IMG/VR virus record: IMGVR_UViG_3300022839_000654
Location: 1-41,860 of that record
From: a virus
Strand: one strand, 5' to 3'
Length of the DNA stretch: 41,860 nt
Part shown: piece by piece, positions 1 through 41,860 of the stretch
How the letters are laid out: every line of letters starts with the position of its first letter
Numbering within the stretch: position 1 is the stretch's first letter
Notes under the pieces: model-generated
Database searches by the model: none
Seen by the model: only the letters and a program-made list of their open reading frames with translations
What the model was told of the DNA's origin: nothing
Position numbers and translations under genes: made by a program

Positions 1-1
1 C

Positions 2-181
2 GGATTGTACCACATAGCAATGGGTGCAGTACTTGGATTAGCGGCATTTGGTCGCACACAAGAAAAAATGACCGGATCAAACAATGGTGGAGCGCCTGTA
101 ACAATTCCTGCTCCAATAGCAAGACCAATTCCGGCGGCAGTATCAAAAGGTCCAGCAGCAGTTGCTGAGCCAGAACTATAA
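2..181 (+). CDS. C-terminal fragment of a hypothetical membrane protein
   Basis: The frame is open from the window edge and ends at a TAA at 179-181, so only the last 59 residues are visible. They begin with a short hydrophobic stretch (HIAMGAVLGLAAFG), followed by a Pro/Ala-rich tail that ends EPEL. The stretch could be the end of a membrane segment, but the fragment is too short to place in a family. The stop lies 10 nt before the lipoprotein gene, so the two are probably co-transcribed. Confidence 0.5.
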   Translation, partial: GLYHIAMGAVLGLAAFGRTQEKMTGSNNGGAPVTIPAPIARPIPAAVSKGPAAVAEPEL

Positions 182-191
182 AGGATAAGAT

Positions 192-539
192 ATGAAATAC
201 ATTTTAACAGCAATAGTTGCTAGTTTAATTACACTAACAGGATGTGCTAAGTTAGAGCCGGTGAAGGTAGTTCCAGTAGTAGCGGAACTAAAAGCAGTGC
301 CAATAGTAGTAGAAGCCGTTAAAGTAGTGCCAATAGTAGTAGAAGCCGTTAAAGTAGTGCCAATAGTAGTAGAAGCTGTTAAAGAAGCTCCAAAGACTAA
401 ACGAATCTGTAAAGATTCTAAAGATAAGAGCGGTAAAGTTATTAAGAATAAAGATGGCAGTGCAAAGCAGGCTTGCAAAACTATTAAAATTCATAAAAAA
501 CATGAAGGAACTAAAGTTCCAGATGGCAAGAAAAAATAA
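192..539 (+). CDS. Small repeat-containing lipoprotein
   Basis: A 115-residue protein with an N-terminal signal peptide (MKYILTAIVASLITLTGC) ending in a lipobox LTGC, so Cys18 would be lipidated and the mature protein anchored in a membrane. Residues about 25-65 contain three near-identical 10-residue repeats of type VPIVVEAVKV plus one degenerate copy. The C-terminal half is Lys-rich and basic (about 65-115) with two cysteines. An AAGGA ribosome-binding site lies just before the ATG. Phage lipoproteins of this size can act in lysis (spanin-like) or superinfection exclusion, but nothing here proves either. The gene is followed by a terminator hairpin at 566-594. Confidence 0.75.
   Translation: MKYILTAIVASLITLTGCAKLEPVKVVPVVAELKAVPIVVEAVKVVPIVVEAVKVVPIVVEAVKEAPKTKRICKDSKDKSGKVIKNKDGSAKQACKTIKIHKKHEGTKVPDGKKK
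267..386 (+). repeat. 30-bp tandem repeat inside the lipoprotein gene
   Basis: Three in-frame 30-bp units at 297-326, 327-356 and 357-386, preceded by a degenerate unit at 267-296. Units two and three are almost identical at the DNA level, which points to recent slippage or unequal recombination. Copy number could vary between strains. Confidence 0.85.
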
Positions 540-565
540 GCCATTGGTGAATCTACATTAAATAT

Positions 566-594
566 AAAGGACTGCTTGACGTGGTCCTTTTTTT
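566..594 (+). terminator. Intrinsic terminator after the lipoprotein gene
   Basis: A 7-bp stem AAAGGAC (566-572) / GTCCTTT (584-590) with an 11-nt loop is followed by a T run to 594. It overlaps the promoter at 576-604, whose -35 hexamer lies in the loop. Confidence 0.7.
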
Positions 595-604
595 ATTGTA
601 TAAT
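576..604 (+). promoter_or_regulatory. Sigma70-type promoter for dnaJ
   Basis: TTGACG (576-581), 17-nt spacer, TATAAT (599-604). The ATG of dnaJ is at 610, only 5 nt after the -10 box, so the expected start of transcription falls at about the A of the start codon. The message would be leaderless or nearly so. Confidence 0.7.
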
Positions 605-609
605 ATATT

Positions 610-1446
610 ATGGACTATTACTCTACACTAGGTATAAAACAAGACGCAACTGCTGACGACATTAAAAAAGCATACAGAAGTATGGCAATGAAGCATCACC
701 CCGATCGCGGAGGCAATGAAGCTGACTTTAAACGTATCAGCGAAGCATACAATGTACTCAGCGATCCAAGTAAAAAACAAATGGTCGATGCAGGTGTAGA
801 TCCTAACAATCAGCAGCGTGGAGGCTTTGGAGGAGGTAATCCTTTTGAGTTTCACTTTAATGCTGGTAACATGGAAGAAATGTTTTCAAATTTTGGATTT
901 AATGGGCAGCGACGTTCCCAACCGCGAAACAAGAGCTTTAATATTAATGTTGAGATTATGCTTGGAGATGTGTTGCAAGGCAAAGTCCTTAATGCAGAAG
1001 TTGGCATACCAGGAGGTCAAAAGAAGATTATTAATATATCTATCCCTGCAGGCATCGAACACGGGCAACAAATTCGTTATGAGGGAATGGGCGATAGTTC
1101 ATTGCCTGCTGCAAGACCTGGAGATTTAATTGTTAACGTATACATTCGACCTCATACAGAATTTAAACGCGAAGGTGACTCACTAACTATCGAACGATCT
1201 ATATCTGTATGGGATGCATTACTAGGCACATCTGTAGAAATTGTAACACTCGATAACAAAACTCTTAGTATTACTATTCCAAGTGGTACTCAACCAGATA
1301 CGATATTAAGTGGTCGAGGGCAAGGATTACCAAATATTCGATCAAAAGTAAGAGGTAATTTGTTGATTAAGATCAAAGTAAGTTTTCCTAAAAACTTATC
1401 AGTAGATCAACTTAAAAAAATACAAACATTAAAAGATGGCTTGTAA
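610..1446 (+). CDS. dnaJ: DnaJ/CbpA-type co-chaperone (J-domain protein)
   Basis: A 278-residue Hsp40. Residues 1-60 form a J domain starting DYYSTLGI with the HPD tripeptide (HHPDRGG), which stimulates DnaK ATPase. A Gly/Phe-rich linker (about 70-100) and the beta-sandwich substrate-binding domains follow (about 105-275). The Cys-rich zinc finger of classical DnaJ is absent, so it is a type II (CbpA-like) protein. The J domain starts at residue 2, which fixes the start codon. No DnaK or GrpE is visible, so it presumably recruits host DnaK. DnaJ-like genes are known from some T4-like marine phages. The neighbouring ClpA-like gene suggests a chaperone/proteolysis pair. Confidence 0.92.
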   Translation: MDYYSTLGIKQDATADDIKKAYRSMAMKHHPDRGGNEADFKRISEAYNVLSDPSKKQMVDAGVDPNNQQRGGFGGGNPFEFHFNAGNMEEMFSNFGFNGQRRSQPRNKSFNINVEIMLGDVLQGKVLNAEVGIPGGQKKIINISIPAGIEHGQQIRYEGMGDSSLPAARPGDLIVNVYIRPHTEFKREGDSLTIERSISVWDALLGTSVEIVTLDNKTLSITIPSGTQPDTILSGRGQGLPNIRSKVRGNLLIKIKVSFPKNLSVDQLKKIQTLKDGL

Positions 1447-1450
1447 CCTG

Positions 1451-1480
1451 TTGACATACTATAGCTGTCAGTGTTACAAT
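1451..1480 (+). promoter_or_regulatory. Sigma70-type promoter for the clpA-like gene
   Basis: TTGACA (1451-1456), 18-nt spacer, TACAAT (1475-1480). The -35 sits in a small hairpin (TGACA 1452-1456 / TGTCA 1466-1470) nested in an outer TGTAAC/GTTACA pairing. A ribosome-binding site AAGGA at 1497-1501 precedes the ATG at 1514. Confidence 0.65.
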
Positions 1481-1513
1481 TAACTATAAAGAAACTAAGG
1501 AATAATTCAAAAT

Positions 1514-3883
1514 ATGATCGAACCAAGTCAAAGTCTGCAACAAATCTTTGAAAATTCTGTTAGCATTGCTACACAACATCATCACGAATACATTACTATC
1601 GAACATATTGTTCTAGGTATTATGAATGATAAAGAGTCCTACGACCTCCTTGCAAGTTTTGGTGCTGATGCTAATTTTATCAAAACTAATCTAGAGCATT
1701 ATATTAATAATAATCTAAACGATATTAAGAACTCAGATCTCACAGTTAAGCCGAAGAAAACTAACTCAGTAGAACGTGTACTTAATCGATGCTTTACGCA
1801 GGTGTTGTTTAGCGGAAGACAACGTATGGAAGTAGCTGATGTTATTATCAGTGTGCTTTCAGAAAAAAATAGCTTTGGATTCTACTTCCTTACTAAAGGC
1901 AGAGTAACTAAAGAAAAGTTTGTAAAATATTTCCAAGAAAACATTGTTTTGGAAGAAAATCAAATAGAGGAAGAACAGGACCGTCGAGTGCCAAATTCTA
2001 ATAATGCAGATAAAGTGTTAAATCAGTTCTGTACAAACTTGTCATTGAAGGCTAAACAACGAACTATTGATCCTGTTATTGGACGTGACGAAGAAATTGA
2101 AAAGATTCAACTAGTACTTGCTCGTCGTAACAAGTGTAACGTTCTGATGGTCGGTGATCCAGGTGTTGGTAAAACTGCTATTGCAGAAGGCATTGCCCGC
2201 AAGATTCACGAGAAAAAAGTTCCTAAGTTTATTCAGGATCATCAAGTATACTCATTAGATATTTCAGCATTACTTGCCGGTTCAAAGTATCGTGGTGATT
2301 TTGAAGAACGTGTTAAGAACGTATTAGCTGCTCTTGAAAAGAAAGGCAATATTATTCTGTTTATCGATGAAGCACATATGATGAACGGCGCAGGTGGTGG
2401 CGGACAAGCTAACGATCTTGCTAACATTCTTAAACCTGTTCTGACTAAAGGTGTTATTAAATTAATTGCATCAACTACTTGGGAAGAATATCGTAAGCAC
2501 TTTGAAAAGGATCGTGCTCTCATGCGTAGGTTCCAGCGTGTCACGGTTGACGAGCCTACTCCGGAAATGGCTGTTAAGATTCTTAAAGGCGTTAGGAAGT
2601 ATTACGAACAACATCATAATGTTAAGATTACAGATGCTGCTATTGAACAGGCTGTAAAACTTTCTATTAAGTATATGGCTGATAAGAAACTGCCAGACAA
2701 GGCTATTGATATATTGGACTGTGCTGCTGCACGTTATAAAGTTAAAGATGATCCTACAATGGAAGGCGTTGAGCAGTTAGTTGACATCGAACAGATCACA
2801 TACGAACTTAGTAAAATGATTAACATGCCGCTGGAAAGTGTTGCACAGAAAGAAAGCAAGAATCTTGCAGATCTTGAAAAAGGCATGAAGACTGCTGTGT
2901 ACGGTCAAGACACTGCTGTTGGTATATTGCTTGACAAAATCTTCGTAGCACAAGCTGGAATGAAGAGTCCTAACAAGCCTATCGGTAGTTTCTTACTGCT
3001 TGGCCCAACTGGTACTGGTAAAACAGAAACAGCTAAAGTGCTTGCAGACAAGATGGGCATGAATCTTATTCGCTTCGATATGGGCGAGTATCAAGAGAAG
3101 CACAGTGTTGCTAAATTGATCGGAGCACCTCCTGGCTATGTAGGTTACGAAGATAACGCAGGGCAACTTATTACCAAGTTACAAGAAACTCCTAACGCTA
3201 TCCTGTTGTTAGATGAAATTGAAAAGGCACATCCGGATGTTACAAACATTTTGCTAGCGTTTATGGATAACGGATTTGTGACTGGGTCTAACGGTAAGAC
3301 TGCTGACGGTCGTAATTGTATTTTACTGTTAACCAGCAACTTGGGTGCTAGGGACAATGAGAACAACACTATCGGATTTGGCGGACTAGATCGAGTAGGT
3401 GAAGACGACAAGGCAGTTAAAAAGTTTTTTGCGCCTGAGTTCCGCAATCGTTTAGATGCAGTTATCAAGTTCAGTAAGTTGAGTCCAGAAGTTGTTGTAC
3501 AGATTGTTGGCAAGTTTATTGGCGAGTTGAATACTCAACTTAAAGATAAAGGTATTGAAATCGTAGTAGACAAAGCAGCAACTAAGTGGTTAGCCACTAA
3601 CGGGTATGATAGCAAGATGGGTGCTCGTCCGTTGGCTAGACTTATTGATGAAAAGATCAAAAGTCCGCTGAGCCGTAGAGTCTTGTTTGGGGACCTAGTT
3701 GACGGTGGGCGTGTTACTGTTAGTGTTGAAAATAACGAGCTATCATTTACTGTTGCTCCTATTCCTAAGCCAATAACTAAGGAAGAAAGAAAAGCTCGCA
3801 AAGCTGCCGCAGCAGCACAAAAAGAAAGTGAAATAAATGCTAATGTTACCGAAAGCCAAGACAACTCGTCGGAAGTTTTATAA
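1514..3883 (+). CDS. clpA: ClpA-like AAA+ unfoldase
   Basis: A 789-residue Hsp100 ATPase with two AAA+ modules. The N-terminal domain (about 1-145) resembles the ClpA Clp_N repeats. Walker A motifs are at 214-221 (GDPGVGKT) and 497-504 (GPTGTGKT); Walker B motifs are FIDEAH and LLDEIEKAH; the pore loop is KYRG. There is no long ClpB/ClpC coiled-coil middle domain, and the length is close to ClpA (about 760). A TIGFGG loop at 619-624 falls just before KKFFAPEFRNRLD, where ClpA carries its ClpP-docking IGL/IGF loop. No ClpP gene is in the window, so it may dock on host ClpP. The C-terminal tail is Lys/Ala-rich. The 3' end overlaps the next gene by 47 nt. Confidence 0.93.
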   Translation: MIEPSQSLQQIFENSVSIATQHHHEYITIEHIVLGIMNDKESYDLLASFGADANFIKTNLEHYINNNLNDIKNSDLTVKPKKTNSVERVLNRCFTQVLFSGRQRMEVADVIISVLSEKNSFGFYFLTKGRVTKEKFVKYFQENIVLEENQIEEEQDRRVPNSNNADKVLNQFCTNLSLKAKQRTIDPVIGRDEEIEKIQLVLARRNKCNVLMVGDPGVGKTAIAEGIARKIHEKKVPKFIQDHQVYSLDISALLAGSKYRGDFEERVKNVLAALEKKGNIILFIDEAHMMNGAGGGGQANDLANILKPVLTKGVIKLIASTTWEEYRKHFEKDRALMRRFQRVTVDEPTPEMAVKILKGVRKYYEQHHNVKITDAAIEQAVKLSIKYMADKKLPDKAIDILDCAAARYKVKDDPTMEGVEQLVDIEQITYELSKMINMPLESVAQKESKNLADLEKGMKTAVYGQDTAVGILLDKIFVAQAGMKSPNKPIGSFLLLGPTGTGKTETAKVLADKMGMNLIRFDMGEYQEKHSVAKLIGAPPGYVGYEDNAGQLITKLQETPNAILLLDEIEKAHPDVTNILLAFMDNGFVTGSNGKTADGRNCILLLTSNLGARDNENNTIGFGGLDRVGEDDKAVKKFFAPEFRNRLDAVIKFSKLSPEVVVQIVGKFIGELNTQLKDKGIEIVVDKAATKWLATNGYDSKMGARPLARLIDEKIKSPLSRRVLFGDLVDGGRVTVSVENNELSFTVAPIPKPITKEERKARKAAAAAQKESEINANVTESQDNSSEVL

Positions 3884-4517
3884 CAAGTGGGTTTACAAAG
3901 TATCCCTGTACATTAATGGTGCAGGGATGCTTAGGAATCATACGTTAAGTGAGATACAAGACTTTTATCTAAGTGAAAAACCTGCTGAGCGTATGTGGAC
4001 TACTCCTGGAAGAGCCTGGAATAATCGTGCTCAACTGTTAGCAGTTGCTGAGTTTTTATCAGACTATGACAAGACATTGTGGGCACAACGTATAGAACAC
4101 GGTTGCGTGGACCTGTATACTAACGATCGCAATTTTTATTCTTCAGTATTGAAAGAGTTTGAAGCCAATGTAAGAAATCGTAGCGAGCCTTCTGAAAACT
4201 CTATTGAACTGTTAAACGATCAGCACATTATCCTTAGTAAAAAGCTGCCGCATGATAGATATAGATATAAAGTATTCCTAAAGCCACATCAACTGGCACG
4301 CGATCCTCAAGCCAAGCAAGATTACCTAACCTGGGTTGCAGCGCAAAATAACCGCATTACTCTTACAGATTCTGTTAGAAGTTGGTTCATCCGTACTGAA
4401 TGGAACTGGGATCGTAGATATGTGCTAGTAGAAGATGAGCAAACTCTGCTTATGCTTAAACTACGCAATAGCGATGTTATGGGCAAGGTTTATAATTACG
4501 TTATAAGCGATAAATAA
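3837..4517 (+). CDS. Conserved phage protein of unknown function
   Basis: A 226-residue soluble protein rich in Trp, Tyr and basic residues (for example KFYNKWVYKVSLYINGAGML near the N-terminus). No signal peptide, membrane segment or catalytic motif is evident. Two in-frame ATGs, 3837 and 3843, both lie inside the end of the clpA-like gene; the second is equally plausible. The overlap suggests translational coupling. Family not recognised. Confidence 0.75.
   Translation: MLMLPKAKTTRRKFYNKWVYKVSLYINGAGMLRNHTLSEIQDFYLSEKPAERMWTTPGRAWNNRAQLLAVAEFLSDYDKTLWAQRIEHGCVDLYTNDRNFYSSVLKEFEANVRNRSEPSENSIELLNDQHIILSKKLPHDRYRYKVFLKPHQLARDPQAKQDYLTWVAAQNNRITLTDSVRSWFIRTEWNWDRRYVLVEDEQTLLMLKLRNSDVMGKVYNYVISDK
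4509..4516 (+). promoter_or_regulatory. Candidate late promoter (GATAAATA)
   Basis: An 8-mer one base off the T4 late consensus TATAAATA, 5 nt before the ATG at 4522 and overlapping the stop codon of the upstream gene. With so short a distance the transcript would be nearly leaderless. The motif is short and can occur by chance. Confidence 0.35.
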
Positions 4518-4521
4518 CATT

Positions 4522-4896
4522 ATGGGCTTCGAAACATTAAAATTATTAGAAAATATCACTGTATCTTCTGCATACGGTAGAGATTATCAATCTGCATCAG
4601 ATGCAGATACTGTATTTTACTCTGATAAAGACAAAGGTGCGGGATATCATAAACACAGTGATGGTATACACACCGTGTTGTTTCACGCAGAAGGACTAGT
4701 TGGAACTATTACTATACAAGCTACATTGGAGCTGTATCCTGGAGATAGTGACTGGTTTGATGTTTATACAGAAACGTTTGCTGTAGATAGTTCAAATTCA
4801 AATAGAGCTGCCACAATCACTGGCAAGTTTGTGTTTTTACGTGCTGCATACCACATCGAAGACGGTGAAATCATAAACGTTCGTTATAATCTCTAA
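4522..4896 (+). CDS. Small hypothetical protein, possibly virion-associated
   Basis: A 124-residue acidic protein, predicted by eye to be mostly beta strand (alternating hydrophobics such as GTITIQATLELYPG). No Cys, no membrane segment. The beta-rich character and position before the head-cargo block fit a structural or decoration role, but this is inference. Family not recognised. Confidence 0.7.
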   Translation: MGFETLKLLENITVSSAYGRDYQSASDADTVFYSDKDKGAGYHKHSDGIHTVLFHAEGLVGTITIQATLELYPGDSDWFDVYTETFAVDSSNSNRAATITGKFVFLRAAYHIEDGEIINVRYNL

Positions 4897-4908
4897 CTTG
4901 CATTAAAC

Positions 4909-4916
4909 GATAAATA
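4909..4916 (+). promoter_or_regulatory. Candidate late promoter (GATAAATA)
   Basis: Same 8-mer variant as at 4509, in a true intergenic gap. Transcription would begin around 4925-4928. This leaves a leader for an ATG at 4945 and argues against a TTG start at 4930. Confidence 0.45.
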
Positions 4917-4944
4917 TAGTATAAGTTCTTTGGAATCCTACTAT

Positions 4945-5283
4945 ATGTTATTAAGAGAAATGTTTAGCCCTATCGGCGCACCAAATAATGAAGATCAAGA
5001 TATCGACTGGCTCGATGATCTTAAGTTTTTCATCGATAATGATGATGTCATGCTTAATAGACACTTTTTTCCTGCGGTAAAGAGACACAAAGATTATCAA
5101 GGACATCCTAATGCATACAAAGTATACATCCGTCCTATCGAACGTTGTAAGGACGCATACTGTAGTAAGTATAACGTAGAAGAACCCGAAAATAAATTCC
5201 CCAAAGAAAAAATAATTCAACTGGCAAAAATGATTGCTGGTGAGCAAGAGCAACATTTGACCTCAGGCGATTACGACAACTAA
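4945..5283 (+). CDS. Hypothetical protein with head-targeting-like N-terminus
   Basis: 112 residues from the ATG at 4945; a TTG at 4930 would add five. I chose 4945 because the N-terminus MLLREMF then resembles its neighbours ([17 protein letters not shown]) and because a late-promoter motif lies at 4909. The protein is hydrophilic with acidic and Tyr-rich stretches. A segment near the middle (KAYKVYIRPIERCK-like) looks folded, but I do not recognise the family. It ends 1 nt before the next gene, so co-translation is likely. Possibly a virion or head-associated protein. Confidence 0.7.
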   Translation: MLLREMFSPIGAPNNEDQDIDWLDDLKFFIDNDDVMLNRHFFPAVKRHKDYQGHPNAYKVYIRPIERCKDAYCSKYNVEEPENKFPKEKIIQLAKMIAGEQEQHLTSGDYDN

Positions 5284-5284
5284 T

Positions 5285-7444
5285 ATGTTTTTAAGACAAT
5301 TATTTGAAGACGGTGGCAACCACATTACATTCTGCTTTGGCAGGTTTAATCCTCCTACCATTGGTCATAAACAGCTCTTTGATGTAATGAGCAAGCAGGG
5401 CGGTGATGTTAAAATATTCACTAGTCAAAGTCAAGACCCTAAAAAGAATCCTCTAGACTACGCTACGAAGATTAAATTCTTAAAGTTGATTGTACCAGAA
5501 TACGCAAACAATATAGTTAGTGATGCAGGACTAAACACAGTTGTTAAAGTTGCAAGTCATTTATACAATCAAGGTTATCGTGATGCTACGTTTGTGGCAG
5601 GCAGTGATCGATTAGAAGAAATGAAAAAACTCCTAGTAGCATATAATGGAGTAGAAGGTAAGAGTCATGGCTATTACAAATTTGATGTACTTGACTTTGT
5701 GTCGAGTGGCGAAAGAGAAGACGGTGCCGAAGGCGTTGCTGGTGTTAGTGCTAGTAGCGCTAGAGCTGCTGCTGCCACAGGCGATCTAGAAAAGTTTGCA
5801 GAAGCAACAGGTGCAGGGCAATATGCCAAAGCATTATATTCCGATGTACGTAAAGGCATGGGTATTAACAACAGTATAGAAGAAAACAATATGAGATCAA
5901 AAGAATTTACTCCTGCAGAGAAGCCAAGAAACTTTGTGGCCAAGAACGCTAAAATGGGCGGTGCTGGTCAGCACACGGATAAAAAGAAAGCTGAGAAACA
6001 GGGCGATGTCAAGCACAAAGGCAAAGAGTATGCCGAAGGCATGGCGGAGGGCAGAAATACAAATAACCCAGTTGATGACATGGTAGAAGATTATTTAGAT
6101 TGGCTTGGTGCAAGGCACATGCTTACAAAACGCCGAGAAGAAGAAAAAGCGCAAATTATGTCTGATTTAAAAAGCGGATATTTACATCCCGACGACATAG
6201 ACTATGCAATGTCTAGTGGGCAAGGTATGGCGAAAGAAACCGGTGACAAGCCTTTCGACAACATGATGAAAAAAGTCACGAAGACTCCTACCGCTAAAGC
6301 AAGAAATACAGAACGCATACGACAAAAAAGAGAACGTGAAGAAGAAACACGTGATCGACTTAAAGGTGGCTTCGGTCTAAGCCCTGCAGATAAGTTAAGT
6401 ATACGCGAACCAAAGGAAAGTAGCAGTGGCGCTATGGCAAATGCTGCAAGTCGATTGGTTAACAAAGATGATGGCAAAGTTGCAAAACTTCGAGCAGCTG
6501 GAGACAAGCGGCGGGAAGACCAATTAAAAAGCAGAAACATTGCCAAAAAGAATGAAGATGCAGCAAGTGTAGCGGAAAGTGATCCAAGTGGGCTGATGCA
6601 TGCTGCCCGCCATCTCAACAAAGAATTTCGTATCACTGCTGAAGTAGATGGTGTAGCAAAACGTGCTCGAGTGCAAGCGCAGAGTTCTAGAACAGCACAA
6701 GAAAAATTCATGAAACGCTATCCTACTGCACAGATACACAATGTTGAAGATATAACACAACAGATGAGTGAGACGGGTGTAGCGGAGGGTGGATTTTTTG
6801 ATCCAGATCGACCCAATATCGGTGATGTAGTTAAACATAAACATAGTGGCGCCATGGGTCGAGTTAAAAAGATAGGAACACAAGGTGACACTACTACGGT
6901 GTATTTCAAAGATGCCAAAACAGGCGCAATGAATTATGGTGAATGGAAGAAGCACGTGTTTCCAATTAAAAAGCAAGGTGTGGCGGAAGGTTCGTTTGGT
7001 AGTGGATTCAACGGTCCGTTCACCGCAGTGGTCAACACTGGTGAGCGTCCTAAATCAAGAACCAAAACTAAAAAATTCAAACGTGAGGATGATGCCATAC
7101 TTTGGAGCGAAGACTGGTTAGAAGCCTTCCAGCAGTATGTGTATGCCACTATTGAAGTCAAGGACTCAAACGATAATGTAGTTTGGCAAAGCGATGACGA
7201 GCAGGGTGTGGCAGAGGCACAATTAGACGATCATGAAGGCATGTATAGCCCGCAAGCAATTAAGATGGGAAACTATTTCATCAAAGAATTTAATTTAACT
7301 GATGAAATGGATAAACAATTAGCAATTGAGATAGTCGATAATTGTTTAGAGAGTGATTTGACTGATCCGGCTGAAATTAGAAAACAAGTGATAAAATACT
7401 TAAAACAAAGTGGAACAATTGTACAAAGTCGCAAAATAGGATAA
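5285..7444 (+). CDS. Nucleotidyltransferase-headed modular protein with repeated VAE sites
   Basis: 719 residues. Residues about 12-180 are a cytidylyltransferase/NMNAT-like domain: [10 protein letters not shown] (19-28, the [H/T]xGH signature), FVAGSDR (103-109) and a late VSASSAR segment (154-160) equivalent to ISSTxxR. Such enzymes transfer a nucleotide to NMN, FMN or a phospho-compound; the substrate is not clear. The rest is charged and modular. The tripeptide [V/M]AE recurs at 253-255, 429-431, 499-501, 566-568 and 642-644. The last four are spaced 70, 67 and 76 residues apart, with 75 left to the C-terminus, and separate unlike small domains; the 502-567 module looks KOW/SH3-like. The hydrophobic-x-Glu form matches T4-type prohead protease sites. 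The N-terminus MFLRQLFED resembles a head-targeting peptide. It may be a packaged, processed polyprotein (inference). Confidence 0.85.
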
Positions 7445-7448
7445 TATT

Positions 7449-7778
7449 ATGGACCAACTAACTATTACAGATGCAGCTTACGCCAAGATACAAGACATCT
7501 TAGCAGAGGAAAATAATCCAGCACTTAAACTGCGAACATTCGTACAAGGTGGCGGGTGCAGTGGCTTTAGCTATGGATTTACTCTAGATACTGACCAGAA
7601 CGAAGATGATTTTGTTATTAGTAAAGACAACATCGCTATGTTAGTAGATGCAATGAGTATGCAGTATCTACAAGGAGCAGTGATCGACTACAAGGATGAA
7701 ATTATGGGCAGTCAGTTTGTTATTAAAAATCCAAATGCACAATCAACCTGCGGATGCGGGAGTAGTTTTTCAGCATGA
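7449..7778 (+). CDS. A-type iron-sulfur cluster carrier (IscA/ErpA/SufA-like)
   Basis: 109 residues, the usual size of the HesB/IscA family. All three cluster-binding cysteines are present: Cys37 in GGGCSGF and Cys101/Cys103 in STCGCGSSF. Members carry and deliver 2Fe-2S or 4Fe-4S clusters to apo-enzymes. An AGGA site lies 7 nt before the ATG. It overlaps the next gene at ATGA. Iron-sulfur carriers of this type occur in T4-like phages of aquatic bacteria. Possible clients here are the QueE and twitch radical SAM enzymes, but that is inference. It lacks the head-targeting-like N-terminus of its neighbours. Confidence 0.93.
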
Positions 7779-7972
7779 AACAATACCGTGTAACTTATAA
7801 TGTCGATAAAGGCGAAGGCGATGAATGCGTACTAGATGCAAACGATGCCTTACATAAAATGAAGGAAGGAATGTTTCTCGGAAGTGTTCCGGGAGTTGAC
7901 ACCTATCTAGTATATCCTGAACCTCGAAGTGTAGATTCAGATGAAAAAATTAACCCGTATAGTCAAGTATGA
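7775..7972 (+). CDS. Small hypothetical protein
   Basis: A 65-residue acidic protein with start and stop in ATGA-type overlaps with both neighbours, which supports its reality. It begins [17 protein letters not shown]; no known motif is visible. Confidence 0.65.
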
Positions 7973-8511
7973 AAGCAAATGAAATTTTAACAGAAGCAGT
8001 CAAGCAACGTCTTGACGCTAAGTGCTGGAAAGGCAAACATAAAGAAGGCACCAAAATTAAAGGTGGCGTTAGAGTTAATAATTGTGTGCCTAACGAAAGT
8101 CTGCACCAAGAGTTCGACATGATTGAAAGCATCATTGAACAGATTGCAGATTATCATGCTATCGACAGTGACCTTGTATGGGAAGATTTATCAAATCTCA
8201 CAGACGACGAGCTATATGTGTTTGCTGTTACCCAACCGGTTAACGAAGATTGGCAAAAAGCCAATAAGAAAGACAAGACTGATGGTATGAGCAAGAAAGC
8301 CGTTAGTGCGTATCGTAGAGAAAATCCAGGTAGTAAATTAAAGACTGCGGTAACTACTAAGCCTGGCAAGTTAAAGAAAGGTAGCAAGGCTTCAAAGCGT
8401 CGAAGCAGCTATTGTTCTAGATCCGCTGGACAACAGAAAATGCATAACATTAGCTGTAGTAAAACTCCGGACAAGGCAATCTGCAAAGCACGTAGGCGCT
8501 GGAACTGCTAA
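7969..8511 (+). CDS. Basic Cys-containing phage protein with head-targeting-like N-terminus
   Basis: 180 residues. The first nine, MKANEILTE, closely resemble the T4 internal-protein targeting peptide (MKTYQEFIAE), which ends at a prohead protease site. A short module with Cys and KGGVRVNNC follows (about 19-42), then an acidic helical part (45-95). The strongly basic C-terminal domain (about 108-180) has the pattern SAYRRENPGSKL ... TTKPGKLKKGS ... YCSRSAGQQKMH ... CKARRRWNC. This basic domain recurs in many environmental phage proteins and may bind DNA; its function is unknown. The charge suits packaging inside the head with DNA. Start overlaps the previous stop at ATGA; stop overlaps the next start at TAATG. 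Confidence 0.8.
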   Translation: MKANEILTEAVKQRLDAKCWKGKHKEGTKIKGGVRVNNCVPNESLHQEFDMIESIIEQIADYHAIDSDLVWEDLSNLTDDELYVFAVTQPVNEDWQKANKKDKTDGMSKKAVSAYRRENPGSKLKTAVTTKPGKLKKGSKASKRRSSYCSRSAGQQKMHNISCSKTPDKAICKARRRWNC

Positions 8512-9527
8512 TGAGAGCAAGTGAATTTATCACTGAAAACTTTGCCGACGGCAAGAAGCCGGGACGTAAAGGTCTAGCAAAACGCTCAGGTGTTAACACT
8601 AAAGCTAGTGTAAGTAGTCTACGAAAGACTGCAAAGAATAGCACAGGTGAAAAAGCTCGCATGGCACATTGGATGGCTAACATGAAAGCCGGTCGTGCCA
8701 AGTCTGAAGACATTGAAGAAGGATGGAAAGACTGGGTAGCAGGCGGTGCTATGGCACTAGGTGCTTTAGGTGCTAATGCAGGTGATATTGTGTCACAGGT
8801 TGCAGAGAAAGGTGATACGGTTTATAGTATTGCTAGAGACAACGGTATTAGTCCTGCTGTTATTATGAAACTAAACGGATTTACTAATGCTACTAAACTA
8901 ACACCCGGACAAGAAGTAAAAGTTCCTGATGTTTATACAGACGAAAAACCCGCTGCTAAAAAAGCAGAAAAGAAACCAGAAGTTAAAAAAATAGAACCAA
9001 AAGCAGAGCCTAAGGCTGCATTGGCGTCAACTAATGCACACGAAAACTTTTTAATTAAAACAGCAAGAGCTGCTGGCATTAAAGGAATAGAACTTGCTGC
9101 ATTCTTATCGCAGGTTGCTCATGAAAGCCACGACTTTCAAAGCATGGTAGAGTACGGAGGCAGTTTGGACTTCCGCAAATATGATCCTAAGTATGCTCCT
9201 AAGAAAGCTAAAATATTAGGCAATACTAAAGTAGGCGACGGTGCAAAGTACAAAGGTCGTGGATACATTCAAATCACCGGCAGATATAACTACGGTATTG
9301 CCGGAAAAGCAATTGGCATAGATCTAGTGAATAATCCTAAGCTAGCAGAAAAACCTGCGGTTGCTGCAAAGATTGCTATTTGGTACTGGAAACTTAGAGT
9401 ACAACCAAATGTCGACGACTTTAGTAATGTTAGAGATGTTACTAAGCCTATTAACCCGGGATTGCGTGGTCTAGAAGATCGTAAGAGCAACTTTAAAGAT
9501 TATAAGACAATGGTTGCTGCTTTATAA
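8511..9527 (+). CDS. LysM + GH19 peptidoglycan hydrolase with head-targeting-like N-terminus
   Basis: 338 residues. MRASEFITE at 1-9 resembles a capsid-targeting peptide. A basic segment (about 14-64) contains SSLRKTAKNSTGEKARMAHW, a pattern seen in other phage proteins. Residues 69-90 hold IEEGWKDWV and an Ala/Gly-rich hydrophobic stretch. A LysM domain (about 97-139: VAEKGDTVYSIA ... PGQEVKVP) would bind peptidoglycan. A Lys/Pro/Ala linker follows (140-172), then a GH19 chitinase-like lysozyme domain (about 175-338) with QVAHES holding the catalytic Glu and GRGYIQITGRYNY of the substrate groove. It could be an endolysin, but the N-terminus and neighbours favour a virion-associated enzyme that opens the wall during infection. 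Confidence 0.88.
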   Translation: MRASEFITENFADGKKPGRKGLAKRSGVNTKASVSSLRKTAKNSTGEKARMAHWMANMKAGRAKSEDIEEGWKDWVAGGAMALGALGANAGDIVSQVAEKGDTVYSIARDNGISPAVIMKLNGFTNATKLTPGQEVKVPDVYTDEKPAAKKAEKKPEVKKIEPKAEPKAALASTNAHENFLIKTARAAGIKGIELAAFLSQVAHESHDFQSMVEYGGSLDFRKYDPKYAPKKAKILGNTKVGDGAKYKGRGYIQITGRYNYGIAGKAIGIDLVNNPKLAEKPAVAAKIAIWYWKLRVQPNVDDFSNVRDVTKPINPGLRGLEDRKSNFKDYKTMVAAL

Positions 9528-9533
9528 TAAATA
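9526..9533 (+). promoter_or_regulatory. Candidate late promoter (AATAAATA)
   Basis: NATAAATA 8-mer 5 nt before the ATG at 9539, overlapping the end of the lysozyme gene. Same close spacing as the element at 4509. Confidence 0.35.
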
Positions 9534-9538
9534 CATAT

Positions 9539-9784
9539 ATGAAAATACGTGAAATATTCGAGACTGCAACTGCTGGTGCGACATCTAGTGCTAATATTGC
9601 CACTGTTGTAAGCCCTCAGCTAAGTCCCGGTTCTGCACGTGGAAAAACCAGCTACACCGGAAGCCCAGGAAAAAGTGGTACTAAAGCACCGCCGCAACCT
9701 AAGCCAAAGAAACAAACCCCCACTGATAACGCACTAGATTCCAAAACTAATATATTTGGCACTGGTACAGCAATCAAAAGATAA
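9539..9784 (+). CDS. Small basic Ser/Thr/Pro-rich protein with head-targeting-like N-terminus
   Basis: 81 residues. MKIREIFETATAGATSSANI at the N-terminus resembles small environmental phage proteins that start with a short amphipathic leader followed by a Thr/Ser/Ala stretch and an ANIATV-like motif. The remainder is low-complexity and basic (PPQPKPKKQTP) and ends KR. It is probably disordered, a possible internal head protein. Late-promoter-like boxes flank it on both sides. Confidence 0.7.
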   Translation: MKIREIFETATAGATSSANIATVVSPQLSPGSARGKTSYTGSPGKSGTKAPPQPKPKKQTPTDNALDSKTNIFGTGTAIKR

Positions 9785-9787
9785 ATA
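9780..9787 (+). promoter_or_regulatory. Candidate late promoter (GATAAATA)
   Basis: Located 31 nt upstream of the ATG at 9819, leaving a leader of about 20 nt with a CAAGGAAAT ribosome-binding site. This is the most conventionally spaced late-promoter candidate in the block. Confidence 0.5.
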
Positions 9788-9818
9788 CATAATAGACCTT
9801 TAGGATCAAGGAAATAAA

Positions 9819-10769
9819 ATGGACTTCAAAAAACTACTAAACACATTAGACAGCATGGACGCTCCAGTAGCTACACCTGCTGCGCCGCAAATTGCGCCGG
9901 CTGTGCAGCTTAACGAAGACGCGCAATTGCGTGTTCTAAGCGGACGTACTACCTACGTTGCTGAAGCTAAAAAGAAAGCCGAAGAAAAAGTTGCCGAAGC
10001 AATGAAAGACGGTGACAAGAAGAACGTTGCTACTGGCACAGTTGAAAAGACTAAAACTGGTATTGTTCATAAAAGTAATAAGGCATACGGCGGTTCTGAA
10101 GAGAAAGCCGACGATGCTGATGATGCTCCTAAAGGCAAAAAGAAAACAGCTAAAGAGTCTATCGATACTGAAGCATTTAAAGGCAAATTTGCCAAAATGG
10201 TTGAAGCTAAAAAGAAAGGTGGTAAGCCAGACTTCTTAGATCTTGACAAAGACGGTGACAAGACAGAGCCAATGAAAAAGGCAGCTAGCGATAAGAAAGC
10301 AGGTCCTAAGAAAGGTGTAAATCCTTTTGCTAAGAAAGACGAAAGTGTAAAAGAGTCCGACGACATGAAAGTGGGAGCCAAGAAAAAGTCTGCTACAGGT
10401 GGTACTATCGAAAAGACTGCTACCGGAATCAAACACACAGCAGGAAAGAACTATAGTGGCAAGGCGGCTGAGAAAGAAGAAAAGTCTAAGAAAGACGAAA
10501 GCAAAATGATGCCAAAAGGCAAAAAGCGTCCGGTTGCAGAAAGCGTAGAGACTGCTATGACCTTCCGTGAAATGATGAAGCTAGTTGTTGAAAGTGGTGG
10601 ACAACAACAAATTGATCCAATTGACTCAGCATTGTTTGCTTGGGCTCAACGTGTTGCTGCTTCTAAGTATACAGAAAGCACCAAAGCGGAAGTGTTCGCA
10701 GGAATGTTATACGAGCGCAACGGTGGTGTATTTGAAATGTACGATGTACTAAGCGAAGACCAAAAGTAA
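9819..10769 (+). CDS. Lys/Glu-rich internal head or scaffold-like protein
   Basis: 316 residues, dominated by Lys, Glu, Asp and Ala. The N-terminus (MDFKKLLNTLDSM) is amphipathic. VAE tripeptides occur at 47-49, 58-60 and 239-241. An internal repeat is visible: GTVEKTKTGIVHKSNKAYGG (73-92) against a similar segment at 194-213. Residues 138-152 (FLDLDKDGDKTEPMK) look like an EF-hand-type Asp-rich loop. Only the last 70 residues (247-316) look globular. The composition recalls T4 core proteins (gp22, gp68, internal proteins), which the prohead protease cuts; I infer a similar role without sequence proof. It closes the head-cargo block and is followed by a strong terminator. Confidence 0.72.
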   Translation: MDFKKLLNTLDSMDAPVATPAAPQIAPAVQLNEDAQLRVLSGRTTYVAEAKKKAEEKVAEAMKDGDKKNVATGTVEKTKTGIVHKSNKAYGGSEEKADDADDAPKGKKKTAKESIDTEAFKGKFAKMVEAKKKGGKPDFLDLDKDGDKTEPMKKAASDKKAGPKKGVNPFAKKDESVKESDDMKVGAKKKSATGGTIEKTATGIKHTAGKNYSGKAAEKEEKSKKDESKMMPKGKKRPVAESVETAMTFREMMKLVVESGGQQQIDPIDSALFAWAQRVAASKYTESTKAEVFAGMLYERNGGVFEMYDVLSEDQK

Positions 10770-10786
10770 TTTAATCAATTACTAAC

Positions 10787-10819
10787 AAAGCCAGCAACTT
10801 AGGTTGACTGGCTTTTTTT
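10787..10819 (+). terminator. Intrinsic terminator closing the head-cargo block
   Basis: An 8-bp perfect stem AAAGCCAG (10787-10794) / CTGGCTTT (10808-10815), 13-nt loop, seven-T run (10813-10819). The next promoter's -35 box lies in the loop and 3' arm. Confidence 0.85.
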
Positions 10820-10832
10820 ACAGCTGTATAAT
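10804..10832 (+). promoter_or_regulatory. Sigma70-type promoter of the replication block
   Basis: TTGACT (10804-10809), 17-nt spacer, TATAAT (10827-10832). Transcription should start around 10839, followed at once by AAGGAG and an ATG at 10854. It closely resembles the dnaJ promoter, including the T run inside the spacer. Confidence 0.8.
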
Positions 10833-10853
10833 AGTACACAAGGAGATATTATT

Positions 10854-11120
10854 ATGACTAAAATGTACGGCCCGGAAGAGAAAGCAAAATTAGAGCGTCT
10901 TATCAACGAGGGATCTAATGTATTGCGAGAAGTTGAAGACCTTACCGAGGGTCTTAAAGAAACTGTTAAAGCAGTTGCCGAAGAACTGCAAATTAAACCT
11001 AGTTGGATTAACAAAGCAATTAGAATTGCCCGTAAGGACAATTGGGCATCTCATGAAGAAGAGTGGAACGAAATTGAAATGATTCTTGGAGTTACTAAGA
11101 ACTTGCCAGAACCTGAATGA
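10854..11120 (+). CDS. Small helical protein, possibly DsbA-like dsDNA-binding protein
   Basis: 88 residues, strongly helical and charged. The size and the pattern LREVEDLTEGLKETVKAVAE followed by a helix-turn-helix-like PSWINKAIRIARK recall T4 DsbA, a small dsDNA-binding protein that acts in late transcription. Similarity is judged by eye and is moderate. It has its own strong promoter and a perfect AAGGAG site, which implies high expression. The stop overlaps the next gene's start (ATGA). Confidence 0.6.
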   Translation: MTKMYGPEEKAKLERLINEGSNVLREVEDLTEGLKETVKAVAEELQIKPSWINKAIRIARKDNWASHEEEWNEIEMILGVTKNLPEPE

Positions 11121-11407
11121 TAGAGTTGTTTCGTGGTACATATAACTGGGCTAGGCGCGATTACAAAGAATGGCCGGTAAGGTTCGTTTTAGAAATTGTT
11201 GCTTGGTTTATGAGTGTTGGGTGTGCCGTCTGGATGGGGTTGACGTTACCTAATCCTCCATTCTTGGTTCTCTATCCATTATTCATTATTCAATGCATGA
11301 TATTCGGGTGGTCTGCGTGGACCCGAAAAAGTACAGGAATGGTTGCTAACTATTTGCTGTTAGTCACTATTGATGTAACTGCGTTAGTTCGGTTAATAAG
11401 TATATAA
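11117..11407 (+). CDS. Small integral membrane protein
   Basis: 96 residues with about three hydrophobic segments: 24-44 (VLEIVAWFMSVGCAVWMGL), 48-66 (FLVLYPLFIIQCMIFGW) and 77-94. The N-terminus is basic and aromatic, with no signal peptide cleavage site. It starts inside the stop codon of the previous gene. Small membrane proteins of this kind lie beside replication genes in T4-like phages, but the function is unknown; holin-like or membrane-anchoring roles are possible. Confidence 0.72.
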   Translation: MIELFRGTYNWARRDYKEWPVRFVLEIVAWFMSVGCAVWMGLTLPNPPFLVLYPLFIIQCMIFGWSAWTRKSTGMVANYLLLVTIDVTALVRLISI

Positions 11408-11477
11408 GACAACGGTTCAATCAGCCATAAATGATTATTTTGGTATTTGCAGGCCATAAATTGCATAGGAGAAAAAT

Positions 11478-14147
11478 TTGAGTTACGTAGACGCTTTCTT
11501 TGACAGAGAGCAGGATTTAATTCGCGTCGTTGAACGAAACGAAAAAGGCGAAAGACATTTTAAAGAATATCCTGCTCGTCATATATTTTATTACCCAGAC
11601 CCAAAAGGCAAGTTCCTTTCAATCAAGGGCGAACCTTTAACCAGAGTTTCAAGCAGAAGCGTTAAAGAGCATCGCAAAGAGCTTTCAATATACAGTGGAA
11701 AGAAACTGTATGAAAGCGATATCAACCCAATCTATCGTTGTCTAGAAGACAACTATCTTAATCAAGATGCCCCTAAGCTAAATGTAGCATGGTTCGACAT
11801 TGAGGTAGACTTTGATCCAGAACGTGGCTATGCTTCGCCGGAAGATGCATTCATGCCAATTACTGCTATCGCTGTCTACCTACAATGGATGGAGACAATG
11901 GTGTGTTTAGCAATTCCTCCTAAGACACTAAGTATGGAAGAAGCTAAGAAGCAGGTTGAAGAATTTCCTAACACTATACTGTTTGATAACGAAGCAGACA
12001 TGTTAGACACATTCTTAGATCTAATTCAAGACTCGGACGTACTAAGTGGATGGAACAGTGAAGGCTTCGATATTCCCTACACGGTAAATCGTGTTACTAA
12101 AGTTCTAAGCAAAGAGGACACACGTAGATTCTGCTTGTGGAATCAATTCCCCAAGAAGCGTGAATACGAAAAGTACGGTAAGGCTGCTACTACATATGAC
12201 TTGATTGGGCGTGTACACTTAGACAGTTTAAATTTGTATCGTAAGTACACGTATGAAGAACGGCATACCTATCGACTAGACGCTATTGGCGAGCAGGAAA
12301 TTGGCGAGAACAAAACTGTCTACGAAGGTACATTAGATCAGTTGTATAACAATGACTTTAAACGCTTCATTGAATATAACAGACAGGATACTATGCTTCT
12401 TGAGAAACTTGACAAGAAGTTAAAGTTTATGGATCTTGCCAATACACTAGCACATGAGTGTACTGTGTTGTTGCAGACTACTATGGGCGCAGTAGCTGTT
12501 ACTGAACAGGCCATTATTAACGAAGCTCACAAGCGTGGATTTATTGTTCCTAATCGCATCAGCCGTGACACTGAAGTAGATACACAGGCTGCTGGTGCAT
12601 ATGTTGCGTTTCCTAAGAAAGGTATTCACGAGTGGATTGGCTCTCTGGATATTAACTCACTATATCCTTCAGCAATTCGTGCATTGAACATGGGCCCAGA
12701 AACAATTGTTGGACAATTGCGTCAAGATGGTACTAAAGACTTTATTGCCGCAGAGATGGCAAAAGGCCGTAGCTTTGCCGGTGCGTGGGAAGGTATCTTT
12801 GGTAGCTTAGAATACACTGCTGTTATGGATCGCAACGTTGGTCGAGAAATAACTATTGACTGGGAAGACGGCGGTCACGATACCCTAAGTGCTGCACAGG
12901 TATATGATTTGATCTTTGACAGCAATCAGCCTTGGATGCTGAGTGCTAACGGCACTATCTTTACTTACGAAAAAGAAGGTATTATTCCTGGATTGCTAAA
13001 GCGTTGGTATGCTGAACGTAAAGAAATGCAGGCTAAACTTAAAAACTGTATTAAGGCAGGTAATAAGATTGAAGAAGAATACTGGGACAAGCGTCAATTA
13101 GTCAAGAAGATTAACTTGAACAGTTTGTACGGTGCTATTCTTAACGCTGGCTGTAGATTCTTTGACAACCGTATTGGACAATCAACTACACTTACAGGCC
13201 GTGCCATTGCACAACACATGGCTGGTAAAGTAAATGAAATTATCACCGGCGAGTTTAATCACACAGGTAAGGCAATTATCTATGGTGATACTGACTCCTG
13301 TTACTTCTCAGCATATGCCACGCTGAGAAAAGAGATTGACAAGGGCACACTGCCTTGGACAAGAGAGAGTGTAATTGAACTTTACGATACTATAGGAGAA
13401 ACAGTAAATGACACATTCCCCAAGTTTATGCAAGACGCATTCCACGTACCTAAATCACGAGGAGAGGTCATTAAAGCAGGTCGCGAGATTGTTGCTTCCA
13501 AAGGACTATTCATTACTAAAAAACGATACGCAGTCCTCTACTATGACAAAGAAGGCAAGCGAGCAGACAAGGACGGACAGGGTGGTAAGATCAAGGCCAT
13601 GGGTCTTGACCTTAAGCGTTCAGATACCCCGGTTATTATCCAAGAGTTTTTAAGTCAAGTATTAACTCGAGTGCTAAATGGTGATGGACAAGAATCTATT
13701 CTAGAGTATATCACTGAATTCCGCACTGAGTTTAAACTACGTCCAGGTTGGGAGAAAGGTTCGCCTAAACGTGCCAATAAGATCTCAGAGTATCGTGACA
13801 AAGAAAAGAAAGCAGGTAAGACTACAATGCCCGGACATGTCCGTGCTAGTTTGAATTGGAACACTTTAAAGCGTATGATGGATGACAAATATTCAGTAGC
13901 TATTACAGACGGTGCTAAAGTTATTGTGTGTAAGGTTAAAGATAATCCAATGGGCTATACTAGTGTTGCATATCCTGTAGATGAATTGCGTTTGCCGCAG
14001 TGGTTTAAAGACTTACCATTTAATGATGCAGAAATGGAAAATGCTGTCATTGATGAAAAGTTGGAGAACTTAATCGGTGTACTAGACTGGGACCTCAGTT
14101 CAACCCGCAGTGATAATAATTTTAACAAACTATTTGACTTTGAGTAA
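11478..14147 (+). CDS. 43: Family B DNA polymerase (T4 gp43-like)
   Basis: 889 residues, close to T4 gp43 (898). The 3'-5' exonuclease has Exo I FDIE (Asp107, Glu109), Exo II GWNSEGFDIPY and Exo III YNRQDTMLL. The polymerase has motif A SLDINSLYPS (Asp391), motif B KKINLNSLYGAI and motif C YGDTDS (Asp604, Asp606). All catalytic residues are present, so it should be an active proofreading replicase. The start is a TTG at 11478 behind an AGGAG site (11467-11471); no in-frame ATG lies nearby and the N-terminus SYVDAFFDRE matches the family. T4 gp43 represses its own translation; a weak AT stem (AAATT/AATTT) around the ribosome-binding site here is not convincing as an operator. Confidence 0.97.
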   Translation: MSYVDAFFDREQDLIRVVERNEKGERHFKEYPARHIFYYPDPKGKFLSIKGEPLTRVSSRSVKEHRKELSIYSGKKLYESDINPIYRCLEDNYLNQDAPKLNVAWFDIEVDFDPERGYASPEDAFMPITAIAVYLQWMETMVCLAIPPKTLSMEEAKKQVEEFPNTILFDNEADMLDTFLDLIQDSDVLSGWNSEGFDIPYTVNRVTKVLSKEDTRRFCLWNQFPKKREYEKYGKAATTYDLIGRVHLDSLNLYRKYTYEERHTYRLDAIGEQEIGENKTVYEGTLDQLYNNDFKRFIEYNRQDTMLLEKLDKKLKFMDLANTLAHECTVLLQTTMGAVAVTEQAIINEAHKRGFIVPNRISRDTEVDTQAAGAYVAFPKKGIHEWIGSLDINSLYPSAIRALNMGPETIVGQLRQDGTKDFIAAEMAKGRSFAGAWEGIFGSLEYTAVMDRNVGREITIDWEDGGHDTLSAAQVYDLIFDSNQPWMLSANGTIFTYEKEGIIPGLLKRWYAERKEMQAKLKNCIKAGNKIEEEYWDKRQLVKKINLNSLYGAILNAGCRFFDNRIGQSTTLTGRAIAQHMAGKVNEIITGEFNHTGKAIIYGDTDSCYFSAYATLRKEIDKGTLPWTRESVIELYDTIGETVNDTFPKFMQDAFHVPKSRGEVIKAGREIVASKGLFITKKRYAVLYYDKEGKRADKDGQGGKIKAMGLDLKRSDTPVIIQEFLSQVLTRVLNGDGQESILEYITEFRTEFKLRPGWEKGSPKRANKISEYRDKEKKAGKTTMPGHVRASLNWNTLKRMMDDKYSVAITDGAKVIVCKVKDNPMGYTSVAYPVDELRLPQWFKDLPFNDAEMENAVIDEKLENLIGVLDWDLSSTRSDNNFNKLFDFE

Positions 14148-14154
14148 ATTGCGG

Positions 14155-14183
14155 TTGCTTTTTACTCTAACCCTAAGTATAAT
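14155..14183 (+). promoter_or_regulatory. Sigma70-type promoter for the sliding-clamp gene
   Basis: TTGCTT (14155-14160), 17-nt spacer, TATAAT (14178-14183). The -35 lies in the loop of a perfect 7-bp hairpin, GAGTAAA (14142-14148) / TTTACTC (14161-14167), which overlaps the polymerase stop codon. GGAG precedes the ATG at 14208. Confidence 0.65.
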
Positions 14184-14207
14184 ATTCATATAACCGGAGA
14201 AATCTAA

Positions 14208-14945
14208 ATGAAAGACATTTTACAAGACATCGTATCACACACCCAGAATCTAGGATTTTTAACTACAGTTAAGGTCACAGGTACAGAACGTGGTACAACT
14301 ATTAACTCTATGGCTGACGATCGTTCAGTTATCATGGAAGCTACTACTGCTAGCCCGCAACCAGATATGATTGGTGTGTTTGGCATGCCACAACTTAATA
14401 AACTGAAGTATTTGCTAGACGGTGCTGAGTACAAAGAAGATGCTAAAATTAGTATCACTACAGCAGAACGTAACGGAGAAACATTGCCAGTTGGTTTACA
14501 TTTTGAAAACAAAGATGGCGACTTTAAAAACGATTACCGTTTTATGAATTCAGAAATCATTAACGAGAAAATGAAGACTGTTAAGTTCCGCGGTGTTAAG
14601 TGGGATGTAGAGGTTGAACCTAGCGTTGCCGCAGTACAGCGTTTTAACTTCCAAGCTGGTGCTAATAATGAACATCCAACATTCTTGGCAAAAACAGATG
14701 GTAGCAATCTAAAGTTTATCTTTGGTGATGCTAGCACACACGGCGGTGAGTTTATCTTTGCACAAAACGTTGCAGGTAAATTGGATCGTGGTTGGACTTG
14801 GCCTATTGTGCCAATCTTGAGTATCCTTAAGATTGCGGATGTTAACAACACAAAGATGTCTTTGAGTAATGAAGGTGCTATCCAGATTACTTTAGACAGC
14901 GGTCTTGCTACTTACAAATATATCATTCCAGCACAAGCGGCCTAA
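14208..14945 (+). CDS. 45: Sliding clamp (T4 gp45-like)
   Basis: 245 residues, against 228 in T4. The fold pattern and position after the polymerase match phage clamps: an N-terminal KDILQDIVSHTQNLGF helix region, a middle GVFGMPQLNKLKYLL segment and a C-terminal second domain ending TYKYIIPAQ. The protein would trimerise round DNA, tether the polymerase and, in T4, also act as the mobile enhancer of late transcription. No clamp loader (gp44/62) is in the window. Confidence 0.85.
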   Translation: MKDILQDIVSHTQNLGFLTTVKVTGTERGTTINSMADDRSVIMEATTASPQPDMIGVFGMPQLNKLKYLLDGAEYKEDAKISITTAERNGETLPVGLHFENKDGDFKNDYRFMNSEIINEKMKTVKFRGVKWDVEVEPSVAAVQRFNFQAGANNEHPTFLAKTDGSNLKFIFGDASTHGGEFIFAQNVAGKLDRGWTWPIVPILSILKIADVNNTKMSLSNEGAIQITLDSGLATYKYIIPAQAA

Positions 14946-14947
14946 AT

Positions 14948-15316
14948 ATGATTAAGGGCTTACAAGGTTATAACGGTGTAACGGTAAATAGCGGCAACAC
15001 TGTCCTGCCGTATGTTGCCCCGAACGCTGCTAATCCAATGATGGGTATGCTGAGAATCAACGGCACTGATATAGAAGTGTTTAATGGCTCCAGTTGGCAA
15101 TACTTATCCACCAGCTATGCTACTGTAGGCCTTGATCAAGATATACTAGACATAGTACAATGGGTACGTAAGAAGCGTGACGAAGAATTAAAGTTGCATA
15201 GCTTGGCAAATGACAATAAGGCTGTTAAAATAGCATTAGACAATTTAGAACAGGCAAGACAACAATTAGATATAACAGTAAAATTATGGAGAGAATATGA
15301 GCAAACAACCAGTTGA
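14948..15316 (+). CDS. Hypothetical protein with a fibre-like N-terminus and coiled coil
   Basis: 122 residues. The first 60 (for example NGTDIEVFNGSSWQYL) look like the short beta module common in phage tail-fibre and structural proteins. Residues about 70-118 form a charged helix or coiled coil (KKRDEELKLHSLANDNK). It sits 2 nt after the clamp gene and overlaps dpdA by 20 nt, so it is part of that operon. Function unknown. Confidence 0.7.
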   Translation: MIKGLQGYNGVTVNSGNTVLPYVAPNAANPMMGMLRINGTDIEVFNGSSWQYLSTSYATVGLDQDILDIVQWVRKKRDEELKLHSLANDNKAVKIALDNLEQARQQLDITVKLWREYEQTTS

Positions 15317-16835
15317 TTTAACACCCCTACAGAAAGACTACGCAGTCTATTTGCCTGCGATTAGTAGTTTCTATTCTACCTACGTGGCAAAACAACGCAA
15401 GGGAGATTTTGTACCCAAAGATCGAATTCCAGCGGGTTTTGATCGAGGCATCGAAGGTATGAACTTCTTAAACCCAGAAGAAGGATACTTCTATTACAAG
15501 TACGGATTGTATTCAGCAGGCCATGCACAACTAGATCTAGTTAAGACTATGGATCATGACTCAATGATTCAGCAACGTGATCGCAACAAAACAATGATCT
15601 TGGGCGACTCCGGTGGTTACCAGATTGGTAAAGGTATCCTTAAGTTTGATTGGCTAGACTTTGAAGGCAAAAAAGCTAACAAGACTCGTGATGATATTCT
15701 TAACTGGCTTGAACTAACTGCTGATTGGTCAATGATGCTAGACGTTCCTACGTGGGCATGTGACCATATTCATAGTCCAAAGACAGGACTAAAGTCATTT
15801 GAAGACTGTCTAGATAAAACTCGTCACAATAACAAGTACTTCTTGGACAATCGTTTAGGTGCTACTAAGTTCCTAAACGTTCTACAAGGTAGTAACTGGG
15901 ATACTGCCGAAGCGTGGTACGAAGGTGTTAAAGAGTTTAGCGATAAGAAAGTTTGGGGCGATAAAGCCGCTGAAGGGTGGGCAATGGGCGGTGCGAATAT
16001 GTGTAAGATGCATATTGCACTACGCCGCATAATCACTATGCGGTTTGACGGTATGCTAGAAGGCAAGGATTGGATGCACTTCTTGGGCACTGCACAATTA
16101 GATTGGTCGTGCTATTTGACCAGTATTCAACGTCAGGTCCGTAAACATATTAATCCTAACTTTACAATTAGCTTTGATTGTGCGTCGCCGTTTATTGCAA
16201 CTGCACACGGACTTGTTTACACTAACAGTCAGCATACAGCCAAGCGGTGGAGTGTTATTATGGACAAAGCTCCAGATAATAAAGCACTTGCGTCGCGCCC
16301 GGACATTCCGTTTCCATTCGAAAGCGAGATTGGTCGCAGACTAAATGTTTCAGATATCTGTCACTACAAGCCAGGAATGCTAAACAAGATTGGCAAAGAA
16401 GGCAAGACTTCGTGGGACAGCTTTGGTTATGCACTGATGATGGGTCATAATGTTTATCAACATATTGTTGCTGTACAACGTGCTAACAACTTGGCAGATA
16501 TTGAACAGGCTAAGATCCGACCAGACTGGAGACTGTGGAAGAAGAACAAAGATCGTGACATGAGTGACGAGTATAGTGATTGGGTTCCCCGTAACATTCT
16601 GTACTTTGATCGTTTTGTTGAAGAGCTGTTTGGCTGTCCAGACAAAGAATCCGCATTTGCTATGATTGCTGACGCAGAGACTAGAGGCTTTATGCAGAAT
16701 TTGGAAGGCTCACGCTTGCGTGGTGGCGTTACGAATATCTCAAACGATCTGTTCTATGAAGAAGGCAGTGAAGACAAGGATTCGTGGAACGATGATCGCG
16801 AAGATGGCGAGTTGGATAAACTGGTAGCAGAATAA
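15297..16835 (+). CDS. dpdA: DpdA-like DNA transglycosylase (TGT superfamily)
   Basis: 512 residues. Motifs of tRNA-guanine transglycosylase are present in order: LGDSGGYQ (Asp104, as in DSGGFQ), MLDVP (Asp149), LNVLQGSN (194-200), MGGAN (230-234) and SFDCASP (Asp294, the position of the nucleophilic Asp). HN in MMGHNVYQHI also fits. I see no CxCxxC zinc site of bacterial TGT. The low similarity to tRNA enzymes and linkage to folE, queE and a queD-like gene point to DpdA, which exchanges guanine in DNA for a 7-deazaguanine such as preQ0. In phages this protects DNA against host restriction. A tRNA-acting TGT is the alternative but less likely. Confidence 0.85.
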   Translation: MSKQPVDLTPLQKDYAVYLPAISSFYSTYVAKQRKGDFVPKDRIPAGFDRGIEGMNFLNPEEGYFYYKYGLYSAGHAQLDLVKTMDHDSMIQQRDRNKTMILGDSGGYQIGKGILKFDWLDFEGKKANKTRDDILNWLELTADWSMMLDVPTWACDHIHSPKTGLKSFEDCLDKTRHNNKYFLDNRLGATKFLNVLQGSNWDTAEAWYEGVKEFSDKKVWGDKAAEGWAMGGANMCKMHIALRRIITMRFDGMLEGKDWMHFLGTAQLDWSCYLTSIQRQVRKHINPNFTISFDCASPFIATAHGLVYTNSQHTAKRWSVIMDKAPDNKALASRPDIPFPFESEIGRRLNVSDICHYKPGMLNKIGKEGKTSWDSFGYALMMGHNVYQHIVAVQRANNLADIEQAKIRPDWRLWKKNKDRDMSDEYSDWVPRNILYFDRFVEELFGCPDKESAFAMIADAETRGFMQNLEGSRLRGGVTNISNDLFYEEGSEDKDSWNDDREDGELDKLVAE

Positions 16836-16837
16836 CA

Positions 16838-16866
16838 TTGCTAACTGAGCAATTTGATGCTATAAT
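16838..16866 (+). promoter_or_regulatory. Sigma70-type promoter after dpdA
   Basis: TTGCTA (16838-16843), 17-nt spacer, TATAAT (16861-16866). The -35 forms the 5' arm of a hairpin ATTGCT (16837-16842) / AGCAAT (16848-16853) that may also terminate dpdA transcription. The ATG at 16873 lies 6 nt after the -10 box, again implying a leaderless message. Confidence 0.6.
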
Positions 16867-16872
16867 TAATGT

Positions 16873-17076
16873 ATGAATACACTATCACTTAATCGTAAAC
16901 AAATTGAAAAGCTCACCGAGATAGTGACCCATTTTAAAGAAATAGAATGGTTCACTATCAGGGTAGATCGTAGTAGTGGCATAGGGGAAGGGATTACTAT
17001 TGAATTTAATCTCTTTAATGACAATGATAAAGATGTCGATACTAAAATTGACATCACTGATTTGAGTACATGGTAA
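16873..17076 (+). CDS. Small hypothetical protein
   Basis: A 67-residue acidic protein (NLFNDNDKDVDTKIDITDL) with an amphipathic N-terminal helix. It sits directly behind a promoter and its stop overlaps the next ATG (TAATG). No family recognised. Confidence 0.65.
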   Translation: MNTLSLNRKQIEKLTEIVTHFKEIEWFTIRVDRSSGIGEGITIEFNLFNDNDKDVDTKIDITDLSTW

Positions 17077-17516
17077 TGGGTGAAGATCAAGGACTTAACA
17101 AGTACGAAACATTTGCCAAGAATATGGAAGAACAGTTTCCCAAGATGTTTGCAGGTGATTACGGCGGCTTTTCTGTAGGCGCTGGCTGGTATCTACTGTT
17201 AGAAACACTCTGTTCTAATATCCAGCATCACCTCAACTGGAAGAATAAAACAGCGGAAGTTGTTCCACAAGTAACTGTGGCACAGATTAAAGAAAAGTTT
17301 GGTGGACTGCGTTTCTACTACGATGGCGGCGATGACTACATTCGCGGTCTAGTTAGCATGGCAGAATCGTGGGCAGACATTACATGCGAAGAGTGTGGTA
17401 GTGTTGGAAAGAGACGAGGCGACGGATGGATACGTACATTGTGTGATGTCCATGAAGCAGAACTGCAAGAACGTAAACGCACACAAGAAATGAAAGATGG
17501 AGGTTTTGAAGAATGA
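17076..17516 (+). CDS. Zinc-ribbon-like phage protein
   Basis: 146 residues from the ATG at 17076, which overlaps the previous stop (TAATG); an in-frame ATG at 17070 is possible. A motif GWYLLLETLC is followed by IKEKFGGLRFYY, and then a Cys pair CEECG and a C-x-x-H (LCDVH), a probable zinc site. This EKFG-LRFY-Cys arrangement occurs in many small phage and prophage proteins of unknown function. The C-terminus is charged. It overlaps the next gene by 4 nt (ATGA). Confidence 0.75.
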   Translation: MGEDQGLNKYETFAKNMEEQFPKMFAGDYGGFSVGAGWYLLLETLCSNIQHHLNWKNKTAEVVPQVTVAQIKEKFGGLRFYYDGGDDYIRGLVSMAESWADITCEECGSVGKRRGDGWIRTLCDVHEAELQERKRTQEMKDGGFEE

Positions 17517-18025
17517 AACGTGATTACGCAGACGGCGTTGCTGACGATATTGTATTCTTTATCGGTAATGAAGTAGAACATACTCCTGCATACGGGTTAA
17601 AAACTTTGTTTGTTACAGGCGTACAACCTGTAGGAAATATTGCATCGAATTTACAGGGCTGTGAGCATATCTTCTTTGGCGCTAATCATAGTTTTAACCC
17701 TAAAGACTACGAAGAGCATAAGTGTTGGGAAGAGATGATCTTTTACTTTTTGAAGAAAGAGTATCTGTGCAGTCTAGATATTCCAATGAGCCAGGTAGAA
17801 GAGTTTCATGAAAGCGGTTACTGCGAATACAATAACTTTATTCCGCAGATTCGTGTGCCTATTCCATATATCAAGTTATGGAATTATAATACAATGCTAA
17901 AGATTGATGATAAAGATTTTAAAGCAACCAATCCCGGCGTATGGTCTCATAGTCTACATACGCTAATGGATCGTAGTAAGTTTGCAGACTGGTCACAATA
18001 CAAAAACGATGAGATTGTAAAGTAA
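17513..18025 (+). CDS. Conserved phage protein of unknown function
   Basis: 170 residues. It opens with VADDIVFFIGNEVEHTPAYG and a Rossmann-like strand-turn pattern (LKTLFVTGVQPVGNI) with CEHIFFGANHSF. The C-terminal half ends in a conserved-looking IDDKDFKATNPGVWSHSLH. No catalytic signature that I can name. It starts at an ATGA overlap within the same transcription unit as its neighbours. Confidence 0.75.
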   Translation: MKRDYADGVADDIVFFIGNEVEHTPAYGLKTLFVTGVQPVGNIASNLQGCEHIFFGANHSFNPKDYEEHKCWEEMIFYFLKKEYLCSLDIPMSQVEEFHESGYCEYNNFIPQIRVPIPYIKLWNYNTMLKIDDKDFKATNPGVWSHSLHTLMDRSKFADWSQYKNDEIVK

Positions 18026-18093
18026 TGGGACCACATGGATCAGCATACACAACTCCTCTAGTAAAGTATCAACCCGTAATTCACGTGGAATAG
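18025..18093 (+). other. Possible 22-residue ORF, perhaps frameshifted
   Basis: An ATG in a TAATG overlap opens a 22-codon frame (MGPHGSAYTTPLVKYQPVIH plus VE) that stops at 18091-18093. A compositionally similar Gly/Thr/Arg stretch (RGIGTSGCRVQGTRTAVNK) continues in the -1 frame into the next gene without a stop. This may be one small gene broken by a frameshift, or chance. Weak evidence. Confidence 0.3.
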
Positions 18094-18099
18094 GCACTA

Positions 18100-18130
18100 G
18101 CGGTTGCCGAGTTCAAGGCACACGCACCGC
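18100..18130 (+). other. GC-rich RNA hairpin in the 18094-18155 gap
   Basis: GCGGT (18100-18104) pairs with ACCGC (18126-18130) and TGCC (18105-18108) with GGCA (18117-18120), leaving an 8-nt loop GAGTTCAA and a 5-nt bulge CACGC. It stands out in AT-rich surroundings. There is no T run, so it is not a clear terminator. It does not fit a tRNA. Confidence 0.4.
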
Positions 18131-18155
18131 AGTTAATAAAGTAAAGAGCATAAAA

Positions 18156-18425
18156 ATGACATTGAAACAACGATTCCGCAACTGGGTCCTTAATCAAAAT
18201 GACGACGCGATTGAGTACGAGAAGCCCACTAGAGAATCAGAAGAGCGTTTTCATAGCGATGGCATGAAACTACAGGTCTACAAAGGTAGTGGCGGCTTTG
18301 TAGTAGAAGTTCGTAACTATGATCGTAAACGTGATGAGGACAATAATAAAATGTACATCATTCACGATGACAAAGACCTCGGTGAGGAACTTGGTAAAAT
18401 TATAACTATGGAAAGTATGAGATGA
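18156..18425 (+). CDS. Small conserved phage protein
   Basis: 89 residues, basic N-terminus (MTLKQRFRNWVLNQ) and a compact charged body with FHSDGMKLQVYKGSGGFVVE and HDDKDLGEELGKIIT. It may be a small alpha/beta fold. An AAAGAG site precedes the ATG. The stop overlaps the next start (ATGA). Function unknown. Confidence 0.7.
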   Translation: MTLKQRFRNWVLNQNDDAIEYEKPTRESEERFHSDGMKLQVYKGSGGFVVEVRNYDRKRDEDNNKMYIIHDDKDLGEELGKIITMESMR

Positions 18426-18670
18426 ACCAAAAAATTAAACGTGCATTAGACAAGGCAACTGAAAATATTTTAGGTGTCAATGTTACCAATCAAGAGAATT
18501 TTGCTAGACTATTGCTAGAAGAATGTGTTACAATTATTGATAATATGCAATTTACTAAAGAAGGTCCAACAGAGGCAGCACAGTATCAACGTACACTTTG
18601 TGGATCTACAATCAAAGAGCATTTCGGGTTGCAAGGCAAAGGACCTATATCATCAAAGTACATTCTATGA
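18422..18670 (+). CDS. Small conserved phage protein
   Basis: 82 residues. A helix ENFARLLLEECVTIIDN and a C-terminal IKEHFGL recall small helical phage proteins often found singly in T4-like and other phages. Start and stop both lie in ATGA overlaps. Function unknown. Confidence 0.7.
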   Translation: MNQKIKRALDKATENILGVNVTNQENFARLLLEECVTIIDNMQFTKEGPTEAAQYQRTLCGSTIKEHFGLQGKGPISSKYIL

Positions 18671-19047
18671 TTATTAAACAAGACATTCGCCCAGCAACTA
18701 TGACTTTTATTAAAGTTCGTACAGAATTTGAAGGGTTTCACTATTACCCAAACGCTGGATCAATTGATCCACGTATCCAGTTTCTTGAAAATGAACATCG
18801 ACACATGTTCAAAGTTGAAGTAAAGATTAGTGTTACACACTTAGACCGTGAATTAGAGTTCTTCCTTGTTAAGTGGGCATTGGCAGAATTTATTAAAGAC
18901 GGTAAAATGAATCACAAGAGTTGCGAAATGATTGCAACAGACATCTTGGAAAAGCATTTGATTCCAGCATATGGATCAAATCGATACTACGAAATTGTAG
19001 TGTCAGAAGACGGTGAATCCGATGGTATCATCGAATACAAACCATAA
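18667..19047 (+). CDS. QueD-like (6-pyruvoyl-tetrahydropterin synthase family) protein
   Basis: 126 residues from the ATG at 18667, which overlaps the previous stop (ATGA); a GTG/ATG further upstream would intrude on the previous gene. Three histidines fit the zinc site of the T-fold family: His25 (EGFHYYP) and His44/His46 (ENEHRHMF). SCEMIATDI resembles the PTSENLA region and VSEDGESDGIIEY the C-terminal Glu strand. QueD converts dihydroneopterin triphosphate to carboxy-tetrahydropterin, between FolE and QueE in preQ0 synthesis. The catalytic Cys four residues before HxH is not present (Leu40), so it is a divergent member; function is supported mainly by linkage. Confidence 0.6.
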   Translation: MIIKQDIRPATMTFIKVRTEFEGFHYYPNAGSIDPRIQFLENEHRHMFKVEVKISVTHLDRELEFFLVKWALAEFIKDGKMNHKSCEMIATDILEKHLIPAYGSNRYYEIVVSEDGESDGIIEYKP

Positions 19048-19077
19048 TAATATTATTAAGTACTAAGGAAAGCTAAC

Positions 19078-19335
19078 ATGGCTAAGAATTACCGCGACGT
19101 TGCCTATTTTAAAAATCGCCCCGACATTGTTCGGATCTTTGATGACTTGGAAGCGTTTCAAGACTTTTGTCGTATGGAACTTCGAGAGTTTGACCCTGCG
19201 GAAATTTACCGCAAAGAAGGTGCTCCTAACTATGGTGCGTTCCTAGCAAGCAAGCGACCGCGCCGGCCTTACCTAGGCAAGAACCCACGTTGGGATAATA
19301 ACGGAAAGCGCAATGAGCAGAATTTTTCTCGTTGA
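19078..19335 (+). CDS. Small basic hypothetical protein
   Basis: 85 residues. An acidic and aromatic first half (DDLEAFQDFCRMELREFDPA) precedes a basic tail (KRPRRPYLGKNPRW). An AAGGAAAGC site lies before the ATG. It overlaps the glycosyltransferase gene by 23 nt. No family recognised. Confidence 0.7.
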   Translation: MAKNYRDVAYFKNRPDIVRIFDDLEAFQDFCRMELREFDPAEIYRKEGAPNYGAFLASKRPRRPYLGKNPRWDNNGKRNEQNFSR

Positions 19336-20386
19336 TTTAGAAGCAGTCGAGACAAGGTACACTGGACAATGGCAGTCCCATGTGCCTGCCTTACTACGAG
19401 AGAAAGGACACAATGTTCAAATTATATCAGGCCCTGCGGATATTCCTAGTGCAACTACTCCTGGAGCGTTTCTCAACTTTGGCGGAACTAATATATACAA
19501 GGCTAGTCAAGTTGAGCAGCTGGGCCGTTTATTTTGTAATGGAGCCGTTCGCCCAGGTGATCATTTTATATTTACTGATGCTTGGCACCCTGGTATCATC
19601 AATCTCAAGTACATGAGCGAATTACTGGGTATTCCAGTAACTACACATGGACTATGGCATGCTGGCAGTTATGACCCACAAGACTTTTTAGGACGTCTTG
19701 TTGGTAATAAGCCTTGGGTTAGACACGCTGAGAAAAGTTTCTTTCATGCGTTCGATCATAACTATTTTGCTACGAATTTTCATATCGATATGTTTCGTAA
19801 CAATTTGTTAGAGGTTAACTTAGGTACAGTTTATAACTATAAAGTTTCTAAGAAGATTGTCCAGACTGGGTGGCCCATGGAGTATATGGAAGATACATTG
19901 ACTATGTATAAGAACATGCCAAAGCGTGACCTTATACTGTTCCCTCATCGCATAGCGCCAGAGAAACAAGTAGATATCTTTCGTGACTTAGCTATGCACT
20001 TGCCTCAGTATGAGTTTGTTGTATGTCAGGATCAACAGCTGACAAAGAATGAATACCACAATCTGCTAGGACAATCTAAGATTGTGTTTAGTGCAAACTT
20101 GCAAGAAACGTTAGGCATTAGTTGGTATGAAGGTGCATTAGTGGGCGCTGTTCCAATGATGCCAGATAGACTAAGCTACAGCGAAATGGCATTTGATACT
20201 TTCAAGTATCCGAGCGAATGGACTGATACTTGGGAGAACTATAATATCCATAGACAAGAAATCTGCTACAAGATTATACAGTACATGGAAAATTACGAAA
20301 AGTTTTTACCCAGCCTAAATAAACAAGTAGATGCATTAACTGAACATTATTTTAGTTGCAATAAACTATTAGAGATGCTAAAATAA
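19313..20386 (+). CDS. GT-B-like glycosyltransferase within the 7-deazaguanine gene cluster
   Basis: 357 residues. The C-terminal half has the GT4-like layout: LILFPHRIAPEKQVDIF, then FVVCQDQ, and the donor-binding stretch FSANLQETLGISWYEGALVG followed by AVPMMPDRLSYSE (compare E-x7-E retaining glycosyltransferases). The N-terminal half has a Rossmann-type start (RIFLVDLEAVETRY) and a GIPVTTHGLWHAGS segment. No membrane anchor is present, so it is probably cytoplasmic. Its place between the queD-like gene and folE suggests, without proof, that the acceptor is the modified base in DNA. It could equally act on a protein or glycan. Confidence 0.75.
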   Translation: MSRIFLVDLEAVETRYTGQWQSHVPALLREKGHNVQIISGPADIPSATTPGAFLNFGGTNIYKASQVEQLGRLFCNGAVRPGDHFIFTDAWHPGIINLKYMSELLGIPVTTHGLWHAGSYDPQDFLGRLVGNKPWVRHAEKSFFHAFDHNYFATNFHIDMFRNNLLEVNLGTVYNYKVSKKIVQTGWPMEYMEDTLTMYKNMPKRDLILFPHRIAPEKQVDIFRDLAMHLPQYEFVVCQDQQLTKNEYHNLLGQSKIVFSANLQETLGISWYEGALVGAVPMMPDRLSYSEMAFDTFKYPSEWTDTWENYNIHRQEICYKIIQYMENYEKFLPSLNKQVDALTEHYFSCNKLLEMLK

Positions 20387-20428
20387 AACTATACAGGCAA
20401 TCCACTGCTTAAACATCGGAGAAATATA

Positions 20429-21145
20429 TTGACACAATTGAATTATAGAGAAGAAGACGGAAGACCGCTAAGCCAGGTTATCCGCGACAAACTCAAACGC
20501 GATAACAAACGGTTTTGGGCAGGAGACAACATCAGCGAATACGTTAGCGATGTTGAAAAGGATACACTAATCACCGAAGCAGCAGAAGCATTTGAAGGTG
20601 TGCTAGATCGCTTGCTTATTGATCGAGAAACAGATCCAAATAGCAAAGGCACTGCAAAGCGGCTTGCTAAAATGTACTTTAATGAAATCATGACAGGCAG
20701 ATATGATCCAGCACCAGACGTAACAGCATTTCCAAACAATTCGGCAGACCGTTACGAAGGCATGCTCGTGGTTCGCAGTGAACTTCGTAGTATGTGTTCA
20801 CATCATCACCAACCCGTTACTGGGGTTGCTTATATTGGCATTATTGCGGCAGAAAAACTAATTGGTCTTAGCAAGTATACTCGCATTGCTCAGTGGTGCG
20901 CTCGCCGTGGCACCCTACAAGAGGAACTATGTAATGACATTGCTCGAGAAATTAGTAAAGCAACTGATTCAGAAAACGTAGGTGTATATTTAAGAATGAC
21001 TCATGGATGTTGTGAGAACCGAGGCATAATGGCACACGATAGTTCAACAACTACTTCAGTGCTTAAAGGTGCGTTTAATAAAGATCCAGGTACAAAGAAA
21101 GAGTTCTTTGATACATTGAGTCTCCAAGAATCCAATAAGCGATAA
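20429..21145 (+). CDS. folE: GTP cyclohydrolase I
   Basis: 238 residues, the usual FolE size. SMCSHHHQPVTGVAYIGI holds zinc ligands Cys123 and His126 and catalytic His125. LGLSK-like IGLSKYTRI and ARRGTLQE follow, then THGCCENRG with His192 and Cys194 as the second catalytic/zinc pair. It converts GTP to dihydroneopterin triphosphate, the first step of preQ0 (and folate) synthesis. The start is a TTG at 20429 with GGAG 7 nt upstream; no ATG fits. In this context the product most likely feeds the DNA 7-deazaguanine pathway with the QueD-like protein and QueE. Confidence 0.95.
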   Translation: MTQLNYREEDGRPLSQVIRDKLKRDNKRFWAGDNISEYVSDVEKDTLITEAAEAFEGVLDRLLIDRETDPNSKGTAKRLAKMYFNEIMTGRYDPAPDVTAFPNNSADRYEGMLVVRSELRSMCSHHHQPVTGVAYIGIIAAEKLIGLSKYTRIAQWCARRGTLQEELCNDIAREISKATDSENVGVYLRMTHGCCENRGIMAHDSSTTTSVLKGAFNKDPGTKKEFFDTLSLQESNKR

Positions 21146-21181
21146 GTGTATTGCTTCTTTAGTAAATATGGAGACACGTAA

Positions 21182-21658
21182 ATGAAATGGTTTCTCGATT
21201 TTTTAGATAGGCTGGGTCGTAAACGTATAATTATGGATCGAGTGAGCAACGAACCGTTGTTAACCCGTTATTATCTTTTTCTAAAAGATCGAAAGCATTT
21301 TCCGTTTAATGTGTTTCTACACAAGTTCCATAAAGGTGATCCAGATGATGTTCACGATCATCCATGGAGTTATTTTACTTTAATTTTAAAAGGTGGCTAT
21401 TATGAATGGATTCCAGAATTTAATCCAGATGGTACAAAAAGTTGCGAGATTCGTAAGTGGCGTGGACCCGGTCATTTTCGCGTGTCTAGCCCTACTAGTT
21501 ATCACCGCATTGAATTAAAAGAAGGAATAACTCCTTGGACATTGTTTATGCCAGGTCCCCACAAACGAGAATGGGGATTTCTAGTAAATGATGAATGGAT
21601 TCAAAATGAATATTATTTAAAAACTCGTAAAGAACAAAATGAACAAACTCATAATTAA
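21182..21658 (+). CDS. Cupin-fold protein
   Basis: 158 residues. Residues about 40-130 show a cupin pattern: NVFLHKFHKGDPDDVHDHPW with the metal-binding HDH, then TLILKGGYYEW, and a later His in SSPTSYHRIEL. The charged N-terminus (MKWFLDFLDRLGRKR) is amphipathic. Cupins of this type are often dioxygenases or sugar isomerases; the substrate cannot be told. A GGAG site is present at 21170-21173. It overlaps the phosphoribosyltransferase gene by 20 nt. Confidence 0.75.
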   Translation: MKWFLDFLDRLGRKRIIMDRVSNEPLLTRYYLFLKDRKHFPFNVFLHKFHKGDPDDVHDHPWSYFTLILKGGYYEWIPEFNPDGTKSCEIRKWRGPGHFRVSSPTSYHRIELKEGITPWTLFMPGPHKREWGFLVNDEWIQNEYYLKTRKEQNEQTHN

Positions 21659-22136
21659 TGACAGAAAATTTAAAGGTTTAGTTTCTACTATCTGTAGAGA
21701 AATTGCCGCAGATAATTGGAAGCCGGATTTCATTGTAGGACTTACAAGAGGCGGATTATTGCCTGCTGTAATGATCAGCCATTACTTAAACGTTCCCATG
21801 CAATCGTTAGATATCAGTTTGCGTGACGGCGGAGAATGTACTAGCAATCTAGGCATGGCTGAAGATGCGTTTTACGGAAAGAACATTCTTGTTGTTGACG
21901 ACATTAATGATCAAGGCAGTACACTAAACTGGCTGATGAATGATTGGCCAAGTGGCTGTTTTCCAGATGACACCAGTTGGCAACAGATCTGGAGTAACAA
22001 CGTAAGATTTGCTGTTGTTGTTGATAACTTATCTAGCCAATGCAGCGTAGGTATGAACTACTGTGGTATGGAAGTTAACAAAGCCGAAAACGATGTGTGG
22101 ATTGAATTTCCTTATGAAGAATGGTGGACAAAATGA
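21639..22136 (+). CDS. Purine-type phosphoribosyltransferase
   Basis: 165 residues. The PRPP-binding signature is clear: NILVVDDINDQGSTLNWL (hydrophobics, two Asp, then Gly-Ser-Thr). An upstream DFIVGLTRGGLLPAVMISH loop is typical of hypoxanthine/xanthine/guanine phosphoribosyltransferases. It would transfer a base to PRPP, or the reverse. Such enzymes are common in T4-like phages of aquatic bacteria. Base specificity is not readable by eye; recycling guanine released by DpdA is conceivable but speculative. Confidence 0.88.
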   Translation: MNKLIINDRKFKGLVSTICREIAADNWKPDFIVGLTRGGLLPAVMISHYLNVPMQSLDISLRDGGECTSNLGMAEDAFYGKNILVVDDINDQGSTLNWLMNDWPSGCFPDDTSWQQIWSNNVRFAVVVDNLSSQCSVGMNYCGMEVNKAENDVWIEFPYEEWWTK

Positions 22137-22375
22137 GTGTAATAACTAGGCACGATAACACCTGTACTGTTACTCAGGTTTCCAGTAAAAGAGAGATGGA
22201 GGCTGAAGTCATGCAGTGTAACGAGGGACGTAACCTTACTGTGGTTATGAACAAGAGTGTTAAACTATTGATGAATTGGAATGGTAGTAAGTATGAAGGT
22301 CGCATGGCGGGCATGGACTTTGAAAGCGCAGGTCCTAAGATTAGTAAGACTAGTACTAATTTAAGAGGCCGATGA
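22133..22375 (+). CDS. Small hypothetical protein
   Basis: 80 residues from the ATG at 22133, which overlaps the previous stop at ATGA; an in-frame upstream ATG at 22121 is less likely. It has a short beta pattern (RNLTVVMNKSVKLLMNWNG) and a C-terminus rich in Ser, Lys and Thr. Family not recognised. Confidence 0.65.
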   Translation: MSVITRHDNTCTVTQVSSKREMEAEVMQCNEGRNLTVVMNKSVKLLMNWNGSKYEGRMAGMDFESAGPKISKTSTNLRGR

Positions 22376-22566
22376 ATACTATACTCGTTCCTTGGGATAA
22401 TCAAAATAGTCATTGGTGGAATGAAACCTGCGCGATGGTTTTAGAACAGTTTGGGCTTCCTGGTGATAAGTACACATCCCATCCTACAGAAAATTCAATG
22501 TCGTTTGAGTTCAATAACGAACAAGACGCATTACTTTGTAAAATATTATTAAGTGATAGAATATGA
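22372..22566 (+). CDS. Small hypothetical protein
   Basis: 64 residues with ATGA overlaps at both ends. It contains PWDNQNSHWWNETCAMVLEQ and a C-terminal helix with FNNEQDALLCKILL, a pattern I associate with small conserved phage proteins. Function unknown. Confidence 0.65.
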   Translation: MNTILVPWDNQNSHWWNETCAMVLEQFGLPGDKYTSHPTENSMSFEFNNEQDALLCKILLSDRI

Positions 22567-22727
22567 CACACTGGACAGTTACCCTAAAAGAAGATCCCGA
22601 GAATGGCGATCTTATTATGCCAATACCGCAAGATCTGTTAGATATGCAAAATTGGAAAGAAGGAGACACATTAGAATGGCTAGATCAAGGCAACGGTTCT
22701 TGGCAATTACAGAAAAAGAGTGTATAA
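22563..22727 (+). CDS. 54-residue AbrB/SpoVT-like small protein
   Basis: A short gene: ATG 22563 in an ATGA overlap, stop TAA 22725-22727. It reads MTHWTVTLKEDPENGDLIMP, continues with IPQDLLDMQNWKEGDTLEW and ends with a SWQLQKKSV tail. The alternation (Trp, GD, IP.DLL, W.EGD.LEW) matches the swapped-hairpin AbrB-type fold found in small phage proteins that may bind DNA. The competing longer frame across the same DNA lacks this pattern. The stop codon overlaps the queE promoter -10. Confidence 0.7.
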   Translation: MTHWTVTLKEDPENGDLIMPIPQDLLDMQNWKEGDTLEWLDQGNGSWQLQKKSV

Positions 22728-22728
22728 T
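22700..22728 (+). promoter_or_regulatory. Sigma70-type promoter for queE
   Basis: TTGGCA (22700-22705), 17-nt spacer, TATAAT (22723-22728). The queE ATG at 22734 lies 5 nt after the -10 box and there is no Shine-Dalgarno sequence, so the product would be a leaderless message. Readthrough from the upstream operon is an alternative. Confidence 0.6.
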
Positions 22729-22733
22729 AAACT

Positions 22734-23579
22734 ATGAGTAAAATTAAAATCGCAGAGCTGTTTTACAGCATTCAAGGTGAAGGACGTTATATGGGCGTCC
22801 CTTCTGTATTTCTACGCACATTTGGTTGCAACTTTACGTGTAGCGGATTTGGCATGCCTAGAGGTGAACTAAGCAAGGAAGCTGAAGAAATTTCAGTAGT
22901 TGCTCATATGTTTGCAAAATACGAGGACTTGCCACTAGTTAGTACTGGCTGTGATAGCTACGCTAGCTGGATGCCAGAGTTCAAAACTCTTAGTCCGATG
23001 CTTACAAGCGAAGCAATTGTAGATCGTATTATGGAAATTCTCCCGCAGGATCATTGGAAGGACGAACACTTGGTTATTACAGGCGGCGAGCCGCTACTGG
23101 GCTGGCAACGTGCTTATCCGGATTTGCTTAACAACACCAAGATGCGTGACTTGAAAGAGATTACTTTTGAAACAAACGGTACTCAAAAACTGACTCCGGA
23201 GTTTAAAGGTTTCTTGGCTAAGTGGAATAGTGAAGTAGGTAAAGAACTTACATTCAGTGTAAGTGCTAAACTGCCATGCAGTGGTGAAAAGTGGGAAGAC
23301 GCTATTAAGCCAGAAGTTGTTTGTGAGTATGAAGAAGTTGGTACAGCATATTTGAAGTTTGTTATTGCTACAGAACAAGACTTTGCCGATGCCGAACGTG
23401 CAATTGCTGCATTCCGTGCAGCAGGGTTTAAAGGACATGTCTACTTAATGCCAGTCGGCGGTGTCGAAAGTGTATATGCTATGAACAATAAGAACGTAGC
23501 AGTGCTAGCTATGAAGAACGGTTTGCGATACAGTGACCGACTGCAAGTGCCGCTGTTTAAAAATGAGTGGGGTACATAA
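22734..23579 (+). CDS. queE: QueE: 7-carboxy-7-deazaguanine synthase, with split cysteine motif
   Basis: 281 residues of the radical SAM family. YSIQGEGRYMGVPSVFLRTF (11-30) is the QueE signature. Cluster ligands appear to be Cys32 and Cys36 (GCNFTC), but the third cysteine of CxxxCxxC is replaced by Phe39. The likely third ligand is Cys73 in TGCDSYASW, matching the CDTPYTW of ordinary QueE, so about 34 extra residues are inserted in the motif. GGEP (VITGGEPLLGW) and FETNGTQ follow. The reaction rearranges carboxy-tetrahydropterin to 7-carboxy-7-deazaguanine. Burkholderia QueE is known to have a different 14-residue insertion in this motif. The next gene starts in the TAATG stop overlap. Confidence 0.9.
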   Translation: MSKIKIAELFYSIQGEGRYMGVPSVFLRTFGCNFTCSGFGMPRGELSKEAEEISVVAHMFAKYEDLPLVSTGCDSYASWMPEFKTLSPMLTSEAIVDRIMEILPQDHWKDEHLVITGGEPLLGWQRAYPDLLNNTKMRDLKEITFETNGTQKLTPEFKGFLAKWNSEVGKELTFSVSAKLPCSGEKWEDAIKPEVVCEYEEVGTAYLKFVIATEQDFADAERAIAAFRAAGFKGHVYLMPVGGVESVYAMNNKNVAVLAMKNGLRYSDRLQVPLFKNEWGT

Positions 23580-24019
23580 TGAACAAGTGGGTTGAAAAAT
23601 TGTTTGGCATTGATAAGATCAAAGCCGAAACTAAACGTGCTGTAGAAGATGCAGAACGTTCTATACAAATTGCAAAAGAAGCAACAGAACAAGCAGTGCT
23701 TGCTAAAGAAGCAGAAGAAGTAGCGAAACTTAGCGCAAAAGATAAAGCAACTCGTTTAAAAGAACCTTGGGTAGGTGTAATCGAAACACATGTAAACAAA
23801 GACAACATCCGTAATGGGTTTTTTGAGCTTGACTGGAACGAACAGTTTGTGTTAAAATTAAAGCAAGAAGGTTACGGGTTTGATGGCGACAAAGAAGAAG
23901 AGATTGTCGATCGTTGGTTCCGTGAACTATGCGCAGGCGTAGTGATAGATGGTGATTTCGGCGGTGCAGTAAACACTGGTGTGATCGATATTAACACAGT
24001 TAAAAAGAACAACAAATGA
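23579..24019 (+). CDS. Hypothetical protein with N-terminal coiled coil
   Basis: 146 residues from the ATG at 23579, overlapping the queE stop (TAATG); an upstream in-frame ATG at 23567 is less likely. Residues about 10-65 are a charged, Ala-rich coiled coil (ERSIQIAKEATEQA). The C-terminal part, PWVGVIETHVNKDNIRNGFF, has no recognised function. The gene reaches Rnh by an ATGA overlap. Confidence 0.75.
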   Translation: MNKWVEKLFGIDKIKAETKRAVEDAERSIQIAKEATEQAVLAKEAEEVAKLSAKDKATRLKEPWVGVIETHVNKDNIRNGFFELDWNEQFVLKLKQEGYGFDGDKEEEIVDRWFRELCAGVVIDGDFGGAVNTGVIDINTVKKNNK

Positions 24020-25002
24020 ATTACATTATAGTTGATACAGCAAATACATTCTTTCGTGCTAGACACGTTATTAACGGCGACGCTGATATTAAGCTAGGCA
24101 TGGCGTTTCATATCACTCTTAACAGCGTGAAGAAGGCGTGGCAAGACTTTAACGGCAGTCACGTTATCTTCTGTTTAGAAGGTCGCAGCTGGCGCAAAGA
24201 TTACTACAAGCCTTATAAAGCTCAACGTGCAGCAGCTCGTGCCGCACATACCGAAAAAGAAGCAGACGAAGAAAAAATCTTCTGGGAAGCATTTGACACG
24301 TTTAAAGACTTTATCAAAGATAAGACTAACTGTACAGTTATGCAACATCCTCGCCTAGAAGCAGATGATCTTATTGCTGGCTGGATACAGAGTCATCCTA
24401 ACGACAATCACATCATTATTAGTACTGACACTGACTTTGTACAATTAATTGCGCCTAATGTAAAACAGTACAACGGTGTAATGGAAACTACAATTACCCA
24501 TGAAGGCGTATTTGACGCAAAAGGTAAAAGAGTCATTGACAAGAAAACACAACTACCTAAAGCAATCCCAGATCCAGAGTGGTTGTTGTTTGAAAAATGT
24601 ATGCGTGGCGATACTAGCGATAATGTCTTCTCAGCATATCCCGGTGTACGCACTAAAGGCACAAGCAAAAAAGTAGGCCTTACTGAAGCGTTTGAAGATC
24701 GTAAAAGCAAAGGCTTTTCGTGGAACAACCTAATGCTACAGAGATGGACTGACCACAACGGACTAGAACATCGAGTGCTAGAAGATTACGAACGCAATCG
24801 TCGACTCATCGACCTTGCACACCAGCCCGACGATATTAAATCTATTATGGTTGAGAATATTGCAGAAGCAACTAGTGCTAATAAAAACATTAGTCAAGTT
24901 GGTCTGCGACTTATGAAGTTTTGCGGACTGTACGATCTAAAGAAGATTTCAGATCAAGCACAAGCATATGCTGAACCTTTAAATGCGAGATACACACTAT
25001 GA
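24016..25002 (+). CDS. rnh: Rnh-like 5'-3' exonuclease/flap endonuclease
   Basis: 328 residues, near T4 Rnh (305). The FEN/PIN acidic residues are visible: VDTANTFFRAR (Asp7), LEADDLIAGW, STDTDFVQL, CMRGDTSDNV. The last is a typical D-x2-DN metal motif followed by an H3TH-like KVGLTEAF region. It should degrade RNA primers and flaps behind the fork on the lagging strand. The start overlaps the previous stop (ATGA). The position near other replication genes and next to small conserved proteins matches T4-like phages. Confidence 0.92.
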   Translation: MNYIIVDTANTFFRARHVINGDADIKLGMAFHITLNSVKKAWQDFNGSHVIFCLEGRSWRKDYYKPYKAQRAAARAAHTEKEADEEKIFWEAFDTFKDFIKDKTNCTVMQHPRLEADDLIAGWIQSHPNDNHIIISTDTDFVQLIAPNVKQYNGVMETTITHEGVFDAKGKRVIDKKTQLPKAIPDPEWLLFEKCMRGDTSDNVFSAYPGVRTKGTSKKVGLTEAFEDRKSKGFSWNNLMLQRWTDHNGLEHRVLEDYERNRRLIDLAHQPDDIKSIMVENIAEATSANKNISQVGLRLMKFCGLYDLKKISDQAQAYAEPLNARYTL

Positions 25003-25478
25003 CAACAGAACTACATGCTAAACCGATCATCGACAATAAATTTTGGATTGTTGAAAAAGGCGGAGAAAAGTTTGGAACACTTAGGATGAATGATGACAAC
25101 CGGTTTGTTCTAAGCAATGAATTTGGAATTAAAATTTACGATAACAAAGAAAGTCTAACTCGAGAGTTTGGCAAAGCGTTTTTTGTTGTTAAGATTATTA
25201 AAGAAGCAACAGGTGCAGAACCAAATGAAGTCCACGGATATACAACTAGTGCCACTCCGCACAACTCAATGTTTGATATTCAAAGAAAGCTTCCACTCTT
25301 TACTAAGAGCGGAGATAGCAAGAGTTTGTACTGTGCTGGATACTATGTTATTAAATTTGAAAAAGGGTGGGTCAAGAGTCACTGTCCCAAACTTATTACA
25401 TTACAACGCTATGAATATCAAGGTCCGTTTAAAACAGAAATTGAAATGAAGCAGGTACTAGCAAATGTCTCAAAGTAA
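24999..25478 (+). CDS. Conserved phage protein of unknown function
   Basis: 159 residues, starting in the ATGA overlap with rnh. It reads as a mixed alpha/beta soluble protein: KFWIVEKGGEKFGTL, RKLPLFTKSGDSKSLYCAGY, then WVKSHCPKLITLQRY. The TKSGDSKSLYCAGYYVI stretch recurs in environmental T4-like genomes, but no function is known to me. It overlaps the next gene by 14 nt. Confidence 0.75.
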   Translation: MTTELHAKPIIDNKFWIVEKGGEKFGTLRMNDDNRFVLSNEFGIKIYDNKESLTREFGKAFFVVKIIKEATGAEPNEVHGYTTSATPHNSMFDIQRKLPLFTKSGDSKSLYCAGYYVIKFEKGWVKSHCPKLITLQRYEYQGPFKTEIEMKQVLANVSK

Positions 25479-25716
25479 TCTTCCTACTAATCTACCTAGT
25501 GTAGAAAAGCTAATTCAGCGGGTAGTTGCTGCCGAACGTAGTCAACAAAAAGATATTCGTATCAGTATTCAAGAAGCTAGAGATCTAACAGCAGAATTAG
25601 CTATTATGACTAGCAAATTAGGCAAGACTGTACAAGAAATACATGCTATGTTGTCTGTAATTAAGGAATCAACTACTAATATCGATGTTAAGTTCGACGG
25701 GGGCGGCTTTAATTGA
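25465..25716 (+). CDS. Small coiled-coil protein
   Basis: 83 residues. Residues about 10-65 are one long charged helix (QQKDIRISIQEARDLTAEL) that probably forms a coiled coil, and the C-terminus is Gly-rich (FDGGGFN). It may be a small structural or regulatory adaptor. No family recognised. Confidence 0.65.
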   Translation: MSQSNLPTNLPSVEKLIQRVVAAERSQQKDIRISIQEARDLTAELAIMTSKLGKTVQEIHAMLSVIKESTTNIDVKFDGGGFN

Positions 25717-25724
25717 TATAAATA
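25717..25724 (+). promoter_or_regulatory. Late promoter (TATAAATA)
   Basis: Exact match to the T4 late consensus, 30 nt upstream of the ATG at 25755, at the correct distance for a short leader. It implies a gp55/gp33-type late switch, though those genes are outside the window. Confidence 0.65.
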
Positions 25725-25752
25725 TATACGTGGTTAACTAGGAACACGTATA
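25725..25752 (+). promoter_or_regulatory. 8-bp hairpin in a late leader
   Basis: TATACGTG (25725-25732) pairs perfectly with CACGTATA (25745-25752); the 12-nt loop contains GGAA (25741-25744), the likely ribosome-binding site. The 3' arm ends 2 nt before the ATG, so folding would restrict initiation. It may be a translational control or stability element. Confidence 0.6.
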
Positions 25753-25754
25753 GT

Positions 25755-26039
25755 ATGAGCAGACCAAAGCCAAAAGTATTGTTAGAACATGCAAATAAAG
25801 AAAACTTTAAGATCGAACAGATTCTTAATAGTGAAGCTATCTGGGCGGTTTTCTATAAAGGCCAACCTTTTAATCTAAAGAGTGGTAGTCTAGTTGCTAG
25901 CTACCCCGGCCCAAAATATAAGAAAGTAAGTTTTAGCAATCCTGGTCATGCGCATAATCTTGCTAAGAAACTAAATCGTCTTTTTAAAACTGAAGACTTT
26001 GAAGTATACAAATTAACCACTGGTGAAAAGGTAGAATAA
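25755..26039 (+). CDS. Small conserved phage protein, late expressed
   Basis: 94 residues. It shows a compact alpha/beta pattern: EQILNSEAIWAVFYKGQPFN and KVSFSNPGHAHNLAKKLNRL. Its basic middle could bind nucleic acid. It lies behind a TATAAATA promoter and a leader hairpin, and ends 1 nt before the next gene. Function unknown. Confidence 0.7.
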   Translation: MSRPKPKVLLEHANKENFKIEQILNSEAIWAVFYKGQPFNLKSGSLVASYPGPKYKKVSFSNPGHAHNLAKKLNRLFKTEDFEVYKLTTGEKVE

Positions 26040-26040
26040 T

Positions 26041-26439
26041 ATGGACATCAAGGATACCTATACTAAGGTATTCTTAGAGGCTGCAGGACAACCAGCCGAC
26101 TCGGATACGCTCAAACAATATCGCAGTCTGTGGTGGTGGAACGTTCGCGATAAGGACAAAGGCGGGCAACGTTTGAGTGAACACGCATTGACGTTTATCA
26201 ACGATCATGCTAAAATTAAAACATATAAAGTAGACTTTCCTAAAGACTTTGCTATTACTCCTCAAGTACTAGTTTGGTTGGATAACTTTATTGAATCTCC
26301 CTATTTTATAACAAAAAAATATATCATTGTACTACGTGAACGTGCTGCATTCGAGCTTTATCTATTTTCTGGGGATATCCGTAAGATAGGATATAACAAG
26401 GCCCTAGCAAAAAGATTTAGCCAAGAATCAGCAACCTAA
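26041..26439 (+). CDS. Conserved phage protein of unknown function
   Basis: 132 residues. The WWWNVRDKDKGGQRLSEHAL segment and the later YFITKKYIIVLRERAAFELY and LFSGDIRK are memorable landmarks of a conserved family in T4-like environmental phages. No function is established from the sequence. It is translated directly after the previous gene. Confidence 0.75.
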   Translation: MDIKDTYTKVFLEAAGQPADSDTLKQYRSLWWWNVRDKDKGGQRLSEHALTFINDHAKIKTYKVDFPKDFAITPQVLVWLDNFIESPYFITKKYIIVLRERAAFELYLFSGDIRKIGYNKALAKRFSQESAT

Positions 26440-26450
26440 CAACAATAATT

Positions 26451-26458
26451 TATAAATA
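26451..26458 (+). promoter_or_regulatory. Late promoter (TATAAATA)
   Basis: Exact TATAAATA, 8 nt before the ATG at 26467. The start site would fall at or just before the ATG, so the message is nearly leaderless. Confidence 0.5.
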
Positions 26459-26466
26459 TTTTCACT

Positions 26467-26739
26467 ATGTTCAATCTCAACCCTATTGCTATTTTAAAAC
26501 AACGTAGAGTAAGCACATTGCCTCCACATTTTGCCAAAACAAAAATTGGAGAGATGGTACTATTTGATAATGAGTTAATTGATTGGGTTGATGCTAGACT
26601 GAAAGGACGATATTGTGTTGTTCGATCACCTGCAATTGATAAAGACGGAAAATTAAAATCTGCCACGTTTGTGGCGTTTGAAGACCAAAAAGAACTAACA
26701 TACTTTATGTTAGCCTGTCCACATTTAAGGAGAACCTAA
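26467..26739 (+). CDS. Small hypothetical protein, probably late
   Basis: 90 residues, basic N-terminus (FNLNPIAILKQRR) with alternating hydrophobics later (GRYCVVRSP, ATFVAFEDQKEL). No known motif. It shares the unit with the next gene, whose AAGGAG site lies just before its ATG. Confidence 0.65.
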   Translation: MFNLNPIAILKQRRVSTLPPHFAKTKIGEMVLFDNELIDWVDARLKGRYCVVRSPAIDKDGKLKSATFVAFEDQKELTYFMLACPHLRRT

Positions 26740-26740
26740 T

Positions 26741-26965
26741 ATGACAGAAGAAGTTAAAGCAATCGAAGATGTTGCAGTACAGCCAGCTCAAGGAGCACAA
26801 TCTAGTACTGATCTTAATATCAGCGATCTAGTTGCACTAAAGAGTATTATAGAAGTAGCAAGTCAGCGCGGGGCGTTTAAAGCAGCAGAGCTAGAAGCGG
26901 TAGGTAAAACTTTCAATAAGTTAAACACATTCTTAGAATCTGTAGCAAACAAAAAGGAGGCTTAA
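26741..26965 (+). CDS. Small helical phage protein
   Basis: 74 residues. A helical core ALKSIIEVASQRGAFKAAEL and VGKTFNKLNTFLESV is a recurring motif of small phage proteins. The preceding AAGGAG site implies efficient translation. Function unknown. Confidence 0.7.
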   Translation: MTEEVKAIEDVAVQPAQGAQSSTDLNISDLVALKSIIEVASQRGAFKAAELEAVGKTFNKLNTFLESVANKKEA

Positions 26966-26966
26966 T

Positions 26967-27611
26967 ATGCAGTCATTAAAACACATCGGTAAAATGAAAA
27001 ACAGCGGTAATAAAGTTATTGTTGTTTTCCGTACATTGCCAGGCGAATCACATATGTCATTAGTGTTGCCTACAGCAACATTGCCAGATCAATATCATAA
27101 TGCTATTATGGATCTAGTCGAAACTGAGCCTGCACAAGATTCATTTGAATTTGGTGAGCAGATGTTTGTCAAGTATTTCCCAGACGGTAGACCAATGTTG
27201 CAGGCTATGCAAATTGATAATCGTATGCAGAAGGTTCCATCTGATTCAGTTATTATGACTCCAACTAATCAGCATAATATGCCGTTGGATCAATTAAATG
27301 TATTGATTGCAGAGCAAAAGAATTGCACAATCGACGAGCTATGTAACTTCGTTAAGGGATCAACTCCATCAGTTAAGTTGCGAGAGCAACCGAAGAAAGA
27401 AGTTGTACCGGCAGTTGACACTGACATTCCTGCGCCAGTACGTGCTCAAGCTGTATCAAACGAAGCATTGTCTGATAAAGATATTGCTAAAAGTTATCGT
27501 AGTCAAGCAGATGCCATGTATAAAGAAGCAGCCAAGCTACGTAAAGATGCAGACGAGTTAGATCCTCCGGCTAAAAAAACAACAAAGGCTAAAGAATCAG
27601 TAGATGCCTAG
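26967..27611 (+). CDS. Conserved phage protein with charged C-terminal tail
   Basis: 214 residues behind an AGGAGG site. The N-terminal domain (about 1-135) has NKVIVVFRTLPGESHMSLVL and FGEQMFVKYFPDGRPMLQAM; the stretch LNVLIAEQKNCTIDELCNF ends the domain. A Pro/Lys-rich linker and a helix (YRSQADAMYKEAAKLRKDAD) follow. Many aquatic T4-like phages carry such a protein, but its function is unknown. It is not clearly RegA or any named T4 protein. Confidence 0.75.
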   Translation: MQSLKHIGKMKNSGNKVIVVFRTLPGESHMSLVLPTATLPDQYHNAIMDLVETEPAQDSFEFGEQMFVKYFPDGRPMLQAMQIDNRMQKVPSDSVIMTPTNQHNMPLDQLNVLIAEQKNCTIDELCNFVKGSTPSVKLREQPKKEVVPAVDTDIPAPVRAQAVSNEALSDKDIAKSYRSQADAMYKEAAKLRKDADELDPPAKKTTKAKESVDA

Positions 27612-27909
27612 TCGGCTGTTTAAACCTCCAAGACATCTGGTCAAAGAATGGCCAGAAGTCTTTGAGGATCTTTATATGAATACAGTGCCTATAGCTTATC
27701 TAGATGTAGTTCATCTAGAGTTTGCTAACGGCAGAGTATGGGAAATTAATATTAAAGAACAGACTATCAGTTTAGACCAAGATACAATTGCTACTAGATT
27801 AGTAGAAACGCTTCGAGAATATAAAGACGAGATTGTGAAAATAGAGTTTAAGGTTGATATAGTTAGACTTAAAACCGACATTAATAAATCAACTAAAACT
27901 ATTTTTTAA
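27604..27909 (+). CDS. Conserved phage protein at the end of the plus-strand block
   Basis: 101 residues. YMNTVPIAYLDVVHLEFANG is the most recognisable stretch. It overlaps the upstream gene by 8 nt and shares four bases (TTAA) of stop codons with the convergent minus-strand gene. Function unknown. Confidence 0.72.
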   Translation: MPSRLFKPPRHLVKEWPEVFEDLYMNTVPIAYLDVVHLEFANGRVWEINIKEQTISLDQDTIATRLVETLREYKDEIVKIEFKVDIVRLKTDINKSTKTIF

Positions 27910-28691
27910 GCAATATTTCTAGAAATTAATCGAGCCATTTTTTTAGATGATATTCTTCCAGGATGAGTTAGATCCCTTGCTTGATTATCAATTTCAATCC
28001 ATGCACTTTCTGTGTAGTGTGCTGTTTGGTCAAAAAAACTAGCAGAATAATACTTGCACCGATTTTTCCAAAGCTCCCTACTTGCAATAGATATGTAGCT
28101 AGCTTCTGTCATTGAATGATGGATATTAGTTGCATATTCTTTATACATAGCCGTATCGTCCCACGGACCAGCGTGATCTATCTTGTAATCTTTAAAAATA
28201 GTAAATCTATCTATATTTGTCCATAAGTTGACTACAGCATACGGAGTTGGAAAATACTTAGATAGTAATGTTGAGTTTATAAAAGAAAATTGCATAGAAG
28301 ATGCACTAGCGCCCATATTAACCACTGGTCTATTTAACATTTTAGACAATTGAGCAGTAACTGTTTCATCCTCAGCTAACCCTACTCCTAGTGTGCAAGA
28401 ACATCCAAATACTACAACAGCATTTTGCCAGTCAATTAAATGCCACTCGTCTGCTCTATAACCATTAAGATTGCAAGCGTATGTTACTTCTTTTGATCGA
28501 TAATGCCAGTCATCTGGCTGAGTTTGTAAATTTTTCTCAAACAGGGCAGGCGAATCATACGAAGTAAACTTATTTGAATAAATTTGGTGCCCGGGTGTTG
28601 CATCGTCTGCGTAATTTAGTATTAAGGATTTTAAAAATTTATAATCAGTTACATAATCAGGCAACGGGCTTGCATTTAGCAACTTATACAT
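27906..28691 (-). CDS. SGNH-hydrolase-like protein
   Basis: 261 residues from the ATG at 28691 (MYKLLNASPLP), 1 nt after the upstream stop; a longer form starting at 28748 is possible. Block I is FGCSCTLGVG (catalytic Ser), block II NMGASASS, a WTN for block III, and DLTHPG for block V (catalytic Asp and His). Members act as esterases, lipases or O-acetyltransferase-like enzymes. As the last gene of the sugar cassette it may remove or add acyl groups on glycans. No signal peptide is seen, so it acts in the cytoplasm or as part of the virion. Confidence 0.72.
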   Translation of the reverse strand: MYKLLNASPLPDYVTDYKFLKSLILNYADDATPGHQIYSNKFTSYDSPALFEKNLQTQPDDWHYRSKEVTYACNLNGYRADEWHLIDWQNAVVVFGCSCTLGVGLAEDETVTAQLSKMLNRPVVNMGASASSMQFSFINSTLLSKYFPTPYAVVNLWTNIDRFTIFKDYKIDHAGPWDDTAMYKEYATNIHHSMTEASYISIASRELWKNRCKYYSASFFDQTAHYTESAWIEIDNQARDLTHPGRISSKKMARLISRNIA

Positions 28692-28692
28692 A

Positions 28693-29721
28693 TTACGCCG
28701 TAATGAATTTAAAAAGTTCTTGTGCAAATAGATCGTGCCCCTTTGCACTAGGATGACAGCATTTGGTTACCCAATAATTAGGAGTTCCCTTGCCATTGTA
28801 GTCCCAGTAACCAGTGTGTTCTAGCCCTTCTTGCTTTAGGCATAAGTCCATAAATGTGTTGCAGCCCTGCGGAACAAACATTTTGTCCCATGGCCATTGC
28901 TCTACAATTGCGTTAAATATTGTTTGGTCAGCAACAGATCGTCTAGTTGTTTTTTTGTCATGTGCATAGTCTGTATACTTTGTAGTTTGTTGGAGATGAT
29001 TCCTCTCTACTGTATTTTGAATAATTTCGTTAAATCTTTCTTTTTTATACGATCTATCAAATCCAGGAGTAATTATTAATTTTGCGTTTTTTAGTTTACA
29101 CCAGTTTTCCAATTCAATAACATTTGATATTTGCTCTAGCATTGCTGACTTTTCGCTGTATATTGCAGTACCGTATCCTTTCCACAGTGTCTTCCGAGGG
29201 CTTTTTTCTTGATCTTCATACCAAGGCCAAGCACATTGAAACTGCTGGTGTTCATTGAATTCGTCACTTACAAAATCAAAACGTTCAGGGCCGCTTGGCA
29301 CATATATAACTATCAACTCGTCAATGTCCTGCCAATTTAGTTGAGGATGAAAATACAAACTTTTAATTGAAGCTCGATTACCCTTACCTCTTAGACCAAA
29401 ATTAATGGGAGTATAGCCTGCATCAAAATATTTTTTGCATAGTATATTAACAAATGCATTTTGATATTCCATAAATGTCCAATTTATACCTCCAGTTTCT
29501 AGTAACAATTCAGGATGATTAGAAAGCAAAGTAGTTTGTTGACTAGCAGTTAAGATAGGACTCATAGGAATTCCGGTCTTTGTCATACTCCATTCATAGT
29601 TGTCATAAATTTCTTGATTAACTGCGCCTTGACCTTCAACAAAAGAGCATCCTAAGCTAATGATAGCTTTACGTGTTCTTTTGAGATCAGTATTGATTTC
29701 GATAATTTGTTTATTGTACAT
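28693..29721 (-). CDS. SGNH-hydrolase-like protein with atypical block V
   Basis: 342 residues. SLGCSFVEGQG is block I with the nucleophile Ser; NFGLRGKGN fits block II; CCHPSAKGHDLF carries the catalytic His of block V. The Asp that normally lies three residues before that His is Lys here, so the triad is incomplete or arranged differently. Middle regions (QYNAFVNILCKKYF-like helices) are unfamiliar. It is adjacent to a second SGNH-like gene of the same fold, so the two may work as a pair. The function is inferred only from motifs. Confidence 0.68.
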   Translation of the reverse strand: MYNKQIIEINTDLKRTRKAIISLGCSFVEGQGAVNQEIYDNYEWSMTKTGIPMSPILTASQQTTLLSNHPELLLETGGINWTFMEYQNAFVNILCKKYFDAGYTPINFGLRGKGNRASIKSLYFHPQLNWQDIDELIVIYVPSGPERFDFVSDEFNEHQQFQCAWPWYEDQEKSPRKTLWKGYGTAIYSEKSAMLEQISNVIELENWCKLKNAKLIITPGFDRSYKKERFNEIIQNTVERNHLQQTTKYTDYAHDKKTTRRSVADQTIFNAIVEQWPWDKMFVPQGCNTFMDLCLKQEGLEHTGYWDYNGKGTPNYWVTKCCHPSAKGHDLFAQELFKFITA

Positions 29722-29723
29722 TA

Positions 29724-31052
29724 TTAGTTTCCAAGAAAATAGTTGTGCAATAAAGTTATAGAACTTGGTAATCGCTTTCTTGTATTTTCTTCTAAGGTTT
29801 TAAAATTATGATCTAAAATAGGCTGCATTGATATGAACCATTTTAATTTTTCATCGGAAGACATTGCTTTAATATTTTGTATTATTTTTATAATTGCATC
29901 TAGTCTATCCCAAGATTCTAAACTATCATAAGACTCATCAATAAATTCACCAAATGTTTTATATCCTAGCTCTCTAAAATATTTTAAACTATTTTTGTTT
30001 CCATACAGTATAAATGGATGATTGACTGCAATTGGCTTAAAACTTTTTTCACTTATAAAGCAAGTATCTTCAGCAAATGATGCTTCACTAACTACACTGA
30101 TCCAAGTGTCTAATGTTTCTTGCTGATTTAAATCTTGTTCAAACAAGTCGCCCAACGATCCTTCAAATCCTTTTTTATTCTTACTATCAAGATTGTTTCT
30201 AGGATACATAGGTAACAAGTTTATAAACGATTTGTATAATTCTGGATCAAGCACTCGACCTTCATAGTGAGAGTTACGATAACTAAAAGAATTCATGCTA
30301 TTGACGCCATCATTCATTAATTGATTTTCGTATAACTTGCTGAACAGCCAGATTCGGTGGGGACGTGATCGCTTTTGAAATGCGTTGTATACTTTGATGT
30401 CTTCTATATTTTTTGTTTTGTATTCTACTTGTTGACTAGATGTTGGCAGAGTTCTTATTTGATTTTCAACAGCGGTTTGTATAAATTCTTCAAATTGTAT
30501 ATTTGGAATTACGCATAGTTTTGATTGGGGTACATTCTCACTGCACCAATTACTATACTGTTCAATAACTGCAAGATTGCCAGTTACATATATTACTTGA
30601 GTTGGGTTTATATTGTAATGAGAACAGCAGTCGTGAAACCACTTAAACAGCCAAATAGTATGATAGCCTTCATGCGATTGATCTAATAGTAAGTAGCATT
30701 TCTTTTTGCGAATTGCTGATAGTTGCTTTTCGCTTAGATAGGCAAATACTGATTTTCGTTCAGACATATAAGAATCATACTGCGTGTTTAGCTCAGTATA
30801 CCCGCACCAATCCCACGGTGAATGTGCTACTCCGGTTGATATAATGTACTTGTCATATAATTTTTTATTTTTTGATAAATCTACTTTTACAGATATGCTG
30901 TTAAGACCGGACAGAGGCTGCTTTGTAGTTTTCCATCTAATTAAAGAAGATACAAACGGACTAGTAGTAAATCGTCGTATACCTGATGAGTTAACATCTG
31001 GACATTCTAAAAAATTTGTTTGTTCTTGAGTGTTTTCAAAAAGAAAATTCAT
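29724..31052 (-). CDS. Glycosyltransferase-like protein of unknown specificity
   Basis: 442 residues. The C-terminal third has FISEKSFKPIAVNHPFILYG and LGYKTFGEFIDESYDSLESW, a pattern seen in phage and bacterial proteins related by eye to fucosyltransferase-like GT families, where E-K-x-(F/Y)-K binds the nucleotide sugar. The N-terminal two thirds are not recognised. It overlaps the oxygenase gene by 4 nt (ATGA) inside the sugar cassette. A GT role is a guess supported by context. Confidence 0.5.
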   Translation of the reverse strand: MNFLFENTQEQTNFLECPDVNSSGIRRFTTSPFVSSLIRWKTTKQPLSGLNSISVKVDLSKNKKLYDKYIISTGVAHSPWDWCGYTELNTQYDSYMSERKSVFAYLSEKQLSAIRKKKCYLLLDQSHEGYHTIWLFKWFHDCCSHYNINPTQVIYVTGNLAVIEQYSNWCSENVPQSKLCVIPNIQFEEFIQTAVENQIRTLPTSSQQVEYKTKNIEDIKVYNAFQKRSRPHRIWLFSKLYENQLMNDGVNSMNSFSYRNSHYEGRVLDPELYKSFINLLPMYPRNNLDSKNKKGFEGSLGDLFEQDLNQQETLDTWISVVSEASFAEDTCFISEKSFKPIAVNHPFILYGNKNSLKYFRELGYKTFGEFIDESYDSLESWDRLDAIIKIIQNIKAMSSDEKLKWFISMQPILDHNFKTLEENTRKRLPSSITLLHNYFLGN

Positions 31053-31837
31053 AATCTATTCCACTGTTCTACATTATTGCCATTAGTAATGCTTCGCCTC
31101 TTTATTAAGTCTAATACTTCAAGATTATTTTTTTGATCCGAAGTAGGAGAAAAAAGTGCTCTGTTTCGAGTATTGGTGTCAGTTGGCGGATCTGTTAGGT
31201 AATATATTGCTAGACTGTTTCTTGATATATTTAGTGGGCATGAAACAGTAGTTGCTAGTCCGTGCCAGAACGACTGGGCAGTATCAAAGAAAATTGCTCT
31301 ATTAAAGATAGGAGATATTTGTTTAATTAGATGAGTGGGAGCAGTGCCATCACTTCCCCATATGCCAAAATCTCCTCCCCATTCTAGTTGCCAATTAGGA
31401 GTAAGGTAGATAAGAAGATTGTACTTTCTCTGTAGGCCTAATTTAGGATGAAGATTATAATCAAGATGCGGATTTAGTTTACCGCCATCTGGATGAGAAT
31501 GTAAGCCACCTCCGTGGATTCCTGGATCAGAATATAGCGTGCCGCAATCTGTGTATGTCAATAGTACGTCTATAAATGTAGGTGAATTAAGATATGTTAT
31601 TAGTTGGTAGATACTCGCAGGGAATCTATCCCATATATTACAAGTACGCTTCAGTTCAATTTGATTATCATAGTTACCGTTAAATAATCCAGAATCATAC
31701 GCAAGAAAATCTGCTGCTATCTGGGTAGCAACATCTTCATTTAAAAAATTATCAATTACACAGTGTGAATATTTTTCTTTATGAAAATTATCAAATGATG
31801 TTGATAAATTATTAATATTGATTAAACTATTAGCCAT
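31049..31837 (-). CDS. 2-oxoglutarate/Fe(II)-dependent oxygenase
   Basis: 262 residues. The double-stranded beta-helix motif is HLDYN (His and Asp iron ligands), then FWHGL (second His) and an Arg in SRNSLAIYYL for 2-oxoglutarate. The lead SHCVIDNFLNEDVATQIAAD resembles prolyl-4-hydroxylase-like phage enzymes. A Gly/His-rich loop (GIHGGGLHSHPDGG) lies before the HxD and may take part in substrate or metal binding. Phage enzymes of this kind hydroxylate proteins, sugars or bases. The position in the cassette favours a surface-glycan or fibre substrate. Confidence 0.85.
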   Translation of the reverse strand: MANSLININNLSTSFDNFHKEKYSHCVIDNFLNEDVATQIAADFLAYDSGLFNGNYDNQIELKRTCNIWDRFPASIYQLITYLNSPTFIDVLLTYTDCGTLYSDPGIHGGGLHSHPDGGKLNPHLDYNLHPKLGLQRKYNLLIYLTPNWQLEWGGDFGIWGSDGTAPTHLIKQISPIFNRAIFFDTAQSFWHGLATTVSCPLNISRNSLAIYYLTDPPTDTNTRNRALFSPTSDQKNNLEVLDLIKRRSITNGNNVEQWNRL

Positions 31838-32847
31838 CTATTATTTTTTAATGTCCAGCGAACAACTTCTTCTAATCTTTCATATGCTGGCTGCGGTTCC
31901 CATCCTAACTGTTTCATCTTAGTACCATCTAGTGCATATCGCAAATCGTGGCCAGGTCGACTAGTGTGGAAATCACACATTTCGTAGTTGAGCTGTTTGT
32001 CTTGAACTTCAGCAATAAACTGTGCTAATTTTAAATTGTCAATCTCTGTAGATCCTACAATATTGAATTTTTGACATTTTGCGCCACCGTAGTCTGGTTC
32101 TAATTTACTAAGGTCAGTATGATATAAAAACATCAATGCATCTGCAACGTCTCGAGCATGTATGTAATGCCTTGATCCGGCAATTGTTTTTTCTGCGTTA
32201 GCATGTACTGTAATTTTTTCGTTATCTCGAACACCTCTGATACACATAGGAATATACTTTTCAGGATGTTGTCTTTCCCCAAATACATTCATAGTGTGGG
32301 TAACAATTGCTGGAAGGCCGTAGGTATTCTCGTATGCAACTACCATTTCTTCTGCGGCAGCTTTGCTAGCACTGTAAGGATTGGTGCTGTTATATCTGTC
32401 ATTTTCTTTGTAGCTAACTCCAACAGGTGCTGGACCAAAAATTTCATCTGTTGAAAAATATGCAAATAGATCTAAACTATCTAAATTACGAGCATAGTCC
32501 ATTAGATTAACAGTGCCCACTATATTATCTTGTACGAATTCCATAGGATACGCAATAGATCGGTCGACGTGACTGCCTGCTGCAAGGTGCGCTATTAAAT
32601 CAACTTTTCCAATCATTGATCTAATTTGAGAATTTAGTTCTGCCTTTAGATCGTGATGAACTACCCGTACACGTTTGCGCTCGATTGCCGGGTGAGCCAT
32701 TACTACTTCGTTCAATCTATTTAAATTGCCACTATAATCTAATCGATCAAGGGTTACTATTTTCCAATCAGTTTCGGTTAAAATTTTATCAACTAAATGG
32801 TGAGCTATAAACCCGGCGCCGCCTGTAATTAAAATTGTTTTGCTCAT
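31822..32847 (-). CDS. dTDP-glucose 4,6-dehydratase-like SDR enzyme
   Basis: 341 residues from the ATG at 32847, which has AAGGAC 5 nt upstream; an alternative start at 32877 lies inside the upstream gene. The Rossmann motif is ITGGAGFIAHH at the N-terminus. STDEIFG provides the Thr-Asp-Glu of RmlB-type dehydratases and YSASK the Tyr-Lys pair. It probably turns an NDP-hexose into its 4-keto-6-deoxy form, the first step to deoxy or amino sugars. RmlA/C/D-like genes are not visible, so host precursors or unlinked genes would be needed. Overlaps the oxygenase gene by 16 nt. Confidence 0.88.
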   Translation of the reverse strand: MSKTILITGGAGFIAHHLVDKILTETDWKIVTLDRLDYSGNLNRLNEVVMAHPAIERKRVRVVHHDLKAELNSQIRSMIGKVDLIAHLAAGSHVDRSIAYPMEFVQDNIVGTVNLMDYARNLDSLDLFAYFSTDEIFGPAPVGVSYKENDRYNSTNPYSASKAAAEEMVVAYENTYGLPAIVTHTMNVFGERQHPEKYIPMCIRGVRDNEKITVHANAEKTIAGSRHYIHARDVADALMFLYHTDLSKLEPDYGGAKCQKFNIVGSTEIDNLKLAQFIAEVQDKQLNYEMCDFHTSRPGHDLRYALDGTKMKQLGWEPQPAYERLEEVVRWTLKNNRWLIV

Positions 32848-32854
32848 AGTGTCC

Positions 32855-34222
32855 TTATTCTGTTTGTCCGCAATCAAAATAGAAGTTTTCCAATTCTGGA
32901 AATGTTTCTAAGAAATTAGTACCGCGTCTGCGGTCGTATTCTGTAAACCAATTAAAGAAGTCTCGTTTGCCTTCTTTTAGTTTTTCTGGGGTATAGATAG
33001 CTGATTCCATGTATTTTACTACTCTTAGGAATTTTTCATACTCTAAGTCGTTGAATTTGCTACGGTTTTTATCGTCTAGATTGGCTAGAATGAAGTCTAG
33101 ATGTCTTTGCATGTAAGGCATAAACTCATCTTTAGGCAATAAATTCATGTCGTATTGTAATGGCTCTTTTAAGAACGGAGTGTCAAAGCGTATACGCTGC
33201 CATTTGTTCTGATCAAAGCCATTATACTTAACACGCCATTCTAAGATCTTTTCTAGTAAACTTTGGAAGTTTGTTACTGTTAGAATATTAAAGGTACACA
33301 TAAATGTAACCGGTAACGTGGTCTTAGTTAGATATGTATCTAAGTTCTTTTCCCAAACAGTTAAATCTAGCCCTGTGCGTATGTATTCCGCTTGCGGTCC
33401 CCATGTATCCATGCTAGTAAAAATCTTAAAGTCTTTAATTGCACCTTTAGCTAAGAGAGCATTTACCTTTTCTACTAATCGATCGATAAGTATCGTCTTA
33501 ACTCCGAAGTTGCTATTAATATTAAGCTCGAGATTAGGTTTAGGATTATTATCAAGCTCATCTAAGAGTCTCCAAGTTGATTTTTGTAATAGCGGTTCGC
33601 CGCCAGTAATTCGTAATATTGTTAAGGTCTTACTAACCTCGGGCCACCACTTCCACCATGCTTCTACGTAGGGATTAGTATCTTCTTCATAGACAGTGAA
33701 CCAGTTAATATCATTGCGGTGATTTTTAACCATATCATACGGTCCAAAATCTTTGATCTCTTTGTGGTATGCACTGCTATGCTTAGGATGGCAGTATCCG
33801 CATTTGAAATTGCATTCATTACCAAAACTTACCTCAATGTATTGTGGATTTACAGGAGCTAGAGGATTAGCTTTTATAGCTCCGAGTCTTTCCTCAGTAT
33901 AGATACTTGCGTTACGCTCCTTGCGATCGCTAATATAATCCTCCCCCATTGCTTCAATGTTCCAGCAATAATTGCAACCACTAGGCTTTTTGCCTGCAAT
34001 CATTTCAGCACGTTCACTAATTTTTTCTTTAGTATTATGTAATGCGCTTGGGTCTAGTGCAATTTCAGCCAAAGGAATTTTGTGAGGTGCAGGATGGTAG
34101 CAACTGTGTGTTTCTCCCGTTTGCAAATAGATAGTAGTGTGATGCCATTTGGCCAAACAGAAAGTTGGACTAACTTCTTTCATTATGGGAATGAATTTTT
34201 GTATGCGTTGTTTATCGTCCAT
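32855..34222 (-). CDS. Twitch-type radical SAM enzyme
   Basis: 455 residues. The radical SAM cluster motif is CNFKCGYC (Cys137, Cys141, Cys144), followed by RITGGEPLL for SAM binding. Cys22, Cys41, Cys83 and Cys86 in the N-terminal part could bind an auxiliary cluster, as in twitch/SPASM proteins. The substrate is unknown; relatives act on peptides, sugars and nucleosides. In this cassette it might modify a sugar nucleotide or a fibre protein. The phage's own IscA-like carrier could serve its clusters. Ends 7 nt before the dehydratase start. Confidence 0.85.
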   Translation of the reverse strand: MDDKQRIQKFIPIMKEVSPTFCLAKWHHTTIYLQTGETHSCYHPAPHKIPLAEIALDPSALHNTKEKISERAEMIAGKKPSGCNYCWNIEAMGEDYISDRKERNASIYTEERLGAIKANPLAPVNPQYIEVSFGNECNFKCGYCHPKHSSAYHKEIKDFGPYDMVKNHRNDINWFTVYEEDTNPYVEAWWKWWPEVSKTLTILRITGGEPLLQKSTWRLLDELDNNPKPNLELNINSNFGVKTILIDRLVEKVNALLAKGAIKDFKIFTSMDTWGPQAEYIRTGLDLTVWEKNLDTYLTKTTLPVTFMCTFNILTVTNFQSLLEKILEWRVKYNGFDQNKWQRIRFDTPFLKEPLQYDMNLLPKDEFMPYMQRHLDFILANLDDKNRSKFNDLEYEKFLRVVKYMESAIYTPEKLKEGKRDFFNWFTEYDRRRGTNFLETFPELENFYFDCGQTE

Positions 34223-34880
34223 AGAACTGTTCCTCTAACCATTTAAAATTATTAATCTTTTTTAATGCTTCTACATCTAATTTATTTTCTTCACCGTACT
34301 TGCGGCCAGCAATTGCTCCTGCAAGTACATCGATGTCTGTGCCAACTGTACACCAGGTGTTTAATCGTTGTTGAGTTTCAGTATCGTCTTGTCTATCAAT
34401 AACGCGACTAGATAATTTACAACATTCTCTAAATGCACTTTTCCAACTGTTAAAAGGATCAGTGTTAAATGCAGTAATGTTACTGATCTCTTCCATGGCC
34501 TTAAACAGCGGACTAATGCTTGTTGTCATGTCAGGTCTAGCTAAGTCCATAGTCATAGTCAACTTCTTAGGAAGTAGTTTAACTCCGCCGTATCCGTATT
34601 CTAGTCCATTAACTGGATTTTGGCTGCGCCAAACATGTACACATTCTAGATCGTATTTGCTTACTACATAATTAAAGTTGAATGTGTCTACAATTACAGC
34701 ATCGCCGTCAACTACCCAAAACATCTTAGTAAAGGCTTTCCTAGCTGCTGCAATGTGTGCCTGGTGTATTCCTGTAACTCCGCTAACTCGTTGAGCGTAG
34801 GGAAATCTTGCCTTTAGTTTATTAAAGTTTTCGTCCGCGTTAGGCTCACTGTAACTAATGAAGATTATATCGTATTTCAT
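34212..34880 (-). CDS. GT-A-like glycosyltransferase (paralogue 1 of pair A)
   Basis: 222 residues. It begins YDIIFISYSEPNADENFNKL, and FWVVDGDAVIVD holds a DxD-type metal motif. PVNGLEYGYGGVKLLPKK is shared with the next gene upstream (SINGLRYGNGGLKIWKKE). So it is a shorter sister, with about 70 fewer residues at the C-terminus. A sugar-transfer role is probable, but the acceptor is unknown. Overlaps neighbours by 11 and 4 nt. Confidence 0.68.
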   Translation of the reverse strand: MKYDIIFISYSEPNADENFNKLKARFPYAQRVSGVTGIHQAHIAAARKAFTKMFWVVDGDAVIVDTFNFNYVVSKYDLECVHVWRSQNPVNGLEYGYGGVKLLPKKLTMTMDLARPDMTTSISPLFKAMEEISNITAFNTDPFNSWKSAFRECCKLSSRVIDRQDDTETQQRLNTWCTVGTDIDVLAGAIAGRKYGEENKLDVEALKKINNFKWLEEQFYGR

Positions 34881-35758
34881 TGTCGGTAATAAGTTAAGCC
34901 TAAATTAATTGTTTCATCATAAAGCGCTAATGTGTACTTACTCTGTTCTGCATTTAACCAAGGCCACTTAAGACCTAGCTCTTGTTTAATCTTTTCACCT
35001 AGCACTTGTGCATCGGCTTCGACGTCGATGTGGTTAACTTTTTCTTCGTAGATATCTTTTAATAGCTCGAAGTCTCTAACATCTACATAGTTCCAATCTG
35101 TACAGTTAGTCATGTATGTTCCCATACGTGTGCCAAGGATTGCATAGGCACCGTGTTCTTCGTGCATACCTACAGTCGACCACATACGCAGTCTATGAAT
35201 ATTATGCCACCAAATACGTTCTTGTATTTCTTGTGCTGGCACTTTTTCGCCGTCAAGCAGAGTCATTTTAACACCTTCACGAAACCCTGCTCTCCACGCT
35301 TGAAAAGGCGATCCTGTAATAATGCTGTCACTATAGATCTTTGGAAAGTTCTTGTATCCATCTTCCCAACAAAAATCAACTTGGGCACGATCGCTTTCTG
35401 CTGCTTCGTGTGTGCGCATGTTTAACACAAACTCTTTTTTCCAAATCTTTAGGCCGCCGTTACCATAACGTAAACCGTTGATAGAATTTCTAGCACACCA
35501 TCCGTAGACTTGTATCTTAGGATCGCTCATGTCTAGTTCTAGATCAAAGAATTTAGGATCTACCATATTGTCTGCATCAACTGTAATGAACCAATCAGTA
35601 TCGCTTAACTCAGCTGCTGCTTTATGAGCAGTGTCACTGCCTTTAACTCCATGTACACGTTTAGCCCATGGTGCTTTATTGCATAAATCTGCGTAATGCA
35701 AATCTGCATTAGGCTCATCATAACTTAGAAAAATAATATCAAATTCAACTATTCTCAT
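34877..35758 (-). CDS. GT-A-like glycosyltransferase (paralogue 2 of pair A)
   Basis: 293 residues. FDIIFLSYDEPNADLHYADL opens the Rossmann-like nucleotide-binding domain and WFITVDADNMVDP provides the DxD. The shared motif NGLRYGNGGLKIW marks it as a duplicate of the downstream gene. The C-terminal extension (about 220-293) is not recognised. Probably cytoplasmic; no membrane segment. Substrate unknown. Confidence 0.72.
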   Translation of the reverse strand: MRIVEFDIIFLSYDEPNADLHYADLCNKAPWAKRVHGVKGSDTAHKAAAELSDTDWFITVDADNMVDPKFFDLELDMSDPKIQVYGWCARNSINGLRYGNGGLKIWKKEFVLNMRTHEAAESDRAQVDFCWEDGYKNFPKIYSDSIITGSPFQAWRAGFREGVKMTLLDGEKVPAQEIQERIWWHNIHRLRMWSTVGMHEEHGAYAILGTRMGTYMTNCTDWNYVDVRDFELLKDIYEEKVNHIDVEADAQVLGEKIKQELGLKWPWLNAEQSKYTLALYDETINLGLTYYRQ

Positions 35759-36378
35759 AATTTTTCAATCACGTAATTTTTAAAAACACGCCTAGTATAT
35801 ATACTAAACTTTACTGGTAAATTTGTTACATCAACTGTGTGAGATTTTGCTATAATATCAGCAAGTGTTACAACAACAGACTGATAAAGTATATTAGGAT
35901 CATTGTATTCTGTTATAAAAAAATGAAGCTGCATGTCCCTATCCCATCTAACTTCTCTTTTCTTTACCGGTTGGAACTTCTTATCTAAAATATAAGTTCC
36001 ATATAATTCTTCCGTTAGTTGAAAAACTATAGTGTTATTATCGTATGTAATGTGAAGGTCTGGTTTTTCTATATTGCTCCATCGACTATCAACTATTCTA
36101 TGCAGCACATCGTCCATTTTAAGCTCTGTCCTGCGTCCAGTTAGCTCTAGAGTATTTGATGTAGGGTCAACAAAACACGCATGTATCTTTGTTCTGCCTT
36201 CTATTATAGAAAGTGCAGTTTCGTCATCGAGATCTAAGGTAAACTTTTCTTCAGGAAACGCATAAGACGGTCCGACACTGGTTACTTCCCCAGTATCAGG
36301 ATCAAATACTGCAACGTACTTAATTTCAGGCATTTCTATATTTGCCATCAATGTTTCTAAGTCACTCATTTCTTCCAT
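35755..36378 (-). CDS. Hypothetical protein in the sugar cassette
   Basis: 207 residues, acidic N-terminus (MSDLETLMANIEMPEIKYVA, internal Met at residue 4). A beta-rich body (KYVAVFDPDTGEVTSVGPSY, TYILDKKFQPVKKREVRW) suggests a virion-associated or sugar-binding domain. No known motif. It overlaps both neighbours, so it is translated in the same operon as the glycosyltransferases. Confidence 0.68.
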   Translation of the reverse strand: MEEMSDLETLMANIEMPEIKYVAVFDPDTGEVTSVGPSYAFPEEKFTLDLDDETALSIIEGRTKIHACFVDPTSNTLELTGRRTELKMDDVLHRIVDSRWSNIEKPDLHITYDNNTIVFQLTEELYGTYILDKKFQPVKKREVRWDRDMQLHFFITEYNDPNILYQSVVVTLADIIAKSHTVDVTNLPVKFSIYTRRVFKNYVIEKL

Positions 36379-37205
36379 GCTAGTTCCTCTAAGATGTTTA
36401 TCATTTCGGTTGTAATTAAATCTTTTTCAACATAGTGTACAATATCATTCTGCTGATAATTTCCTATTTTTAATTTTCCCTGTTTATTAAAATAAAATCC
36501 AACATGATCAGAACACCTGTCGGCAGGCCATGGCCAATTCTGTACTAGCGGTTTTAGATGCACTACCCTAGGAAATTCTAAATCATAGGCAATTATATCT
36601 TCTATTCCTAAAATCTTTGCACTAAGGGCAAACGCTTCATCTGTCCCTACTACTTTTGGTTTAAGTGCAGTAAGAAACAAGTTAGAAAACTCCTTGGGAT
36701 TTTTAATAATATAACGTCCAAGAGTAAAGAACTCATTAACTAGTGTACTATCTTTCTTAAAGAATGTAAAGAATGAATATAAATTTGGCAGATTATTTTT
36801 GGTAAAAGTTTTACGATAGTCGTCGCTAGTTACTATCTCACCTCGATATGTGTAGCTTTTATTTGGAATATATAACTTATTATTTTCAATGAAATAATCA
36901 ATCCAGTGACTATAATCTTTTAGAAACAACATATCAACATCTAAACAGACAGTGTACTCAAACGGGGTTAGCTTATCCATCCAACTACGACCGTTCCAAA
37001 AAGTTTCTTGATCCCACGGAATAATGTGATCAAATACCCATTTAGATTCAAATCTATCTAAGTCGGCAGGATTGTCAATTACTATTGCAACCTTATCGTA
37101 CCCTTCTTTTTGTGTATTCTTAATACTTAATGCTAATGCATACGCTAGTTTAGCATAGTCAACTGTTTCGTGCTTGGCTACAAATATTAGATATCCAAAG
37201 TTCAT
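36366..37205 (-). CDS. GT8-like glycosyltransferase (paralogue 1 of pair B)
   Basis: 279 residues. A start like GYLIFVAKHETVDYAKLAYA resembles the upstream neighbour (GALIFAHNNREVDYALLSII). CLDVDMLFLKD is the DxD metal/sugar-nucleotide motif of GT8-type enzymes. KPLVQNWPWPADRCSDH near the C-terminus may close the donor site. Probably transfers a hexose to a phage or host glycan; the acceptor is unknown. Confidence 0.72.
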   Translation of the reverse strand: MNFGYLIFVAKHETVDYAKLAYALALSIKNTQKEGYDKVAIVIDNPADLDRFESKWVFDHIIPWDQETFWNGRSWMDKLTPFEYTVCLDVDMLFLKDYSHWIDYFIENNKLYIPNKSYTYRGEIVTSDDYRKTFTKNNLPNLYSFFTFFKKDSTLVNEFFTLGRYIIKNPKEFSNLFLTALKPKVVGTDEAFALSAKILGIEDIIAYDLEFPRVVHLKPLVQNWPWPADRCSDHVGFYFNKQGKLKIGNYQQNDIVHYVEKDLITTEMINILEELAWKK

Positions 37206-38065
37206 ATTAACCTCAATAGAGATTTTGCATTTCTCACAATGCTTTCTTTGTTCATAACATGCACATCGATATCTTTAATTGCTGCTGCGCAAAATTTATC
37301 GTTTAAATTTGCATTGATTAGAAAAATTAATTTTCCAGAGTCGTCTACGCTGTGTAATATGTCTTTGTCAATAGCAGTTAATAACTTTGGCAGGCTAATG
37401 CGTTTATCAGTTTTAAACCCAAAAAGTATGTGATTAGCAACACTAAATGCAATATCATTTCGATATTGTTTTGTATCAAATCTAAACAGATCTCCGTAGT
37501 ATTGATAGTTTTCTCTAACGAAATTTACTAGGTCAAAAAATCTTTTTCCGTTTTTATTTTTAGTAAACATCACAGTGGTAGCCCAAAACATGTGTACTCC
37601 AGTATCAGAAATATACTTGTCATGATAACCCATGCGTGATTGGCTGTAAAAATCTAACATTGATTCTGCTATTAGGACATCTTCATCTACTTCCCAATAT
37701 TCATTTAATCTATCTGAAAATATTAAAAAATCACTATCAAGCAGTAATGTCCTATCATACGGTGTTAGGTCGTAGGCGCTGGCACGATTAGAATTTACAA
37801 AAGGCACGATTTTCTTACTTGTACCATCATGTAGATTGCGATAGTTATTAGTAACAGGTTTTTCTACTTGGATAATTTGATCAAATACTTCTACAGCTCT
37901 ACTATAAATGTTAGAAGTTTTCATCCACTCAATAGTAGATTCATCACTAACTAGAGATACTGGGACTTGTAAATTCTTTTTAACTAGCCCTGCAGATATT
38001 ATAGACAGTAAAGCGTAATCAACCTCTCTGTTATTATGTGCAAATATTAGTGCGCCGCATTTCAT
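37202..38065 (-). CDS. GT8-like glycosyltransferase (paralogue 2 of pair B)
   Basis: 287 residues. It has the same N-terminal pattern as its neighbour and LLLDSDFLIFSD as the DxD motif. Residues after 150 (TGVHMFWATTVMFTKNKNGK) also fit a GT-A fold. ATGA overlaps link it to genes on both sides. Substrate unknown. Confidence 0.72.
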   Translation of the reverse strand: MKCGALIFAHNNREVDYALLSIISAGLVKKNLQVPVSLVSDESTIEWMKTSNIYSRAVEVFDQIIQVEKPVTNNYRNLHDGTSKKIVPFVNSNRASAYDLTPYDRTLLLDSDFLIFSDRLNEYWEVDEDVLIAESMLDFYSQSRMGYHDKYISDTGVHMFWATTVMFTKNKNGKRFFDLVNFVRENYQYYGDLFRFDTKQYRNDIAFSVANHILFGFKTDKRISLPKLLTAIDKDILHSVDDSGKLIFLINANLNDKFCAAAIKDIDVHVMNKESIVRNAKSLLRLI

Positions 38066-38412
38066 AGATCTAACAATTTTTCTACTGATCTACTTTTTTT
38101 TAACTCTTGGTATTGATCGTAGTACTCAAAAGTAGTAGTATAGTATCTGTCTAAGATTTTATCGCGGAAATCTTCGAGATTAGTAATAAGAATAGGATTA
38201 TCGTTTGAATCAATTAACGGCACGCCTCCAGTGCGCCCTCTATCTACTAACATTTGCACATAGGCAATTAAAGATTTATCAATTTTAAAGATGCCTCCGC
38301 TAACGCCGTAAGTTAGTTTGGCTTCAATTTTTTCTTTAAGTGTTTGTCGTTGGATTGAAAATGTCTGGCGATAATTGGCAAAGTCCAGAGCTTGTTTGAG
38401 TTGATCGTCCAT
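38062..38412 (-). CDS. Conserved phage protein between fibre and sugar genes
   Basis: 116 residues, mostly helical (LKQALDFANYRQTFSIQRQT). T4-like phages of aquatic bacteria carry similar proteins near fibre genes, without known function. It has an AGGAG site, and a late-promoter-like box lies at 38439-38446. It overlaps the first glycosyltransferase by 4 nt and probably leads the cassette transcript. Confidence 0.7.
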   Translation of the reverse strand: MDDQLKQALDFANYRQTFSIQRQTLKEKIEAKLTYGVSGGIFKIDKSLIAYVQMLVDRGRTGGVPLIDSNDNPILITNLEDFRDKILDRYYTTTFEYYDQYQELKKSRSVEKLLDL

Positions 38413-38430
38413 TGTTTCTCCTAATTAACA

Positions 38431-38459
38431 TAGCAGTTTATTTATTTGCGATGCTGCTA
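38431..38459 (-). promoter_or_regulatory. Late-promoter-like box inside a hairpin
   Basis: On the minus strand AATAAATA (38439-38446) lies in the loop of a 6-bp inverted repeat TAGCAG (38431-38436) / CTGCTA (38454-38459). It is 26 nt upstream of the ATG at 38412. The NATAAATA form matches boxes on the other strand, which suggests a late promoter for the sugar cassette. The hairpin could end the fibre transcript, but no T run follows. Confidence 0.4.
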
Positions 38460-38471
38460 GAGAGAAATATT

Positions 38472-39428
38472 TTAAGCGCTAATTGCACCCAATGTTACAG
38501 TAGGATCTTCTACTACAAAACTACCAGCGCTTGCTGGAACAAGTGTTCCTGTAGCATACAATGTAGAAACTGCAAGGGTTAATGTTCCGTCTACGCTATC
38601 GCCGGGTGCAGGTGCGCCAGGATCAACATAGTTATCCTGCCAATAGACTAAAAGTTCAATTTGAGAAGCGGTGCCGTTGCTATTATCGGCAACACTTGGA
38701 CTTCTGGCAAATATTCTAAAAGTGTTTGCGCCGTATGGACTAGAAGCAGAAGCTGCATACCATGCTGCGTAAGTATTAGATAATCGGTAAAAGTTAGTTC
38801 CATTGTTTGGTTCTGTACCAGTTCCAGGGGCATTCCCGCCAAATATAGGACCTGCACCACCGTTGATAGAACTAACTGTGTTTAACAAATTTGTCCAGCC
38901 TGTATTTTGTCCAGATGACGTTCCACCTGTCCTAGTTGAATTAAATCTTATCTGGCCGCCTGAATTGAAAAAATACCTAGCTTGTGCCGGCGAAGTAAAT
39001 GTTACAGTAACAACAGCCTGCGCTAATGTATTCCAGCTGTTTCCGTACGGTCCAGGCCATGCGGTGCTCGTACTGCCTTTAGATCGTGTTGCACTTTGAC
39101 CTGCTGCAATATTAAATTTGTTAGCAACGATTGTATTAGCAATTGTATCGTATTGAAAATTTGGCTTGGCTGCGTTGTATCGAACTATTTCGTTTTCTGC
39201 AATTGATCCTAAAGACGGTGCGCTACCTGTTTGATGATAATAGGCATTGTATATATCGAAAAACAAATTCGTCCAATCATTTACTCCTACTTTAGTTGAT
39301 TGTGAAAGTGCAGAACTTTTAATCAGTTGTCCGTAGCCTGAATTACCAGATCCTGTGCCTAATATCTCGATAACTTTGTTTCTAATATCGTTATAATCTG
39401 CGAATTTAATTTTATCATTTACAGCCAT
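38472..39428 (-). CDS. Virion structural protein (paralogue 1)
   Basis: 318 residues, rich in Gly, Asn, Thr and Ser. It starts with KFADYNDIRNKVIEILGTGS, contains RYFFNSGGQIRFNSTRTGGT and the later VYWQDNYVDPG. The neighbour carries the matching motifs DYNAIRNKAVTLLG, RYFFNSGGKIQFFSSR and TWQDNY. Such beta-rich proteins are tail-fibre or baseplate components in T4-like phages of aquatic bacteria. Start and stop are well separated from neighbours. Confidence 0.8.
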   Translation of the reverse strand: MAVNDKIKFADYNDIRNKVIEILGTGSGNSGYGQLIKSSALSQSTKVGVNDWTNLFFDIYNAYYHQTGSAPSLGSIAENEIVRYNAAKPNFQYDTIANTIVANKFNIAAGQSATRSKGSTSTAWPGPYGNSWNTLAQAVVTVTFTSPAQARYFFNSGGQIRFNSTRTGGTSSGQNTGWTNLLNTVSSINGGAGPIFGGNAPGTGTEPNNGTNFYRLSNTYAAWYAASASSPYGANTFRIFARSPSVADNSNGTASQIELLVYWQDNYVDPGAPAPGDSVDGTLTLAVSTLYATGTLVPASAGSFVVEDPTVTLGAISA

Positions 39429-39460
39429 GTATTAACTTTCCTCTACTCTATTTAACAATG

Positions 39461-40357
39461 TTAACTTGCGGTAATGCTAGATAGTGAATAGCTAGGACTA
39501 GTTATTGTAAACGGTGAACCACTAGGTATTAGTGTTCCGGTAGCTTTTAATTCACTAATTGCAATTGATAGTGTTCCATTAACTAGATCTGCTGTATTAG
39601 CGTAGTTATCTTGCCAAGTTATTTTAAAAGTAACCGATGTAGCTGTTCCAGTTGAGTTATTAGCAACATTGCATAATGCAGCTAATTGACAAAAATTATT
39701 AGAATAAGGAGTACTTTGAGCAAGTTGATAAAATGGTTGGTAGCTTGATGTTAGTGTATAAAAATTAGCAAGACTAGGAGTGGCGCCACCGAACGCTTGT
39801 GTGCCAACTGCTGCTAATAATTCTGTCCAAGCATTGTTTTGTGGCGTACTTGATCCTGCAGATCGGCTGCTAAAAAATTGAATTTTGCCACCGCTGTTAA
39901 AAAAATATCTAGCTTCGTTTGCTGTGCCAAATACAATTGTTAAGGTGCATGATGCTTGCGTACTCCAACTGCTACTGTAGGAGGTATTAGCTTTTGATGA
40001 AATAATTAATTGGTTAGCTCCGATATTAAATCTTGCTAGATCTGCTTGAGCAGCAATTGTTTCATAGTTAGTGTTTGGGTTGCTAGCACCGTATCGAATG
40101 ACATCACCTGGTTGTAAAGTAACAATAGGAGGTTCAATTCCGTCCTGGTGTGTCTTTACATTTATTAAATCGTATCTAAGTAAATCCCAATGAGATTTAA
40201 GGATAGTATTCCCAGACGTCACAGCTGAGCTACTTGTTGCTTGTCCGTAGCCTCTACTACCAAGACCAGGACCTAATAATGTAACCGCTTTGTTGCGGAT
40301 TGCATTATAGTCAAGATTTGAAATTCTTGCAGGAGTCTGTGAATCTAACTTTGCCAT
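39461..40357 (-). CDS. Virion structural protein (paralogue 2)
   Basis: 298 residues, a tandem copy of the downstream gene: the same N-terminal DYNAIRNKAVTLLGPGLGSR, central RYFFNSGGK and late WQDNYANTAD are shared, while surface loops differ. The duplication probably diversified fibre or baseplate proteins. It ends 32 nt before its sister gene. Confidence 0.8.
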   Translation of the reverse strand: MAKLDSQTPARISNLDYNAIRNKAVTLLGPGLGSRGYGQATSSSAVTSGNTILKSHWDLLRYDLINVKTHQDGIEPPIVTLQPGDVIRYGASNPNTNYETIAAQADLARFNIGANQLIISSKANTSYSSSWSTQASCTLTIVFGTANEARYFFNSGGKIQFFSSRSAGSSTPQNNAWTELLAAVGTQAFGGATPSLANFYTLTSSYQPFYQLAQSTPYSNNFCQLAALCNVANNSTGTATSVTFKITWQDNYANTADLVNGTLSIAISELKATGTLIPSGSPFTITSPSYSLSSITAS

Positions 40358-40358
40358 A

Positions 40359-41860
40359 TTATAGTACCAATACTTCGATTACTTTTGCACCTTCGTCATC
40401 ACTGCTTTCTAGTGCAACAGCAAATACTCCGCTTGCATGTGGCGCTGCTATTATAGCACATCCATCATTTGATGCTACTAGCTCGTCACCTTTCTTAATA
40501 CAACCAACTACTTTACAAGGAACACGCCCTTTAAGTGCAACATACACACCGCCTTCTAGATCTTTGTTCATCATATAGGCAGGATTGGTACTAATTACTC
40601 CAATAGCACGGTTACCTAACATGCTAGCAGTAACTTCTGCGTTACCGCCAATGCACATAACAGTGCCAGGAGCATATTCTGCATCTGGTAAATATTTTTC
40701 TGCCAAGTCAGCGTACCTAGCTGCTGCTGCTGTTCCTTGAAATATCGATCCATAAATATCACCTGCACTATCTCTAACTGCAATAGTATTGATATCAGCT
40801 GATGTAGAAGAAGATCGATATATTGCTCCAACTAATAGTTGGTCAGCACTGTTTGATGTTCCTATAAATTTTCTAGCTGTGATATCACCGTCTGTACTTC
40901 TAACAGGAATTGAACTTTTATCAGCGGTACTAGGCAATGTTACTGATGGGCTGTTCTCTCCTAACTTGCTAGCATTGTCTGAGTTACCAGTTAAGTTTCC
41001 TTGCACGTTTCCAAATAATGTTCCTCTGAGTATTGCACCAGCATAGCCAATTTCTTTTGAGCTACCATTAATCATCACTGTAGAATCAGTTGCTATTAGA
41101 TTGCCAATATGATTTCCAGTGGAATTTCCAGTAATGTTACCAACTAAGTTAGCTGCTACTGTAGTTGCATATATGTTACGCCATATTGAACTAGTAGTTC
41201 CTAGATCGTATGTGCTAGTCTGTGACGGCGTTATACCAGTGTCGCTAAACACTGCAACATCTTTAGCAATTGACCCGATTGGGTTCGTGATCCGTACAGT
41301 AATTGTTTCGCCAATTTGATTTTCAATAAGAGCACCTGCGTTTGGATCAATCCAAAGGCGTATGTCGCTATCTACACCGATAGTTATTCCAGCGTCAGTT
41401 GCAAAATTAACTCCAGACGTAAACGAATTTTCGCCGCGTTGTAAGAACTGGGTTGCCAACACTCCCCCTAATCTTAAAGAGTTAGATGCTGTTCCCCATA
41501 CTAATTCATCGCTTGACCCTACTCCGGAGCTATTTGTATTAATTAATGTAATACCTTTCTTGATTAAAGTAAATCCAGTAATAGGATTCACTCCGCTGTT
41601 AAGCGTAAATTCGTCTTGGCTTACAATTGCTATAGTTTTGGTTGTCGTGCCGCCGGCGATAAATTTAAGAATAGTATGACTAGAGTTTAACGTATCTTTA
41701 ACTACTTGGGCAATTACTGAACTTGTACCTAAATCTGGACTAGCTGCTGGACCAACTAGTATAAAGTCGGTTCCGGTATATGCATACAACTGTTTAGCAG
41801 AGCTATCCCACCAAAATTCACCTATTGCTAATCCGCTAGGTGCAGTAGCTGCTACTTCGG
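40359..41860 (-). CDS. Tail-fibre-like protein (5' end outside the window)
   Basis: The frame stays open past 41789 to the window edge, reading AAPSGLAIGEFWWDSSAKQL before the apparent TTG start, so the gene begins beyond 41860 and about 500 residues are visible. A fibre-type module with Gly-Asn repeats (ITGNSTGNHIGN, LFGNVQGNLTGN) occupies the middle. The C-terminal domain YADLAEKYLPDAEYAPGTVM followed by IGVISTNPAYMMN is common at the ends of phage tail-fibre proteins. It is probably a trimeric fibre or tip protein that contacts the host surface. Confidence 0.85.
   Translation of the reverse strand, partial: EVAATAPSGLAIGEFWWDSSAKQLYAYTGTDFILVGPAASPDLGTSSVIAQVVKDTLNSSHTILKFIAGGTTTKTIAIVSQDEFTLNSGVNPITGFTLIKKGITLINTNSSGVGSSDELVWGTASNSLRLGGVLATQFLQRGENSFTSGVNFATDAGITIGVDSDIRLWIDPNAGALIENQIGETITVRITNPIGSIAKDVAVFSDTGITPSQTSTYDLGTTSSIWRNIYATTVAANLVGNITGNSTGNHIGNLIATDSTVMINGSSKEIGYAGAILRGTLFGNVQGNLTGNSDNASKLGENSPSVTLPSTADKSSIPVRSTDGDITARKFIGTSNSADQLLVGAIYRSSSTSADINTIAVRDSAGDIYGSIFQGTAAAARYADLAEKYLPDAEYAPGTVMCIGGNAEVTASMLGNRAIGVISTNPAYMMNKDLEGGVYVALKGRVPCKVVGCIKKGDELVASNDGCAIIAAPHASGVFAVALESSDDEGAKVIEVLVL

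Follow-up and report, generated by a model that had tools for sequence, protein, structure and literature searches.

The question raised by this locus is which modified base its 7-deazaguanine-type genes make, and in which nucleic acid. The stretch analyzed, hereafter the window, is IMG/VR record IMGVR_UViG_3300022839_000654, positions 1 to 41,860 (41,860 nt of viral DNA). A sequence-only reading had placed a TGT-like protein, FolE, a QueD-like T-fold protein and QueE beside a polymerase and a clamp; all were found, with the four genes on the + strand, 3' of PolB and a clamp-like gene (Table 1). The latter is called clamp-like because of its place after PolB and its similarity to the post-PolB genes of PA5oct and Vibrio phage 2.275.O. 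The order PolB, clamp, TGT, 170-aa protein, T-fold protein, 85-aa protein, glycosyltransferase (GT), FolE, cupin, phosphoribosyltransferase (PRT), QueE is repeated, entirely or in part, among the fetched IMG/VR loci, so that the grouping of these genes exceeds chance.

There is good support for a module that places 7-deazaguanine in DNA. The earlier proposal of a DpdA-type hypermodification module is to that extent upheld, but its source of QueC is the less likely one, and it overlooked the GT. With a GT4-type glycosyltransferase inside the module, the predicted product differs from the one envisaged before. Our preferred reading, with a probability of somewhat under three in five, is a phage DNA-hypermodification module in which a QueC-independent 7-deazaguanine is inserted by a DpdA-type enzyme and then glycosylated by the GT. 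It draws on protein folds and families, conserved active-site residues, the linkage of the genes and their co-occurrence; from these we infer the DNA substrate, the exact base, the action of the GT on that base, the sugar, the attachment atom and protection from restriction.

Table 1. Positions of the predicted module and its neighbors in the window
Feature	Position	Strand	Evidence
T4-type family B DNA polymerase (PolB), neighbor landmark	11478-14147	+	PF00136 7.2e-36; phrog_262 5.2e-198
Sliding-clamp-like gene, neighbor landmark	14208-14945	+	Directly 5' of TGT gene; phrog_12062 (unnamed)
TGT-fold, DpdA-type guanine transglycosylase (putative), 512 aa	15297-16835	+	AF2, Foldseek, VIA, hhalign, kept Asp
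170-aa protein, kept between TGT and T-fold	17513-18025	+	BLASTP to ACP17 gp122 8.1e-8
Small T-fold protein (phrog_17812), QueD-superfamily paralog	18667-19047, inside ORF 18598-19047	+	phrog_17812 5.7e-20
GT-B, GT4-type (retaining) glycosyltransferase, 357 aa	19313-20386	+	AF2, Foldseek, VIA, kept catalytic residues
FolE, GTP cyclohydrolase I	20429-21145	+	PF01227 1.1e-37, 129.6 bits (cut-off 27); phrog_2197 1.4e-44
Cupin (cysteine-dioxygenase-like)	21182-21658	+	phrog_4786 1.2e-33; kept in window lineage's cluster
Purine-type phosphoribosyltransferase (PRT)	21639-22136	+	PF00156 3.7e-12
QueE, 7-carboxy-7-deazaguanine synthase-like radical SAM enzyme	22734-23579	+	phrog_2076 9.8e-51

The putative DpdA-type transglycosylase

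Pfam, PHROG, NCBIfam and PADLOC contain no match for the 512-aa protein, and a PDB sequence search gave nothing significant, so its assignment as a TGT depends on fold and profile comparison. Its AlphaFold (AF2) model (pLDDT 86.8, pTM 0.87) has nine Foldseek matches at E ≤ 0.001, all of them TGTs (4.1e-9 for 1q2r to 2e-4). In VIA the top match has Z 18.9 and rmsd 4.6 with 307 aligned, and the best 50 rows listed are all TGTs. The profile comparison with DpdA and TGT suggested in the sequence-only reading favors the former: hhalign gives 84.8% and 6.6e-6 against DpdA2, and 14% and E 0.002 against E. coli Tgt. Structure prediction, which had been offered as a way to tell a DNA enzyme from a tRNA-acting TGT, does not decide the matter in the form proposed: every one of the closest solved structures is a tRNA TGT, while DpdA2 is the closest named subfamily found in phages.

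The active-site Asp residues of TGTs serve as general acid/base and nucleophile. D104, D149 and D294 of the window protein are present in all 32 aligned sequences and align in hhalign with the DSGG, FDE and ISYD motifs of DpdA2; D294 also aligns with the FDC-motif Asp in E. coli Tgt (E 0.002). tRNA-acting TGTs possess a structural Zn site made up of Cys-x-Cys-x2-Cys and a His. The window protein has no Zn Cys cluster, and the sole Cys of the region is C355 (28/32 aligned sequences). An HMM of the window family, whose training set left out ACP17 and Xhv-12, matches ACP17 at 1.7e-5 and KVP40.0122 at 0.18 (E for 10 sequences); a DpdA2 HMM has no match to the window protein at 1e-4. Judged by sequence, the protein is a member of a distinct Zn-less clade that is related to DpdA2, not a plain DpdA2 member. 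PA5oct gp168, Vibrio phage 2.275.O gp468 and Sinorhizobium phage Phosso 440 belong to the same clade. The TGT fold, the kept Asp residues, the DpdA2 profile match and the adjacent CDG-pathway genes in several unrelated phages together support a DpdA-type DNA module, and the probable substrate of the putative transglycosylase is DNA, not tRNA.

Matches of ACP17 gp123 in tblastn include nt-1, 6E35.1a, KVP40, pf16, X1 and BUCT-ZZ01. The DpdA2 phage nt-1 has dPreQ0 in its DNA (PMC6884629) at 0.1% of G, and in 6E351A about 15% of dG is a 295-Da species taken as dPreQ1 (PMC12028318). Like the window, the Schizotequatrovirus DpdA2 phages (nt-1, KVP40, 6E351A) and Pseudomonas phage pf16 are T4-like and have a TGT-fold transglycosylase beside folE/Que genes, but KVP40 and pf16 differ in having QueC and in lacking the T-fold paralog and the GT.

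The T-fold protein, QueD and QueC

The T-fold protein is annotated as hypothetical in all 21 records. Its start is ATG 18667 or 18700. In hhalign it matches canonical phage QueD (86.6%, 4.4e-6) in an alignment limited to 43 C-terminal columns, a PDB search gives a weak match to 2dj6 (E 0.29), and PF01242 does not match any of four family members at E ≤ 1. In canonical QueD the catalytic Cys lies four positions ahead of the zinc-binding His pair, and C28 and H32-G-Y are kept in six of six canonical phage QueDs. In the T-fold family all nine members have Leu at the Cys position, and all nine keep H25, H44, H46, C86, E87 and E114. Sequence comparison thus identifies a QueD/PTPS-superfamily paralog and not a canonical QueD; the earlier label of QueD-like is correct for the superfamily but not for canonical QueD, since Leu replaces the catalytic Cys. 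Two contigs (186 and 126 kb) whose TGT proteins are 100% identical to the window's have no PF01242 QueD.

QueC had not been seen in the sequence-only reading, and the record gives no QueC match. That QueC is supplied by the host or encoded beyond the window is the less favored reading, because complete relatives without QueC carry a second QueD-like protein. This protein is present in PA5oct, Phosso, ACP17 and BUCT-ZZ01, and absent from four QueC-bearing phages. The complete genomes of the relatives PA5oct, Phosso and ACP17, all of them GT-bearing, give no match to QueC or QueF, and BUCT-ZZ01 likewise has no QueC match. The gene annotated "GTP cyclohydrolase" in KVP40 and pf16 is a putative QueF by its likeness to the 2.275.O gene; the HMM that matches these genes was itself seeded with them. 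Among 14 named phages the T-fold protein occurs in 10 and full-length QueC in four, with both together in none. The T-fold protein is a candidate for the step that replaces QueC. Partial matches to PF06508 that exceed the cut-off come from 3 of 14 contigs of large relatives and in 1 of 13 others; one PF06508 match, L253 (210 aa), resembles a genuine QueC-like protein.

The glycosyltransferase and its association with TGT genes

The AF2 model of the GT (pLDDT 84.0, pTM 0.82) has 152 Foldseek matches at E ≤ 0.001, with GT4 enzymes from 3.7e-10, and Z values of 20.4 to 23.8 in the best 50 rows listed by VIA. The T4 DNA glycosyltransferases also have the GT-B fold. At E ≤ 10, PF00534 matches four of six family members (best 8e-12), and the window GT itself has no GT Pfam match. 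The GT4 signature consists of an R...K donor site and an E-x7-E motif; R213, K218 and E273 are present in all 50 aligned family members, E265 in 48 (Asp in the other two) and H116 in 48. Five of 20 records annotate the gene as a glycosyl- or glycoside transferase, and none of the 20 links it to DNA. From its associations, which suggest both substrate and product, the GT is predicted to glycosylate a 7-deazaguanine base in DNA.

All 20 phage records found with the GT, at least two pairs of which are copies of one genome, also carry a TGT/DpdA-type gene; the match is weak (E 8e-3) in four records, with Xhv-12 backed by an HMM. These genes are of two clades, DpdA2 as well as the window clade. The GT adjoins the TGT gene or is one gene off in PA5oct, ACP17, X1 and BUCT-ZZ01. 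It lies about 92 kb away in Xhv-12 and about 171 kb away in Phosso, so the pairing is not explained by linkage alone. In IMG/VR, among the matches listed (80 of at least 384 per query, chiefly one lineage), the GT is present in 38 of 38 TGT-found loci with at least 6 kb downstream, and the TGT in 52 of 52 GT-found loci with at least 5.5 kb upstream. No GT showed up in three fragments of 44, 16 and 27 kb, the first two being Phosso-like IMG contigs; the whole search gave no match. Vibrio phage 2.275.O has the window TGT clade with QueC and QueF beside the TGT gene and neither GT nor T-fold protein; the clade as such thus does not require glycosylation. Likewise, 66 of 70 DpdA2 records have no GT match. 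Five T-fold phages lack the GT, so the two proteins represent separate steps. The Ep032/Xhv GTs are divergent (about 25% identity), and that of Xhv-12 accompanies a GAT-QueC gene, with the T-fold protein absent.

Acidovorax phage ACP17, Xanthomonas phage X1 and Synechococcus phage BUCT-ZZ01 share with the window the run of GT, T-fold, FolE, QueE and DpdA genes and the absence of full-length QueC, but their transglycosylase is of the DpdA2 type, and the ACP17 and BUCT-ZZ01 clusters hold a canonical QueD. The Pseudomonas phage PA5oct group (Paride, Callisto, PAC2 and others; 11 records) has a TGT of the window clade (45% identity), the GT as the next gene (42%), and T-fold, PRT, QueE and exonuclease genes in the same order; it differs in that FolE is absent from the fetched 31-kb stretch and two PF01242 genes lie elsewhere.

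Predicted product, alternatives and remaining genes

In the preferred reading FolE, which acts first on GTP, would work with QueE and with a QueD whose gene lies elsewhere (in the phage for many relatives, or else in the host) to produce 7-carboxy-7-deazaguanine (CDG), and the T-fold protein would process or deliver the base. Because this route is free of QueC, the free base would most likely be either CDG or 7-deazaguanine, not preQ0. The 512-aa transglycosylase would exchange guanine in phage DNA for the modified base by the TGT mechanism, the GT4-type enzyme would add a sugar after insertion, as T4 does on hydroxymethylcytosine, and the PRT may salvage the guanine freed by the exchange. The more specific proposal, glycosylated CDG or 7-deazaguanine in DNA made by DpdA and a dedicated GT4 enzyme with a T-fold enzyme step replacing QueC, is tentative and falls somewhat short of an even chance; the sugar might, for example, form a glycosyl ester with the carboxylate of CDG or be linked through C7. 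Routes to dCDG and dDG that bypass QueC, with further decoration of the base, were reportedly described by Cui et al. in 2023 (NAR; DpdL/DpdM/DpdN). That work is not known to include a glycosylated deazaguanine derivative, and glycosylated 7-deazaguanine would to our knowledge be the first sugar-decorated purine base in DNA. Excerpts of the literature searched contained no glycosylated deazaguanine.

Phage DNA glycosylation has been described on 5-hydroxymethyl- or 5-hydroxycytosine (PMC13390438). T4 glucosyl-hydroxymethylcytosine is similarly a modified DNA base decorated by a phage glycosyltransferase (PMC13390438), but here the acceptor is predicted to be 7-deazaguanine and the GT is GT4-like. 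The gene list of mycobacteriophage PRodriguez contains a dpdA-like transglycosylase together with a galactosyltransferase and a glucosaminyl deacetylase; the available part of its description draws no link between those genes (PMC10893344), and mycobacteriophages are not among the GT matches. If true, the preferred reading would bring a purine into DNA glycosylation, predict resistance to many restriction enzymes that read G, give a function to the T-fold and GT families, account for the absence of QueC in these phages and amount to chemical camouflage of a new kind against bacterial defenses. It is testable now, as the gene set is present in cultured phages (PA5oct group, ACP17, X1, Phosso, BUCT-ZZ01).

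An ordinary DpdA system, in which host QueC leads to insertion of preQ0 or one of its simple derivatives while the GT serves some other purpose such as cell-surface or protein glycosylation, is unlikely, at roughly one chance in four. The characterized DpdA2 phages do yield dPreQ0 or dPreQ1 (PMC6884629, PMC12028318), QueC and QueF adjoin the same TGT clade in 2.275.O, and a QueC-like protein, with partial matches elsewhere, occurs in a relative's contig; these observations are set against the constant company of GT and TGT/DpdA in the 20 records, unlinked cases included, the position of the GT in or adjoining the Que cluster with two DpdA clades, and the second QueD-like protein at QueC's place in 10 named phages. 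Far less probable is action on tRNA during infection, with the TGT-like protein in a queuosine-type role and the GT making a glycosyl-queuosine-like tRNA, even though the nearest solved folds are tRNA TGTs and animals have glycosyl-queuosines (PMC12518689). The nearest phage family found, DpdA2, is tied to DNA modification, the Zn Cys cluster is absent, QueC and QueF are unmatched in the complete GT-bearing genomes named above, and none of six GT family members is matched at E ≤ 10 by QTMAN_N (PF12038), the domain of queuosine mannosyltransferase.

Lower again in probability is a GT that glycosylates 5-hydroxymethyl-pyrimidines and merely shares its genome with a deazaguanine module. Phage hydroxymethylases are presumably PF00303 (thymidylate-synthase-family) members, and genes of that family occur in PA5oct, Phosso and Xhv-12. 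GT-bearing ACP17, X1 and BUCT-ZZ01 have none, however, which makes a 5-hydroxymethylpyrimidine acceptor unlikely in those three, and KVP40 and 2.275.O have PF00303 genes without a GT match. T4-type phages do glycosylate such bases (PMC13390438), but the GT lies in or next to the Que cluster. Least probable is a pterin glycoside, comparable to cyanobacterial tetrahydrobiopterin glucoside and with no role in DNA, as the joint product of FolE, the T-fold protein and the GT: BH4 glucosyltransferases (9v0w, 5zer) appear among the enzymes whose folds match the GT, but many other GT4 enzymes match equally well or better, every GT record has a TGT/DpdA gene, and Xhv-12 has the GT without the T-fold protein.

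The remaining genes vary in their distribution. NCBIfam FolE models match FolE below their cut-offs, as do QueE models QueE (TIGR03963 3.1e-16). The QueE cluster has an insertion between the second and third Cys (C32-x3-C36-x36-C73-D-S) that displaces the third Cys from CX3CX2C, and the spacing C-x3-C-x34-42-CD is found in 108 of 111 QueE-like ORFs, relatives included. The cupin is absent from the fetched stretches of PA5oct, ACP17, X1, BUCT-ZZ01 and Phosso. PRT homologs lie in the same cluster in PA5oct (tblastn 2.1e-8) and BUCT-ZZ01 (HMM 1.8e-28), and the ACP17 homolog of the 170-aa protein is encoded directly 5' of the DpdA2 gene.

The probable deazaguanine cluster and its predicted glycosyltransferase

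The genes that the sequence-only reading assembled into a deazaguanine DNA-modification module all lie in one + strand run, 3' of a family B DNA polymerase gene and a clamp-like gene. Its FolE is secure, its QueE is a radical SAM protein of the phage QueE-like kind, and the QueC that it did not see has 0 matches in the record. The window is the entire 41,860-base virus record, so there is no further sequence of this exact phage to read. The core idea of the module stands, but its end product needs revising, since a gene for a 357-aa glycosyltransferase (GT) between the T-fold gene and folE was overlooked; this GT is the interesting part of the locus. Promoter and terminator signals were not above those of shuffled sequences (32 versus 28.3 ± 5.5 and 6 versus 7.9 ± 3.0).

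Features of the window and of fetched contigs or loci of relatives (L-numbers)
Feature	Location	Strand
Adjoining DnaJ and ClpB-like chaperone genes	610-3883	
LysM and GH19 chitinase-type endolysin	8511-9527	
TGT-like protein, 512 aa	15297-16835	+
T-fold protein (phrog_17812)	18667-19047	+
GT, 357 aa	19313-20386	
FolE	20429-21145	+
Purine phosphoribosyltransferase	21639-22136	
QueE-like protein	22734-23579	+
Long cassette with sugar-epimerase, oxygenase, radical SAM and tail-fibre-like genes	27906-41789	-
2OG-Fe(II) oxygenase	31049-31837	-
GDP-mannose-dehydratase-like nucleotide-sugar epimerase	31822-32877	-
Radical SAM protein	32855-34222	-
Tail-fibre-like protein	40359-41789	-
Second GT-like protein, BUCT-ZZ01	L259:7007-8350	
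Longer proteins with C-terminal T-fold domain, Bakedbeans and MA9V-3	L262:7212-8363, L264:7428-8309	
Short TGT-like proteins	L261:8417-9289, L263:8686-9543, L262:15090-16016, L260:10071-11339, L264:8782-9576	
GT region of PhiXhv-12	L170:7669-10903	

The AF2 model of the 357-aa protein, built from 50 sequences (pLDDT 84.0, pTM 0.82), matches the folds of BshA, glycogen synthase, sucrose-phosphate synthase and PimB', and the sequence keeps an R213/K218 donor site and an E-x7-E motif. PDB sequence and profile searches gave no significant match, and the fold rests on this model, by which the protein is predicted to be a GT-B, GT4-type glycosyltransferase. Motif resemblance raised the possibility of descent from the queuosine mannosyltransferase QTMAN; PF12038 was unmatched in six GT members at E ≤ 10. 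The DpdA2 gene of BUCT-ZZ01 has a second GT-like protein directly 5' of it (447 aa, HMM 4.2e-5). The sole confirmed GT relative in genome_contigs is on a 4.6-kb contig of a MAG titled Erysipelotrichaceae bacterium UBA6182 (L258), probably a phage contig binned with that MAG.

A purine phosphoribosyltransferase lies within the cluster in three lineages (the window, PA5oct and BUCT-ZZ01), which fits a role in salvage of the guanine displaced by transglycosylation. The QueE-like protein has 36 residues between its second and third cluster cysteines, not 2 (C32-x3-C36-x36-C73-D-S). Of the 111 QueE-like ORFs in the fetched loci, 108 have a spacing of 34-42 residues; the spacing is canonical in ACP17 and Phosso.

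The transglycosylase and its co-occurrence with the GT

Sequence-family libraries gave no match to the 512-aa protein, nor did PDB sequence and profile searches give a significant one; its fold comes from AF2 modelling on an alignment of 32 sequences (pLDDT 86.8, pTM 0.87). With Foldseek, nine PDB entries matched at E ≤ 0.001, every one a TGT, and unrelated folds followed from 2.9e-3 onward; the VIA fold comparison gave TGTs in all 50 matches listed (best Z 18.9). The three aspartates of the TGT active-site motifs are invariant in 32/32 aligned sequences; the Zn cysteine cluster typical of tRNA TGTs is missing. A profile of the clade common to the window, the PA5oct group, Phosso and Vibrio phage 2.275.O (the window clade) aligns by hhalign with a DpdA2-type profile built from ACP17, X1, KVP40, pf16 and BUCT-ZZ01 (84.8%, 6.6e-6), with D104, D149 and D294 matching DpdA2 motifs. 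The DpdA2-type profile aligns with E. coli Tgt (83%, 8.6e-6); the window clade alone does so weakly (14%, E 0.002). The window clade was found in 17 of 50,697 phage records: eleven of the PA5oct group, Phosso, Vibrio 2.275.O, and four from Xanthomonas and Erwinia phages at E 8e-3 only. Sequence profiles and the model together place the 512-aa protein in the TGT superfamily, as a separate clade related to DpdA2 rather than a plain DpdA2 member.

The proposed tie of the window protein to DNA comes from DpdA2 phages, which carry deazaguanine in their DNA. dPreQ0 is described in DNA of the DpdA2 phage nt-1 (PMC6884629), at a level of 0.1% of G (PMC12028318), and about 15% of dG in phage 6E351A is a 295-Da species taken for dPreQ1 (PMC12028318). 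Both nt-1 and 6E35.1a are tblastn matches of ACP17 gp123.

Relatives of the GT are present in 20 phage records (PA5oct and ACP17 each twice), and all 20 have a TGT/DpdA-type gene. The transglycosylase is of the window clade in sixteen and of DpdA2 type in four (ACP17 twice, X1 and BUCT-ZZ01). Four of the sixteen window-clade TGTs are weak by tblastn; that of Xhv-12, which was outside the training set, was confirmed by HMM (2.1e-9, E for 10 sequences). The GT and T-fold proteins of ACP17 and Phosso served as HMM seeds, which inflates their HMM values, and their presence there rests on tblastn. The GT gene adjoins the transglycosylase gene in PA5oct, ACP17 and X1, and one gene separates them in BUCT-ZZ01. 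In Phosso the GT and TGT are ~171 kb apart, the GT having a T-fold gene beside it and folE and queE close by; in Xhv-12 the distance is ~92 kb, with a GAT-QueC-type gene close to the GT. That the GT accompanies two transglycosylase clades, whether or not the genes are linked, is the pattern expected of a shared pathway. The converse does not hold: no GT match was found in 66 of 70 DpdA2 records or in 2.275.O (one of the 17 window-clade records). Five T-fold phages also gave no GT match.

Among the best 80 IMG/VR loci listed per query, and counting only loci brought in by the other gene's query, GT, T-fold and FolE genes were present in 38/38 TGT loci with at least 6 kb downstream, and a TGT gene in 52/52 GT loci with at least 5.5 kb upstream. 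These stricter counts are used in place of 86/86 and 167/167, in which the two queries are combined and some loci overlap; once loci whose genes are identical in DNA sequence are collapsed, the figures are 47/47 and 97/97 (all among the best 80 listed). The TGT count omits 120 of 158 TGT-found loci, which have less than 6 kb downstream (again among the best 80 per query). Seven omitted loci with 2-6 kb downstream had no GT match, including two Phosso-like loci with ~5.95 kb (L171 and L172), whose whole records gave none either. As the best 80 loci listed are mostly of one fixed-order lineage, the counts speak for linkage and not for many independent events.

The T-fold protein, QueC and the predicted product

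The T-fold protein aligns with canonical phage QueD (hhalign 86.6%, 4.4e-6 over 43 columns), which places it, from sequence comparison, in the QueD/PTPS superfamily. It keeps the three zinc-type histidines, but 9/9 sequences have Leu at the position of the Cys found in six canonical phage QueDs, and by sequence it is not a canonical QueD. A PF01242 QueD-type gene is present as well in 6/6 complete records (PA5oct, 2.275.O, Phosso, Xhv-12, ACP17 and X1) and in 8 of the 14 large contigs from relatives, which argues that the T-fold protein, a paralog, has a different function. Two contigs with TGT proteins 100% identical to that of the window have no PF01242 gene, leaving QueD to come from the host or from genome sequence that the contigs do not cover. 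Bakedbeans (Vibrio) and MA9V-3 (Chryseobacterium) each have a longer protein with the T-fold domain at its C-terminal end. Five T-fold phages without the GT (Ahp1, D479, Bakedbeans, RHph_I1_18 and MA9V-3) have, near the T-fold gene, a family of short proteins that by eye look TGT-like, perhaps of another DpdA type, with weak profile comparisons (4.9%, 3.4%).

Ten named T-fold phages (21 T-fold records, the PA5oct group represented by PA5oct) lack full-length QueC. There were 0 QueC matches in PA5oct, Phosso, ACP17, BUCT-ZZ01, RHph_I1_18, Ahp1, Bakedbeans and MA9V-3; partial matches to the QueC family (PF06508) were over the cut-off in D479 (133-201, 6.4e-9) and below it in X1. Conversely, 2.275.O, Xhv-12, KVP40 and pf16 have full-length QueC and no T-fold gene, with positives present in the same search; KVP40 has a second, partial PF06508 match. 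Since the two never occur together in these 14 phages, a selection that was not blind (KVP40 was reached by searching for QueC, pf16 by searching for DpdA2, and five of the T-fold phages by way of the T-fold), the step after QueE seems to be taken by either the T-fold protein or QueC. Partial PF06508 matches over the cut-off are also present in three of 14 large relatives' contigs and one of 13 other records. The matches in the latter (L081 and L082) appear by eye to be other PP-loop proteins; of the three in large contigs, L253 (positions 112-209) looks QueC-like, again by eye, and is counter-evidence to the absence of QueC, the other two being L254 and L255. Of eight records searched for QueF (PF14489), 2.275.O alone had a match.

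The proposed module would operate as DpdA systems do in modifying DNA, with glycosylation as an extra step. FolE, QueD and QueE would form 7-carboxy-7-deazaguanine (CDG). QueC-bearing phages would convert CDG to preQ0 and beyond, and in the window phage the T-fold protein would act in place of QueC. Cui and co-workers reportedly described dCDG and dDG in phages in 2023, together with a CDG decarboxylase, DpdL; whether or not the T-fold protein is DpdL, the free base would be CDG or 7-deazaguanine. The transglycosylase would insert this base, the GT would add a sugar, and the phosphoribosyltransferase may recycle the displaced guanine. A GT acting on 5-hydroxymethylpyrimidine is unlikely because ACP17, X1 and BUCT-ZZ01 lack a thymidylate-synthase-family gene (PF00303). 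Vibrio phage 2.275.O has a window-clade transglycosylase, lacks the GT and T-fold genes and has QueC and QueF, so that several end products are conceivable for the clade.

The portions of open-licence literature searched hold no report of glycosylated 7-deazaguanine in DNA. In the available text, mycobacteriophage PRodriguez has a dpdA-like gene, a galactosyltransferase and a glucosaminyl deacetylase, with no link drawn (PMC10893344), and a review notes predicted deazaguanine incorporation in jumbo phages, the word stem 'glycosyl' being absent from the part seen (PMC13282480). The - strand cassette of the window could be a source of an unusual nucleotide sugar, or could serve virion decoration. 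In Xanthomonas phage PhiXhv-12 a divergent GT lies directly 3' of a gene annotated as N-acetylglucosaminyl-malate deacetylase and a glutaminase-QueC fusion; its product is possibly an amino-sugar-decorated deazaguanine.
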